60,000 nucleotides of DNA from Strigamia acuminata (Eukaryota; Arthropoda; Chilopoda; Geophilomorpha; Linotaeniidae): positions 6,909,605-6,969,604 of the forward strand of contig OX442321.1 in assembly GCA_949358305.1 (NCBI GenBank). Direction: 5' to 3'. Made by a program: the position numbers and the translations under genes. Below are positions 1-60,000 of this stretch, piece after piece. Numbering within the stretch: position 1 is the first letter of the stretch; each line of letters begins with the position of its first letter. The notes below the pieces were generated by a model that did no database searches, was not told where the DNA came from, and saw nothing but the letters and a program-made list of their open reading frames with translations.

Positions 1-538
1 GGGGATTGACCACCATGAGTGGGGCCGACTCTTACGTAAATAATGGAGACAGGGACTCCGGATTGTTGGGTTGTTGGCCTTTAATCTGTTGTCTAGGGGT
101 CGGAGTACCCATCACCCGTGTCGGGGCCATTAGGCCCACCACACCTACAACCGTCCCGTCACTCACAGGGCGGGTAGCCAGTGAGTGACATGGTCGGTTG
201 GCATTACACATTCTGCTGAGATACTCACCTCAGCCCATGTAGCCGATCATGGAGGCTGCAACAGGGTCATCTCGCTGTCACTGAGCGTCACAGTGGTGAA
301 TGGGAGAAGAGCAGAGTCAACTGGGGCACTGCAATGCCCAAGCTAGCTAAGGGAACTCTCTAGCTCACCCTGTGCTGTCCAAACTCACTCTCTCTCTCTT
401 GCTCCCACACCACTCAGCTCCCTCCTTCCCCACTAGGTCAGTCTACCTCGCAAGAAGGGTGGCCAGGGGCCAGAAAGCAGTGTGTGGTGTGGAGTGACAT
501 GGGTCAACGTGGGTGGCGACAGTGGCCAAACGGTGACA
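1..538 (-). mobile_element. LTR of TGTGACC family, cut by window edge
   Basis: Read on the minus strand it starts TGTCACCGTTTGGCC at 538 and follows the layout of the LTRs at 10036 and 33004: the block near a 'GGAGGGAGCTGAGTGGTGTG' equivalent, the CACTGTGACGCTCAG block and the CTAGACAACAG block. The flank right of 538 (aagccatttttaact) is the receptor-intron sequence also present at 3740 and 7070, so the LTR landed in an intron, within a resident MITE. Its other end lies outside the window, so whether it is solo and its target duplication cannot be seen. Confidence 0.75.
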
Positions 539-540
539 AA

Positions 541-612
541 GCCATTTTTAACTATTCGTTATAACAATAAATTCGTTATATGGCAGTTCGTTATCATGAG
601 GTTCAACTGTAC
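541..612. repeat. Remnant of intronic pogo-like MITE
   Basis: Right part of the TACAGTTGAACCTC...TTATAACGAA repeat also found at 3621, 6949, 13284, 36242 and 56705. Here the LTR at 1-538 interrupts it, so only the end with gttcgttat-type sequence and ggttcaactgta remains. Confidence 0.6.
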
Positions 613-668
613 CAGCATTTTCAAATTTTCAGAGAAATGTGTTTTGAAGAAGTAGTGCCCTTACTTAC

Positions 669-1100
669 ATCAACAACTGTTAACTTTATTTGCCTTTCAA
701 AAAACTCTCTTCCTCCGTCTGTTTGAATCACTCTAATCTTGTTTTTTAACAAACTTAGAATAAACACTTAAATATTAATAATTTTGAACTCAATTTACAG
801 ATTGATTATCACAAGTTAATTGTAAAAGAGAATATCTTGCGTCAATTCTCTGCCATTTATATCCTAAATACTCAAATTCGTTCTGCAATATAAAACATTT
901 ATTGAACATATATTAAACAAATGTAACAAACGATAAACCGAAATTGTAATTGCTGACAAAAATTGCAGTTTTGAATAAGAGCCGCGGCTTTTAATCGATA
1001 AAATAACGTGGTACAGTGTTATAAATATCTTACAATTACAATAAGAATAAACAAAAACACATAAACCAAAAACTATACCACTTTTTATCGACATATCCAT
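669..1100 (-). pseudogene. IR-type receptor, 5' exons only (rest outside window)
   Basis: Minus-strand 5' exons of a receptor unit whose remaining exons would lie below position 1, beyond the LTR at 1-538. Visible are a start exon with ATG at 1100 (MDMSIKSG then a hydrophobic run, a possible signal peptide), the 84-bp N exon 799-882 (ends CDNQS before a GT donor) and the 69-bp exon 669-737 (IRVIQTDGG...). Both core exons keep GT/AG borders. The start exon is one base shorter than in the units at 2054 and 5380, which changes its reading frame. It could be part of a working gene or a pseudogene; this window cannot decide. Confidence 0.6.
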
Positions 1101-2053
1101 ACCCTACCTTGGCAATCCTTTTCAAAAGCTTCTCTGCAATCAAGATATTCACTCAAAAATTATAATTAAAAACACTATACAAGTCTACACCGTGTATACC
1201 ATTATTTAAAATTAGAATAATACTACAACATCTAGCTGGGTTGAATTGTAAGGTTTCAGTTTCATTGTAACCGATGACACACACTATACAACAAAATTAA
1301 GCTGCTTTGTAACAAATTATTTTCTTTCATATTCAAATGCTTTTACTTACATGTTTGGAGCAAAAAGATCACGAATACCAGAAGAAACATTATGAATAAC
1401 ACCAAATAGTCTGAAGTTAAAAACGTATTAAATTAATGCAATCGTTCCTATTGCTGTGTCAAAAGGACAAATAGTAGGAAGTTTAAACTCTGTTTCGCTC
1501 CTGAATGGCACCACAAATTTAACCGGTCACTAATGACGACATGTATTGAAAAGCATTATCGATTTAACGAAACAGAATGTTTGACAAGCATTATGCTGAT
1601 GAAAATATTTTGATAAACAACACTCTTGAGAATTGCTGATAAAAAGTAAATTGAGTTTTAATGGTCTTTGTGAATTCAATTCTACATAGGCCTAGGTATA
1701 CAACTTACTACATATTTATTGCTATTCTAAAAATAGATGAAATCGAAGCTGAAATGGTTGGTCTATTTTTTGCACCTTAATTTAGCTGACCACAGGTGAT
1801 TTGATTAGTTTGAGTTACACAGTTCTGCAATATTGAAACGCAACAGACAAAAGTAGGTGCAACAATTCAAAGATATTTACAGTTAAAAATAAATTTTTCA
1901 ATAATCAGTTCAAATACACACGTGATAAATAGTTAAAACAATGGATAAATTTAGTTGGAAAGATGTGTGAACTGTACTCAACTTAATAATAAATACAATC
2001 AATAAAAGTTAGGTGCCACAATTCAAAAATAATTTAACGAGTGGATATTGAAT
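1101..2053. other. Intergenic block of the receptor tandem unit
   Basis: No coding sequence. It is closely repeated at about 4440-5379, 10760-11715 and 33645-34670, so it is part of the duplicated unit. On the minus strand it holds a candidate 5' leader exon ending at a consensus donor (GTAAGT, plus-strand 1345-1350) and an acceptor (TTGATTGCAG near 1134) just before the start exon. The promoter should lie above about 1370, in the AT-rich part that includes the tgctgtgtcaaaaggac motif; no specific promoter element was proven. Confidence 0.5.
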
Positions 2054-4438
2054 TCACAAAATGAATTTATCAATAATTAGTTCAAATATACCAATAATTA
2101 AAGATATTAAAATTGCACCCATTAAGATTACAAAAGGTCCAATTATTTGACCAAACGACACGGGATTGAATTGATTTTCTAAACATCCAATCAGCTTCGG
2201 AAAGTAGCGTTGATACTCCACTGATAAAATTCCACACTGCTTCAATAATAAAGTTCTGTTTAAAAAAAAAACATTAATTAAAATGATGCAATAGTTTCTC
2301 AACTTTGGTTTGCTATACTTAATAACTGATATCTATTTACTTGTAATTGAAATATTCGGCATACGGAAAATGTTTCGAATAACCTAATGATACAGATTCC
2401 CTGTTGACGTATTGAGGTGCGACAGCAAAGTTGCAGTTGTTTTGAATGATACTTTCCAAAGCTTGAAGTGGTAGTATTAAACCAAATTTTCCATTAGACA
2501 CCAACTCAAACCCTTCATTTCGAGTTCTAACTTTTGACACAGGCCAATTTTCATATGGTGGTTTCTATTAAAGATATCTATTGTAACTAATACACATAAA
2601 ATAAATAAAATGATACCTGGAATATTTCTTCCGAAACAGTGCCTTTAAAAATCACTGGCCAAAACTCATTCTTCATAAACATTTCACCAAGGGAAGAAAA
2701 AGGGACTTTGGTGTCTTTTGTTGCAAGCAAAGAAGTCAATATTGAATTGTGACTAATAAATATCAACATGGAAAAAACTATGTAGATTCCAAAAACAAGT
2801 TTCAGGCACTTCAATGATAAACTGTTAAAGTTGCCTAAATAAATATAAAACATTTACTTAATTTGCATCCATTGTTCTTAAAACCATCCAAACCTTGTAA
2901 GACAATTGGCCAACAAAGAAATAACTCGTCACTGAAATTTCGAAAATGCTTTCTACGGGAAACGTAATTTGCCAAAACGTTGACTGAAATAACTAAAAGG
3001 TTTATTGCAAATACGCACAGCCACATTGCACCACCAAACGGTTGCAAATAGAAACTATAATTGTATTCATGTTCATCTATTTTTCTGTATACAATCTTCT
3101 CCACTTCTGAATGAAATTCTGGTGAGAAGTTTACATAGTCTCTTCTCTGTCTAGTAATGCTAATACCACAAGAAATGTCAGCTGTCTAAACAAAATAAGA
3201 AGACTTTAAAATTCTTAATATAACTTAAGCTAAATCTGACGTATAATACACACCTCTTGTATAAGATCACCCATCATTCCTGTCCAACTTCCATTTATAA
3301 AGGCTCCAAATTGATTATGTTTGTTCCGAATAATTTTAAAACTTAATTTATACAATTTATAATGTCAATCAGTTGACACACACAAGCAAATAACTTATTT
3401 CCTTTTTTATATTTTACCTTGTGTTAAATTGAGTTTTAAAAATGTTAAAAACTTCCCCAAAAAAACCTCCTACTGTAAATGAATTATTTACGTAGATTAA
3501 CGGAAAATTTGGCTGTACCTAAAGAAAACGTTGAAAGAAGAGCCAGTTTAGCGAAAATATGCGAGTTAACTTCTTCAAAATCGTTTCTCAGATCTCATTT
3601 CTTCCAAAAGTAAAAAAAAACTAAAGTGCCTGGCTCGTTATAACGAATGGCAAGGGACCAGAGAAATCGGTTTGTTATAATGAAAGTTTGTCATATCAAA
3701 TATTTTTAACATCGTGTTTTAAGATTGAGACCAACCAAACAATCAAGCCATTTTTAACTATTCGTTGTAACAATAAATTCGTTATAACAATAAATTCGTT
3801 GTATAGCAGTTCGTTATAATGAGGTTCAACTGTACCGGCATTTTCAAATTTTCAGAGAAATGGGTTTTGAAGAAGTAGAGCCTTTACATACATCAATAAC
3901 TGTTAACGTTATTTGCCTTTCAAAAAACTCTCTTCCTCCGTCCGTTTGAATCACTCTAATCTTGTATTTTAACAAACTTAGAATAAACACTTAAAAATTA
4001 ATCGTTTTGAACTCAACTTACAGATTGATTATCACAAGTTAATTGTAAAAGAGAATATCTTGCATCAATTCTCTGCCATTTATATCCTAAATACTCAAAT
4101 TCGTTCTGCAATATAAAACATTTATTAAACATATATTAAACAAATCTAACAAACGAAAAACCGAAATTGTAATTGCTGCCAAAAATGGCAGTTTTGAATA
4201 AGAGCCGCGGCTTTTAATCGATAAAATATGGTAATTTGAACGCAACTTTTCTATTTATATTCGTTCTGCAATAGACAACATTTAATGATGGTGTGGACGA
4301 AAAATTCACCACAACTTAAAATGCAAAGCTATCTACTTAAAACGTGGTACAGTGTTATAAATACCTTACAATTACAATAAGAATAAGAAAAAACACATAA
4401 AAACAAAAACTACACCACTTTTTATCAACATATCCATA
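2054..4438 (-). CDS. Ionotropic receptor-like protein, array unit 1
   Basis: Predicted ligand-gated cation channel of the ionotropic receptor family, expected in the sensory-neuron membrane. Exons on the minus strand: start exon near 4438 (MDMLIKSG plus hydrophobic run), N 4022-4105, 3892-3960, 3418-3518 (GGFFGEVFNIF), S1 3254-3341 (NGSWTGMMGDL), S1-end/M1/pore 2894-3185 (RRDYVNFS, then MWLCVFAINLLV, then LCWPIVLQ), M3 2617-2834 (SHNSILTSLLA, equivalent of the iGluR SYTANLAAF motif), S2 2341-2564, last exon 2054-2255 with M4. All core splice phases agree and no stop interrupts them. The Arg of the S1 motif that binds ligand in glutamate receptors aligns with an Arg here (TRQRRDYVNFS). The link between start exon and N exon is unresolved: the start exon runs into TAA unless an early donor is used. 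No large amino-terminal domain is seen. Confidence 0.82.
3621..3834. repeat. Pogo/Tigger-like MITE in receptor intron
   Basis: Ends resemble inverted TACAGT(C/T)G..CCTC..TTATAACGAA; the left end is degraded. It lies in the intron between the 69-bp and 101-bp exons, the same place as in the units at 5380, 11716, 34671 and 40738. TA-flanked pogo/mariner families carry CAGT-type ends of this kind; the family assignment is inference. Confidence 0.6.
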
Positions 4439-4439
4439 T

Positions 4440-5379
4440 CCTACCTTGGCAATCCTTTTCAAAAGGTTCTCTGCAATCAAGATAATTATATCAAAAAATA
4501 ATAATTAAAAACACTATACAAGTCTACACCGTATATACCATTATTTAAAATTAAAATAATACTACAACATCTAGTTGGGTTGAATTGTAAGGTTTCACTT
4601 TCATTGTAACCGATGACACACACTATACAACAAAATTAAGCTCCTTTTTAACGAATTATTTTCTTTCATATTCAAATGCTTTTACTTACATGTTTGGAGC
4701 AAAAAGATCACGAATACCAGAAGAAACATTATGAAACTAAAGTTAAGAACGTATTAAATGAATGCAATCGTTCCTATTGCTGTGTCAAAAGGGCAAATAG
4801 TAGGAAGTTTAAACTCTGTTTCGCTCCTGAATGGCACCACTAATTTAACCGATCACTAATGACTACTGAGGACATGTATTGAAAAGCAATATCGATTTAA
4901 CGAAACAATGTTTGACAAGCATTAAGCTGATGAAAATGTGTTGGTAAACAACACTCTTGAGAATTGCTGATAAAAAGTAAATTGATTTTTAGTGGTCTTT
5001 GTGAACTCAATTCTATGTACGCCTACAACTTACTGGATGTTTATTGCTATTCTACAAATAGGTGAAATCGAAGCTGAAATAGTTGGTCTATTTTTTGCGC
5101 CTTAATTTAGCTGACCATAGAGGATTTGATTAGTTTGAGTTACACAGTACTGCAATATTGAAATAAGCCACAACAAAAGTAGGTGCAACAATTCAAAGAT
5201 ATTTACAGTTAAAAATAAATTTTTCAATAATCAGTTCAAATACACACGTGATAAATAGTTAAATCAATGGATAAATTTAGCTGGAAAGTTGTGTGAACTG
5301 TACTCAACTTAATAATAAATACAATCAATAAAAGTTAGGTGCCACAATTCATAAATAATTCAACAAGTGCATATTGAAT
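4440..5379. other. Intergenic block of the tandem unit
   Basis: Near-copy of 1101-2053 with no open coding sequence. It carries the candidate 5' leader exon of unit 1 (donor GTAAGT on the minus strand, plus-strand 4684-4689). It also has the same ATCAATAAAAGTTAGGTGCC stretch just below the stop codon of each unit, which may form the 3' UTR or downstream spacer. Confidence 0.45.
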
Positions 5380-8300
5380 TCACAGAATGAATTTATGAAT
5401 AATTAGTTCAAATAACCAAGTAATCAAAGATATTAAAATTGCACCCATTAAGATTACAAAAGGTCCAATTATTTGACCAAACGACACGGAATTGAATTGA
5501 TTTTCTAAACATCCAATCAGCTTCGGAAAGTAGCGTTGAAGCTCCACTGATAAAATTCCACACTGCTTCAATAATAAACTTCTGTTTAAAAAAAAAACAT
5601 TAATTAAACTGATGCAATAGTTTCTCAACATTGGTTTGCTACACATAATAGCTGAAATTTGTTTACTTGTAATTGAAATATTCGGCATACGGGAAATGTT
5701 TCGAATAACCTAATGATACAGATTGCCTGTCGACAGAATGAGATGCGACAGCAAAGTTGCAGTAGTTTTGGTTGACACGTTCCACAGCTCCAAATGGTAT
5801 TATAAAACCAAATTTTCCATTAAACACCAATTCAAACCCTTCTATTAGATCTCTAACTTTTGAGACAGGCCAATTTTCATACGGTGGTTTCTATTAAAAA
5901 TATCTACTTTAATTGATACACTTAAAATTAATAAAATAATACCTGGAATATTTCTTCTGTAACAGCGCCCTTAATAATCATTGGCGAAAACTCATTCTTC
6001 AGAAACATTTCACCAAGTGAAGAAAAAGGGACTTCGGTGTCTTTAGTTGCAAGCAAAGAAGTCAATATTGAATTGTGACTAATAAATATCACCATGGAAA
6101 AAACTATGTAGATTCCAAAAACTAGTTTCATGCACTTCAATGGTAAACTGTTAAAGTTGCCTAAATAAATATAAAACATTTACTCTATTTGCATCCATTG
6201 TTCTTAAAACCATTCAAACCTTGTAAGACAATTGGCCAACAAAGAAATAACTCGTCACTGAAATTTCGAAAAGGCTTTCTACGGGAAACGTAATTTGCCA
6301 AAACGTTGACTGAAATAACTAAAAGGTTTATCGCAAATACGCACAGCCACATTGCACCACCAAACGGTTGCAAATAGAAACTATAATTGTATTCGTGTTC
6401 ATCTACTTTTCTGTACACAATCTTCTGCACTTCTGAATGAAATTCTGGTGAGAAGTTTACATAGTCTCTTCTCTGTCTAGTAACGCTCATACCACAAGAA
6501 ATGTCAGCTGTCTAAACAAAATAAGAAGACTTCAATATTCCTAATATAACTTAAGCTAAATCTGACGTATAATACACACCTCTTGTGTAAGATCACCCAT
6601 CATCCCTGTCCAACTTCCATTTATAAGGGCTCCAAATTGATTATGTTTGTTCCGAATGATTTTAAAACTTTATTTATACAATTTATAATGTCAATCAGTT
6701 GACACACACAAGCAAATAACTTAATTCCTTTTTTATATTTTACCTTGTGTTAAAATGAGTTTTAAAAATGTTAAAAACTTCCCCAAAAAAACCTCCTACT
6801 GTAAATGAATTATTTACGTAGATTAACGGATAATTTGGCAGAACCTAAAGAAAACGTTTAAAGAAGAGCCAGTTTAGCGAAAATATGCGAGTTAACTTCT
6901 TCAAAATCGTTTCTCAGATCTCATTTCTTCCAAAAATAAAAGAAAAAACTAAAGTGCCTCCTCGCTCGTTATAACGAATGGCAAGGGACCAGAGTAATCG
7001 GTTTGTTATAATGAAAGTTTGTTACATCAAATATTTTTAACATCGTGTTTTAAGGTTGACCAACCAACCAAGCCATTTTTAGCTATTCGTTACAACAATA
7101 AATTCGTTATATGGCAGTTCGTTATAATGAGGTTCAACTGTATCAGCATTTTCAAATTTTAAGAGAAATGGGTTTTGAAGAAGTAGAGCACTTACATACA
7201 TCAATAACTGTTAACGTTATTTGTCTTTCAAAAAACTCTCTTCCTCCGTCCGTTTGAATCACTCTAATCTGGTATTTTAACAAACTTAGAATAAACACTT
7301 AAAAATTAATCATTTTGAACTCAACTTACAGATTGATTGTTACAAGTTAATTGTAAAAGGGAATATCTTGCATCAATTCTCTGCCATTTATAACCTAAAT
7401 ACTCAAATTCGTTCTGCAAAATAAAACATTTATTGAACATACTGTATATTAAACAAATGTAACAAACGAAAACCGCAATTGTAATTGCTGGCAAAAATAG
7501 CAGTTTTGAATAAGACCCGCGGCTCTTAATCGATAAATTACAGTAATCTGAACACCACTTACAAATTGATTATCACATGTGACCGCTTGGCCACCCAGGA
7601 GACCTGCGGCACTGCCACACACCGCTATACGGCCCCAAAGGTCATCCCCTCTGTGGGTGAGTGATCTAGCCTGGGGGAGGAGGGAGCTAAGAGGTGTGGT
7701 GAGGAGAGGAGTGACAGACACCGACCAGGACGGTCTTGTGTAGAGAGTCTCTTGCTAGTCGAGAGGAGAGAAGGTATTCATCAGGTGGACAAGAAGTGTC
7801 TCGGGCTTGGACTCTGTACTCCTCACAGGGTTTCTTCATTTCATCGCTTTTCATTTCGTCGCCGCGCCCAAAACGAAAAAAGGGCGACGGAATGAAGGGC
7901 GATGAAATGATACGGTTGACAACCAAAACAACCCAAACCGAACAAAAGGGCGACGAAATGATACGGCGACGAAATAAAGGGCGACGAAATAAAGGGCGAC
8001 GAAACGATTAGGCTAAGTAACCGAACATATTGACAGTTCTAAACTTTGCAACATTGGGCAGTAAAAGCCAATTTGCCAAATATCCACCGGCCCAATATAG
8101 TGCTAAGCTAGTTAGTCTTCCCATTGTTTTGCTTAGTATTGATACAACTATAGCATTAAAACAGTTCCTATAAGCAAATAATCTAAGGTGAATGTTACGT
8201 AGATTCGGAAGCATTTGTGTGACAATGCCGAGATCATCGTCTGTCCATTCGTTTAGTATTAGATTTTCGAGAGAATATGTGTTCCGCATTTCGTTGCAAG

Positions 8301-10755
8301 TAAAGTTTTGTTTGAGGAGTTTAAATAAGTTAAGCCATATCTGGACAGCACAGTCTAATTCTTTTAAACAAAGCAGAGTTTTTACTACGACGTTACGCTT
8401 TGCGGTGGTCTATGCAAATCGCGGTGAAATGCCACAACAATGACATGGCTACAAAATGACATGGCGACGAAATGACATGGCGACGAAATGAAAAAATATT
8501 TTCCAACATAACATTTATTAAAAAAAAATACAAGGGCGACAAAATGAATGGCGGCGAAATGAAGTGACCTCCTCCTCACCATTCACCACGATGAAGCGCA
8601 GTGCTATGGCGGTCCCCATAGTGCAGCCTCCATGAGTGGACGCATGGGTCGTAGGTAAGTCTGACACGAATGTTTAGTCGAACCGACCACGTGAGGTCAC
8701 TTCATTTCGTCGCCGTTCATTTCGTCACCCTCGTATTTTTTTTTAATGTAGGGTTTGTAGGAAAATTTTTTTTCATTCCGTCGCCCTCATTTCATCATCA
8801 TTTCATTTCGTCGCTATATCATTTCGTCGCCATATAATTTCGTCGCCATATCGTTTCGTCGCCATGTCATTGTTGTGGCATTTCGTGTGCTATTTGCACA
8901 ATCAATATCTCAAAATCAAAACAAATCCCCAACAATGCAATCTCAAACAAATAAATTCAATACATAAAACACACTTCTGACACTGCGCTTAGATTCTTCT
9001 CAATCTTTCCCTTTTCATTTGAGAACTTCATCGCAATTTTTCGCTGGTTTTGAATCTCCGCAACGCCTTTAGTTGGTTCTCCTCGCGCACTATTCCCGTC
9101 GTGGCTCGTATCGAATAATAATCATCGACTCTCGCATCAACCACATCCAAACTTCCCTCGAATTCATCGAAACTCTTGGCAATCTCGTACAAATTCGCCC
9201 TCAATTCCTCCGCTTGAATTTTGCGTCCATTCTCGTTTACTTCCTTTTCGTCCTCAAGCTGCGCTTCCCCGCATCGCCGCAACCCATCCAACTCGTTTTT
9301 ATCACGTTTGGCTAACTTGGCATCCAATTTGGCCCCTTTTTTTATCAAGTTCGACCAGTTTTTGCATCAATTTCGGCCAACTTTGCATCCAACTCGGCTA
9401 GTTTTGGTCAAGTTTGACTCCCTTGTTCTCCAAGTCGCTCTTCGTACGGCCGTCAAATGCTGTTTTGTGGCTGCATTTTCCCCCCATCTGGTCCCTCGTC
9501 TTTGGTTACGGACGCCGTAGCATTTCGTCGCCCTTCATTTCGTCGCCGTGTCATTTCGTCGCCCTTCTGTTCGGTTTGGATTCTTTTGGTTGTTCAACCA
9601 TATCATTTCGTCGCCCTTTTTTCGTTTTGGGTGTCATTTCGTCGCCAAAAACGGCGACAAAATGACACGACGACGAAATGAAGGGCGACGAAATGAAGAA
9701 ACCCCGACCACGTCACCCATTGGGCTCACGCCTAGTGTGTGACAGGTCAGTTGCCGGTGCGGCGTGCCTTCGTGGCACTCCCGCAACGGGTAGCGGGATT
9801 CCCCATACCCCTAGACAACACTAATAAAGGCCAACCAACCAATATTAGGGAAGTTTCCGTTATTTACGTAAGTATGCGTCCCAAACCAGTGTCTTCAGTC
9901 CCCTGATTGCACTGGCGAAGACCATACCAATCACACAAATGAGTTCAAAAAAACAATTTCTGGAATCATTTCTCTGTCATTGGTATTCTAAATATTTATA
10001 TTCGTTCTGCAATAGACAACATTTAATGATGAGGTTGTGACCGTTTGGCCATCCTAGTGGCCGATGTCACTCCACACACCACCTGGTGGCCCAGAGCCGT
10101 CCCCCTCTTAGAGGAGTGGACCGGCCTAGCTGGGGAGGAGGGACTGAGTGGTGTGATGAGAGAGAGACGTTGCTGAGAGAGCCGAGGGTGAAGACGTGCC
10201 AGGGTGAGCTGCTATGGTCTCAGCCACAGCAGAGACAACTGCTGACTCTGCTCCTCTCACCATTCAACACTGTGACGCTCAGCAGCAGAAAGATGTGCCT
10301 GCTGCAGCCACCATGAGCGGCTACATGGGTCGTATGGGTAAGTACGGCAGAATGTTCGTCCGACGCGACCGACCACATCACCCATGGGACTTAGGTCCTG
10401 TGTGTGACGAGTCGGGCGCCGGTGTAGCGTGCCTAACAGGACAGCCACACAGTAAGATAGGTGACCCAACCCCTAGACAACGATTAAAGGCCAAAACCCA
10501 ACAATCTGAGTCCCTGTCTTGTTATTACGTGATGTATGCGTCCCTCCCGCTGTGGTTAATCCCCATACCATGGCGGGTAAGACCATATCCCAGTTACAAG
10601 GTGGAAGAAAAAATCACCACAACTTAAAATGCAAAGCTAACTATGTAAAACGTGGTACAGTGTTATACGTCGTACAAGTAAATACCTTACAATTACAATT
10701 ACAATAAGAATAAACAAAAACACATAAAGACAAAAACTCGACCACTTTTTATCAA
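5380..10755 (-). CDS. Ionotropic receptor-like protein, array unit 2, with transposon-filled 5' introns
   Basis: Close paralogue of unit 1. Exons: 5380-5581 (M4), 5667-5890 (S2), 5943-6160 (M3), 6220-6511 (S1-end, M1, pore), 6580-6667, 6744-6844, 7200-7268 and N exon 7330-7413, all with the same lengths and phases as unit 1. Above the N exon lies a second, different N exon (7563-10005, ending CDNQ) that is split by the solo LTR at 7578-9935. Next come the solo LTR at 10036-10598 and a start exon with ATG near 10755 (MDMLIKSGRVFVFMCF). If transcripts start there, the last intron to the intact N exon is more than 3 kb and full of mobile DNA. The coding exons look intact; whether the 5' end still works is unclear. 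Confidence 0.75.
6949..7142. repeat. Pogo-like MITE in receptor intron
   Basis: Same element and same intron as 3621-3834; ends gttataatgaggttcaactgta, with a degenerate left end (aaagtgcctcctcgctcgtt). Confidence 0.6.
7827..8571. mobile_element. Non-autonomous DNA element 1 with iterated ends and captured gene fragment
   Basis: A 745-bp insertion flanked by a perfect 8-bp duplication CTCCTCAC (7819-7826 and 8572-8579). Left end AGGGTTTCTTCATTTC; right end, inverted, GAGGTCACTTCATTTC. Subterminal zones (7827-8010 and 8421-8571) consist of many direct and inverted ATTTCGTCGCC units. The interior 8011-8420 lacks these units and holds a minus-strand coding fragment. No transposase is present. 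The 8-bp duplication suits hAT-like superfamilies (also P or Merlin); the superfamily is not settled. Confidence 0.85.
8008..8410 (-). pseudogene. Captured leucine-rich-repeat-like coding fragment
   Basis: Open minus-strand frame across the interior of element 1. It reads with LRR-like spacing of leucines (for example SLENLILNEW, LPNLRNIHL, LTSLALYW), like the LRR part of F-box/LRR proteins. The frame stays open upstream of its first ATG at 8289 to about 8410, as expected of a captured exon piece rather than a complete gene. It ends where the iterated transposon end begins. The parent gene is not in this window. Confidence 0.5.
8693..9705. mobile_element. Non-autonomous DNA element 2, same family, opposite orientation, different cargo
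   Basis: A 1,013-bp insertion flanked by a perfect 8-bp duplication GACCACGT (8685-8692 and 9706-9713). Left end GAGGTCACTTCATTTCG matches the right end of element 1. The inverted right end GGGGTTTCTTCATTTCG matches its left end. The subterminal zones 8693-8885 and 9521-9705 align with element 1 when reversed, including the GTCATTGTTGTGGCATTT inner border and the GAACAACCAAAA-type spacer. The interior 8886-9520 is unrelated to that of element 1. Confidence 0.87.
9028..9348 (-). pseudogene. Captured coiled-coil-like coding fragment
   Basis: Minus-strand frame of about 106 codons without an ATG start (the first codon counted is TTG), rich in K, E, D, R and L with heptad-like spacing (for example KLDAKLAKRDKNELDGL, LEDEKEVNENG). 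This suggests a piece of a coiled-coil protein. It lies wholly inside the interior of element 2. The repeated CAA(A/G)TTGGATGC-like sequence just upstream may be part of the same source. Product unknown; chance openness cannot be excluded. Confidence 0.4.
10036..10598 (+). mobile_element. Solo LTR, TGTGACC family, with AGGT duplication
   Basis: A 563-bp sequence from TGTGACCGTTTGG to CCCAGTTACA, flanked by AGGT at 10032-10035 and 10599-10602. The unfilled site is seen at 32955 (aatgatgAGGTggaag), so both borders are exact. It shares the CACTGTGACGCTCAG and CTAGACAACGATTAAAGGCC blocks with the other LTRs. No internal genes, so one LTR is left after recombination. Confidence 0.92.
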
Positions 10756-10759
10756 CATA

Positions 10760-11715
10760 TCCATACCCTACCTTGGCAATCCTTTTCAAAAGGTTCTCTG
10801 CAATCAAGATAATCACTCAAAAAATTATAATCAAAACACTATACAAGTCTACACCGTATATACCATTATTTAAAATTAGAATAATACTACAACATCTAGT
10901 TGGGTTGAATCGTAAGGTTTCAGTTTCATTGTAACCGATGACACACACTATACAACAAAATTAAGCTCCTGTTTAACGAATTATTTTCTTTAATATTCAA
11001 ATGCTTTTACTTACATGTTTGGAGCAAAAAGATCACGAATACCAGAAGAAACATTATGAATAACACCAAATAGTCCAAAGTGAAGAGGGTATTAAATTAA
11101 TGCAATCGTTCCTATTGCTGTGTCAAAAAAGCAAATAGTAGGAAGTTTAAACTCTGTTTCGCTCCTGAATGGCACCACTAATTTAACCGATCACTAATGA
11201 CGACAGGTATTGAAAAGCATTATCGATTTAACGAAACAGAATGTTTGACAACCATTATGCTGATGAAAATGTTTTGGTAAACAACACTCTTGAGAATTGC
11301 TGATAAAAAGTAAATTGAGTTTTAATGGTCTTTGTGAACTCAATTCTATGTCCGCCTACAACTTACTGCATGTTTATTGCTATTCTACAAATAGATGAAA
11401 TCGAAGCTGAAATGGTTGGTTTATTTTTTGCGCCTTAATTTAGCTGACCATAAGGGATTTGATTAGTTTGAGTTACACAGTTCTGCAATATTGAAATAAG
11501 CCACAGACAAAAGTAGGTGCAACAATTCAAAGATATTTACAGTTAAAAATAAATTTTTCAATAATCAGTTCAAATACACACGTGATAAATAGTTAAATCA
11601 ATGGGTAAATTTAGCTGGAAAGTTATGTGAACTGTACTCAACTTAATATAATAATTACAATCAATAAAAGTTAGGTGCCACAATTCATAAATAATTCAAC
11701 CAGTGCATACTGAAT
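10760..11715. other. Intergenic block of the tandem unit
   Basis: Another near-copy of 1101-2053, with the candidate 5' leader donor on the minus strand at plus-strand 11008-11013. No open reading frame worth reporting. Confidence 0.45.
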
Positions 11716-13733
11716 TCACAAAAAAAATTTATCAATAATTAGTTCAAATAACCAAGTAAATAAAGATATTGAAATTGCACCCATTAAGATTACAAAAGGT
11801 CCAATTATTTCACCAAACGACACGGGATTTAATTGATTTTCTGCACATCCAGGCAGCTTCGGAAAGTAACGTTGATACTCCACTGATAAAATTCCACACT
11901 CCTTCAATAATAAACTTCTGATTAAAAAAAAACATTAATTAAACTCATGCAATAATTTCTCAACTTTGGTTTGCTACACATAATAGCTGAAATTTGTTTA
12001 CTTGTAATTGAAATATTCGGCATACGGGAAATGTTTCGAATAACCTAATGATACAGACTGCCTGTCGACGGATTGAGGTGCGACAGCAAAGTTGCATTTG
12101 TTTTGAATGAAACGTTCCACAGCTTCAAATGATATTATAAAACCAAATTTTCCATTATACACGAACTGAATCCCTTCTTTTTTGTCTCTAACTTTTGACA
12201 CAGGCCAATTTTCATATGGTGGTTTCTATTAAAAATATCTACTTTAACTGATCCACTTAAAATAAATAAAATAATACCTGGAATATTTCTTCCGTACTAC
12301 TGCCCTTAAAAATCACTGGCAAAAATTCATTCTTCATAAACATTTCACCAAGGGAGGAAAAAGGCACTTTGGTGTCTTTTATTGCAAGCAAAGAAGTCAA
12401 TATTGAATTGTGACTAATAAATATCACCATGGAAAAAACTATGTAGATTCCAAAAACAAGTTTCATGCTCTTCAATGGTAAACTGTTACAGTTGCCTAAA
12501 TAAATATAAAACATTTACTTTATTTGCATCCATTGTTCTTTAAAGCATTTAAACCTTGTAAGACAATTGGCCAACAAAGAAATAACTCGTCACTGAAATT
12601 TTGAAAACGCTTTCTACGGGAAACGTAATTTGCCAAAATGTTGACTGAAATAACTAAAAGGTTTATCGCAAATACGGACAGCCACATTTCACCACTAAAC
12701 GGTTGCAAATAGAAACTATAATTGTATTCGTGTTCATCTACTTTTCTGTACACAATCTTCTGCACTTCTGAATGAAATTCTGGTGAGAAGTTTACATAGT
12801 CTCTTCTCTGTCTAGTAACGCTCATACCACAAGAAATGTCAGCCGTCTAAACAAAATAAGAAGACTTCAATATTCCTAATATAACTTAAGCTAAATCTGA
12901 CGTATAATACACACCTCTTGTGTAAGATCACCCATCATCCCTGTCCAACTTCCATTTATAAGGGCTCCAAATTGATTATGTTTGTTCCGAATGATTTTAA
13001 AACTTAGTTTATACAATTTATAATGTCAATCAGTTGACACACACAAGCAAATAACTTAATTCCTTTTTTATATTTTACCTTGTGTTGAATTGAGTTTTAA
13101 AAATGTTAAAAACTTCCCCAAAAAAACCTCCTACTGTAAATGAATTATTTACGTAGATTACCGGATAATTTGGCGGTACCTAAAAAAAACGTTTAAAGAA
13201 GAGCCAGTTTAGCAAAAATATGCGAGTTAACTTCTTCAAAATCGTTTCTCAGATCTCAGTTCTTCCAAAAGTAAAAAAAAAACTACAGTTGTGCCTTGCT
13301 CGTTATAACAAATCGCAAGGAACCAGAGAAATTGGTTTATTATAATAAACGTTTGTTCAATCAAATATTTTTAACATGGTGTTCTAAGGTTGACCAACCA
13401 ACCAATCAAGCCATTTTTAACTATTCGTTATAACAAGTTCGTTATAATGAGGTTCAACTGTACCAGCATTTTCGAATTTTCAGAGAAACGGGTTTTGAAG
13501 AAGTAAAGCCCTTACGTACATCAACAGCTGTTATCTTTATTTCCCTTTCAAAAAACTGTCTTCCTCCGTCCTTTTGGATAACCCTAATCTTGTATTTTAA
13601 CAAATTTAGAATAAACACTTAAAAATTAATCACTTTGAACTCAACTTACAGATTGATTATCACACGTTAATTGTAAAAGAGGATATCTTGCATCAATTCT
13701 CTGCCATTTATATCCTAAATACTCAAATTCGTT
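11716..13733 (-). CDS. Ionotropic receptor-like protein, array unit 3
   Basis: Exons 11716-11917 (M4), 12002-12225 (S2), 12278-12495 (M3), 12555-12846 (S1-end, M1, pore), 12915-13002 (S1), 13079-13179, 13520-13588 and N exon 13650-13733. All match the lengths of unit 1, and every border has GT/AG. Landmarks: SVTRQRRDYVNFS with the S1 Arg, MWLSVFAINLL (M1), LCWPIVLQ (pore loop), SHNSILTSLLA (M3), SKHFPYAEYFNYK (end of S2), GPFVILMGAI (M4). The upstream start exon differs from units 1-2: ATG near 13900 reads MFEFIFRWFSGKCCYCK, shared with the unit at 34671, so two 5' end types are mixed in the array. Confidence 0.82.
13284..13462. repeat. Pogo-like MITE in receptor intron, both ends visible
   Basis: Left end TACAGTTGTGCCTTGCTCG; right end inverted TACAGTTGAACCTCATTATA; flanked by short A/T-rich sequence. 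Same intron position as in the paralogues. Confidence 0.65.
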
Positions 13734-13739
13734 CTGAAA

Positions 13740-16586
13740 TATAAAACATTTATTGACTTGGTGAAAAAAAATTTCCACAACAACATCGACAAATAAAAAT
13801 AAAATTGAAAACAGAATACTTAAATTACGATAGGTTTATCAATATCTTACAGTAGCAACACTTTCCCGAAAACCACCTAAAAATAAACTCAAACATTCTT
13901 TAAATTCGCAATTAAAAACTCTGCTCGCAAATTACCACGATTCGAAATTAAAGTCCTGACGGAAAATCCAACGCATCTTGTCTCACAACCGAGACTAAAC
14001 ACTAGAAATAAATTCCTACAGTATTTCAATTTCTTACATCAGTTACTTAGCTTACGTAGAAAAGATACGTTTATGAGTATGCGGAGATACATATCAGCAA
14101 TAGTTTGTCAATATTAGTACAATATGCGTATGAACACCTGCCGCTTAAAAATAGACAAAGTGATAAAATTTTAATGAGTTTTAACGGTAATTTTATGTGT
14201 TTTGTGTTCTGTCAAGATCGATGTCATTTTATACATAAAAAAGGAAAATATAGCGACATAAACATGCAGTAGCTCCAGCCAAAATAATGATTAAATTTTC
14301 AATATATCGGACACCATATTGGTTTGTGTCTGAAGTTTCAACTTATTAAATTAATACATTAGTAACTAGCTGTGTCAAAATTTAAATAGCGGGAAATATA
14401 AACTCTGCTTCGCTCCTAAATTCACTAATGAAGATTTGTACACATTGCCCAGAAAACTTTTAATTGCACTCAAAATGATGCAAAAACCACCCGAAAATAT
14501 CAATGGAATAAAATGTGAATCATAGCTGAGACGTTACAGAATTTTGGAAATTATACGGATCTTAAATTATGTGTAATCACATATTACTACACGTCAATAA
14601 TTAATTCTTTTTTTCATTTTGCATGTTGAAACACAAAAATAGCTGCTGAAATCCTGACCCACGGAAAAAATATTTGAGAAAATGGAAAGAATAACAAAAA
14701 TAAAAACTTATGAAAATTTGAAAACGCAGTTGTTATTTCACCTGGTGTTTTAACTGTTTCGAGTTTTTTCCAAATCCATTGAAAAATAAAATAAAACACT
14801 GCCACACTGGTTTGAAAGCACAAAAATAAATCCTACTTACATGATGTCAAACTTGCAAATTGATCCGTCGGCATTACTCACGCTGGTTTGTTCGATTCTT
14901 GTGCCAAGACAAAATCGCATTGTTCAATCACGAAAAGGTTTATTATGTTCGTGGCTTAATCATACGAGACATGAAAATGTTGCAGAATGACGCCGCCATT
15001 TTAACCTCAAAACTCGTCGTCGCGACGACGTGGGAAGTGGCAGCTGATGAACATTGGATTCGTCGTAACTGGAAGCATACTTTTATTTTCCGGTCCCAAC
15101 TGATCAAATTAGGTAAACGTTTATGTTTGGAATGTTTTTGTTACATATCGTACCATACTTCCTTCTTGGATACATTCGTCCGGGACCTTGCCTTCTCGTA
15201 AACATGTAAGCGGAAACCAAGAGCGGAAACGATCAGTTTTTAGATACTCCGAGCGTCTAAAACCTGATCGCACCGGATGTTGCATCCCGTAATCGAGTAT
15301 TATAGTATTGTATAAAATAATAATTGTTTTCCGTCATCGTGAGTGAAAACATTAAAACGTTCATTTTTATTCCAAAACTTGATCGTCAGCAGATACAGTC
15401 GTACTAAAATAATTGTTTCGTGTTTTGATAATAGTTGGCGCTGTTGTTTTGATCAAGGACGACTACGGTATTCCAAATCTACCCATGTTTTGTAACTAAA
15501 TTTCTAGTTTTCCAAACACTAGTCGGGAAGGCCAACAAATGATTGAACTGTATTCTAAATATCAAATTTTTTTTTCTTTATTTAGGTTGCATTCAATAAT
15601 TTTTTGTTTGATTGTTTAATTTGAAATCCTAATAAAACGATTTGGAATTAAAGTAATAATAGAAAAGCCATCGCAGCTCGTCTGTAAGCATCTAGTCTCA
15701 CAACGGAAACAAAACACTATAAATGAATTTCTAACATTTTTCAATTTCTTACATATTCTACCTCACGTGCATGAAGAAGACATAAGCAAAGATACATATC
15801 AGCAATAGCGTGTAAATATCAGCTGATTATGTGCTTGATTGTTGAATGTACAGCAGCTAAACAAAAATTCACGTGTTGTCGCTTAAAAAAAATAATAAAC
15901 TGATAAAATTTTAGCGAGGTTCCACGTAATAAAAGGGTAGAGTTATTTTTATGGGTTTTGAAAGTCTAACAGTATCGATTTCATTTAAATAATAACAAGA
16001 AAAGTATAGTGTCATAAACATGCAGCTAACTCCATGCAAACTAGATCAATAGTTTTTTATCATTTTTCAATGGGCAATTAAGGCGGCTTTCCTTTTTGAC
16101 GTTTCTCTCGTCTCGTTAGTTTATGTGGTTTTGCAACGCAAGGTGTATAATTTTCACAATTTCTCAACAACAGACTAAGTATAAATCAATACTAAAGTTT
16201 CATCATGCACAAGACCACACAGGACAGCATTCAGCTTTTGGTGTTTGTGAGATTGTTTTTATATCTTGTGACCGCTTGTTTCCTTTTGCACAATAGATAA
16301 TCAAAATTGGAACCGAGATAAAAATTCGACATTTCCTTCAAAAACTGAAGATCAAATTGGAAGGAAAACCACTCACCTTTGTGATAAAATTTGATTATGT
16401 ATTGATCGGTTGAAGGTGTTTGAGATACATTAGAACCTCAAAGGTAATTCAAACTTACGGTTTTAATTATTATTAAGGATTTAAACAAGGATTTTATTTG
16501 GTTTTGGTATAATAGCTACAAATTTGCTATTACTTGTGCAATTTAAGTGCCAACAGCACTGATTAACTGAATATGTGCAAGTTATC
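13740..16586. other. Receptor 5' region and long spacer, no confident gene
   Basis: Contains the MFEFIF-type start exon of unit 3 (near 13900) and a conserved upstream block (about 13935-14115, also at 15680-15870, 25020-25260, 36940-37130 and 57660-57800) with a minus-strand donor near 14049 (GTAAGC). The rest has two short open frames, 14614-14823 minus and 14860-15201 plus, that resemble nothing I know. A perfect 16-bp palindrome CGTCGTCGCGACGACG sits at 15015-15030. Confidence 0.4.
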
Positions 16587-18635
16587 TTATATTTCTGCGA
16601 TAAATCTATTAATAATTAGTTCAATTAATCCAAATATTAAAGATATGAAAATTCCAGCCATAATTAATACGCAAGGTCCTATTATTTGACCAAACGAAAT
16701 GGGATTGAATGGATTTTCCAAACAGATTTTTGTTTCAGATAACAATCGAAGTAACTCAACTGACAAGATTCCATTTTGCTTCAACAATAAAATTCTGTTA
16801 CATAAAATCATGAGTTAGCTAATGCTTAATCGTTACTTGAAATTATTTACTTGCTATTGAAATAGTCCGTGTACTCAAATTGTTTTGAATAAATTATTGG
16901 GAAATGTTTTGTGGTGAGTGGACGAGGTGCGTAGGTTAGATCACAACCTTTATTGGTAAAAACTTTAATATAATTGAACGGTACTATTGTTGCAAATTTC
17001 CCGTTTAGAACTGATTCAATCGCCTCTTTTAAACTCCCAACGACTACAGCTTTATTCTTGTAAGAGGGCTTCTGTTAGAAAACAATATTAGAAACAGTTC
17101 AACAAACTTTTGTTTTGATACCTGAAGATATTCTGCCATGTAGGTGCCTTTTACAATTACAGGCAAATAATGTGTGTTGTCAAGCATGTCTTCGAGTGAA
17201 GTAAAAGGAATTTTCGTATCGATTGTTGCAAGAAAAGATGTTAAAACAGAAGTGTAACTATACCATAACATATTTGAAAATAAGATGTAAATTAGAAATA
17301 TAAGTTTCCATGACTTCAATGAGGAAATATCGAAGTTGCCTGAATAAAATTAGAACAAAACATTTCAGTAGTAATTGTTTGTTTCGAAAAGCCATTTCTA
17401 CCTTGCAAGACAATTGGCCAACAAAGCAGAAACTCGTTAATGAAATTTCGGAAACAGATTACAAAATTCCCGCTTGTTAAAACAAATGCTTTGGCAAGAA
17501 TAAATATCAAACTGATTGCAAATGTGCACAGCCACATTTCCATGTTAAACGGTTGCCAAAAAAAACTGTAATTCCATTCATGTTGATTTTCTTTCCTGTA
17601 TATGACATCGTCGTGGAATGCAAACAATGTTGGTGAGGCCTTTATATAATCTCTTCTCAGTCTGGTTAGGATAGCAAGAGCAATATCAGCTGTCTGTTGA
17701 GAAATAATATAATTGTCATAACATCTAGCTCAATTTAATAGGAAATGCCTACTCCTCGGGTAAGATCACCGATCATTCCATTCCATGTTCCATTGATAAT
17801 GCTTCCAAATTGACGATCTTTGTTTGGAATTACTTCAAAGCTAAGAAATAACACTCATATTGAAACCATTGACATCTGAGAGGTGGAGAGCATTTAAAAA
17901 ATTTGTGTTTTGTGTGTGTTTTAGTCAATTCTTAACAATACAATGTAATTAAAACAAGAAAAAAAAAGTCCTGACCACATTAACTAACTATTTTCTATCA
18001 TTTCCAATTAAATTCCATGGATTTGTTATTTAGCTTTACTCAATTAAATTTATATTTGTTATGCGTATCATTTTGGGTTTGATGAAGATGACTGTAAACA
18101 GTTGAAAGGTCTTTGATAATAATCGCGTATTGAAATTGTTGTTAAAATCTTTTTATTACAGCTTTAAGTTACTTGTATATTTTACCTCACATTAAGGTAT
18201 GTGCTTAAAACGTTGTATATCCGGCCAATCAATCCGCCTACTGAGAATGATTTGTTTCCTGGGAGTATTGTTTGGAATGGTAGATACTAAAAGAAATATA
18301 TTCAAAGTAATTTCTTGAAAGGTTAACCGTGGTCAATACATACATGAAGAGCTGTTACTCTCACGGGTCTTGGCAAATACTGGATTTTTCTGCTTCGAAT
18401 ACTTCCGACCTTCAATTTTACCACTTTGAATAAGTACATATCGGTACTTAAAAAAGTTTCTTAATTGTATTCTACTCACGGGTGGACTATCACAAATTAA
18501 TTGTAAAATAGACTGGCTTCCTTGAATATTTACACCACCAATTCTCAGCCATTTGTATCCTAAATATTGAATTTCAGTCTGCAAGATAGGAATGTTCATT
18601 GAGCAACTAAAAGGAACTAATAATACGAAAATCAT
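16587..18635 (-). CDS. Ionotropic receptor-like protein, diverged array unit 4
   Basis: Exons 16587-16794 (M4), 16851-17071 (S2), 17122-17339 (M3), 17402-17693 (S1-end, M1, pore), 17753-17840 (S1, NGTWNGMIGDLT), 18186-18286 and about 18480-18635. The last begins with a classical signal peptide (MIFVLLVPFSCSMN) that reads straight into TEIQYLGYKW. M3 reads SYTSVLTSFLATIDTKIPF, closer to the iGluR SYTANLAAF consensus than the SHNSILTSLLA of the other units, and the S1 Arg is kept (RLRRDYIKASP). The exon homologous to the 69-bp exon (about 18347-18405, IRSRKIQYLP...) has no phase-correct acceptor that I can find, so its border is uncertain. Its 5' leader exons may lie beyond the retrotransposon, near 24700-24950. 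Confidence 0.75.
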
Positions 18636-18797
18636 AAAAACTGCTCCTGCGTGGCGGCCATTATTATCCAATTTCGTTCAGAAATTAGAATATGTAAACA
18701 TTTACTAGAATATACATTTCGGGACCCCTGAAAATCGGAGAACTTAGTCGCGTGGTTTTGCGCCTCAGCCTAATAAAGTTTATTATTTATTTTATGT

Positions 18798-19050
18798 TGT
18801 GACCGCTTGACCACCTGTGGTGTATTAACACCACAAGGAATTTATGCAGGCTTTAGTGCATTGAATTAGTACATTGTATTGTCAATAATACAATGTACAA
18901 AGCAGCATGTAGCTTTCATCTTTTTCCCTCTAGTGACAGTTGGTCAGGTTACTGACAAATAAATCTACTCTGTTTAGAAGAGTGGAGGATGAAGTTTTGG
19001 CCCAACTGGTTTCCTGTGTTTTATTTCCCATCTCCAGGGCAAAGATGGTA
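18798..19050 (+). mobile_element. Candidate 5' LTR of Ty3-type element E
   Basis: Starts TGTGACCGCTTGACCACC like the solo LTRs but then diverges. The tail (gaagttttggcccaactgg...gtgttttatttccc) resembles sequence at about 24600-24650. It is followed by a possible primer site at 19054-19071 (TGGCACCCTGACAGGGAC), which resembles a tRNA-Lys type site with about three mismatches. The exact right border was not fixed. Confidence 0.45.
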
Positions 19051-19071
19051 AAGTGGCACCCTGACAGGGAC

Positions 19072-19650
19072 AGGACCCAGGAGTAGAGACAGGGTAAACT
19101 GTATCTTTAAAATTTTTTTTTTGGAATAGATTCTGTCTTTCTTTTCTGTATTTTCAGATAGTTAGGCCTGGCTTAGGCCTAACTAGTATTACTTGGGACT
19201 TGCTAGAGTTACTAGGCCCAGTTAGGCCTATCTAGGGTTATTAAGCCTAACCTACAATTCTGCCACCAGGAGGTCAACAATGACTCCAGCCATCATCTGA
19301 ACAACAAAGGGCCGCAACAATGACACCAGGAAACAAAGAGCCCATAGAATGCCCCTGACAATGCCAACGCAACACTATGTCATTATTAGCTCTCAGCTTA
19401 GGTAGTGCTAGGGTTTCCTTTTCCCACTAGGGTACGGTAAGGGGATAATAGCTGCACACATCAAGCCACCTCCCAGGAGAGGCTGGCCAGTGCTGAACCC
19501 AGCCTAGCTCCACGGAGAAGTACCTACGGGAAGGGGGTCAGGGCAGGTCTGGGAAGTGAGAGCACTCACTGAATTGTTGCACCTATCTGGATTGTTGGAC
19601 CGGATTTCATCGCAATCACGGAGTCAGGACTGACAAGATACCCCGCGGCG
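19072..19650 (+). other. Leader between primer site and gag of element E
   Basis: Untranslated leader of the retrotransposon. It contains repeated gttaggcctaactag-type palindromic stretches (about 19162-19250), including TTAGGCCTAA, that could fold. The gag frame is open from about 19615 without an ATG; the first in-frame ATG is at 19720. Confidence 0.4.
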
Positions 19651-20781
19651 GTGGATAGTGACGATGACCCGGAATTGGTAGCTGGCGTAAACCAGGAGTC
19701 GCAGACAAGTCTATCCGGAATGGCGTCAACAAGCGGAGCTGGGACAGCCTATGTGGCGCACGTGCCCCCATTTCAAGGCAAAACCGAGACGGATTGGAGT
19801 TTGTGGGTTGAACGGTTCGAGTTCATGGCGAAGCTACACAAATTCTATTCGGATAAGGAAAATTTGAAGATGTTCTTGGTGGCCTCGATGGGCGCAGATA
19901 CCCATGCCCTGCTACACAAGTTGACTGCTCCGACAAAGATTTCGGATATGACTTATGAGGACATAGTCGAAAAGATAAAGGCATACTTTAGTCCGGCGGT
20001 GCCTCCAATTATTATCCGGAACCGGTTACGCAAGCGAGTACGCCAGCCAAAGGAGTCTGTAGCCGCGTATGTTGCTGTTCTCCGCGGTCTTGCAGAGAAG
20101 GGAGATTACGGAGACTCCAAGCAGGTGGACTTTGCGGTCATGGACCAGTTGATTGAGGGACTGGGGAATGCCACGGCAACGCAGTACATTCTCCTGCAAA
20201 AGCCCAAAACCTTAAAGGAGGCAATGGAGATGGCCATGGCATTCGAAGGCGCCGCAGCTGGTGTGGCGGACATGCAAGCCACTACATGTTTCGAACCAGA
20301 TAGCGGAAGAGATATGGTTTTACCCATGGTTCCCGCTAGCATGGTGGCTTACAGCTCTCAGCCCCCTATGGCCCATGTTTATACCAAGGGTGTGGTGTTG
20401 CCACAAAGGCCTTTTGTGAGCACTGGTCAGTCCACCCCTGTGCGCCCGCGAGGTGGTTTACCTTACGGTGCCTGTTGGTATTGCGGTGAAGTGGGACACC
20501 TGAAAAGAGATTGTCCCATGAGGCAACAGGTGCAACAGACAGGTCGTGGTCAACCGATGCAGATGCGGGATGCAAATGCAGGGCCGTCTGGGACCCAACA
20601 GCGTGGTCAAGGAGGGCGTACCGGACGCGGACGCGCACGCGGTGGTGGTCAAAGGCCTGCGTACCAGCCCTTTCAGCAGAGTTGCACCCCAATGAATTAT
20701 GTTCCCTCGGTCACTCAACCGGGATGCCAAATCAAGAATCCCGATTATGACCAGGATGACCCCTTCCGCATGTCAATGTGA
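19651..20781 (+). CDS. gag: Gag polyprotein of Ty3-type element E
   Basis: Nucleocapsid/capsid precursor of about 376 codons. The range given begins at a GTG; the first ATG in frame is 20-odd codons further on (MASTSG). Residues about 40-190 resemble a capsid domain (FQGKTETDWSLWVERFEF, with downstream helical segments such as YFSPAVPPIIIRNRLRKR). A CCHC zinc knuckle CWYCGEVGHLKRDC lies near residue 274, followed by a G/R/Q-rich basic tail suited to RNA binding. It ends with UGA at 20779-20781, and the same frame continues open into pol. No frameshift or internal stop is seen. Confidence 0.9.
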   Translation: MDSDDDPELVAGVNQESQTSLSGMASTSGAGTAYVAHVPPFQGKTETDWSLWVERFEFMAKLHKFYSDKENLKMFLVASMGADTHALLHKLTAPTKISDMTYEDIVEKIKAYFSPAVPPIIIRNRLRKRVRQPKESVAAYVAVLRGLAEKGDYGDSKQVDFAVMDQLIEGLGNATATQYILLQKPKTLKEAMEMAMAFEGAAAGVADMQATTCFEPDSGRDMVLPMVPASMVAYSSQPPMAHVYTKGVVLPQRPFVSTGQSTPVRPRGGLPYGACWYCGEVGHLKRDCPMRQQVQQTGRGQPMQMRDANAGPSGTQQRGQGGRTGRGRARGGGQRPAYQPFQQSCTPMNYVPSVTQPGCQIKNPDYDQDDPFRMSM

Positions 20782-23700
20782 CTTGGCAAGATCCCCGTGG
20801 TAGCAACAGTGGACACTGGTTCAAGATACTCGTTGATCTCCAGAGATACTTTGATGAAGTGGATGACCTTAAGCAACGTGACATGGCCTGTACAACCGAC
20901 CAACATTACGTTGATTGGTTATTTTGGCGAAAGGAGACCCGCACTTGGGGAGATCTACCTGCCGGTTAGGGTAGGAGATGAAGAAGTGAAGTTGCGGTTC
21001 TTGGTCACTGCTGGTCAGGCCACAATACTGCTGGGCAGGGAAGCCACGAGGCAATCTCGTTCTGTGAAAACTTTCCTGATCAACAGGCTGGAGAGACAAC
21101 AAGGGATGCACCACGGGATCAATGGGTCAAGGACCCCACAAGACTTAATTGCGGAGTTGGAAGAGGAGGATACTGTATTGAGACTGTTACTTCAGGAGTA
21201 CAAGGATGTTTTTGAGGCCTCTTTGGGTGTATATACAGGTCCCCCTGTACAACTTTACCTCAAAGAAGGTGTGAAGCCGCGCTTCTTTCGTGCGAGGCCT
21301 GTACCTGTAGCCTTGCGTACGGCAGTGGAAAAGGAACTAGAAAAGGGAGTTGCGGATGGAATTTACCAACCAATCGCATTTTCGGATTGGGCAACCCCGC
21401 TGGTCATAGTTGACAAGAAGGACGGTACAGTGCGGTTATGCGGAGACAACCGGTCAACTGTGAACCCAGCTATCTTACCGGATCCATACCCACTGCCTAG
21501 AGTTTCTGATATTATGGCTAAGCTTGGAGGAAAGAAGTATTTTACCAAGCTTGACATCAGACAGGCGTACCAACAGGTATTGCTCACTCAGGCGAGTTCA
21601 TTTATAGCTGCAATCAACACTCATAAAAGACTCTATGCAGTTAAGAGATTACTTTTTGGTACTATATCAAGCAGCGGAGTATTCCAAAGGATTATGGATA
21701 CAATGTTTGCTGACCTGGATGACGTCTCACCATATCAGGATGACATTTTGATTGCGACGGACACATACGAAGAACATGTGAAGGTGGTCAGGGAAGTCCT
21801 GAGAAGACTCAGAAAAGCGAATCTGCGTTTAGTAAGACGGAAATGCGAGTTTTTCAGGACGCAGGTCGCATATCTGGGATTTCAAGTGGACAGTAGAGGA
21901 ATTCGACCATCTGGAGACAACGTCGCGGCGATTAAGAAGATGCCAGCACCCAACAACTTGCAAGAACTGCGCTCATTTCTAGGGATGGTCCAATTCTATC
22001 TGCAATTTCTACCGCATTTTGCGGAGGTTGCAGAGCCACTGCGAGAGTTATTGCAGGGGAACGCATCCTGGGAGTGGACGCAGAGAAGAGCCACCGCCTT
22101 CAATACCATCAAAGAGATGATTACTAGTGAGAGCCTCCTAGTGCACTACTCACTCCATCATCCACTGGTTCTGGTTGTCGACGCCAGCCCAGTGGGAGTG
22201 GGGGCAGTGTTAAACCACGTGTTGGACAATGGGGAGGAGCGGCCAGTCTTGTATGCGTCCAAGTCACTCTCGCCAACTCAGAGACGCTACAGTCAGACTG
22301 ACCGAGAAGCATTGGCAATCATCTATGCGGTGCAGAAGTTCCACCAGTTCTTATGTGGGAGAAAGTTCAGGATTGTGACTGACCACAAGCCATTGCTCGG
22401 AATATTCGGAGTGACCAATCCTACACCGAATATTATTAGCCCTAGGATGCTAAGGTGGACAATTATCTTGGCAGGCTATAACTACTCAATAGAGCACAGA
22501 CCAGGTCTGGACATTCCAGTGGCTGATGCGTTGAGTAGATTGCCACTGCCAGCCACTAAGATCACAGAGCAATGGGAACAAGAACTGGAGGAAGAGCAGC
22601 ATGTGCGCTTCTTAGTCGAAGACTCGATAATTACTCGTGAGCAATTGGAAATGGCCACATTACTGGATGATGACCTCCATCACGTAATGCAATACGTGAG
22701 GAATGGATGGCCGGATAAGGTCAAGGCATCATTACAGCCATTTAAGTCGCGCAAGACAGAATTGTCAGTCCATCATGACATACTGCTATGGGGACATAGG
22801 GTGATAATACCACCTAGTCTGCGCAAGAAGGCCATGGATTTGCTTCACGAAGGTCATCATGGGATAGTCATGATGAAGAATAAGGCGGCAGCAACAATAT
22901 GGTGGCCGGGGATAACAATGGCGATTGAACAATACGTGGCACAATGTGTTGTGTGTCAACAACACCAGCACGCACCACCACGTGACAATCCCGTTAGTTG
23001 GCCAAGACCTGCTAGACCTTGGAGCAGGATCCATATTGATTTTGCCGGACCGGTCAAGGGCAAGATGTTCCTCATTTTAGTGGACTCTTTGACCGGTTGG
23101 ATGCACGTTGACTTGGTACCAAGCACGTCATCGGCAGCTGCAATCGCTGTGATTAAAAGGAAGTGTGCAGATTTTGGTCTGCCTGACACAATTGTTTCAG
23201 ACAATGCCACGACTTTCACCAGCGAGGAATTTAAGGGATTTATCCGGCGGAACGGTTTACTACACCTGTTCTCACCTGCATTCCACCCTCAGTCCAATGG
23301 ACGAGCGGAGAGAGCGGTACAGACCTTTAAAGGGAAACTGGTCAAGATGGGAATGGTCAATATCCAGGAGCAATTGGATAAGTTCCTATTTTACCAGCAC
23401 AGTACACCGGGAGCGGATGGAAAGTCCCCAGCTGCGCTGATGTTGCAAGGGCATTTTAAGACCCATCTGGACACACTGAAACCAACTGTGGGAGCGGCTC
23501 AAAAGGACCGGCGGCCACCTAAGAGGATATTAGCCCCGGGACAGGAAGTGTGGGCTCGTTCATACAGGAAGGGAGACGCGACATGGATTCCGGCAATAGT
23601 GAAGACTAGGAAGGGGGATGTCGTGTATGAGACCCAGCGTATGGACACCCAAGAGGTTAACGACCGCCACATTAATCAGTTGAGACCGCGGTATCCACAG

Positions 23701-24357
23701 GCTGGGGAGCAGGTGATTGCACCCAGGGAAACCCAAGACACGATCGTACCTAATGTACCATGGAATCCGATGCCTGAGGAACCCAGGCCAAGGAAGTCGG
23801 GAAGGCAGCACACAGTGATCGTGACGAGGACGGTACCAGTTCCTGTTATGGAACCAGTTCCCGTTGCGGGACCGGCAAACACAGGTGCAAATGTGGTTTT
23901 GCCAGAAGTGCAGCCGACCCCAGGTCCAAGTGGCTTGGCAAGGACCGAGGTGCAGAAGACCCCTCGGGTGGTCCCAAGGACAATGAAGGACAGGACTGCA
24001 CCGGTCCGAAGGATGCTTGCGCCGCCCCCATTCGATGTGACACCACGCACGAGGGCTCAGTTTGACTTGTTCCATCAAAGGAGATTGCAACAAGCAGCCA
24101 ATGGAGTCACTGCCCCTCCAGCGGTGCAACCGACAGATGAACAGATGCAACCTGACACAAGATCCACCGATTCGGAGGAAGAGTATGATGACGCGGAAGA
24201 GGAAATTCAGGATCCGAAAGACCCGGATTACCAACCATCGCGTCGGAGTTTAGACTACATAGATAGAAACCTTGGTAAACCACCCAAGAGTGACCTGCGT
24301 CACTACCACACACCGCCCAATGGCCCCAAAGTCACCCCTCCTTGCAGAGTGGAATGA
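20782..24357 (+). CDS. pol: Pol polyprotein of Ty3-type element E
   Basis: Protease, reverse transcriptase, RNase H and integrase in one open frame in phase with gag. Numbering from the GTG at 20797: protease DTG at 6-8; RT with DKKDG and the YQDD catalytic box near 313-316 (YQDD in place of the commoner YLDD); RNase H VVDASPVGVGAV near 461 and TDREAL; integrase zinc binding H..H..C..C near 685-720; integrase core Asp (HIDFAG) near 747, Asp (SDNAT) near 802 and Glu (GRAERA) near 837. A proline-rich tail follows. The RT and integrase motifs resemble the Mag/K02A2.6-like branch of Ty3 elements. The reading frame is intact over about 1,190 codons. Its last 30 or so codons lie in LTR-like sequence. 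Confidence 0.93.
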   Translation, partial: LGKIPVVATVDTGSRYSLISRDTLMKWMTLSNVTWPVQPTNITLIGYFGERRPALGEIYLPVRVGDEEVKLRFLVTAGQATILLGREATRQSRSVKTFLINRLERQQGMHHGINGSRTPQDLIAELEEEDTVLRLLLQEYKDVFEASLGVYTGPPVQLYLKEGVKPRFFRARPVPVALRTAVEKELEKGVADGIYQPIAFSDWATPLVIVDKKDGTVRLCGDNRSTVNPAILPDPYPLPRVSDIMAKLGGKKYFTKLDIRQAYQQVLLTQASSFIAAINTHKRLYAVKRLLFGTISSSGVFQRIMDTMFADLDDVSPYQDDILIATDTYEEHVKVVREVLRRLRKANLRLVRRKCEFFRTQVAYLGFQVDSRGIRPSGDNVAAIKKMPAPNNLQELRSFLGMVQFYLQFLPHFAEVAEPLRELLQGNASWEWTQRRATAFNTIKEMITSESLLVHYSLHHPLVLVVDASPVGVGAVLNHVLDNGEERPVLYASKSLSPTQRRYSQTDREALAIIYAVQKFHQFLCGRKFRIVTDHKPLLGIFGVTNPTPNIISPRMLRWTIILAGYNYSIEHRPGLDIPVADALSRLPLPATKITEQWEQELEEEQHVRFLVEDSIITREQLEMATLLDDDLHHVMQYVRNGWPDKVKASLQPFKSRKTELSVHHDILLWGHRVIIPPSLRKKAMDLLHEGHHGIVMMKNKAAATIWWPGITMAIEQYVAQCVVCQQHQHAPPRDNPVSWPRPARPWSRIHIDFAGPVKGKMFLILVDSLTGWMHVDLVPSTSSAAAIAVIKRKCADFGLPDTIVSDNATTFTSEEFKGFIRRNGLLHLFSPAFHPQSNGRAERAVQTFKGKLVKMGMVNIQEQLDKFLFYQHSTPGADGKSPAALMLQGHFKTHLDTLKPTVGAAQKDRRPPKRILAPGQEVWARSYRKGDATWIPAIVKTRKGDVVYETQRMDTQEVNDRHINQLRPRYPQAGEQVIAPRETQDTIVPNVPWNPMPEEPRPRKSGRQHTVIVTRTVPVPVMEPVPVAGPANTGANVVLPEVQPTPGPSGLARTEVQKTPRVVPRTMKDRTAPVRRMLAPPPFDVTPRTRAQFDLFHQRRLQQAANGVTAPPAVQPTDEQMQPDTRSTDSEEEYDDAEEEIQDPKDPDYQPSRRSLDYIDRNLGKPPKSDLRHYHTPPNGPKVTPPCRVE

Positions 24358-24650
24358 CCCAGTACGGGAAGGAGGGAGCTGAGTGGTGTCAAGGGACAAG
24401 AGCCCTGGGTCTCAACTGAGACAGACGTGTGAAATAAAGTCCTGAAGCCAGCAAACGCAGTCGTGCCCTGTGCTGACTCTGCTCTCTTCCCTATTCAACA
24501 CTGTGACGCTCAGTGGTGAGATGTTGGATCCACCACAGCCTCCATGAGCAGTTGATGTTCACTTTCTGTTTAGGGAGGCAACCATTATTAGATTAGGATT
24601 AAGATCCACTCTGGGCCAAATGGGTTATTGTTCTTTATTTGATCCTCCCT
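24262..24650 (+). mobile_element. Candidate 3' LTR of element E
   Basis: From about 24270 it aligns with the TGTGACC solo LTRs (ccacccaagagtgacc, gtcactaccacacaccgcc, ggaaggagggagctgagtgg, ctgactctgctctc, aacactgtgacgctcag, cctccatgag). After 24556 it leaves that alignment and instead resembles the tail of the 5' candidate LTR. An AATAAAG polyadenylation-type signal is at 24432. The middle does not match the 5' candidate, so the two LTRs are not a simple pair. Confidence 0.45.
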
Positions 24651-27030
24651 TGACCCTCTTGGCCATTTGGCTGAATGAAAATAAAACCACTTATCTCCAT
24701 CCTTGTTATATTAACATCCTACCTTGGAAATATTTTGCAAAAAACTATCTGCAACCGACATTGAAAACTCATAAAATTATACTTAAAAACAACACTTACG
24801 AATTTACCCTTATTTGAAAATAAAACCACGCTTGAACATTCATCGAATTCAAAATTTCCAACACAACATGCTAAACTCAATTGTGACAATTTAAAAAATT
24901 AAAATTCTCTTCAATATTCCAAAGCTTTAACTTACACGTTTGGAGCGTTATGGTTACCAGTAAAAGAAGATACATTGTGAATAGCACTAATGTATTACAG
25001 TTTCCTTCCCTCCTAAGGCAAAGTTTAGTCTCGCAACGGAAACAAAACACTGCAAATAGATTTCTAACATTTTTCAATTTCTTACAAATTCTAGCAATTT
25101 AGCTCACGTGCATGAAGAAGAAATAGGTTTATGAGTAATATCAGTACACGTCAGCAATAGTATGTAAATATCAGCTGAATGTGTGTTTGATTGTTGAATG
25201 TATTAACAGCAGTCTAGAAAAGATTCTCATGTGTTGTCGCTTAAGAAAATTAATAAACTGATACGATTTTAACGAGTTTTTCCGTAATAAAAGGGTAGAG
25301 TTATCTTTATGTGTTTTGGAAGTCTAACGGTATCGATTACATTTAATTAATAACACGTAAATTATAGTGCCATAAACATGCAGTATCTCTAGGTTCATGC
25401 AAACTAGATCAAAAGTTGATTATCATTTTTCAATTAGCGTTTCTCTTGTCATTCTCTTGTCATGTTAGTTTATGTGGGTTTTGCAACGCAAAATATATAA
25501 TTTCCGCAATTCCTCAACAAACTATAAATCAATACTGTAGTCTCTATCATTACTGTTGGTTAATGATTTGATTTATGATTTGAAGTGCATGTGGCGCATC
25601 TGGCGCTTGGACACCCCATGGTGGCCCTTTTACTGACCACCCATGTTTGTGTAATCTTAACCTTATTCTGTAGTAATAAAAGTGCAGTTAGTTTTCACCA
25701 TTCAAACCGTGAGCATCCTTTTTCCATCTCTCTCACAAGTAACACTCAAAAAGCTACAGTTACAATAGTAAACTTTTGCAAAAATATAGAAATATCATAG
25801 AAATCAGTGAACTTTCTGTAGTTGCAAGGTATTAACACAATAAGTTTTGTCTAAACTCTAAATAGAATAGTGGCAAAACTGTTCGATAAAAATCACCAAA
25901 GCTGTCTTGAATTTAACTAAATAAATTGCTGGAACAAGGAAATAAGCACACTTACCAGATGAAAACCGTAGTCGAATGTGTGTATTGACAGTGTTGTATC
26001 TTTTTCATTTATAATTTAAGAATAAAAATTTAATGTTTTTTTAGAACTGTCACTCCACATATAATAACTATGGTAACGGTAATTAAAAATTGATTCCAGT
26101 GTTATGTCAAATTAAAATCATTAATTTTATATGCTTTAACAACCACCAAACGTTGGATGAATTTTGCCACTTGACAGTTTTATTAACTATTTAGAGTAAG
26201 ATATTGTTGAAAGAATTGGATTTGTCGCTCCAAAAACTAATCGATTATGTCTCAGATCGTCATAAACAATAACGAAGAATACCAGAAAATATTTTATACC
26301 ACTGCTCTGCCATGCCCCTCAAAACGGCATAAAAACCATCCCTTACCTGCTCGAGCTTGGCAGGCAGAATGAGTATTTTCAACTCCAACCACTAGATGGC
26401 GCAAAAACTCGTTGATTTTTTGTGACGTCACAAAAAACAAATTCTACTCCACCATGTATCGTATATTCTCGCTTTAAGCCTGGCAAAAGGTTGGATCAAG
26501 CGGGTTGGATCCTGTGACATCACAAAAAATCAATAAGTTTTTGCGCCATCTGATGGCTGGAGTTGAAAATAGTCATTCTGCCCGCCAAGCTCTAGCAGGT
26601 AAGGGACGATTTTTATGTCCAAGGCTGTACGCCGGAATGCTTTCGCCGTTTCAGGCACAGGCAAAGGAACGGTCGGCGCTTGCTTCGATTTTGACGGCAA
26701 AGGACGTCCTTTCATCGATTGGTCGACTTTGAACAAAATAAAAATCGAATTAAACCACAAAAACAATGAAAAACCTTACATAAAAACACGATAAAAAGGC
26801 CCAAAACTTTGGCAACCGCGTGGTGGACTAGTAAAAATTAGACTGGGGATTGGCTCACTTCGTAGCCTTTATATAGTAGTCATACCCCTGGTGTTTTTTC
26901 TTTCAAGGTATTATTGACTTTACTAAAAATTAAACAAGCAATGAGTTAACAACATTTATTTGCAAATCTTGTATAATTAGTTTGTTTAGTGCAGATAGTA
27001 ACAACATATCTTCATCAAATATTTATATAA
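24651..27030. other. Spacer with receptor 5' relics and a fold-back element
   Basis: At 24700-24960 it has the 5' leader pattern of the array (minus-strand acceptor and a donor in cttacacgtttgg near 24931) with a degenerate start exon, possibly the separated 5' end of unit 4. At 25020-25260 is the conserved upstream block. The rest has no convincing coding sequence except the fold-back element at 26329-26616. Confidence 0.4.
26329..26616. repeat. Large inverted repeat, MITE-like
   Basis: Arms 26329-26431 and 26514-26616 (about 103 bp each) are inverted copies with roughly 90% identity by eye; the arms share TTTTCAACTCCA, AGATGGCGCAAAAAC and ATTTTTTGTGA. The 82-bp loop contains ggttggatcaagcgggttggat. 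No protein is encoded. Outer borders and target duplication are not clear. Confidence 0.7.
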
Positions 27031-27036
27031 TAATAT

Positions 27037-27150
27037 ATTTAGAAATAAGTAGTTCAATTATTCCAAAAATTAAAGAAATGAAAATTCCCGATGTAATTAA
27101 TACAAAAGGTTCAATAATTTGATCAAACGAAATAGGATTGAATAGATTAA
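27037..27150 (-). pseudogene. Orphan last-exon remnant of a receptor gene
   Basis: Reads on the minus strand like the M4 exon (FNPISFDQIIEPFVLI, then ISLIFGIIELL) but has no neighbouring exons and its 5' part is lost. It lies just below the intact last exon of unit 5. Confidence 0.7.
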
Positions 27151-27263
27151 TCAGAGGTCAATTAATCGAGGTGATAATAAAACAGATAAAAATTAAAAAG
27201 CAAAATTTTGTTTTTGTGCACCCGACAAAGTTAGATATGACAATTCGTAAATGAATATTACAA

Positions 27264-29964
27264 TTACAAAATGAGTTTATCAATAATTATTTCAAATATT
27301 CTAAAAATTAAAGACATTGAAATTGCCCCCATTAAGATTACAAAAGGTCCAATTATTTGACCAAACGAAACGGGATTGAATTGATTTTCTGAACATCCAG
27401 GCAGCTTGGGATAGAAATGTTGATATTCAGCTGATAAGATTCCATACTGCTTCAATAATAGAATTCTGTTTAAAAAATATATTTCAATTGTTGTTTGTTT
27501 ATTAACAAAAATGAGTGAAAACCATTTACTTGCAATTAAAATAATCCATGTAAGCAAATTGTTTCGAATATCCTAATGATATAGGATCAATGCTGACGTA
27601 ACGAGATGCAACTGCAAAACTACAGTTTTTACCAATCAAATGTTGAATATACAGCATTGATGTTATGAATCCAAATTTTCCACCATACACCGACTCAATC
27701 CCTTCTGAATCACTTCGAATTTTTAACACACTCTTACTTTTGTACGCCGGTTTCTGTTAAAAAAATGTTCTATGAATTAACCAAAATACCGTAATTAAGA
27801 CTTGTTATAACACCTGGAATATTTCTTCCACTCTAGAGAGGTTCAAAATCACTGGAACAAAATCAGTGTTCGCACACATGTCATCAAGAGAGGTAAAAGG
27901 AACTCTGTTGTTGGCCGTTGCAAGCAAAGAAGTTAATGTGGAGTTGTAACTAACCCATAGCAACATAGAAAAAACGATATAGATTCCAAAGACAAGTTTC
28001 ATGGACTTCAATGAAAAATTATTCAAGTTGCCTAAATAAAATGAAAACATTACATTTTACTTTTTGTTGGCAATTGCTCTTGAAAATATTTAAACCTTGT
28101 AAGACAATCGGCCAACAAAACAGCAACTCGTTTACAACATTTTGGAAACAACTACTCGTAAAATTCTCATTTCCTGCAAGTTTATTTGCTAAAAGTTTTA
28201 GTAGAATAACCATCAAGCTTACTGCCAATGTACACAGCCACATTTCTTCATTAAACTGTTGCAAATAGAAATTATAATTCCATTCCTGCTGATCTAATTT
28301 TCTGTATAAAATTTCGTACAGCACTGAATACAATTGTGGTGTGAAACTTATGTAGTCTCTTCTTTGTCTGGTCATGCTAAGCCCACAAGAAATGTCGGCC
28401 GTCTAAACAAAATGAAAAGAAATTTGAAATGTCTAATATCGCTACACCTGGGATTTGATGTGTAATACACACCCCTTGTGTAAGGTCGCCTATCATCCCT
28501 GTCCACCTTCCATTTATAAAGGCACCGTAATGGTCTTTTTCACTCCGAATGATTTTAAAACTAGTAAGTTTTAAAAGATTTAAAATATCAATCTGCTTGT
28601 ATACAGTAAGCAAAATTGGTATTGGGGCAGATACCATCGTCACAAACAGGGGGTTATTTGGCCAATTAAAAATACCAGGTGGCCCACATAAAACCGGCCC
28701 GACAATACAAGGAGGATTACGAAGGGTGTCTCAATAAAATGTATACACGCACAAAGTTAAATATACATAAATCATTAGCTGTGAGCAGGGTTGTTTAATT
28801 AACTTTTCTAATGCAGTTTTTTTCCGCTCTTTCGTTTGGTGTTTAGTTTTTGACGATCCGAGCTTTTGTGCTCGAGATATTTGCGATTTTAATCAATCAT
28901 TGTCCGAATTCGCCAAGTTTGATTGCACTAGTCATTCTGAATTTTTTAAAACTCTTCAATGGTACTTTTGTGGATTTCTTCAGATGTACCAGTACGAGTT
29001 TTTGGTTAATTTTGCTTGATTTTGTGAGATTATGTTTGATTTTGTGAGATGGTGCTTGATTTTGTGAGATTGTGCTTGATTTTGTGAGATTGTGCTTGAT
29101 TTTATGAGATTGGTGAATCAAAAGTCTGGAAACACCTTTTTTCTTGAAAATGACTGAAAATATATAAATTCTAACGAAGTGGTCATATAGGAAGTTGATG
29201 GTGGGCTATCCAGTGGTGACCTCAAATGAATGACCTTGAATATGACCTTCTGGGTTAAATTTAAGATCACCACTGGACAGCCCACCATCGGAGGATGCGA
29301 TAAAAGAGTTACAGCAGATGTTTGTATGAAAATACTTTGTTGGCTTTTCTTTTTACTATATTGATGCTTCTAATATTTGAGTCATCAAATCAACACATCA
29401 TTAAACAATATTTGGAAGAATAGTCCCACTTTCAGCACAGGTGATGCAGATACAGATATTTGGAACCTGAGAAAAGTTTGGTTACAAATTTTCCACGAAA
29501 ATCGCCACACCCTAACTAGCCATTCAGCCCCAATACAATTTTGTCCACTGCAAGTAACTTCATTCTGTTTTATATTTTACCTTGCATTAAATTTAGCTTT
29601 AAATATATTAAAAACTTCCCCAAAATAACCTCCTACCATCACTGAATCATTCACGTAAGTTAATGTGATATCTGGTGGATACTACGAAAAAACATTTTAC
29701 ATAAAAATTAGCAAATGAAATATTACTATACTGTATGTCATACATACATTAACAAGTGCTAGCTTTATTTCCCCTCCTAAAAGCTGATTTTCACTGTCCT
29801 TTTGGATATCTTTAATCTTTTTTTTTTTTCATATTAAAAATAAATTAACTAATCTGATAATATAACTCACAGATTGATGATCAGGTTGATCACAGCTTAG
29901 TTGTAAAAAAGAATTTCTTGGAACAATTCTCAGCCATTTGTATCCTAAATACCAATATCCTACC
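27264..29964 (-). CDS. Ionotropic receptor-like protein, array unit 5
   Basis: Exons 27264-27465 (M4), 27530-27753 (S2), 27814-28031 (M3, SYNSTLTSLLATANNRVPF), 28096-28402 (S1-end, M1, pore; five codons longer than in unit 1), 28473-28560 (S1, NGRWTGMIGDLTQG), 29581-29681 (GGYFGEVFNIFKAKF), 29748-29816 (69 bp) and an N exon about 29871-29964 whose upper border is uncertain. Core phases match the other units. The intron 28561-29580 is about 1 kb, against under 100 bp elsewhere, because repeats were inserted. The S1 Arg is kept in TRQRRDYISF. Probably a working gene if the long intron is spliced. Confidence 0.75.
28640..29310. repeat. Repeat-filled receptor intron
   Basis: Contains a 20-bp tandem repeat (29014-29113, about five copies of a unit reading GATTTTGTGAGATTGTGCTT). 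At 29197-29289 it has an inverted repeat (GATGGTGGGCTATCCAGTGG against CCACTGGACAGCCCACCATC). It also holds a transposon end, aaaagtctggaaacac, near 29118, that recurs inverted near 39165. The 28660-28740 segment (ggtggcccacataaaaccgg) looks like another repeat edge that I do not recognise. Confidence 0.55.
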
Positions 29965-30962
29965 TCGGATTTACTTTCCAAAAAATTGACTGAAAGCAAG
30001 GTTAATTAACACTTGTAAAATTATACAGAGTAATTAAGAACACTACCGCCAGTATATATTTACCATTATTCAAAATTAGAGACACACTAGAACATCCGAT
30101 TGTGTCTAATTGTACATTTTTAGTCTGATTGTAACCAAAGCAACTTACTAGAACATAAAATCCATCCATTTATTTAGTGTCATTTTCTTTTTTCTCCAAA
30201 TGTTTTAACTTACATGTCTGAAGGAATAAGATCGTGAGCACAAGAAGATACATTACGAGCCCTTATCAGAAAATGTTCGGTATTAATACAAACTGTTCAC
30301 TAAAATTCACCAAAGCTGTCCTGCATTTAACTGAATATACTGCTTCAACAAGGTCGTGCTGACAATAATGCATTTACCACACAAACAATATTGATTGTAA
30401 TTATAAACTAAATAGAATCATGCGTGTTTAATTCATAGTCATGCGAAGTGATCATTTTTATATTGTGCTGATGAAAGCAAATTGTATTTTAATTCATGTT
30501 ATTAGTACAAATTAAACTGCTCGTGGGTTTACAATGAATTTAGGTGTGTCGAAAACATGTTTACAAAAAAAAATAATTAATATTGACTTGAGATAATTTT
30601 ACAATGGCGAACTAACACCATTTGGCAGCTCCGCTATGTAAATATAAAAACTTTAAGTTTAACTACCAGGTGGCTAAAAATCCAGTGAGATTCAATGACA
30701 TCAATCTTGACCTGGTCTCTCGTCTTGCCCTAACAACAGTATTAAAAGATAGACCGGGCAAATAATGATAGATAAACTTAAAACAGCTAAACTGAAGGAA
30801 AGTTTTTCAAGACTGTCTTACTAGGTAGCCTAGCCAGTTAGAATTTTGGTAAGCCGAAAGTAAGTGATCTTTCGTTTAGTGAATTTATTTAGCCAGTTGT
30901 TATTTCCCCCAAAGGAGCTTGTTGTAAATACACGTGTTAAATGCAATCGACAAAAATTAAGT
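29965..30962. other. Spacer with candidate 5' leader of unit 5
   Basis: Has the minus-strand leader donor pattern (ttaacttacatgtctg, near 30207) and otherwise AT-rich sequence without a coding frame. It is diverged from the other spacers. Confidence 0.4.
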
Positions 30963-33640
30963 TTACAAAATGAATTTATCAATGATTAGTTCAAATATAC
31001 CAAAAATTAAAGACATTAAAATTGCACCCATTAAAAATACAAAAGGCCCGATTATTTGACTGAACAAAACAGATTTAAATTGATTTTCTATACATCCAGG
31101 TGGGTCAGGAAAGAAACGCTTAAATTCAACTGATAAAATTCCATACTGCTTCAATAATAGACTTCTGTTTAAGAAAATATTTCAGTTCAATGTTTCAAGA
31201 TAAAAATGACTGAAAATTATTTACTTGCAATTGAAATAATCCATGTGAGCAAATTGTTTTGAATAACCTAAAGACGTAGATTGTCTGCTGACGTACCGAG
31301 GTGCAACAGCATAACTGCAATTTCCACCCGCACGAAGTCGAAAACTTTGCAATGATGTTAGGAATCCAAATTTTCCACTATATGCCAACTCAATCCCTTC
31401 TGTTACACTACCAACTCTAATTACAGTCTTATTTTCGTATGGTGGTTTCTATTAAAAATAACTACTATACCGGTACTCCAAAAATATATAAAATGCTCAT
31501 GATAATACCTGGAATATTTCTTCCATATTAGCATCCTTTATAATTACTGGCAAATAATCAGTGTTCTCAAGCATGTCTTCAAGAGAAGAAAAAGGAATGC
31601 TGATGTCTTTTGTAGCCAGTAAAGAAGTTAATGTAGAATTGTAACTAATCCACAACAACATTGAAAAAACAATATAGATTCCGAAAATAAGTTTCGTAGA
31701 CTTGGATGAAAAAACATTAAAATTTCCTAAATAAAAAAAAATATATATATATTTTACTTCATTAGCACCAATCGGTCTTACATAAACACTGACAAACCTT
31801 GAAATCCAATTGGCCAACAAAGCAGCAGCTTGTCAATGAAATTTTGAAAACATTTCCCAAAAATCTTTTTTGTTGAAATGTAATTTGCTAAGACATTGAC
31901 TTTAATAACCATCAAGCTGATTAGGGATACGTACTGCCACACTTTAACACTAAAGGGTCGAAAATAGAAACTATAATTCCATTTGTGCTGATCCAATTTT
32001 CTATATACGATCATAAACTGGTCCGAATTAAACTGTGGAGAAAATTTGATATAATCTCTTCTTTGTATTGTCATGGTGACACATGGACAAATGTCAGCTG
32101 ACTAAACAAAAATGAAAAAACAAGATATAATTCTAAATTTGAAGCGAAATAAATATACACACCCCTTCTGTAAGATCACCAATCATTCCTGTCCAGCTTC
32201 CATTTCTAAAAGCTCCAAATTGATTTTGTTTGCTTCGAATGATTTTAAAACTTTTAAATATAACATCCATAAATATTATTAGAGCTAAAATAACTTTTTC
32301 AGATTGATAATTTGCATCGCGCTGAAGTTGGCACCATTCACATTCGCCCAAACTACAGATAGAACAAATCCCAATTTTTTTTTACCCCTCAAAAACTAAG
32401 AGGAGTGGAGACTTCTGCTTTTCAGGGTTTGTTAAGGAGAAAGTTCTCTATCTTTTGGTGTAAAAACCATTGAAATCTCTAATAAAAAAAAAATTGGATT
32501 TGTTCTATCTGTAGTTTGGGCGAATGTGAATGTGGTGCCAACTTCAGCCCGGTTTGATTAGTTACCTTACGTTAAATTGAGTCTCAAAAATGTTAAAAAC
32601 ATGACCGTAATAACCTCCCAGTATAAGTGAATTGTCTGTATATGTTAACGATATGTCTGGTGGAGCCTATTAAGGAAAACATTTTAAAAAGTTTGCAAAA
32701 AATAAAACGTCTAATTCACTATGGATCTTACATACATGAATAACTGTAATCCTTATTTCCCTTTTGAAATACTGGCTTTCACTATCCTTTTGAATTTTTC
32801 TACTCTTTAATTTTTCAATTTTAAGAATAATTCAACCAATCTGAACACAACTTACAAATTGATTATCGCAAATGAGTTCAAATAAACAAGATCTGGAATC
32901 ATTTCTCTGCCATTTGTATTCTAAATATTTATATTCGTTCTGCAATATACAACATTTAATGATGAGGTGGAAGAAAAATTCACCATTACTTAAAATGCAA
33001 AGCTGTGACCACTTGGCCACCCAGGGTGACCCACGTCACTGCCACACACCGCCTTACGGCCCCAAGGTTTATCCCCTCTATGGGTGGACTGACCTAGCCT
33101 GGGGGAGGAGGGAGCTGAGTGGTGTGGTAAGGGAGGAGCAGGGAGTCTCTCTCAGACCGTAAGAGAGAGAGGAGCTGCGACCATCGAAGGGACAAGACGT
33201 GTCCTGGGCTCTCCTCGCCATTCACCACGACGAAGCTCAGTGTTATGGCGTTCTCCATAATGCATCCTCATGAGTGGCTGCGTGGGTCATAGGTGAGTAC
33301 AACATGAATGTTATGTTGAACCAACCACGTCGCCCATGGGGCTCACGCCCTGTGTGTGACGGGTCGGTTGCCGGTGCGGCGTGCCTAACTGGCACCCCCG
33401 CAACCGGTGACGGGATTCCCCATACCCCTAGACAACAAGTATTAAAGATCAACAACCAATAATAAAGAGTCTTAGTCATTTATTCGTGAGTATGAGTCCC
33501 ACACCAGGATAACCAGACCCCGGGTTACCTTGGCGAAGACCATACCAGTCACAAAGCTAACTATGTAAAACGTGGTACAGAGTTATAAATAAGAAAATAC
33601 AAATACAAACTCATCCACTTTTTATCAACATATCCATACC
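30963..33640 (-). CDS. Ionotropic receptor-like protein, array unit 6
   Basis: Exons 30963-31164 (M4), 31225-31448 (S2), 31509-31726 (M3, SYNSTLTSLLATKDISIPF), 31798-32101 (four codons longer than unit 1; M1 region VWQYVSLISLMV), 32163-32250 (S1, NGSWTGMIGDLTEG), 32566-32666, 32736-32804 and N exon 32856-32939 (NEYKYLEYKWQRND...). Core phases agree. The S1 motif reads TIQRRDYIKFS, with Arg aligned. A MITE lies in the intron 32251-32565 and a solo LTR above the N exon. The MDM-type start exon near 33640 reads MDMLIKSG and then hits TGA, so either another start is used or this copy is losing function. Confidence 0.72.
32320..32549. repeat. MITE with about 60-bp terminal inverted repeats
   Basis: Ends GCTGAAGTTGGCACCA and, inverted, GGCTGAAGTTGGCACCA; the repeats run inward through CATTCGCCCAAACTACAG to a poly-T/poly-A stretch. 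The centre (about 32385-32485) has no coding sequence. It sits in the intron of unit 6 above the S1 exon and is absent from the same intron of other units. Target duplication not clear. Confidence 0.75.
33004..33553 (+). mobile_element. Solo LTR, TGTGACC family, with AAGC duplication
   Basis: A 550-bp sequence from TGTGACCACTTGGCC to CATACCAGTCACA. It is flanked by AAGC at 33000-33003 and 33554-33557. The filled and empty sites compare exactly with 10634 (atgcaAAGCtaactatg). No internal genes. Confidence 0.92.
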
Positions 33641-33644
33641 CTAC

Positions 33645-34670
33645 CTTGGCAATACTTTTCAAAAGGTTCTCTGCAATCAAGATAATTATATCAAAAAATA
33701 ATCATTAAAAACACTATACAAGTGTACACGGTATATACTGTACCATTTTTTAAAATTAGAATAATACTACAACATCTAGTTGGGTTGAAATGTAAGGTTT
33801 CAGTTTCATTGTAACCGATGCCACACACTATAGCACAAAATTAAGTTCCTTTTTAACGAATTATTTTCTTTCATATTCAAATGCTTTTACTTACATGTTT
33901 GGAGCAAAAATATCATGATTACCAGAAAAAACATTATGTATTAAAATAATGCAATCGTTCCTATTGCTGTGTCAAAACGGCATAGGAAGTTTAAATTCTG
34001 TTTCGCTCCTGAATGGCACCACTAATTTAACTGATCAGAATGTTTGACAAGCCTTGAGCTGATTGATGACAGTGTTTTAGTATAATCTTACTCTTGAGAA
34101 TTGCTGATGAGAGTAAATTGAGTTTTAATCTGTTTTTGTAATCATTAAATTGCTTGTGTGTTAATATTGACGATATGTATTGAAAAGCATTATCGATTTA
34201 ACGAAACAGAATGTTTGACAAGCATTAAGCTGATAAAAATGTAAACAACACTCTTGAGAATTGCTGATAAAAAGTAAATTGAGTTTTAGTGGTATTTGTG
34301 AACACAATTCTACATAAGCCTACAACTTATTGCATGTTTATTGCTATTCTACAAATACATGGTTGGTCTATTTTTTGTGCCTTAATTTAGCTGATCATAG
34401 GTGTTTTGATTAGTTTGACTTGCACTGTTCTGCAATATTAAAATGCAACAGACAAAAGTAGGTGCAACAATTCAAAATGAGAGAAAGAGATATTTACAGT
34501 TAAAAATAAATTTTTCAATAATCAGTTCAAATACACACGTGATAAATAGTTAAATCAATGGGCAAATTTAGCTAAAAAGTTGTGTGAACTGTACTCAACT
34601 TAATAATAAATACAATCGATAAAAGTTAGGTGCCACAATTCATAAATAACTCAACAAGTGGATATTGAAT
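33645..34670. other. Intergenic block of the tandem unit
   Basis: Repeats the 1101-2053 block, with leader donor at 33889-33894. It contains an extra internal duplication of the gacgatatgtattgaaaagc stretch region (about 34025-34280), where two related segments ending in ttgctgat...gtaaattgagtttta occur in a row. Confidence 0.5.
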
Positions 34671-36845
34671 TCACAAAATGAATTTATCAATAATTAGTTC
34701 AAATATACCAATAATTAAAGACATTAAAATTGCGCCCATTAAGATTACAAAAGGTCCAATTATTTGACCAAACGACACGGGATTGAATTGATTTCCTGAA
34801 CATCCAATCAGCTTCGGAAGGTAGCGTTGAAGCTCCACTGATAAAATTCCACACTGTTTCAATAATAAACTTCTGTTAAAAAAAAAACATTATTAAACTG
34901 ATGCAATACTTTCTCAACTATGGTTTGCTACACGTAATAGCTGAAATTTGTTTACTTGTAATTGAAATATTCGGCATACGGGAAATGTTTCGAATAACCT
35001 AATGATACAGATTGTCTGTCGACGTATTGAGGTGCGACAGCAAAGGTGCAGTTGTTTCGAATGAGATGTCCCACAGCTTGAAATGTTATTATAAAACCAA
35101 ATTTTCCATTATACACCAACTCAATCCCTTCTTTTTGATCTCCAACTTTTGACACAGGCCAATTTTCATATGGTGGTTTCTATAATAAATATCTACTTTA
35201 ACTAATACACTTAAAATAAATAAAATAATACCTGGAATATTTCCTCCTCAATACTGCCCTTATGAATCACTGGCAAAAACTCATTCTTTATAAACATTTC
35301 ACCAAGGGAAGAAAAAGGGACTTTGATGTCTGTTGTTGCAAGCAAAGAAGTCAATATTGAATTGTGACTAATAAATATCAACATGGAAAAAACTACGTAG
35401 ATTCCAAAAATAAGTTTCACGCACTTCAATGATAAACTGTTAAAGTTGTCTAAATGAAAAGAAAACGTTTACTTTATTTGCATCTATTGTTCTTAAAACC
35501 ATTTAAACCTTGTAAGACAATTGGCCAACAAAGAAATAACTCGTCACTGAAATTTCGATAATGCTTTCTACGGGAAACGTAATTGGCCAAAACGTTGACT
35601 GAAATAACTAAAAGGTTTATTGCAAATACGCACAGCCACATTTCACCACTAAACGGTTGCAAATAAAAACTATAATTATATTCGTGCTCATCTATTTTTC
35701 TGTATATAATCTTCTGCACTTCTTGATAAAATTCTGGTGAGAAGTTTACATAGTCTCTTCTCTGTCTAGTAATGCTAATACCACAAGAAATATCAGCTGC
35801 CTAAACAAAATAAGAATATTTTAAAATTCTTAATACAACTTAAACTCAATCTGACGTATAATACACACCCCTTGCGTAAGATCACCGATCATCCCTGTCC
35901 AACTTTCATTTATAAAGGCTCCAAATTGATTATGTTTGTTCCGAATGAGTTTAAAACTTAGTTTATACAATTTATAATGTCAATCAGTTGACACACACAA
36001 GCTAATAACTTAATTCTTTTTTTATATTTTACCTTGTGTTGAATTGAGTTTTAAAAATGTTAAAAACTTCCCCAAAAAAACCTCCTAGTGTAAGTGAATT
36101 ATTTACGTAGATTAACGGATAATTTGGCGGAACCTAAAGAAAACGTTTAAAGAGTAGCCAGTTTAGCGAAAATATGCGAGTTAACTTCTTCAAAATCGTT
36201 TCTCAGATGATCTCATTTCTTCCAAAAGTAAAAAAAAAAACTACAGTCGTGCCTCGCTCGTTATAACGAATCGCAAGGGATCAGAGAAATCGATTTGTTA
36301 TAATGAAAGTTTGTTATATCAAATATTTTTAACGTGGTGTTCTAAGGTCAACCAACCAACCAACAAAAAATTCAAAAAGTTCGTTGTAATAAGGTTCGAC
36401 TGTACCTGCATTTTCGAATTTACAGAGAAACGGGTTTTGAAGAAGTAGAGCCCTTACGTACATCAACAGCTGTTATATTTATTTCCCTATCAAAAAACTG
36501 TCTTCCTCCGTCCTTTTGGATAACCCTAATCTTGTATTTTGCCAAATTTAGAATAAACACTTAAAAATTAATCACATTGAACTCAACTTACAGATTGATT
36601 ATCACAAGTTAATTGTAAAAGAGAATATCTTACATCAATTCTCTGCCATTTGTGTCCTAAATATTCAAATTCGTTCTGTAATATAAAACATTTATTGACC
36701 TGGTGAAAGAAAATTTCCCAACAACAATCGACACATGAAAATCAATTGAAATTGAAAACAAAATACTTAAACTATATGATAGGTTTATCAATATCTTACA
36801 GTAGCAACACTTTCCCGAAAACTGCCTAAAAATAAACTCAAACAT
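34671..36845 (-). CDS. Ionotropic receptor-like protein, array unit 7
   Basis: Exons 34671-34872 (M4), 34956-35179 (S2), 35232-35449 (M3), 35509-35800 (S1-end, M1, pore), 35869-35956 (S1), 36033-36133, 36462-36530, N exon 36592-36675, then a start exon with ATG at 36845 (MFEFIFRQFSGKCCYCK). Lengths and phases are as in unit 1. At the pore/M3 junction the codon becomes Asp (LQ-D-NFNSL) instead of Gly. In S1 the NGSWTG motif is changed to NESWTG. No stops interrupt the core exons. Confidence 0.8.
36242..36404. repeat. Pogo-like MITE in receptor intron, full ends
   Basis: A 163-bp copy; left end TACAGTCGTGCCTCGCTCG, inverted right end TACAGTCGAACCTTATTAC. It gives the clearest view of the terminal repeats. 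Confidence 0.7.
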
Positions 36846-37205
36846 TCTTTAAATTTGCAATTAAAAATTCTGCATGAAAAATTCTGCATGAAAAATTACC
36901 ACGGTTCGAAATTAAAGTCCTGACGGAAAATCCAACGCGGCTGCGCTGTGAACATCTTGTCTCACAACCGAGACTAAACACTAGAAATAAATTCCCTACA
37001 GTATTTCAATTTCTTACATCAGTTACTTAGCTTACGTGTGTGAAGAAGAGATACGTTTATGAGAATGCAGAGATACATATCAGCAATAGTACGGAAATAT
37101 TAGTACAATATGCGTATGAACAGCTCTAACGAAGTTACTCTAGTATCTGCTGCTTAAAACTACGCAAAGTGATACAAATTTAATGAGTTTTAAAACGTGC
37201 GTATA

Positions 37206-38688
37206 CAACCCCAAGCCAAAATATTGGAATACTTGGATTTTGTCAGTATTCCATGTTTTCAAATGGGCTAGAAACAAAAGTTTCAAAGTTAAACAAATAT
37301 CCACAAAAATACTTTGAAAACATGTTTAATTGGCTTTATTTTAAGCAAAAAAAATTTAAAAAAGGTGAGATATTTATCTCACCATCCACAAAAACGTCTG
37401 TGACAAAACATTAGAATCACAAAACTGTTGAGACAAAAAATTAGAATAATTTGCAAAAATTAGCAAAACATCATTCTACGTGACCAAATTGCCGCTAATA
37501 ACCTCAAACAATGTACACACATTATCACTAAATTAAAATTGGTGCCAACAATGACATCTCCATGGAGAAAGAGAGCAGATTGTCTAACTTAATGCAGCCG
37601 GTCGTAAACATTGATCAATTCCAACAATTATAGGGTGCAGTCAATCGGCAGTCTCCAAAACAATAAAGCAGATTACCTCTGGACAAGGACTGAACACCAT
37701 GCGGCACTATAGTGGATGAAAACGTAAAACAACACCACGAGATGACCGCAAACTTCATTCAATTGTAATGAATAACCGTTTCAAGTCATTTAAAATTCAT
37801 CATGCACAGTGGGAAAAAATGGAATAAATGTCTCCCAATGTACAACACTGTGTCGTTTACATGAATTTCAATTGGCACCTCGTGTTCCCAAACAAAAACC
37901 ACTTCTAAGCAGCAAGTAGATGAAAAGAAGACTTGAGTGATGCAAGGCAAGGATAGATTTGACCCCAGACCAATGGGCAACGATTCTCTACAGCGATGAA
38001 TCAAAATTTAACTTATATTATGGGGACCAGGGTCCACGAGTTTGGTGGGAAAAACATGAAATGTACAATAAAAACTGTTTGAAGAAGTGTGTAAAATTTC
38101 CAGCTAGTGTCATGGTGTGGGGTTGTATGGCTGCATCTGGGGTGGGGGAATTAACGTTTGTGAAAGGTACAATAAACTCTGCTGTGTATCAAGAGATACT
38201 CGACTACTTCATGATACCTTCATCAGAATCAATGTTCAGTGATGATAAATTTATTTTTCAACATGTCCTGACTCCCGCTCATGGTGTGGGCCTCTATTAC
38301 TAGTGAGCAGTGTAAGAAGTTGGTGGACTTGATGCCGCGACGAGTGAGGGCTGTGATTGATGCAAAAGGAGGACCAACCAAATACTAAATGCTATCATTC
38401 CTTAAATGAGTGGGATAGATAAGATTTCTGTCTTTTCTCACAATTATTCTAATTTTTTGTCTCAACACTTTTGTGATTCTAATGTTTTGTCACAGACGTT
38501 TTTGTGGATGGTGAGATAAATATCTCACCTTTTTTAATTTTTTTTTGCTTAAAATAAAGCCAATTAAACATGTTTTCAAAGTATTTTTGTGGATATTTGT
38601 TTAACTTTGAAACTTTTGTTTCTATCCCATTTGAGAAACATGAAATACTGACAAAATCCGAGTATTCCAATATTTTGGCTTGGGGTTG
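37206..38688 (+). mobile_element. Tc1-type transposon with long inverted repeats
   Basis: A 1,483-bp element flanked by TA (37204-37205 and 38689-38690). Ends are CAACCCCAAGCC and the inverse. Terminal inverted repeats are about 245 bp (37206-37450 and 38443-38688), unusually long compared with the 20-60 bp of many Tc1 relatives. Each repeat contains the palindrome GGTGAGATATTTATCTCACC. A decayed transposase lies between them. Confidence 0.9.
37540..38390 (+). pseudogene. Decayed Tc1-type transposase
   Basis: The N-terminal DNA-binding part (37540-37950) is broken by stops and shifts. From 37959 an open stretch keeps the family motifs TPDQWATILYSDESKFNL (first catalytic Asp in SDES) and SVMVWGCMAASGVG. 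The following FQHVLTPAH has lost the Asp normally found in the FQQDNAPAH-type motif. A frame break then precedes the C-terminal MPRRVRAVIDAKGG ending. It cannot encode an active enzyme. Confidence 0.88.
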
Positions 38689-39029
38689 TAGTTGACAAGA
38701 CATTGGTGGATACATGGCTGAAAAATTTGTAGTGAATTAGTCATGGACTGTATTGTTTCTATCCAAAGTTTGGTAATTTGTGTTCTGTTAGAACTAGAAT
38801 AAACCATGGTTTTCCAATGTGCTGTCAACTATATGTTGGTGTTAAACTATATGCACACTTTTGCAAATTTGAATTTTTTTTCTTCAGATTCTGTTAGTAT
38901 TCAGTTAGTATTCATTTGTAACGTATAAATTATCATTTATATTGGTTTGCAACTAATTCTAGGCAGTGTGCTGCCAACTTGACGCTGGAATGCACTCACC
39001 CAATTTTGCTGTATCTTAAACGGTTTAAA

Positions 39030-39200
39030 AGTACAAAATGAATGACCTTGAAGATGACCTCCTGGGTTAAATTTAAATTCACTACTGGATAGCCCACCAT
39101 CGGCTTCCTATATGACCACATCAATAGAATTCATATACGGTATCTTCAGTCATTTTCAAGAAAAAAAAGTGTTTCCAGACTTTTAACTCACCCTGTACAT
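39030..39200. repeat. Transposon end with TCTGGAAACAC terminus
   Basis: Minus-strand reading gives CAGGGTGAGTTAAAAGTCTGG at the edge (about 39194), then tcttgaaaatgactgaa and the GATGGTGGGCTATCCAGT segment. The same sequence, in the other orientation, is at 29115-29290. It carries no coding capacity. Confidence 0.55.
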
Positions 39201-39605
39201 CCACTACATCCATAAAAAAATTCAAATTTTTACCACTTTAGGAGGCAAAATTACAACCCTTTTTCGATCACGCAAAATATGTATTAGGGCAGAATGAAAA
39301 CCACAGATGTTTGTATGAAAATACTATGTTGGCTCTTCTTTTTACTATATTGACTGCTTCTACAATTTGGGTCATCAAATCAACACATATTTTTAGCAAT
39401 ATTTGGAATGATAGTCCCACTGCAGCACAACTCTAAAATCCTGACGCAGATACACAAATTGGAAACTCGAAAAAAATTTGGTTACAAATTTGGAACCTGA
39501 GAGATGTTTGGTTACAAATTTTCCACTAAACTCGCCACACCCTGACATTTAGCCCCAATACAATTTTGTCCACTGTAAGTAACTTCATTCTGTTTTATAT
39601 TTTAC

Positions 39606-39932
39606 CTTGCATTAAATTTAGCTTTAGATATATTAAAAATTTCCCCAAAATAACCTCCTACAATCACTGAATTGTTTACATCAGTCAATGAAATATTACT
39701 GCTGTATGTCATACATAAATTAACAAGTGCTAGCTTTATTTTCCTTCCAAAAAGCTAGTGTTCACTGTCCTTTTGGATATCTTTAATCTTTTTGTTTCCA
39801 TTTTAAAAATAAATTAAGTAATCTAATAATACAACTCACAGATTGATGATAAGATTGATCACAACTTAGTTGTAAAAAAGACTTTCTTGGAACAATTCTT
39901 GGCCATTTGTATCCTAAATACAAACATTCGTT
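39606..39932 (-). pseudogene. Truncated receptor, N-terminal exons only
   Basis: Keeps part of the 101-bp exon (from 39606, GGYFGEIFNISKAKF), the 69-bp exon region and the N exon 39840-39932 (ECLYLGYKWPRIVPRKSF). The S1-to-M4 exons are absent below it. The donor after the 69-bp exon is changed (GTTAAT then TT instead of GT), and the 101-bp exon is cut short. It matches the N-terminal part of unit 5, including flanking non-coding sequence. Confidence 0.75.
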
Positions 39933-40737
39933 CTGCAATATGAAACATTTAGTGATATAGAAAGAGAAAATCTCCTCATTAATCTCAACAAATAAAAGTC
40001 GATTAGACTGCACAAGAAAATACTTAAAACAAAAAAATGTATTAACTTACATGTTTGAAGCGATATAATTATGAGTACAATATGAATATACTTAAAACAG
40101 AAAGTTATCAATACCTCACAATAAATAAATACAATACTAAATAGTTGTGTCAAAATTGTGAATAGCGAGAAGTATTAACTGTGCTTCGCTCCTAATATCA
40201 CTATAATGACGATATGTATTGAAAAGCATTATCGATTTAACGAAACAGAATGTCTGACAAGCATTAAGCTGATGAAAATGTTTTGGTAAACAACACTCTT
40301 GAGAATTGCTGATAAAAAGTAAATTGAGTTTTAATGGTCTTTGTGAATTCAATTCCACGTAAGCCTACAACTTACTAAATATTTATTGCTATTCTACAAA
40401 TAGATGAAATCGAAGCTGAAATGGTTGGTCTAATTTTTTCGCCTTAATTTAACTGACCATAGGTGATTTGACTAGTTTGAGTTAACCTGTTCTGCAATAT
40501 TGAAATGCAACTGACAAAAGTAGGTGCAACAATTCAAAATGAGAGAAAGAGATATTTACAGTTAAAAATAAATTTATCAATAATTAGTTCAAATTCACAC
40601 GTGATAAATAATTGAAACAATGGGCAAATTTAGCTGAAAAGTTGTGTGAACTGTACTCAACTTAATAATATGATAAATACAATCGACAAAAGTTAGGTGC
40701 CACAATTCATAAATAATTCAACAAGTGCATATTGAAT
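39933..40737. other. Spacer with receptor leader relic
   Basis: Leader donor pattern at about 40044 (ttaacttacatgtttg), then the common spacer of the tandem unit below unit 8. No gene seen. Confidence 0.4.
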
Positions 40738-43700
40738 TCACAAACTGAATTTATCAATAATTAGCTCAAATATACAAGTAATTAAAGATATTAAAATTGC
40801 ACCCATTAAGATTACAAAAGGTCCAATTATTTGACCAAACGACACGGGATTTAATTGATTTTCTAAACATCCAGGCACCTTCGGAAAGTAACGTTGAAGC
40901 TCCACTGATAAAATTCCACACTGCTTCAATAATAAACTTCTATTTAAAAAAAAAAAACATTAATTAGACTGATGCAATAGTTTCTCAACTTTTGTGACGA
41001 TTCTACTTTTGGCTGATTTAATAGCCATTTAAAATAGGTAAACAATCGGTTTAAACAAGACGTTGCTAGGAGTAGCAACAACCTAACCGAGATAAGCTTA
41101 CAGAAGTCTGTGTAAAAATAGGAATTCATGGCTGAGCAGAAATAACTTACAGTTTTTAGTGTGACATAACATATTTATTACTGAATGATAACAATAACAA
41201 AATGGTGGGTTCTTGACGCGTGTAAACGGCGGCATCAACTGGTTGAGGATCCGGGCGAAGCCAGAGGGATACGGCTGACTTGCGGCATCGTCACAAATAT
41301 CGCTACGGAGACGTATTTGGTCCGCAGCATCGTTTATCTAAATATGCGAAGAGTCCTACGCATAAACAGGAATATTCGGCAGAATATTCCATTGTTTCAA
41401 ATGAATAAAAGTCAAGTGATTAAAATAATACAACAAATGAATTGTTATATAAATATTAATTGGGCGGGGACCGTCACGACAATTGAGAGAACGTCGCGGG
41501 AGTTGTTGAGACTCCATCCGCCAGCATGCCTTACGACGACAAGATCTCGTGATCAGGCGCCGAGTATTTAATTGTACGCTTTTAGTTCGCTATCGGTGGT
41601 ACCAACCACCAGGTAAACATTTCTATGGACTTACCGGGTTTAAAAGATATTGCCAATACAGGATTACCAATGCCCGAGTAATTTGTTTAGCACAGTGTTG
41701 TTCAACTCCTGTTCACGGGTTACTAACCTGGAGGGTACGATGGGGCGGGGACCGTCACGACGGTCGGGAGAACCATCGCGGGAGGATTTGACTCCTCCAT
41801 CCGCCAGCATGCCTTACGATGACGGGATCAGCAGATCGAGTACCGGGTAAAATATTAATCGGCCACTGCCGTTGGATTACCATTATCCAGGTAGTTATTT
41901 ATCGCAACATCTTTAGATATTACTCACGGGCTACCAACCCGGCGTGTTACCTGTGCATTAGGCCTTTACCGACTTTTAACGAGCGGAAGGACCAATCGTA
42001 GAAAGACGGGAACCTGCGTGGGTTGTTTACAACAACCATCCTGCAGCGGACTGTGGCCAGTTAGCTGAGGGACCTACTTTCATTTAGCAAGGTCGTACTG
42101 TATACGACCGTTATATTAAGCCACCGTACGAAGTCCTACTGTCCCGTAGAACAGCTGGCTAACGTTACGGGGCCATTTCATGCGAATGCATGTCTATTAC
42201 CGGAGTTAGCCTTCCCGAAATAGCCCTACAACAGCAATAACAAATAGTAATGAATACTAACTGTGGAGAGCTGAGGTGGCCTGATGTGTCGATAGAGAAT
42301 AATGAAATCAAACGATAACAATTCAACTACAGACAATATACAAGTTCAGTTATCAAGCCAGGGGGGTTAGTGGGTGAGAAACTGATGCTTATATAGTTCT
42401 GTAGAACTACTAGATTGGCGACAGCCAATCAGCGTACGAATCGGCGGATTCGTGGGTCACTAGTCCGGACCTAATATATGACTATGTCCAGATGGGCCCA
42501 GTTGGGGTCCGGAAGGGTCCGATTGGTTCCCTTCGACAGGTAAGTAATGTGGATATTGATTCAACAGAATCAACATCATCGAGTAATTAATACTTAGTTT
42601 ATGTCGAATAAAATAGTTATATTTTATTCACCGTGTCTAAATAATTATTCATCACACTTTTAGTTTTATCGAGTTTGAATTACGCGCGTTTGGTAAACAG
42701 CGCCATCTATTGTGAACATTGATAAATACGGATTTGTAATCATCACACATCCCCCGGTGACAATCATAGAGTTTACCAACTTTTTAATTGTCATTCTTAA
42801 TGTATAAGAAATGTTCACCTAATTCTATCGAATTAATCCACTTGGTAAGTATTTTATTAAACTTAATCGCGTTATTTCTTTCAGAAACTTCGTCACCCGA
42901 TTAGACTAATCGGCTTCCCTGTACAACGCAACTCCCGGTTGCTAAGCGACGGAAATGAACTCGTCCGAACATGGATACATGTTCGAGAAAACTAATTTCG
43001 ATAGAAATTTTATTTTCTCCATCAAATAAACTTCTTCACAGCTTATTAATCAACAAGATAATCAATAAAAAATAAACTTATGCAAAATTTTATTTATCGA
43101 AAATCTAAACTACTAATTTTTATTACGATTGTCATAAAAATTATTGAATTTCAACTTGAAATTCTTCAACACTTTGAACAAAGCAAAATAAACACAAAAT
43201 TTCCACAAATAATTATGAAATTTGTAAATAAATCAAACAAACATATATTAATATGATTAGTTCAAACAAAATCAAATTGAATTCGGAAAGAACAATTAAA
43301 TTGAATCCAATTTTTAATCAACTATATTCGTTAGAATATTTAAATAATTAGTTCTAATTTTAAATAAAAACTGAACACACTACTCATGAGAATACTGGAA
43401 AAATCGCAAACTCAACAAAACACTTGGAATATTTTTAGTCAAAAATATTTCCACTCAGAAAAAATAACGAATGTTAATTTTGTCCCTTTTAATCCTTCTT
43501 TTCGACGTCAGTCGAAACTTTCTCCTCCTTTTTCTCGACTTCAGCAGAAGTCAGAAAATCCGACTCTTCAGTCGCCTCTGTCGAGACGGCGGAAAACACG
43601 GCTTCCTCCGACGCTTCAATTTCCTCTGGGCTCGGAGGTGGGAACGGTAGATCCTCGAGCAACTCCGCCACGAAATCGACGACGGAAAGCAACTCTTCGG

Positions 43701-46700
43701 CGTCCTCAAACTGAGCGTCGTCCGAAGTCTCGGACTTAGACGCTGGAGGGGCGCTGGATACGTCGGTTTCGGCCGCTGGAGGATCCTCCACGGGTTTGGA
43801 CGACGCTTCCACGGCCTGTTGAAGCTTACGAGCTCGCCCTCGTGCCAAGATGTTGGTTCGTTGAACCTTGGCGATTTCTCTCGCTCGGTCGAGCGTCAGA
43901 CAACCTCGACCACGCGACATCGTTCTTGGTCGAACGATTTCCTCTTGTACCTCGCTTCCGGCGCTTTCGACAGCTTGGACAGTTTCAGTAGAAACTTCGG
44001 AGTCCTCGGATGGCGGTGGCGACTGTCGAAGGAGTTCGACTCTTACACCAGCGTTGGCTTCAGCGCGGGTCCAGGTGAGGAAACGCGGGTCGATGTACAC
44101 AGCCTCGCCGCGGCTGTTTAGAAACAATCGGCACTTGGGGCAGTGAGCCCAACATCGCTTCTCGTTAGGCTTAATGCCTTTCACCACGTGGGGCTGAACC
44201 TCCTTGCGCCATGGCTCCGAACGCGGTCGCGTTTTCCTTCCACGGCAGTTTGGACAACGCATTAGAGAAGAACCTGCGGATGCACCGCAGCACCACCCAC
44301 AGCCGACGCAAAATGGGCAGATCGTCTCCGTGGCCTGGTCCGTCACGATGTTATCGTGAGGTATTCCGGCTGCCATGTCTCGTTCGCACTGCTCCTTGCG
44401 CAGGCGGGCCTTCTCGTCCTTCTTTCTGGCTTTGTTGGCCGCTCGGTACTCGCGGTTGCGAGAAACAGGCTCCGAATAGCGCAAAGCGCCCGGCGGCGGC
44501 TCATTCCATCCGTATTCTGACGCAGAAGACTCAGCACCAGCAGGAAGATGCATAGCAGACGATGATTGTCCCGTCACAGTCGGTGCAGCCGCATTCGACG
44601 TGTTGGCAACGGTTGGCGCCACGCTTGCAGTTGGCGGCCGGAATTCTGGTGAATGCGGGGCCAACAGGACGTTGATAACGTTCGCGGGTGGATACGCCAC
44701 TTGGGCCATCGGGGCCAATTGTGCCGCCTCATAAACGGTTGGCTGTGCAGAAGTGGACGGGGCCTGCATCATCGCATTTAAGTCGAGCGGAAATCCGTCC
44801 GGATGGACGCTCAGCCAATTAAGCGTTGCGAGTTGCAGCGGCGTCAGGGCGTACATCGAGGCGGGCGCCGTCGGTATCGGTTGGGCCCTCATGTAAGCAC
44901 GTTCCGCTGAACGGCGTTGCTCGTCACTAGACGAGGTGGACGAGCTGGAGCTTTCATGACGGTGTCGCCGATGACTCCGTTTTGAACGGTGTTTACCACT
45001 TCCCATCTGCAGACACAAATAAATTATTTTATTAAAAATAATTCCACTCTAAATACTCATTCCTTGAGTCCAAAGAATTAAAACGTATTGTTCGCAACGA
45101 AAATACACAACTCGAGTTATTTATAACCCTCAACATGTGACACTAATGAGTCACATTCCCCTTGTGTTTATGACACTAGAATGGACTTGCCTGACAGCGA
45201 TTTTCATCGAAAATCGCAACTTGTAGATTTTTCAAAAGAAAAATTCTCTTTAGTTTTGTAAATTATTTAATCCAACTTCCGAGTATCGAAAGATAACTTT
45301 CGTATTAATTAATTAACACTTAGTCTAATAAATATCTCAAATCAAAAATTCACCGCTAAATAATTTATGCAAGCCTCGACCGCGACTTGATTTAAATAAT
45401 TAGTGCCCACGTACTTAAACTCAATAAATAATTATTAAATTTAACCCAACTATTCGACTGAATAGCTAAACTTCCAGAGTGATTTAATGCCGATTCACGC
45501 TTATAACAGCACGTGAATTTATAACTTTTATCGGGACGCCGATATTTTCAATTGTTGCGAACAATTTTCTAATTCTTTAGTCAAAGAATATTAACGAAAA
45601 CTACTTACAATTAGAAGCTAGTTTTCCGGGTTTGAAGTCGGCTAAATGAATTAGCGTCGAAATTCTCAAGTCGAAAAGCGAAGATGGTTGAAGGGACGAA
45701 GTCACTAGTATCCGTGTGTTTAACGAAGTGTTTGTGTGCAATGAACCCTGGGAATTTTATTCCCTATTAATTGTCGGGTTCGAGGTTTAATCACACCTCG
45801 TAAGTCTCGTACCTTCGTAATTATGCGAGATTATCACTTTTCAAAGTAATTCTCTGTATTTTGGTTAAAATACATGTAAATACGACCAAAAAATTAAAAT
45901 ATTCTACCGAATATTTAATTCATCGCAACAAATTCATATTTTTAATATAAATTTCCATAAATATCGTAATATCTTGTCCCCCGGTGTTGAGATTATAAAT
46001 CACTACACCTGTCAGACATGTGAATAATTACAGTCTTCAAGTTTTGGATAAAACTTTATCAATTCCAACAGAACTTTGAGGCTTTTCCTCGTTGTTGGTA
46101 TGGTTTTTTAAATACTGCAGTGATGTTTCGCACGAAATTTTCATCTGCATATTTAGGATTTGGTTTTCGTTCTCGTCGTGGACGAGTGCTAGTTCGTGGA
46201 ACTACCGGTTGGGGTTTGCGGGGTTTTCGAGGTGGTTTCTTTGGAACTTCGCCTCTTTTTAACGCCGCTTTCTTTTCTATAGCAGTTAATCGTTGTCTAT
46301 GTCTATGTTTAGACTTAATGGGCGCAGATTTGTCAATTTGCACCGAAGTTGAGTCGGATAATTCCATTGGAATTTCTGAAGAAGTTTCAGGAATTAATTC
46401 CATTTCTTCAGCATCCGGAAGTTGATTACTCTCGTCCATCCATTTAGGATTTTCTTGAGGCGAGTAAGAGGCGGACTTTTGTCCTACTTTCCAAGTCTCA
46501 ATCGGGTATGAGAGCGTATAGGGGTACAACGCTTTAATGTTCACTGATTTTTCGATCGAACCATCAGATAATTTGCGTAATTTATACGCTCCGCCTGGAA
46601 GTACTTTAGTAATTTCCCACGGACCATCTCTCTTCTCCGCGAAACCAGCAGAAATATTTTTATCTGCGCACGAGAGAATGTGAGTTTGTTTCCAAACTAA

Positions 46701-49700
46701 ATCTCCAACTTCGAACTCCGTAATTACGAACTTTTGTTCGTGTATTTTTCTATGCCGTTCAAAATTCAATTGAATTCTGCGATGCATCTCTTGATGCGAT
46801 CTGCGCAATACATCCAATAGTACTCTGACATATTTCTCTGGATTTTCTTTGTCAAATGGATTGGCATGTTTGATAATCCTTGGGTCGAAGGGTAATGTTA
46901 CGATTCTCCCCGTGTTAAGTAGCATCGGGCTTGAGCCCGTTGCCGCTGAGACATTATTTCTCATCGCGAACGCGAATTCGTCTAAATATCGTGGCCATTG
47001 CGTGTGCACATCTGTGTACAAAGCCAGCATCGTCTTTATATCTCTATTGGCTCGCTCTGTCGGGTTCGCCTGGGCATGATACGTGCTTGTATGGGACGGG
47101 CGAATGTTGTACATTTCGCAATACTCATTGTAAATATCGGAAACAAATTGTTTTCCGTTATCGCTCACAATCTTTTTGGGGTGTCCCCATCTGTTTGTAA
47201 CAGATCTTAATTCTTGAACGCAGTTAGCGCTCGTGGCTTTGGTCAAGGCCTTTATTTCAACGAACTTGGTACAATTGTCAATAATGACAAAAATATACTG
47301 GTTTTGGGACCTTCCCGCGGGTTTCGGGCCCATCAAGTCCATGTTAATACATTCCCAAGGATTGGTCATGTTGTGTGGTGTGTAAGGAGCTGCGTGCCTT
47401 TTCTGTTGAATAGGCTTGTACTGAGCACAGTGCGTGCAGCTTTTGAAGTAGTTCCTGACACTTCTACTCATACCAGGCCAGAAATATATTAAACGCGTTT
47501 TTTCAAGCGTCTTACTCATCCCAGCGTGACCGCTTAGGGGGTGGCCATGACAAGCGAAGAGTACTCGTTTTACGAGTGAACTGGGTACAACGGCTTTAAA
47601 GCCGTTTCCCGAATCGTTTAATTCCTCTTCGAACGAAGGGTTAAAATAGATGATCATTTGATCACCATCAACTTCTTTTTTGTCCAAACAATAGTTCTTG
47701 ACTTTGTTTTTCCATTCTTTTATTTCAGATTGTGGTATCCCAACAACCTTGTCATTCAATAAATATTCCCGAATGCGTTTGCATTCAGTATCTAGTAACT
47801 GAGCATCTATTATTTCTCTCCTTGTAGGAGGGACTTCTTTAAGTACTTCAGTCAACGCACTGTACAAGGTTTCTTGTACTTCCTCCCCCTCCTTTTCTTC
47901 AGAACATTCTTTAGAATTTTCTGAAAAATAGGAACGCGCACTAGCCAAATATTCTCGTTTTTCTGGGGCACGATTTAATGAAACAGAAGGATTTCCGTCC
48001 CACTCAGGCCAATATTGTTTAATTTCGACAGGTTCCACATGATCACGAAGAGGAATGTCTTCCTCTGTTAGTGGGGCTCTAGAAAGTGCATCTGCAACTT
48101 GGTTAGCAGCACCTTTTCGAAAAACAATTTTAAAATTTCCACATTGGATTCTTAAGGCCCATCGGCCAAATTTCCCAGATGGTTCAGGCGTTCGCATCAA
48201 CCATTTCAGTGCTTCTGCATCTGACTCTAAAGTGAACGTACCATATTCGAGATATGGTTTAAATCGATCAATAGCCCACACGACTGCGAGACATTCGAGT
48301 TCCGGCGTTGTATAACGCTTCTCTGCTCCACGTAAAACTCTGCTTGCATAAGCTACAGGTCTGGGTACAGAAATGTTTTTCTGCTTCTTTTCATCGAATA
48401 TATCGACGTCTTGGCAAAGGACAGCTCCTAAGCCTTCATGAGAAGCGTCAGTCATGACAACAAATGGCAAAGTCATATCTGGTTTGTGTAGACAGTTGTC
48501 ACCACAAAGTAGCTCTTTAATTTTATTAAAAGCTTCTGTCTGCTCATCTCCCCATTCAAATGGAGTTTTCTCATTCATCATACGTGTGTATGGTGCGGCA
48601 ATAGTTCCGTGATTTGGAACAAACTTCCTGAAGAAGTTAGTCATGCCGTGAAAGCGCTGAATGTCTTTAGCACACGTGGGGGTGGGAAATTTCATGATCG
48701 CCGATATTTTATCGGGATCACCGAAGAGACCTTCGGGTTTAATCCAGTGGCCCAAGAATTTTAATTCTGTACGCCCAAAACGAGATTTCGCTTTATTTAT
48801 TGTCATGTTGGCTTGGTTAAGCCTTTCTAGAACATCTCGAACGTGTTTGAGATGATCATCCCAATTATCTGAATATACAATTACGTCATCCAAATAGACT
48901 AACGCGTAGTCTTGTAAAGCTGAGCCTAAAATGCCTTCCATCAGACGCTGGAAAGTACAAGGCGCATTGCAAAGGCCGAACGGCATTCGCACAAATTGGT
49001 ATGGACCATTTGGTGTATAAAAGGCCGTCTTTGGACGATCTTCTTTACACATCTCGACTTGGTAGTAACCTTTGACAAGGTCAATTGACGTAAAATACCT
49101 AGCAGGACCAGTATTATGCAATAAAAGGTCAATACTTGGCATTTGTATTACTTCGACTTCGGTGATGGCATTCAGCCACCGGTAGTCAATGCACATCCTA
49201 TACGAGCCGTCAGGCTTCGCAACAATGACGGGATGACTTATGAAGGGCCCTTTGGCCTTTTCAATGAGTCCATCCTGCTCCAATTCTGCAGCTAGTTTGG
49301 TCATAATGGCTCTCTTGGCCGGGTTATACATTCTATACTGCATTTTGGGCAATGAATGCCCTTCTTTGAACTTAATACGATGTTGGGTCACGTTAGTGCA
49401 CCCAACTTGATCACGAAATACATTCGGTATCGAGTTAACCACTTCGCGAAGTGCTAGTCTTTGTTCTGGAGTGCAGTCGCTCTCCTCAACTAATTTTTCA
49501 TCCCAAGTCAACACAGAAGTGTCTGTTAACTCAATTGAGTTGAAAGTGGACGACAGTCCTAAATAATCGAAAGTAATTCGATTCAACGGGGCGAGGGCCA
49601 AATTGGCCTCTTCCGATTCATAAGGAGCGGACCAATTAGGTTTATCTGCACAAGAGAACTCTTGTAAATGTGGATGCGGACTAATTTTCTGTCTGCGCAT

Positions 49701-52700
49701 GAAATTGTGACCAAGTATCAAGCCACAAACTCGTTTTGCTAAAACGATGAAATTCATTGGTGTAAGTTCATCAGCCCATTGCACGCACAAAGTTATTTGT
49801 CCGACAGGCTTGTGTGCTACGCCTACAGCGTTAACCAACATGTTTCTGGGGGCCTCTTGCAAAAATTCTGGCAAAGCCTGAGTTTCAGACAAGAGTTGTT
49901 CCCCGATGTAACATTGAGATGCTCCTGTATCCATGAGCGCGTTGTAGGTGAGCCCACCAATTGTGATCTTCATTCGAGGATCATCTTTATTATTACCTAA
50001 AGTAATATTGTGCAAATTGTTACCACCTATGACTCGATTGAGTCGGCGGAGTCTACAGAATTTCTTCGTGTAGCACTTGTGTGGAAATAATGTCAGATTT
50101 TTTAATTGTTCTGTCATTTCTTGCAGATTTTCCTCTACTCCGCCACTATGACTAGTGGCTATTTCAAGACAAGTTGTGTCTACATCCATAAATAAAGATT
50201 CCGACGCAGCATTAGCTACTTCTGGGGGATGGAATAAACCTTCTTCCCCCGGATCTAGTTTTTTGAACTAGTCGCACTTGAATCAGCAGATTCTGGCTTG
50301 ATCAAAGTCTTAACCATTTCTGCCAACGAGTTAGTCAGCGAAGTTTGTAACTTATTTTCAAAAGTATTTAATTTCGCATCAAGTTTAGCATCTAGTGTTG
50401 CATCCAACACTTCTTGAGTTATCCATCTGTTATTAGGACGTTTAGAAGTAGGATCCACAGTCGGGGAATCCGGCGTACTTCGTTTTTGCAACTCTTCAGA
50501 GTTGAAATTTGCACGTGGTTTTAAATCTGGACATTCTCGACGCATGTGTCCTGGTTTCTTACAGTGGTAACAAACTAATTGACCACGTCTGGTCTGATCT
50601 ACTACTCCGTTTATTAAATAAACAGCCTCGCATTCCTCAGGTAACTCTTCTTCACAAATATTAAGTTGTTCTTGTGAATCCAAAGTTAAAGATTTAACAT
50701 TTGTCTTCGGCTGAGGACGAGTATCAGTTTTCCGAGGTGGAAAAACAACTGGATTGGAAATATTTTCCCTTGCTCCATTAGCTGTACGACTGTACAGGCC
50801 TTTATTTTTAGTTATAACAGTATAAATCTCTGTCAGAGGTAAATCCGCTATGCCTTGCGTATGCAAAAGCAAATCGTTAGCAGGAGTTACACTCCCGATG
50901 AAAAGACAACCAGCCCCTTTTGCATCAAGACTGTCTTGTAATATCCATAACTGGTAATATTTGTGCATAAAGTCGTAAAGACTTTCTGTTTCTAGTTGTT
51001 TCAACTTAGTTAGTTGGTTCGTCCGCTCTTGTCGAGTGGCTACAAACCGTTCTTTGAACGCCTGTTCAAATACGTCCCAAGATATGAAATCTTCTCTCCT
51101 TTCATGAAACCAACCATGCGCTTGCTCGGTTAAATAACCGGCTACGCCTTTAACAAGCATGTCATCGAGTGACATGTTTCGCAGGAAAGCGACATTTTTT
51201 ACAATATTGAGAAAGCGTTCGCTTTCTTCTGCTTTTCCGGAGAATACAGGGATATCAGGTGGTTTCAAACAGTTAGTTTGAGGGACAGTGGCGGAACTTT
51301 TTCCTGCCTGCATCAACTGGTGCATGGTCGTGGCAATTGACGCGAGGTCATCAGCCGTCATTCCAAAGCTACTGGGGGGGCGCGAGTTGTCATTTGACGA
51401 CCCGCCATTATTTGGTTGACTCGAGTTGTTTTGACTTGAGCCACCACTATTGGGGTTGAAATTATTCGACCCTCCTTGATTTGACCTACCGTGGTTACCA
51501 AAGTTCGAATGGTTATTCGAATTGCCTTGGTTCCCATAATTCGAATGATTATTAGAATTACCCTGATTATCAAAATTCGGACGGTTGTTCGAACTTCCTT
51601 GATTACCAAAATTCGGACGATAGTTCGAATTACCTGGCGTACCCTGATTCAAATAGTTATTTGAATTTCCTGGAGCTCCAGTAGAAGGATTATTTGGGTT
51701 ATTCGAGTTCGGAGGAACTGGGTGACCCTTTTGCATGTTAGGTGCTGGACTAGAATTGTTTGCAAATCTAGAATTTGGGTCAAAACGGCGGTTTGGACCT
51801 CTTGTCGCACCTGAATTTGGGTTCAAATTTCCAGCGAGATTCGGACAACTATTTGACCCGTTTGGAAAACTTGGATTAGGGTTGGCCATATTAGGCGGAC
51901 CCAAATTCGCTCTGTTGAACGTATTCTCAAAGTTCTCTGGATTTGTAAATCCTCTTTGTTGGTTGCGAGCGAAGTTATTCGCTCGTAGTCGTTGTTGGAA
52001 GGCACGATTAAAATCTCCTGGTGTCAAATTCGACTGATCTTGACGAGGAGGTTGTGCATTTTTATTTCTATATCTAGAAATAGGCGTCGAAGGAGTGGGA
52101 CTAAAATTATTTAATCTTTGGCTGGCTGGGGAATGGGGTTGCTCCGACGTAGCACGAGGTGCGTGCACAAAATCTAACACTTCGGTCAAAGATCTAAATT
52201 GGTTTGGGTTCAAACCGTGATCCTGACAAAATAGTAGACCGCCTCGGCCTAAATGAGAACCTTCAGGAATGCATTCCTCTTCTCCAGGCGGAGTAGGTTC
52301 ACGTGGAGCCCTATTCTCTCCAGATGGTCCGGCTGTTTCATTTGAAACGCCATTATGGACCGCGTGGTTTTCCACTTCTTCAGTTCCATTAGGAACAGGT
52401 ATAAACCCGGATAGATTCATTCCACCGGTCAAACAAGTTCTTTCCTTACCACGGGTGTTCATGTGATGCTGATTATTAGTCATAACTAAACTTAAAACTG
52501 AGAAAATTTCCTAAATCTGAGAGATAACGATGAAGTTGCAAACGTTCAGGAGGATCGCAAACGAAGCAGTGGTCACACTAGTTCGAAAGGAAGTAAGGGT
52601 ACTTCGATACACCTCTCTGATTGGTCAAATATCAACGCTAGTCTCGCGAGAGTCCAATCTCGTCCGAGATTGGTGGAAATCATCAAGTTCGTGGAACCGT

Positions 52701-55700
52701 AATCTTGACAGATTCCAGTGTTATGACGTAGTCACCAAACAAAATGGATACTTTTCAAAAATATTTTAAAATATCACCGCATTTATTAATAAATGAATGA
52801 ACATCTTTATGGAATCTCTTAAAGTTTTAAAACTCGTAATTTCAAAAGACGCGCCGATTCGTTTGAATCGACGGCTTTTCTGCACAACACGGGTTGCTGG
52901 GCAACACAACAGCAAGCATTCTTCTTCGCTAAAATTCGAATGGTATTCCATTCGCAAAATTCGATTTCAATGACTTGAGATCATGATTTTTAACCAACAT
53001 TTTAATGTAGATCAAGTCTGTAAAATAAGGTAAACCCACTTTGAAATAAAATATAAATTTTAATTCCTTCGAAAATCGTCAATTTTCTTTCTAATTTATT
53101 TAGGCAAATAAATTTAGGTTTAACTTGAAGTCTCAAGCAAAATACATATAAAAGAATATTCTAAAATTAAAACAACTGTTAAATTGATAGAATTCTTTAA
53201 GAATTCCATCAAAAAGTCAACTTTTCAAAATTAGGCCCGACCGCGTGGTTTTGTCAGATTGTCAATGACAAAATGACGTTACCCGGGCGGAACCAACTTC
53301 AACAAGTTCGGGCAAGACTCCTATTCTCGGGTTGGGCCTTTAGGCCTGACCACGCGGTAGAAATTATTATTTTGTTAAAACGTATAATTTCCACGGCGGA
53401 GAATCGGAATAAAGTGAATTACACTTATTTTCTTGCGAGAAGTTCTAAAACAGAATAAAATATATTAAATACAAATATAAATTTCGTTCGAAATTTATTT
53501 TACACACAGAAAAAATTTCATTTGAAATTTTATCACCGTAAGCACATTTCTGAATTCTTATAAATACACACACTCAAAATTCATTTGAATTTTTGCAGCC
53601 TTATCTCGGTAGAACCTCCACTTGTGACGATTCTACTTTTGGCTGATTTAATAGCCATTTAAAATAGGTAAACAATCGGTTTAAACAAGACGTTGCTAGG
53701 AGTAGCAACAACCTAACCGAGATAAGCTTACAGAAGTCTGTGTAAAAATAGGAATTCATGGCTGAGCAGAAATAACTTACAGTTTTTAGTGTGACATAAC
53801 ATATTTATTACTGAATGATAACAATAACAAAATGGTGGGTTCTTGACGCGTGTAAACGGCGGCATCAACTGGTTGAGGATCCGGGCGAAGCCAGAGGGAT
53901 ACGGCTGACTTGCGGCATCGTCACAAATATCGCTACGGAGACGTATTTGGTCCGCAGCATCGTTTATCTAAATATGCGAAGAGTCCTACGCATAAACAGG
54001 AATATTCGGCAGAATATTCCATTGTTTCAAATGAATAAAAGTCAAGTGATTAAAATAATACAACAAATGAATTGTTATATAAATATTAATTGGGCGGGGA
54101 CCGTCACGACAATTGAGAGAACGTCGCGGGAGTTGTTGAGACTCCATCCGCCAGCATGCCTTACGACGACAAGATCTCGTGATCAGGCGCCGAGTATTTA
54201 ATTGTACGCTTTTAGTTCGCTATCGGTGGTACCAACCACCAGGTAAACATTTCTATGGACTTACCGGGTTTAAAAGATATTGCCAATACAGGATTACCAA
54301 TGCCCGAGTAATTTGTTTAGCACAGTGTTGTTCAACTCCTGTTCACGGGTTACTAACCCGGAGGGTACGATGGGGCGGGGACCGTCACGACGGTCGGGAG
54401 AACCATCGCGGGAGGATTTGACTCCTCCATCCGCCAGCATGCCTTACGATGACGGGATCAGCAGATCGAGTACCGGGTAAAATATTAATCGGCCACTGCC
54501 GTTGGATTACCATTATCCAGGTAGTTATTTATCGCAACATCTTTAGATATTACTCACGGGCTACCAACCCGGCGTGTTACCTGTGCATTAGGCCTTTACC
54601 GACTTTTAACGAGCGGAAGGACCAATCGTAGAAAGACAGGAACCTGCGTGGGTTGTTTACAACAACCATCCTGCAGCGGACTGTGGCCAGTTAGCTGAGG
54701 GACCTACTTTCATTTAGCAAGGTCGTACTGTATACGACCGTTATATTAAGCCACCGTACGAAGTCCTACTGTCCCGTAGAACAGCTGGCTAACGTTACGG
54801 GGCCATTTCATGCGAATGCATGTCTATTACCGGAGTTAGCCTTCCCGAAATAGCCCTACAACAGCAATAACAAATAGTAATGAATACTAACTGTGGAGAG
54901 CTGAGGTGGCCTGATGTGTCGATAGAGAATAATGAAATCAAACGATAACAATTCAACTACAGACAATATACAAGTTCAGTTATCAAGCCAGGGGGGTTAG
55001 TGGGTGAGAAACTGATGCTTATATAGTTCTGTAGAACTACTAGATTGGCGACAGCCAATCAGCGTACGAATCGGCGGATTCGTGGGTCACTAGTCCGGAC
55101 CTAATATATGACTATGTCCAGATGGGCCCAGTTGGGGTCCGGAAGGGTCCGATTGGTTCCCTTCGACAGGTAAGTAATGTGGATATTGATTCAACAGAAT
55201 CAACATCATCGAGTAATTAATACTTAGTTTATGTCAAATAAAATAGTTATATTTTATTCACCGTGTCTAAATAATTATTCATCACACTTTTAGTTTTATC
55301 GAGTTTGAATTACGCGCGTTTGGTAAACAGCGCCATCTATTGTGAACATTGATAAATACGGATTTGTAATCATCACACTTTGGTTTGCTACACATAATAG
55401 CTGAAATTTGTTTACATGTAATTGAAATATCCGGCATACGGGAAATGTTTCGAATAACCTAATGATACAGATTGCCTGTTGACGTATTGAGGTGCGACAG
55501 CAAAGTTGCAGTTGTTTTGAATGACACGTTCCACAGCTTGAAATGCTAGTATAAAACCAAATTTCCCAGTAGACACCAACTCAATCCCTTCGTTTGGAGT
55601 TCTAACTTTTGACACAGGCCAATTTTCATACGGTGGTTTCTATTAAAGATATCTATTTTAACTAATACACATAAAATAAATAAAATAATACCTGGAATAT

Positions 55701-57403
55701 TTCTTCCTCAATACTGCCCTTAAAAATCACTGGCAAAAACTCATTCTTCATAAACATTTCACCAAGGGAGGAAAAAGGGACTTTGGTGTCTTTTGTTGCA
55801 AGCAAAGAAGTCAATATTGAATTGTGACTAATAAATATCAACATGGAAAAAACTATGTAGATTCCAAAAACAAGTTTCATGCACTTCAATGGTAAACTGT
55901 TAAAGTTGCCTAAATAAATATAAAACATTTACTCTATTTGCATCCATTGTTCTTAAAACCATTTAAACCTTGTAAGACAATTGGCCAACAAAGAAATAAC
56001 TCGTCACTGAAATTTCGAAAAGGCTTTCTACGGGAAACGTAATTTGCCAAAACGTTGACTGAAATAACCAAAAGATTAATCGCAAATACACACAGCCACA
56101 TTGCACCACTAAACGGTTTCAAATAAAAACTATAATTGTATTCGTGTTCATCTATTTTTCTGTATATAATCATGTGCACTTCTGAATGAATTTCTGGTGA
56201 ATAGTTTACATATTCTCTTCTCTGTCTAGTAACGCTAATACCACAAGAAATATCAGCTGTCTAAACAAAATAAGAAGACTTTAAAATTCTTAATAACTTA
56301 TAACTTAAGCAAAATCTGACGTATAATACACACCTCTTGTGTAAGATCACCGATCATCCCTGTCCAACTTCCATTTATAAAGGTCCCAAATTGATTATGT
56401 TTGCTCCGAATGACTTTAAAACTTGGTTTTAAGCAATTTATAATGTCAATCAGTTGACACATGCTAGCAAATAACTTATATTTTTATATTTTACCTTGTG
56501 TTAAATTGAGTTTCAAAAATGTTAAAAAATTCCCCAAAAAAACCTCCTACTGTAAGTGAATTATTTACGTAGCTTAAAGGAATGTATGGCGGAGCCTAAG
56601 GAAAACGTTTAAATAAAAGCCAGTTTAGCAAAAATATGCGAGTTAACTTCATCAAAATCGTTTCTCAGATGATCTCATTTCTTCCAAAAGTAAAAAAAAA
56701 AAACTACAGTCGTGCCTCGCTCGGTATAACGAATTGCAAGGGACCAGAGAAATCGGTTTGTTACACGTATAATGAAAGTTTGTTACCGTATTTTACCGAT
56801 TAAGAGTTGCCCTCGAATTGTAGCCGCGGCTGAGACGATAAAAATATCGTATTTTTGCAAAAGTACGGTATTGTTTCTGTATTTAACCTCACAAACGATA
56901 AACGTACGCTTCGTTCGTGACTTTCAGACTTCGTTCGTTTCATTAAACAAATGTAACAAACGAAAAACCGAAATTGTAATTGCTGACAAAAATGGCAGTT
57001 TTAAATAAGAGCCGCGGCTCTTAATCGATAACGGTATATCAAATATTTTTAACGTGGTGTTCTAGGATCAACCAACCAACCAACCAAGCCATTTCTAACT
57101 ATTCGATATAACAATAAATTCGTTATATGGCAGTTCGTTATAATAAGTTTCAGAGAAACGGGTTTTGAAGAAGTAGAGCCCTTACGTACATCAACAGCTG
57201 TTAACTTTATTTCCCTTTCAAAAACCTGTCTTCCTCCGTCCTTTTGAATTACTCTAATCTTGTATTTTATCAAATTTAGAATAAACACTTAAAAATTAAT
57301 CACATTTAATTCAACTTACAGATTGATTATCACAATTTAATTGCAAAAGAGAATATCCTACATCAATTCTCTGCCATTTGTGTCCTAAATACTCAAATTC
57401 TTT
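40738..57403 (-). CDS. Ionotropic receptor-like protein, array unit 8, split by a 14-kb retrotransposon
   Basis: Last exon 40738-40939 lies on one side of element F (40993-55377). The others lie on the far side: S2 55416-55639, M3 55692-55909, S1-end/M1/pore 55969-56260, S1 56334-56421, 56495-56595, 57190-57258 and N exon 57320-57403. The insertion is in the intron between S2 and M4 exons, so the reading frame is untouched, but that intron grows from about 75 bp to 14.5 kb. The S2 donor reads TACAT before GT where paralogues have TACAA, altering the junction codon. The MFEFIF-type start (near 57590) has ATC in place of ATG. This copy may be failing. Confidence 0.75.
40993..42747 (-). repeat. 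3' LTR of element F
   Basis: 1,755 bp, beginning TGTGACGATT on the plus strand and ending ATCATCACA; inverted ends TGTGACGATT / TGTGATGATT. It contains an internal imperfect duplication (about 41459-41540 and 41739-41822, sharing GGCGGGGACCGTCACGAC and CTCCATCCGCCAGCATGCC). Open frames seen on the plus strand run against the element's genes and are not supported as coding. Confidence 0.95.
42748..43488 (-). other. 3' tail of element F with polypurine tract
   Basis: AT-rich non-coding stretch after the extra ORF. Next to the LTR the minus strand reads CACCGGGGGATG (42748-42759), the likely polypurine tract for plus-strand priming, though it is short. Confidence 0.55.
43489..45018 (-). CDS. 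Extra ORF after pol in element F, cysteine-rich, unknown function
   Basis: About 505 codons from the first ATG (fifth codon of the open frame, near 45006). The ATG directly follows TTTATTTGTGTCTGCAG, a strong splice-acceptor-like sequence, suggesting expression from a spliced message. Layout: basic HR/KRS-rich and Ser-rich start (1-40); Ala/Pro-rich 45-180; basic helix-like 190-215; a cysteine cluster with CPFC, CGWCC and CPNC (234-258) and CWAHCPKC (289-296), likely metal binding; then acidic E/S/P-rich sequence with an RGRGC segment and a basic stretch near 380-400. No signal peptide or transmembrane segment is visible, so it does not look like an envelope protein. Its position is where env or accessory genes of retroelements lie. 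I do not recognise the family. Confidence 0.7.
   Translation of the reverse strand: MCLQMGSGKHRSKRSHRRHRHESSSSSTSSSDEQRRSAERAYMRAQPIPTAPASMYALTPLQLATLNWLSVHPDGFPLDLNAMMQAPSTSAQPTVYEAAQLAPMAQVAYPPANVINVLLAPHSPEFRPPTASVAPTVANTSNAAAPTVTGQSSSAMHLPAGAESSASEYGWNEPPPGALRYSEPVSRNREYRAANKARKKDEKARLRKEQCERDMAAGIPHDNIVTDQATETICPFCVGCGWCCGASAGSSLMRCPNCRGRKTRPRSEPWRKEVQPHVVKGIKPNEKRCWAHCPKCRLFLNSRGEAVYIDPRFLTWTRAEANAGVRVELLRQSPPPSEDSEVSTETVQAVESAGSEVQEEIVRPRTMSRGRGCLTLDRAREIAKVQRTNILARGRARKLQQAVEASSKPVEDPPAAETDVSSAPPASKSETSDDAQFEDAEELLSVVDFVAELLEDLPFPPPSPEEIEASEEAVFSAVSTEATEESDFLTSAEVEKKEEKVSTDVEKKD
45019..46058 (-). other. Spacer between pol and extra ORF of element F
   Basis: No open frame. It contains a second copy of the purine-rich motif (minus-strand CACCGGGGGACAAG, 45973-45986), nearly the same as the tract next to the 3' LTR. 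A central tract, or an old junction left by acquisition of the extra ORF, are both possible. Confidence 0.5.
46059..50189 (-). CDS. pol: Pol polyprotein of element F
   Basis: About 1,376 codons without a stop. Protease LMDTGAS near residues 85-91; reverse transcriptase with LVYLDDVIVYSDN near 430; RNase H VMTDASHEGLGAV; integrase zinc module (CHGHPLSGHAG...CTHCAQYK) near 878-918; core Asp in NMDLMGP (about 948), Asp in VSDNGKQF (about 1008), Glu in ANPTERANR (about 1044); then a GPW...Y module near the end like the GPY/F domain of Ty3 integrases, and a basic tail. The frame is open upstream of the ATG at 50189 and meets gag in the -1 frame, so the protein is probably made as a Gag-Pol fusion. 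Confidence 0.95.
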   Translation of the reverse strand: MDVDTTCLEIATSHSGGVEENLQEMTEQLKNLTLFPHKCYTKKFCRLRRLNRVIGGNNLHNITLGNNKDDPRMKITIGGLTYNALMDTGASQCYIGEQLLSETQALPEFLQEAPRNMLVNAVGVAHKPVGQITLCVQWADELTPMNFIVLAKRVCGLILGHNFMRRQKISPHPHLQEFSCADKPNWSAPYESEEANLALAPLNRITFDYLGLSSTFNSIELTDTSVLTWDEKLVEESDCTPEQRLALREVVNSIPNVFRDQVGCTNVTQHRIKFKEGHSLPKMQYRMYNPAKRAIMTKLAAELEQDGLIEKAKGPFISHPVIVAKPDGSYRMCIDYRWLNAITEVEVIQMPSIDLLLHNTGPARYFTSIDLVKGYYQVEMCKEDRPKTAFYTPNGPYQFVRMPFGLCNAPCTFQRLMEGILGSALQDYALVYLDDVIVYSDNWDDHLKHVRDVLERLNQANMTINKAKSRFGRTELKFLGHWIKPEGLFGDPDKISAIMKFPTPTCAKDIQRFHGMTNFFRKFVPNHGTIAAPYTRMMNEKTPFEWGDEQTEAFNKIKELLCGDNCLHKPDMTLPFVVMTDASHEGLGAVLCQDVDIFDEKKQKNISVPRPVAYASRVLRGAEKRYTTPELECLAVVWAIDRFKPYLEYGTFTLESDAEALKWLMRTPEPSGKFGRWALRIQCGNFKIVFRKGAANQVADALSRAPLTEEDIPLRDHVEPVEIKQYWPEWDGNPSVSLNRAPEKREYLASARSYFSENSKECSEEKEGEEVQETLYSALTEVLKEVPPTRREIIDAQLLDTECKRIREYLLNDKVVGIPQSEIKEWKNKVKNYCLDKKEVDGDQMIIYFNPSFEEELNDSGNGFKAVVPSSLVKRVLFACHGHPLSGHAGMSKTLEKTRLIYFWPGMSRSVRNYFKSCTHCAQYKPIQQKRHAAPYTPHNMTNPWECINMDLMGPKPAGRSQNQYIFVIIDNCTKFVEIKALTKATSANCVQELRSVTNRWGHPKKIVSDNGKQFVSDIYNEYCEMYNIRPSHTSTYHAQANPTERANRDIKTMLALYTDVHTQWPRYLDEFAFAMRNNVSAATGSSPMLLNTGRIVTLPFDPRIIKHANPFDKENPEKYVRVLLDVLRRSHQEMHRRIQLNFERHRKIHEQKFVITEFEVGDLVWKQTHILSCADKNISAGFAEKRDGPWEITKVLPGGAYKLRKLSDGSIEKSVNIKALYPYTLSYPIETWKVGQKSASYSPQENPKWMDESNQLPDAEEMELIPETSSEIPMELSDSTSVQIDKSAPIKSKHRHRQRLTAIEKKAALKRGEVPKKPPRKPRKPQPVVPRTSTRPRRERKPNPKYADENFVRNITAVFKKPYQQRGKASKFCWN
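50255..52483 (-). CDS. gag: Gag polyprotein of element F
   Basis: 742 codons, starting at ATG 52483. A long N-rich, G-rich and P-rich low-complexity part (about 130-370) contains short repeats of the NSNNHSNYGNQG type. A capsid-like region (about 400-520) includes PVFSGKAEESERFLNIV, then AHGWFHERREDFISWDVFEQ and LYDFMHKYYQLW. A CCHC knuckle CYHCKKPGHMRREC lies near 636-650. The basic and acidic tail includes a coiled-coil-like LDATLDAKLDAKLNTF. It ends at UAG (plus-strand 50255-50257) directly after a slippery heptamer. The asparagine-rich segment is far longer than in most Ty3 gag proteins. Confidence 0.9.
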   Translation of the reverse strand: MTNNQHHMNTRGKERTCLTGGMNLSGFIPVPNGTEEVENHAVHNGVSNETAGPSGENRAPREPTPPGEEECIPEGSHLGRGGLLFCQDHGLNPNQFRSLTEVLDFVHAPRATSEQPHSPASQRLNNFSPTPSTPISRYRNKNAQPPRQDQSNLTPGDFNRAFQQRLRANNFARNQQRGFTNPENFENTFNRANLGPPNMANPNPSFPNGSNSCPNLAGNLNPNSGATRGPNRRFDPNSRFANNSSPAPNMQKGHPVPPNSNNPNNPSTGAPGNSNNYLNQGTPGNSNYRPNFGNQGSSNNRPNFDNQGNSNNHSNYGNQGNSNNHSNFGNHGRSNQGGSNNFNPNSGGSSQNNSSQPNNGGSSNDNSRPPSSFGMTADDLASIATTMHQLMQAGKSSATVPQTNCLKPPDIPVFSGKAEESERFLNIVKNVAFLRNMSLDDMLVKGVAGYLTEQAHGWFHERREDFISWDVFEQAFKERFVATRQERTNQLTKLKQLETESLYDFMHKYYQLWILQDSLDAKGAGCLFIGSVTPANDLLLHTQGIADLPLTEIYTVITKNKGLYSRTANGARENISNPVVFPPRKTDTRPQPKTNVKSLTLDSQEQLNICEEELPEECEAVYLINGVVDQTRRGQLVCYHCKKPGHMRRECPDLKPRANFNSEELQKRSTPDSPTVDPTSKRPNNRWITQEVLDATLDAKLDAKLNTFENKLQTSLTNSLAEMVKTLIKPESADSSATSSKN
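50258..50264 (-). promoter_or_regulatory. -1 ribosomal frameshift site A AAA AAC
   Basis: In gag frame the message reads TCA AAA AAC TAG, giving the heptamer A AAA AAC, one of the classical retroviral slippery sequences. Slipping back one base joins gag to the open frame that runs into pol (KKLDPGEEGLF...). The pol frame is -1 relative to gag, as needed. Confidence 0.85.
52484..53602 (-). other. Leader of element F
   Basis: About 1.1 kb between primer site and gag, without an open frame in sense. It contains a long-range inverted pair CCGCGTGG (53241-53248) and CCACGCGG (53350-53357) within two aggcc-type blocks that could form a stem, a possible packaging or dimerisation structure. Confidence 0.45.
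53603..53620 (-). promoter_or_regulatory. Primer-binding site, tRNA-Gln type
   Basis: Two bases inside the 5' LTR the minus strand reads TGGAGGTTCTACCGAGAT. The complement ends in CCA and fits the T-stem and acceptor of animal tRNA-Gln (CTCGG..., acceptor GGTTC.A) with about one mismatch against the forms I know. Confidence 0.75.
53623..55377 (-). repeat. 5' LTR of element F
   Basis: Same 1,755 bp as the 3' LTR, with differences at 54359 (C for T), 54638 (A for G) and 55236 (A for G). It should carry the element's promoter on the minus strand. Confidence 0.95.
56705..57142. repeat. Pogo-like MITE interrupted by a second MITE
   Basis: Left end TACAGTCGTGCCTCGCTCG. The body is split at about 56783 by the TACCGT element (56783-57034), and the right end stops at ttcgttataataag without the ggttcaactgta end. 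Confidence 0.6.
56783..57034. repeat. TACCGT-ended MITE with CCGCGGC inverted repeats
   Basis: Begins TACCGTATTTTACCGATTAAG and ends, inverted, TACCGTTATCGATTAAGAG, with CCGCGGC near both ends. Half-copies with gagccgcggcttttaatcgata lie at about 900-1000, 4135-4225 and 7440-7545 near the receptor N exons. Confidence 0.65.
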
Positions 57404-57808
57404 CTGCAATGTAAAACATTTATTAAGCTGGTGAAAGAAAATTTCTTTCACCAGCTTGTTACAATCGACATATGAAAATAAATTAAAATTGAAAAGAAAA
57501 TACGTAACTTAAATTATGATAGGTTTATCAATATCTTACAACAGCAACACTTTCCTGAAAACCACCTACAAAAAAATCAAAGATTCCTAGAATGAGCAAT
57601 TAAAAACTCTGCAAGCAATTTACCACGATTCGGAATTAATGTAATACGGGGAAATCCAACACGACTGGGCTGTAAACATCCGGTCTTAGAACCCATACAC
57701 AACACTAGAAATAAGCTATTCTGTAATTTTTCAATTTCTTCCATATGCTAGTTATTGAGCTTACGTGCATGAAGAAGAGTTAAGTTTATGAGTAAGCGGA
57801 GATGCATA
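57404..57808. other. Upstream region of unit 8
   Basis: Holds a small hairpin (about 57430-57460, gctggtgaaagaaaatttc against its inverse), the mutated start exon region and the conserved upstream block (about 57660-57800). Confidence 0.4.
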
Positions 57809-58015
57809 TCAGCAAATATTTGCACAAAATGTGTGCGTCGTTTGTATGAGCAGCACAAATAAAGACACTAAAATTGCCAACAATAAGAATACAAAAGGTT
57901 CAATAATTTGACCAAACGAAACAGAAATGAAATGATTTTCTAAACATTCAGGCATCTTGAGGTAATACCCATGAAATTCAACTGATAAGATTCCATACGT
58001 CTTCAATAATAAAAT
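57809..58015 (-). pseudogene. Orphan last exon of a further receptor unit
   Basis: Matches the M4 exon (LLLKTYGILSVEF, SFGQIIEPFVFLLLAI) with an acceptor-like end at 58016, but no S2, M3 or M1 exons follow upstream on the minus strand up to 60000. The C-terminal end differs from the other units (LIQTTHTFC). Confidence 0.7.
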
Positions 58016-58477
58016 TCTGTTTAAGAAAATATTTCAATTTTTGTTTGATAACCATTTTGCGAACCAAGCCAATTAAGGTCAGAAAACAAAAATGTCAACT
58101 TATGTCCAGTCGGAGATTACGTGATTTTAATTAATTGAACTGGCTTCAGTTTAGAGAAAAGAATGGTGTTACTTATGTGGTATTATTAATGGTATCACGG
58201 TCATGTCGTAGTAAATGTTTTACACGTATTAGTCATTGAAATTAAATCTCTTTAGTGTGTCAATGTAAGAGTTGATATGATATAATTTTTAAAACGTGAA
58301 GTTTGTTTTGTTGGCTTACCCTACATACTTGTTAGTACTTACAGTTTAGAAGTTTTGTTTTGTGGAACCTTCACACTCGTTTCGTACGTATTCAAGCAGC
58401 GGTGAAAAACAGGTGTATTCATATTGTAGACTCTTTGGCAGAAAAGTTATAGAAGATCAATAAGAATTTGAATAAAT

Positions 58478-58571
58478 CATCACAAAGACATTGGTGAAAA
58501 TATGGAAATCGTGATTACCATAATCATCACAAAGACACCGGCGAAAATATGGAAATCGTGATTACCATAAT
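58478..58571. repeat. Tandem repeat, two 47-bp copies
   Basis: The unit starts CATCACAAAGACA and contains GAAAATATGGAAATCGTGAT; the copies differ at three positions (attggtg against accggcg). Confidence 0.85.
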
Positions 58572-58714
58572 CATCAGACCAATATCTGCTGTGTCTACAG
58601 TACCATTAAAGTGTTTTTCTAATATAAATAATTTCTGCAAACATGTGGTTGACATTCTTATTGACGTCTTTATGTCAACACACTACTTGTCAGGTTTTCT
58701 TCGACTATTGCGTG

Positions 58715-59404
58715 GTTCACACTTAATCCACTTTTCTAGAACTTCTGATCTTCTACAAGTCTAAGTTCTACAAAACTGAAATCAATTGTTCACACTTAAG
58801 GATAGTTTTGTACAAGTGTCAGATTGATAGGGGTTTGCATTGTTGCTTGTAGCTAATGATCTATTAAAGATAGAAACTTCTACTTTTTTTTAAAAGAAAG
58901 AGGGATGCCAGTTTAGTAAACCGACATATTTTTTAAATTTTTTTTCCACATTAAAAGTTGATAATTTTGGGGTCGAAACGAAAGTGCGCGATATATTTCC
59001 ACTCTATCGAAGCGAACAAAACACATATCCGTTCGTATTTCACGAACCATTAGGGCTAGAAATACGTTCTTTTTTTTTAAAAGAAAGATCGTTTTCTTCT
59101 CCATCTTTTGATGTATTGTATTAATTTTCTGATGCAGTTGAAAGTGCTTTATTTTAATGCCGAAAGTTGCCTTAAAAGTTGAATTGGCATCCATTTTATT
59201 TTTTGGATTTTCCTAGGATCAGTCACATGACAAAATGGGGGCGTGTTTTGCAGTTGTGACGTTAAGTTTAAGAAAACTTTTCTTCAACTTGAGTTGTAGA
59301 AAAGTCCGCCATCTTGTTTTGAGTTCTAGAAAACCTGTGGTAGTGTGAACACAGGTTTTCTACAAAACTGGTGGGTTTTCTACAAAAGTGGTTTAAGTGT
59401 GAAC
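58715..59404. mobile_element. Inverted-repeat element, GTTCACACTTAA ends
   Basis: Left end GTTCACACTTAATCCACTTT; inverted right end GTTCACACTTAAACCACTTT, continuing through TGTAGAA-type sequence. Internal half-copies of the same ends occur at about 58765-58815 and 59310-59375. A 93-codon minus-strand frame inside (58913-59194) is K/F-rich and not recognised. Target duplication not seen. Confidence 0.6.
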
Positions 59405-59576
59405 AGGGCATATGACATTTTTGAAAAACAAAAACTATTTAACTCAAACCTCTTTAAAAATTACAAATTATTTGTCAACATTAAACATATTTAATTTATT
59501 TCCAGGCAATAGTTTTTAAATATTTGATTAAATTCATGAGTTATCATTTGCTGGCTGTGTGAAAATCCATTAAAAA

Positions 59577-59711
59577 AGTCTAAAATGAAGAAATATTTAT
59601 CACAAACGGTCTAAAATGAAAAAATATTTATCAAAAGAGATCTAAAATGAAGAAATATTTATCTTAAAAGGTTTAAAATGAAGAAATATTTATCAAAAAA
59701 GGTCTAAAATA
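59577..59711. repeat. Tandem repeat, about four 33-bp copies
   Basis: Unit approximates GTCTAAAATGAAGAAATATT followed by TATCa..aag; the last copy is cut short. Flanked by AT-rich sequence without genes to the window end. Confidence 0.85.
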
Positions 59712-60000
59712 CTGATATATCCAAACTCAGAATAGTTTTAATTTTAAATCTAATTTTAAAACAAGTGTTTGAAAAGCAATGTAAAATTTAGCCTTGACTG
59801 ACTGTGCGTGGATCAATGTGTAGAGTTGTGACGATTACCTTCTGGAGATAGCAATTGCTAAACTAAAGTGTGAACTATCTGTGTGAAAATGTAAAATATG
59901 CAAACCTGATGTTTTCTCAAAACATATAACATTTATTCCGGTTTGAACCTTATATAAATACTATGCCTACAAGTGGCTAAAATGACGATAAGTTAAACTA

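Follow-up and report, generated by a model that had tools for sequence, protein, structure and literature searches.

Probable Pack-MULEs of a Phantom-type Mutator-like family in an animal, Strigamia acuminata

Results

Two insertions with common ends

Much of the window, the 60,000-nucleotide stretch of Strigamia acuminata DNA analyzed here (contig C10, 6909605-6969604), is filled by ~3-kb repeated units at approximately 1005-4248, 4341-7560, 10601-13756, and 34165-37193, which are 88-92% alike in the pairs listed, and two LTR retrotransposons at 19573-24357 and 46059-52510 contribute long open reading frames (ORFs) with reverse transcriptase, RNase H, and integrase. Two further sequences, E1 and E2, are separated by 121 bp and oppositely oriented. 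E1 occupies 7827-8571 (745 bp) and has CTCCTCAC on both flanks, read at 7819-7826 and again at 8572-8579, while E2 occupies 8693-9705 (1013 bp) and has GACCACGT on both flanks, at 8685-8692 and 9706-9713 (all four copies given on the plus strand). E1 lies on the minus strand and comprises a right arm (7827-8022) with the terminus AGGGTTTC and iterated GGCGACGAAAT units, a cargo at 8023-8387, and a left arm (8388-8571) that carries the terminus GAGGTCAC together with some family-internal sequence. E2, on the plus strand, begins with a left arm (8693-8888) that starts GAGGTCACTTCATTTCGTCGCC and contains 16-bp units at 8787-8871, continues through an interior at 8889-9516, and closes with a right arm (9517-9705) that forms a foldback palindrome (DNA fold z = -9.2) ending in GAAGAAACCCC. 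The arms are ~150-200 bp long and are mutually inverted only by way of their common iterated units (I9, 45 nt, 80%). The outermost bases are unequal at the two ends, GAGGTCA at one and GGGGTTT at the other (AGGGTTT in E1), each followed by a common CTTCATTTCGTCGCC.

When E1 is reversed and compared with E2, the left arms align over 146 bp with a local score of 152 (best of 100 shuffles, 31) and the right arms over 163 bp with a score of 182 (best of 100 shuffles, 32). The score for the two interiors, by comparison, is 25, which was equalled in 11 of 100 letter shuffles, and the interiors are therefore unrelated. An earlier note on this DNA had proposed both insertions at these coordinates, with ends in common once one is reversed, a perfect 8-bp target duplication at each, and unrelated interiors, all of which we find to be correct; its limits for the interiors (8011-8420 and 8886-9520) are refined here to 8023-8387 and ~8889-9516. 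A diverged paralogous site at 33004-33553 (plus strand) contains neither element: the alignment runs straight through both insertion points, and a single copy of each target site is present with one substitution relative to the E1 or E2 duplication. Together with the perfect duplications, this empty paralogue indicates that E1 and E2 are both insertions.

A family with several kinds of interior

We searched the assembly (237.5 Mb, 157 contigs) with the ends of the two elements. For the E1 right end there were 106 candidates and for the E2 left end 83, and in each search 40 were scored. The COX1 gene on contig C157 of this assembly has 11 in-frame TGA codons, as expected of a mitochondrial code. 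The resulting sample, set by the queries and not a census, comprises 38 copies with both termini (28, 8, and two coding copies, L022 and L035, which were read whole as L085 and L083); L005, which has no right terminus, and L014, L036, L087, and L088, each with one end outside the fetched stretch, were excluded. End patterns with up to three mismatches occur at 154 and 225 places (0 and 8 for reversed controls), of which the listings covered the first 100 for each end, counts that are likewise no family census as L096, L102, and L103 fall in related families. Target duplications of 8-11 bp are a criterion for Mutator-like elements (MULEs), and 31 of the 38 copies have a perfect one of 8 bp, two of these once the right end is moved by one base; three more are one base off (L030, L096, L100) and four have no duplication (L012, L013, L034, L085). 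Apart from the two coding copies (n = 36) the figures are 30, 3, and 3.

The interiors of the 38 copies fall into 21 with a minisatellite, 11 that look captured and are of four kinds, four with transposase sequence (L029, L030, L083, L085), and two others (L096, L097). The minisatellite between the arms has an 11- or 22-bp TTGTGGCCAAA-like unit and is carried by L091, L092, L004, and 19 further loci (22 with L005). In aphid Phantom elements a mini-satellite is placed after the transposase ORF (PMC6446971). The 11 captured-looking copies are E1, with a leucine-rich repeat (LRR) piece, six with a piece of an OATP transporter, one counted copy with a piece of CPSF2, and E2 with two relatives. Gene capture is thus a minority trait within this sample, in which 21 of 38 copies hold a minisatellite.

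Several loci recovered alongside belong at the margins of the family. The 751-bp element within L096:1-791, whose outermost ends are almost those of the family, has an unrelated interior rich in A+T and a target duplication that agrees at 7 of 8 positions, and is a member of a related family. L102:1-911 and L103:1-911 share the right end GAAGAAACCCC, with iterated AAATTTGCGC units upstream of it, and apparently represent a related transposon family that differs on its left side. The coding-like interior of L097 had zero further matches anywhere in the genome. At L014 (C6:9276439-9279647) a left arm leads into coding-like sequence that contains acidic repeats, and no right end was found within the locus.

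A coding partner of the Phantom type

The same ends as those of E1 and E2 bound a 2,175-bp coding copy at C1:33213776-33215950, which has CCCTGTAC on both flanks and a single open frame of 544 codons, stop to stop. The encoded protein matches the Pfam families MULE (PF10551, 2.2e-12) and, N-terminally, FLYWCH (PF04500, 8e-12). Residues D236, D308, and E439 are invariant across 10 aligned proteins (this ORF and nine of its 19 homologues), and we read these columns as a putative catalytic DDE triad. The best named relative among the 19 homologues found belongs to Strigamia maritima (44%, with 65% of the query covered) and the next named relatives are fungal (Rhizophagus irregularis, 31-33%), so that the transposase by itself would not place the host; a PDB search with the transposase gave no match up to E 1. 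Other coding sequences are in varied condition: a further open frame of 501 codons lies on C12, an open frame at C6:6056952 retains FLYWCH and lacks the MULE domain, and the coding copy at C1:12209345-12211384 is decayed and has no target duplication. L029 and L030 are transposase-deletion derivatives.

Phantom elements combine FLYWCH and MULE domains with 8-10 bp duplications and composite ends (PMC6446971, PMC3169594). On domains, duplications, and ends, and because an intact FLYWCH-plus-MULE ORF lies between the same ends, we assign the present family to the Mutator-like elements, Phantom type. The length of the duplication by itself would be compatible with ends of another superfamily with 8-bp duplications, of which hAT is one; however, a coding copy with the family ends encodes FLYWCH plus MULE, and no hAT transposase was seen between family ends among the copies examined, so that an assignment of this sort has next to no probability.

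Host gene pieces between the ends

The cargo of E1 (8023-8387, minus strand) is a captured piece of an LRR gene, 92% identical to C1:12489071-12489446. This is the best of 36 other genome matches, 33 of which cluster in tandem on C1:12.49-13.14 Mb, and the closest parent is an ORF of 447 codons that matches Pfam LRR families, bearing out the description of this interior as LRR-like in the earlier note. A protein search with this parent returned nothing at E <= 0.001. The frame of the E1 cargo is interrupted by a 5-bp deletion.

Six copies of the family carry the OATP piece, for which the closest parent (C4:2707082-2707657, 90% over 545 bp) belongs to a set of six related places within C4:2.52-2.73 Mb and matches Pfam OATP at 1.5e-21 once its exons are joined. 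Five of the six are identical over the 632-bp interior query and have perfect duplications that all differ (ATATATCC, AATCTTGC, CACTGTGC, TCGAATTG, and ATACGGGG), which indicates that the OATP chimera has transposed repeatedly and recently. The sixth copy (L012) is 93% identical and has no target duplication. Deletions break the frame of the OATP cargo. We considered an ATG within it as the 5' end of the gene and rejected this reading, as the parent codes upstream of that ATG and the homology lies mid-protein.

For the CPSF2 piece the parent lies at C1:53551770-53552556 (91%), another parental place of equal identity lies at C1:53760907, and a 307-aa reading of the parent matches the CPSF2 of PDB 6urg at E 1.7e-113. 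Stops interrupt the frame of the captured piece. The chimeric element occurs at C1:28188248-28189193 and C1:35472696-35473641, two places separated by 7 Mb whose flanks and target duplication agree; the one at C1:28188249 was therefore treated as a duplicate of one insertion and left uncounted, the pair reflecting duplication either of a genome segment or in the assembly. The CPSF2-like parent (L101:819-2438, minus strand) is itself a 540-aa intronless ORF, most of the 120 homologues listed being ~720-790 aa, and it may be a retrocopy; its second place is 0.2 Mb off. Its best relative among these 120 is from Strigamia maritima (54%), the next by score is at 48%, and all non-Strigamia matches listed are at or below 49%. 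These relatives point to an arthropod host, probably a geophilomorph centipede.

The interior of E2 (8889-9516, plus strand) resembles, in antisense, a multicopy coiled-coil gene family. It is shared with copies on C8 (97%) and C3 (89%), and a genome DNA search with the whole interior as query returned, besides itself and these two sisters, nine partial matches (73-84%), with no closest parent found. By local comparison the nine partial matches fall within ORFs of a multicopy family that has heptad-like repeats and is rich in 'LDAKLA'-like ones. The earlier note's description of this interior as coiled-coil-like is reasonable on this resemblance, although one E2-like ORF searched against Pfam matched no family above the cut-off. 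With relatives this distant and partial (73-84%), we do not call E2 a confirmed capture, and since two other copies (97% and 89%) have its interior, E2 is one of a multicopy set and not newly captured.

Paired ends of one family thus enclose four types of cargo, LRR (E1), OATP, CPSF2, and the coiled-coil type (E2), and three of these types have a parental gene at another place in the genome, the kind of outcome that the earlier note had set as support for capture. Host gene pieces sit between MULE ends without an intact transposase in E1, the six OATP copies, and the CPSF2 copy. The arms themselves give at most short, weak matches to the parental loci L052, L089, and L090 (best E 0.003 over 33 bp). 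One could read the interiors instead as leftovers of larger autonomous transposons of the family, that is, as internal-deletion derivatives and not host genes, a reading for which L029 and L030 offer actual examples of transposase deletion and with which the lack of a close host parent for E2 and L097 would agree. The parents found for LRR, OATP, and CPSF2 contradict it: the matches of the LRR and OATP pieces lie in tandem gene clusters, the CPSF2 gene is conserved across animals, and a coding copy read whole (L083) has the transposase as the sole long ORF of its interior. We regard leftover transposon sequence as a very improbable source of these interiors, and capture of host gene pieces as the preferred reading.

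Breakpoints and the route of capture

If the gene pieces had arrived as cDNA, by reverse transcription of mRNA, introns should be missing from them. The LRR and CPSF2 parents are intronless over the captured stretch and so do not speak against this route; the OATP piece, however, retains parental intron DNA (two introns, placed by frame and GT-AG borders) and was thus copied at the DNA level, which makes a cDNA origin most unlikely.

We compared short matches at three of the six breakpoints with 200,000 random draws each, using sister-element ends as stand-ins. At the left breakpoint of the CPSF2 piece 9 bp (TCGTCGCCA) are common to the gene and the iterated arm unit (P ~0.0004). The right breakpoints of E1 (3-bp match, P 0.06) and of the OATP piece (2-bp match, P 0.17) are less striking, and the remaining three of the six show no clear match by eye, so that the matches are mostly unremarkable, with the left CPSF2 breakpoint as the exception. 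At the right CPSF2 junction a complete terminal sequence (GGGGTTTCTTC) faces the captured DNA, as would be seen if the gene were bordered by a second, palindromic element. Such an arrangement is what would be expected if two neighboring elements, their inner ends trimmed, moved jointly with the host DNA between them, a bracketing process that serves as a model for Pack-CACTA (PMC13317346). The spacing of only 121 bp between E1 and E2 also speaks for bracketing, whereas the E1 and OATP junctions lie inside the element, have no inner terminus, and do not call for it; we consider it a possible but rather unlikely route for the family. We infer that template switching would account for most of the captures, with bracketing possibly involved in one.

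Discussion

Taken together, the common ends, perfect duplications, coding partner, and identified parents lead us to consider it highly probable that the insertions E1 and E2 represent Pack-MULEs, non-autonomous and gene-carrying, and belong to a Phantom-type Mutator-like family in an animal. The Pack-type capture proposed in the earlier note stands for the LRR, OATP, and CPSF2 pieces, whose parents are known, and needs qualification for E2, where the parent is only a distant family, and for the family at large, in which 21 of 38 copies hold a minisatellite. In the mechanism we favor, transposase from the coding copies would move the family ends in trans, whatever the interior between them, and gene pieces would be copied in from DNA through a switch of template during repair or replication within an element; for CPSF2, two neighboring elements may perhaps have moved as one. 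The chimeras then spread by transposition, which is shown by the five OATP copies and their differing duplications. Judged from the interrupted frames of the CPSF2, OATP, and E1 pieces, the captured cargo is probably not functional as protein. More speculatively, the foldback arms of iterated TCGTCGCC units might themselves act as a capture device, stalling replication or forming hairpins while their G+C-rich units match coding DNA, and plant-like exon shuffling would then arise in an animal through template switching and joint movement; we think this improbable as it stands.

In plants, Pack-MULEs are a textbook source of new combinations of genes. Gene capture by MULEs is well known there but hardly documented in animals. 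The animal genome examined here has such a family, with a coding partner and recent spread, in which several cargoes occur and three parents have been identified. With parents, filled copies, and unfilled copies side by side in one genome, gene acquisition by MULEs becomes testable in an animal.

Surveys have so far recorded little of this kind. A survey of 100 animal reference genomes reports 370 Pack-TIRs and zero Pack-MULE in its counts (PMC8277862), and the term 'Pack-MULE' does not occur in the main text of a MULE survey of 4,268 arthropod genomes (PMC13359780). The Geophilomorpha row of the latter gives 7207, 1061, and 136-141 (PMC13359780), which we take to be element, protein, and TIR length and which, so taken, mismatch the present family. 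Searches of the open-access literature showed no MULE family of an animal for which both parental genes and a coding partner are known, and the animal precedents found there are weaker cases only.

Plant Pack-MULEs, in rice and others, likewise have Mutator-type ends, host-gene interiors, and multicopy chimeras with different duplications (PMC8277862), and thousands are reported in rice (PMC13317346); the present family differs in its animal host, FLYWCH transposase, foldback-like iterated ends, and far fewer copies seen. In its ends and transposase it resembles Tm1 of Meloidogyne, which is described as having a FLYWCH-plus-MULE transposase, foldback-like ends, 8-10 bp duplications, and asymmetric outer 7-bp motifs followed by ~14-bp tandem units (PMC3169594), the units here being 15-16 bp. 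Muta5 of Aedes has an 8-bp terminal motif, 15-bp subterminal units, and duplications of 8 or 9 bp (PMC5225508). The end sequences of both differ from ours and no parental host gene is shown for either in the passages cited (PMC3169594, PMC5225508), although Tm1-HH of Meloidogyne 'may represent a similar acquisition' (PMC3169594).

Three further animal cases involve captured or enclosed DNA. An insertion in Nematostella 'suggestive of a pack-MULE' similarly has MULEs flanking other DNA, but is ~15 kb long and, in the cited account, not further characterized (PMC9842752). Turmoil-1 of C. elegans is an animal DNA transposon with pieces of two host genes, but belongs to the Harbinger superfamily and carries the gene pieces inside its inverted repeats (PMC2572040). 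Ssk-FB4 in Drosophila populations has long repetitive foldback ends and a captured host gene, and has spread with different duplications (PMC8277862); there, one gene is involved, the duplications are 9-10 bp, and the transposase is given as unknown (PMC8277862), whereas the family described here has three parents and a coding partner.
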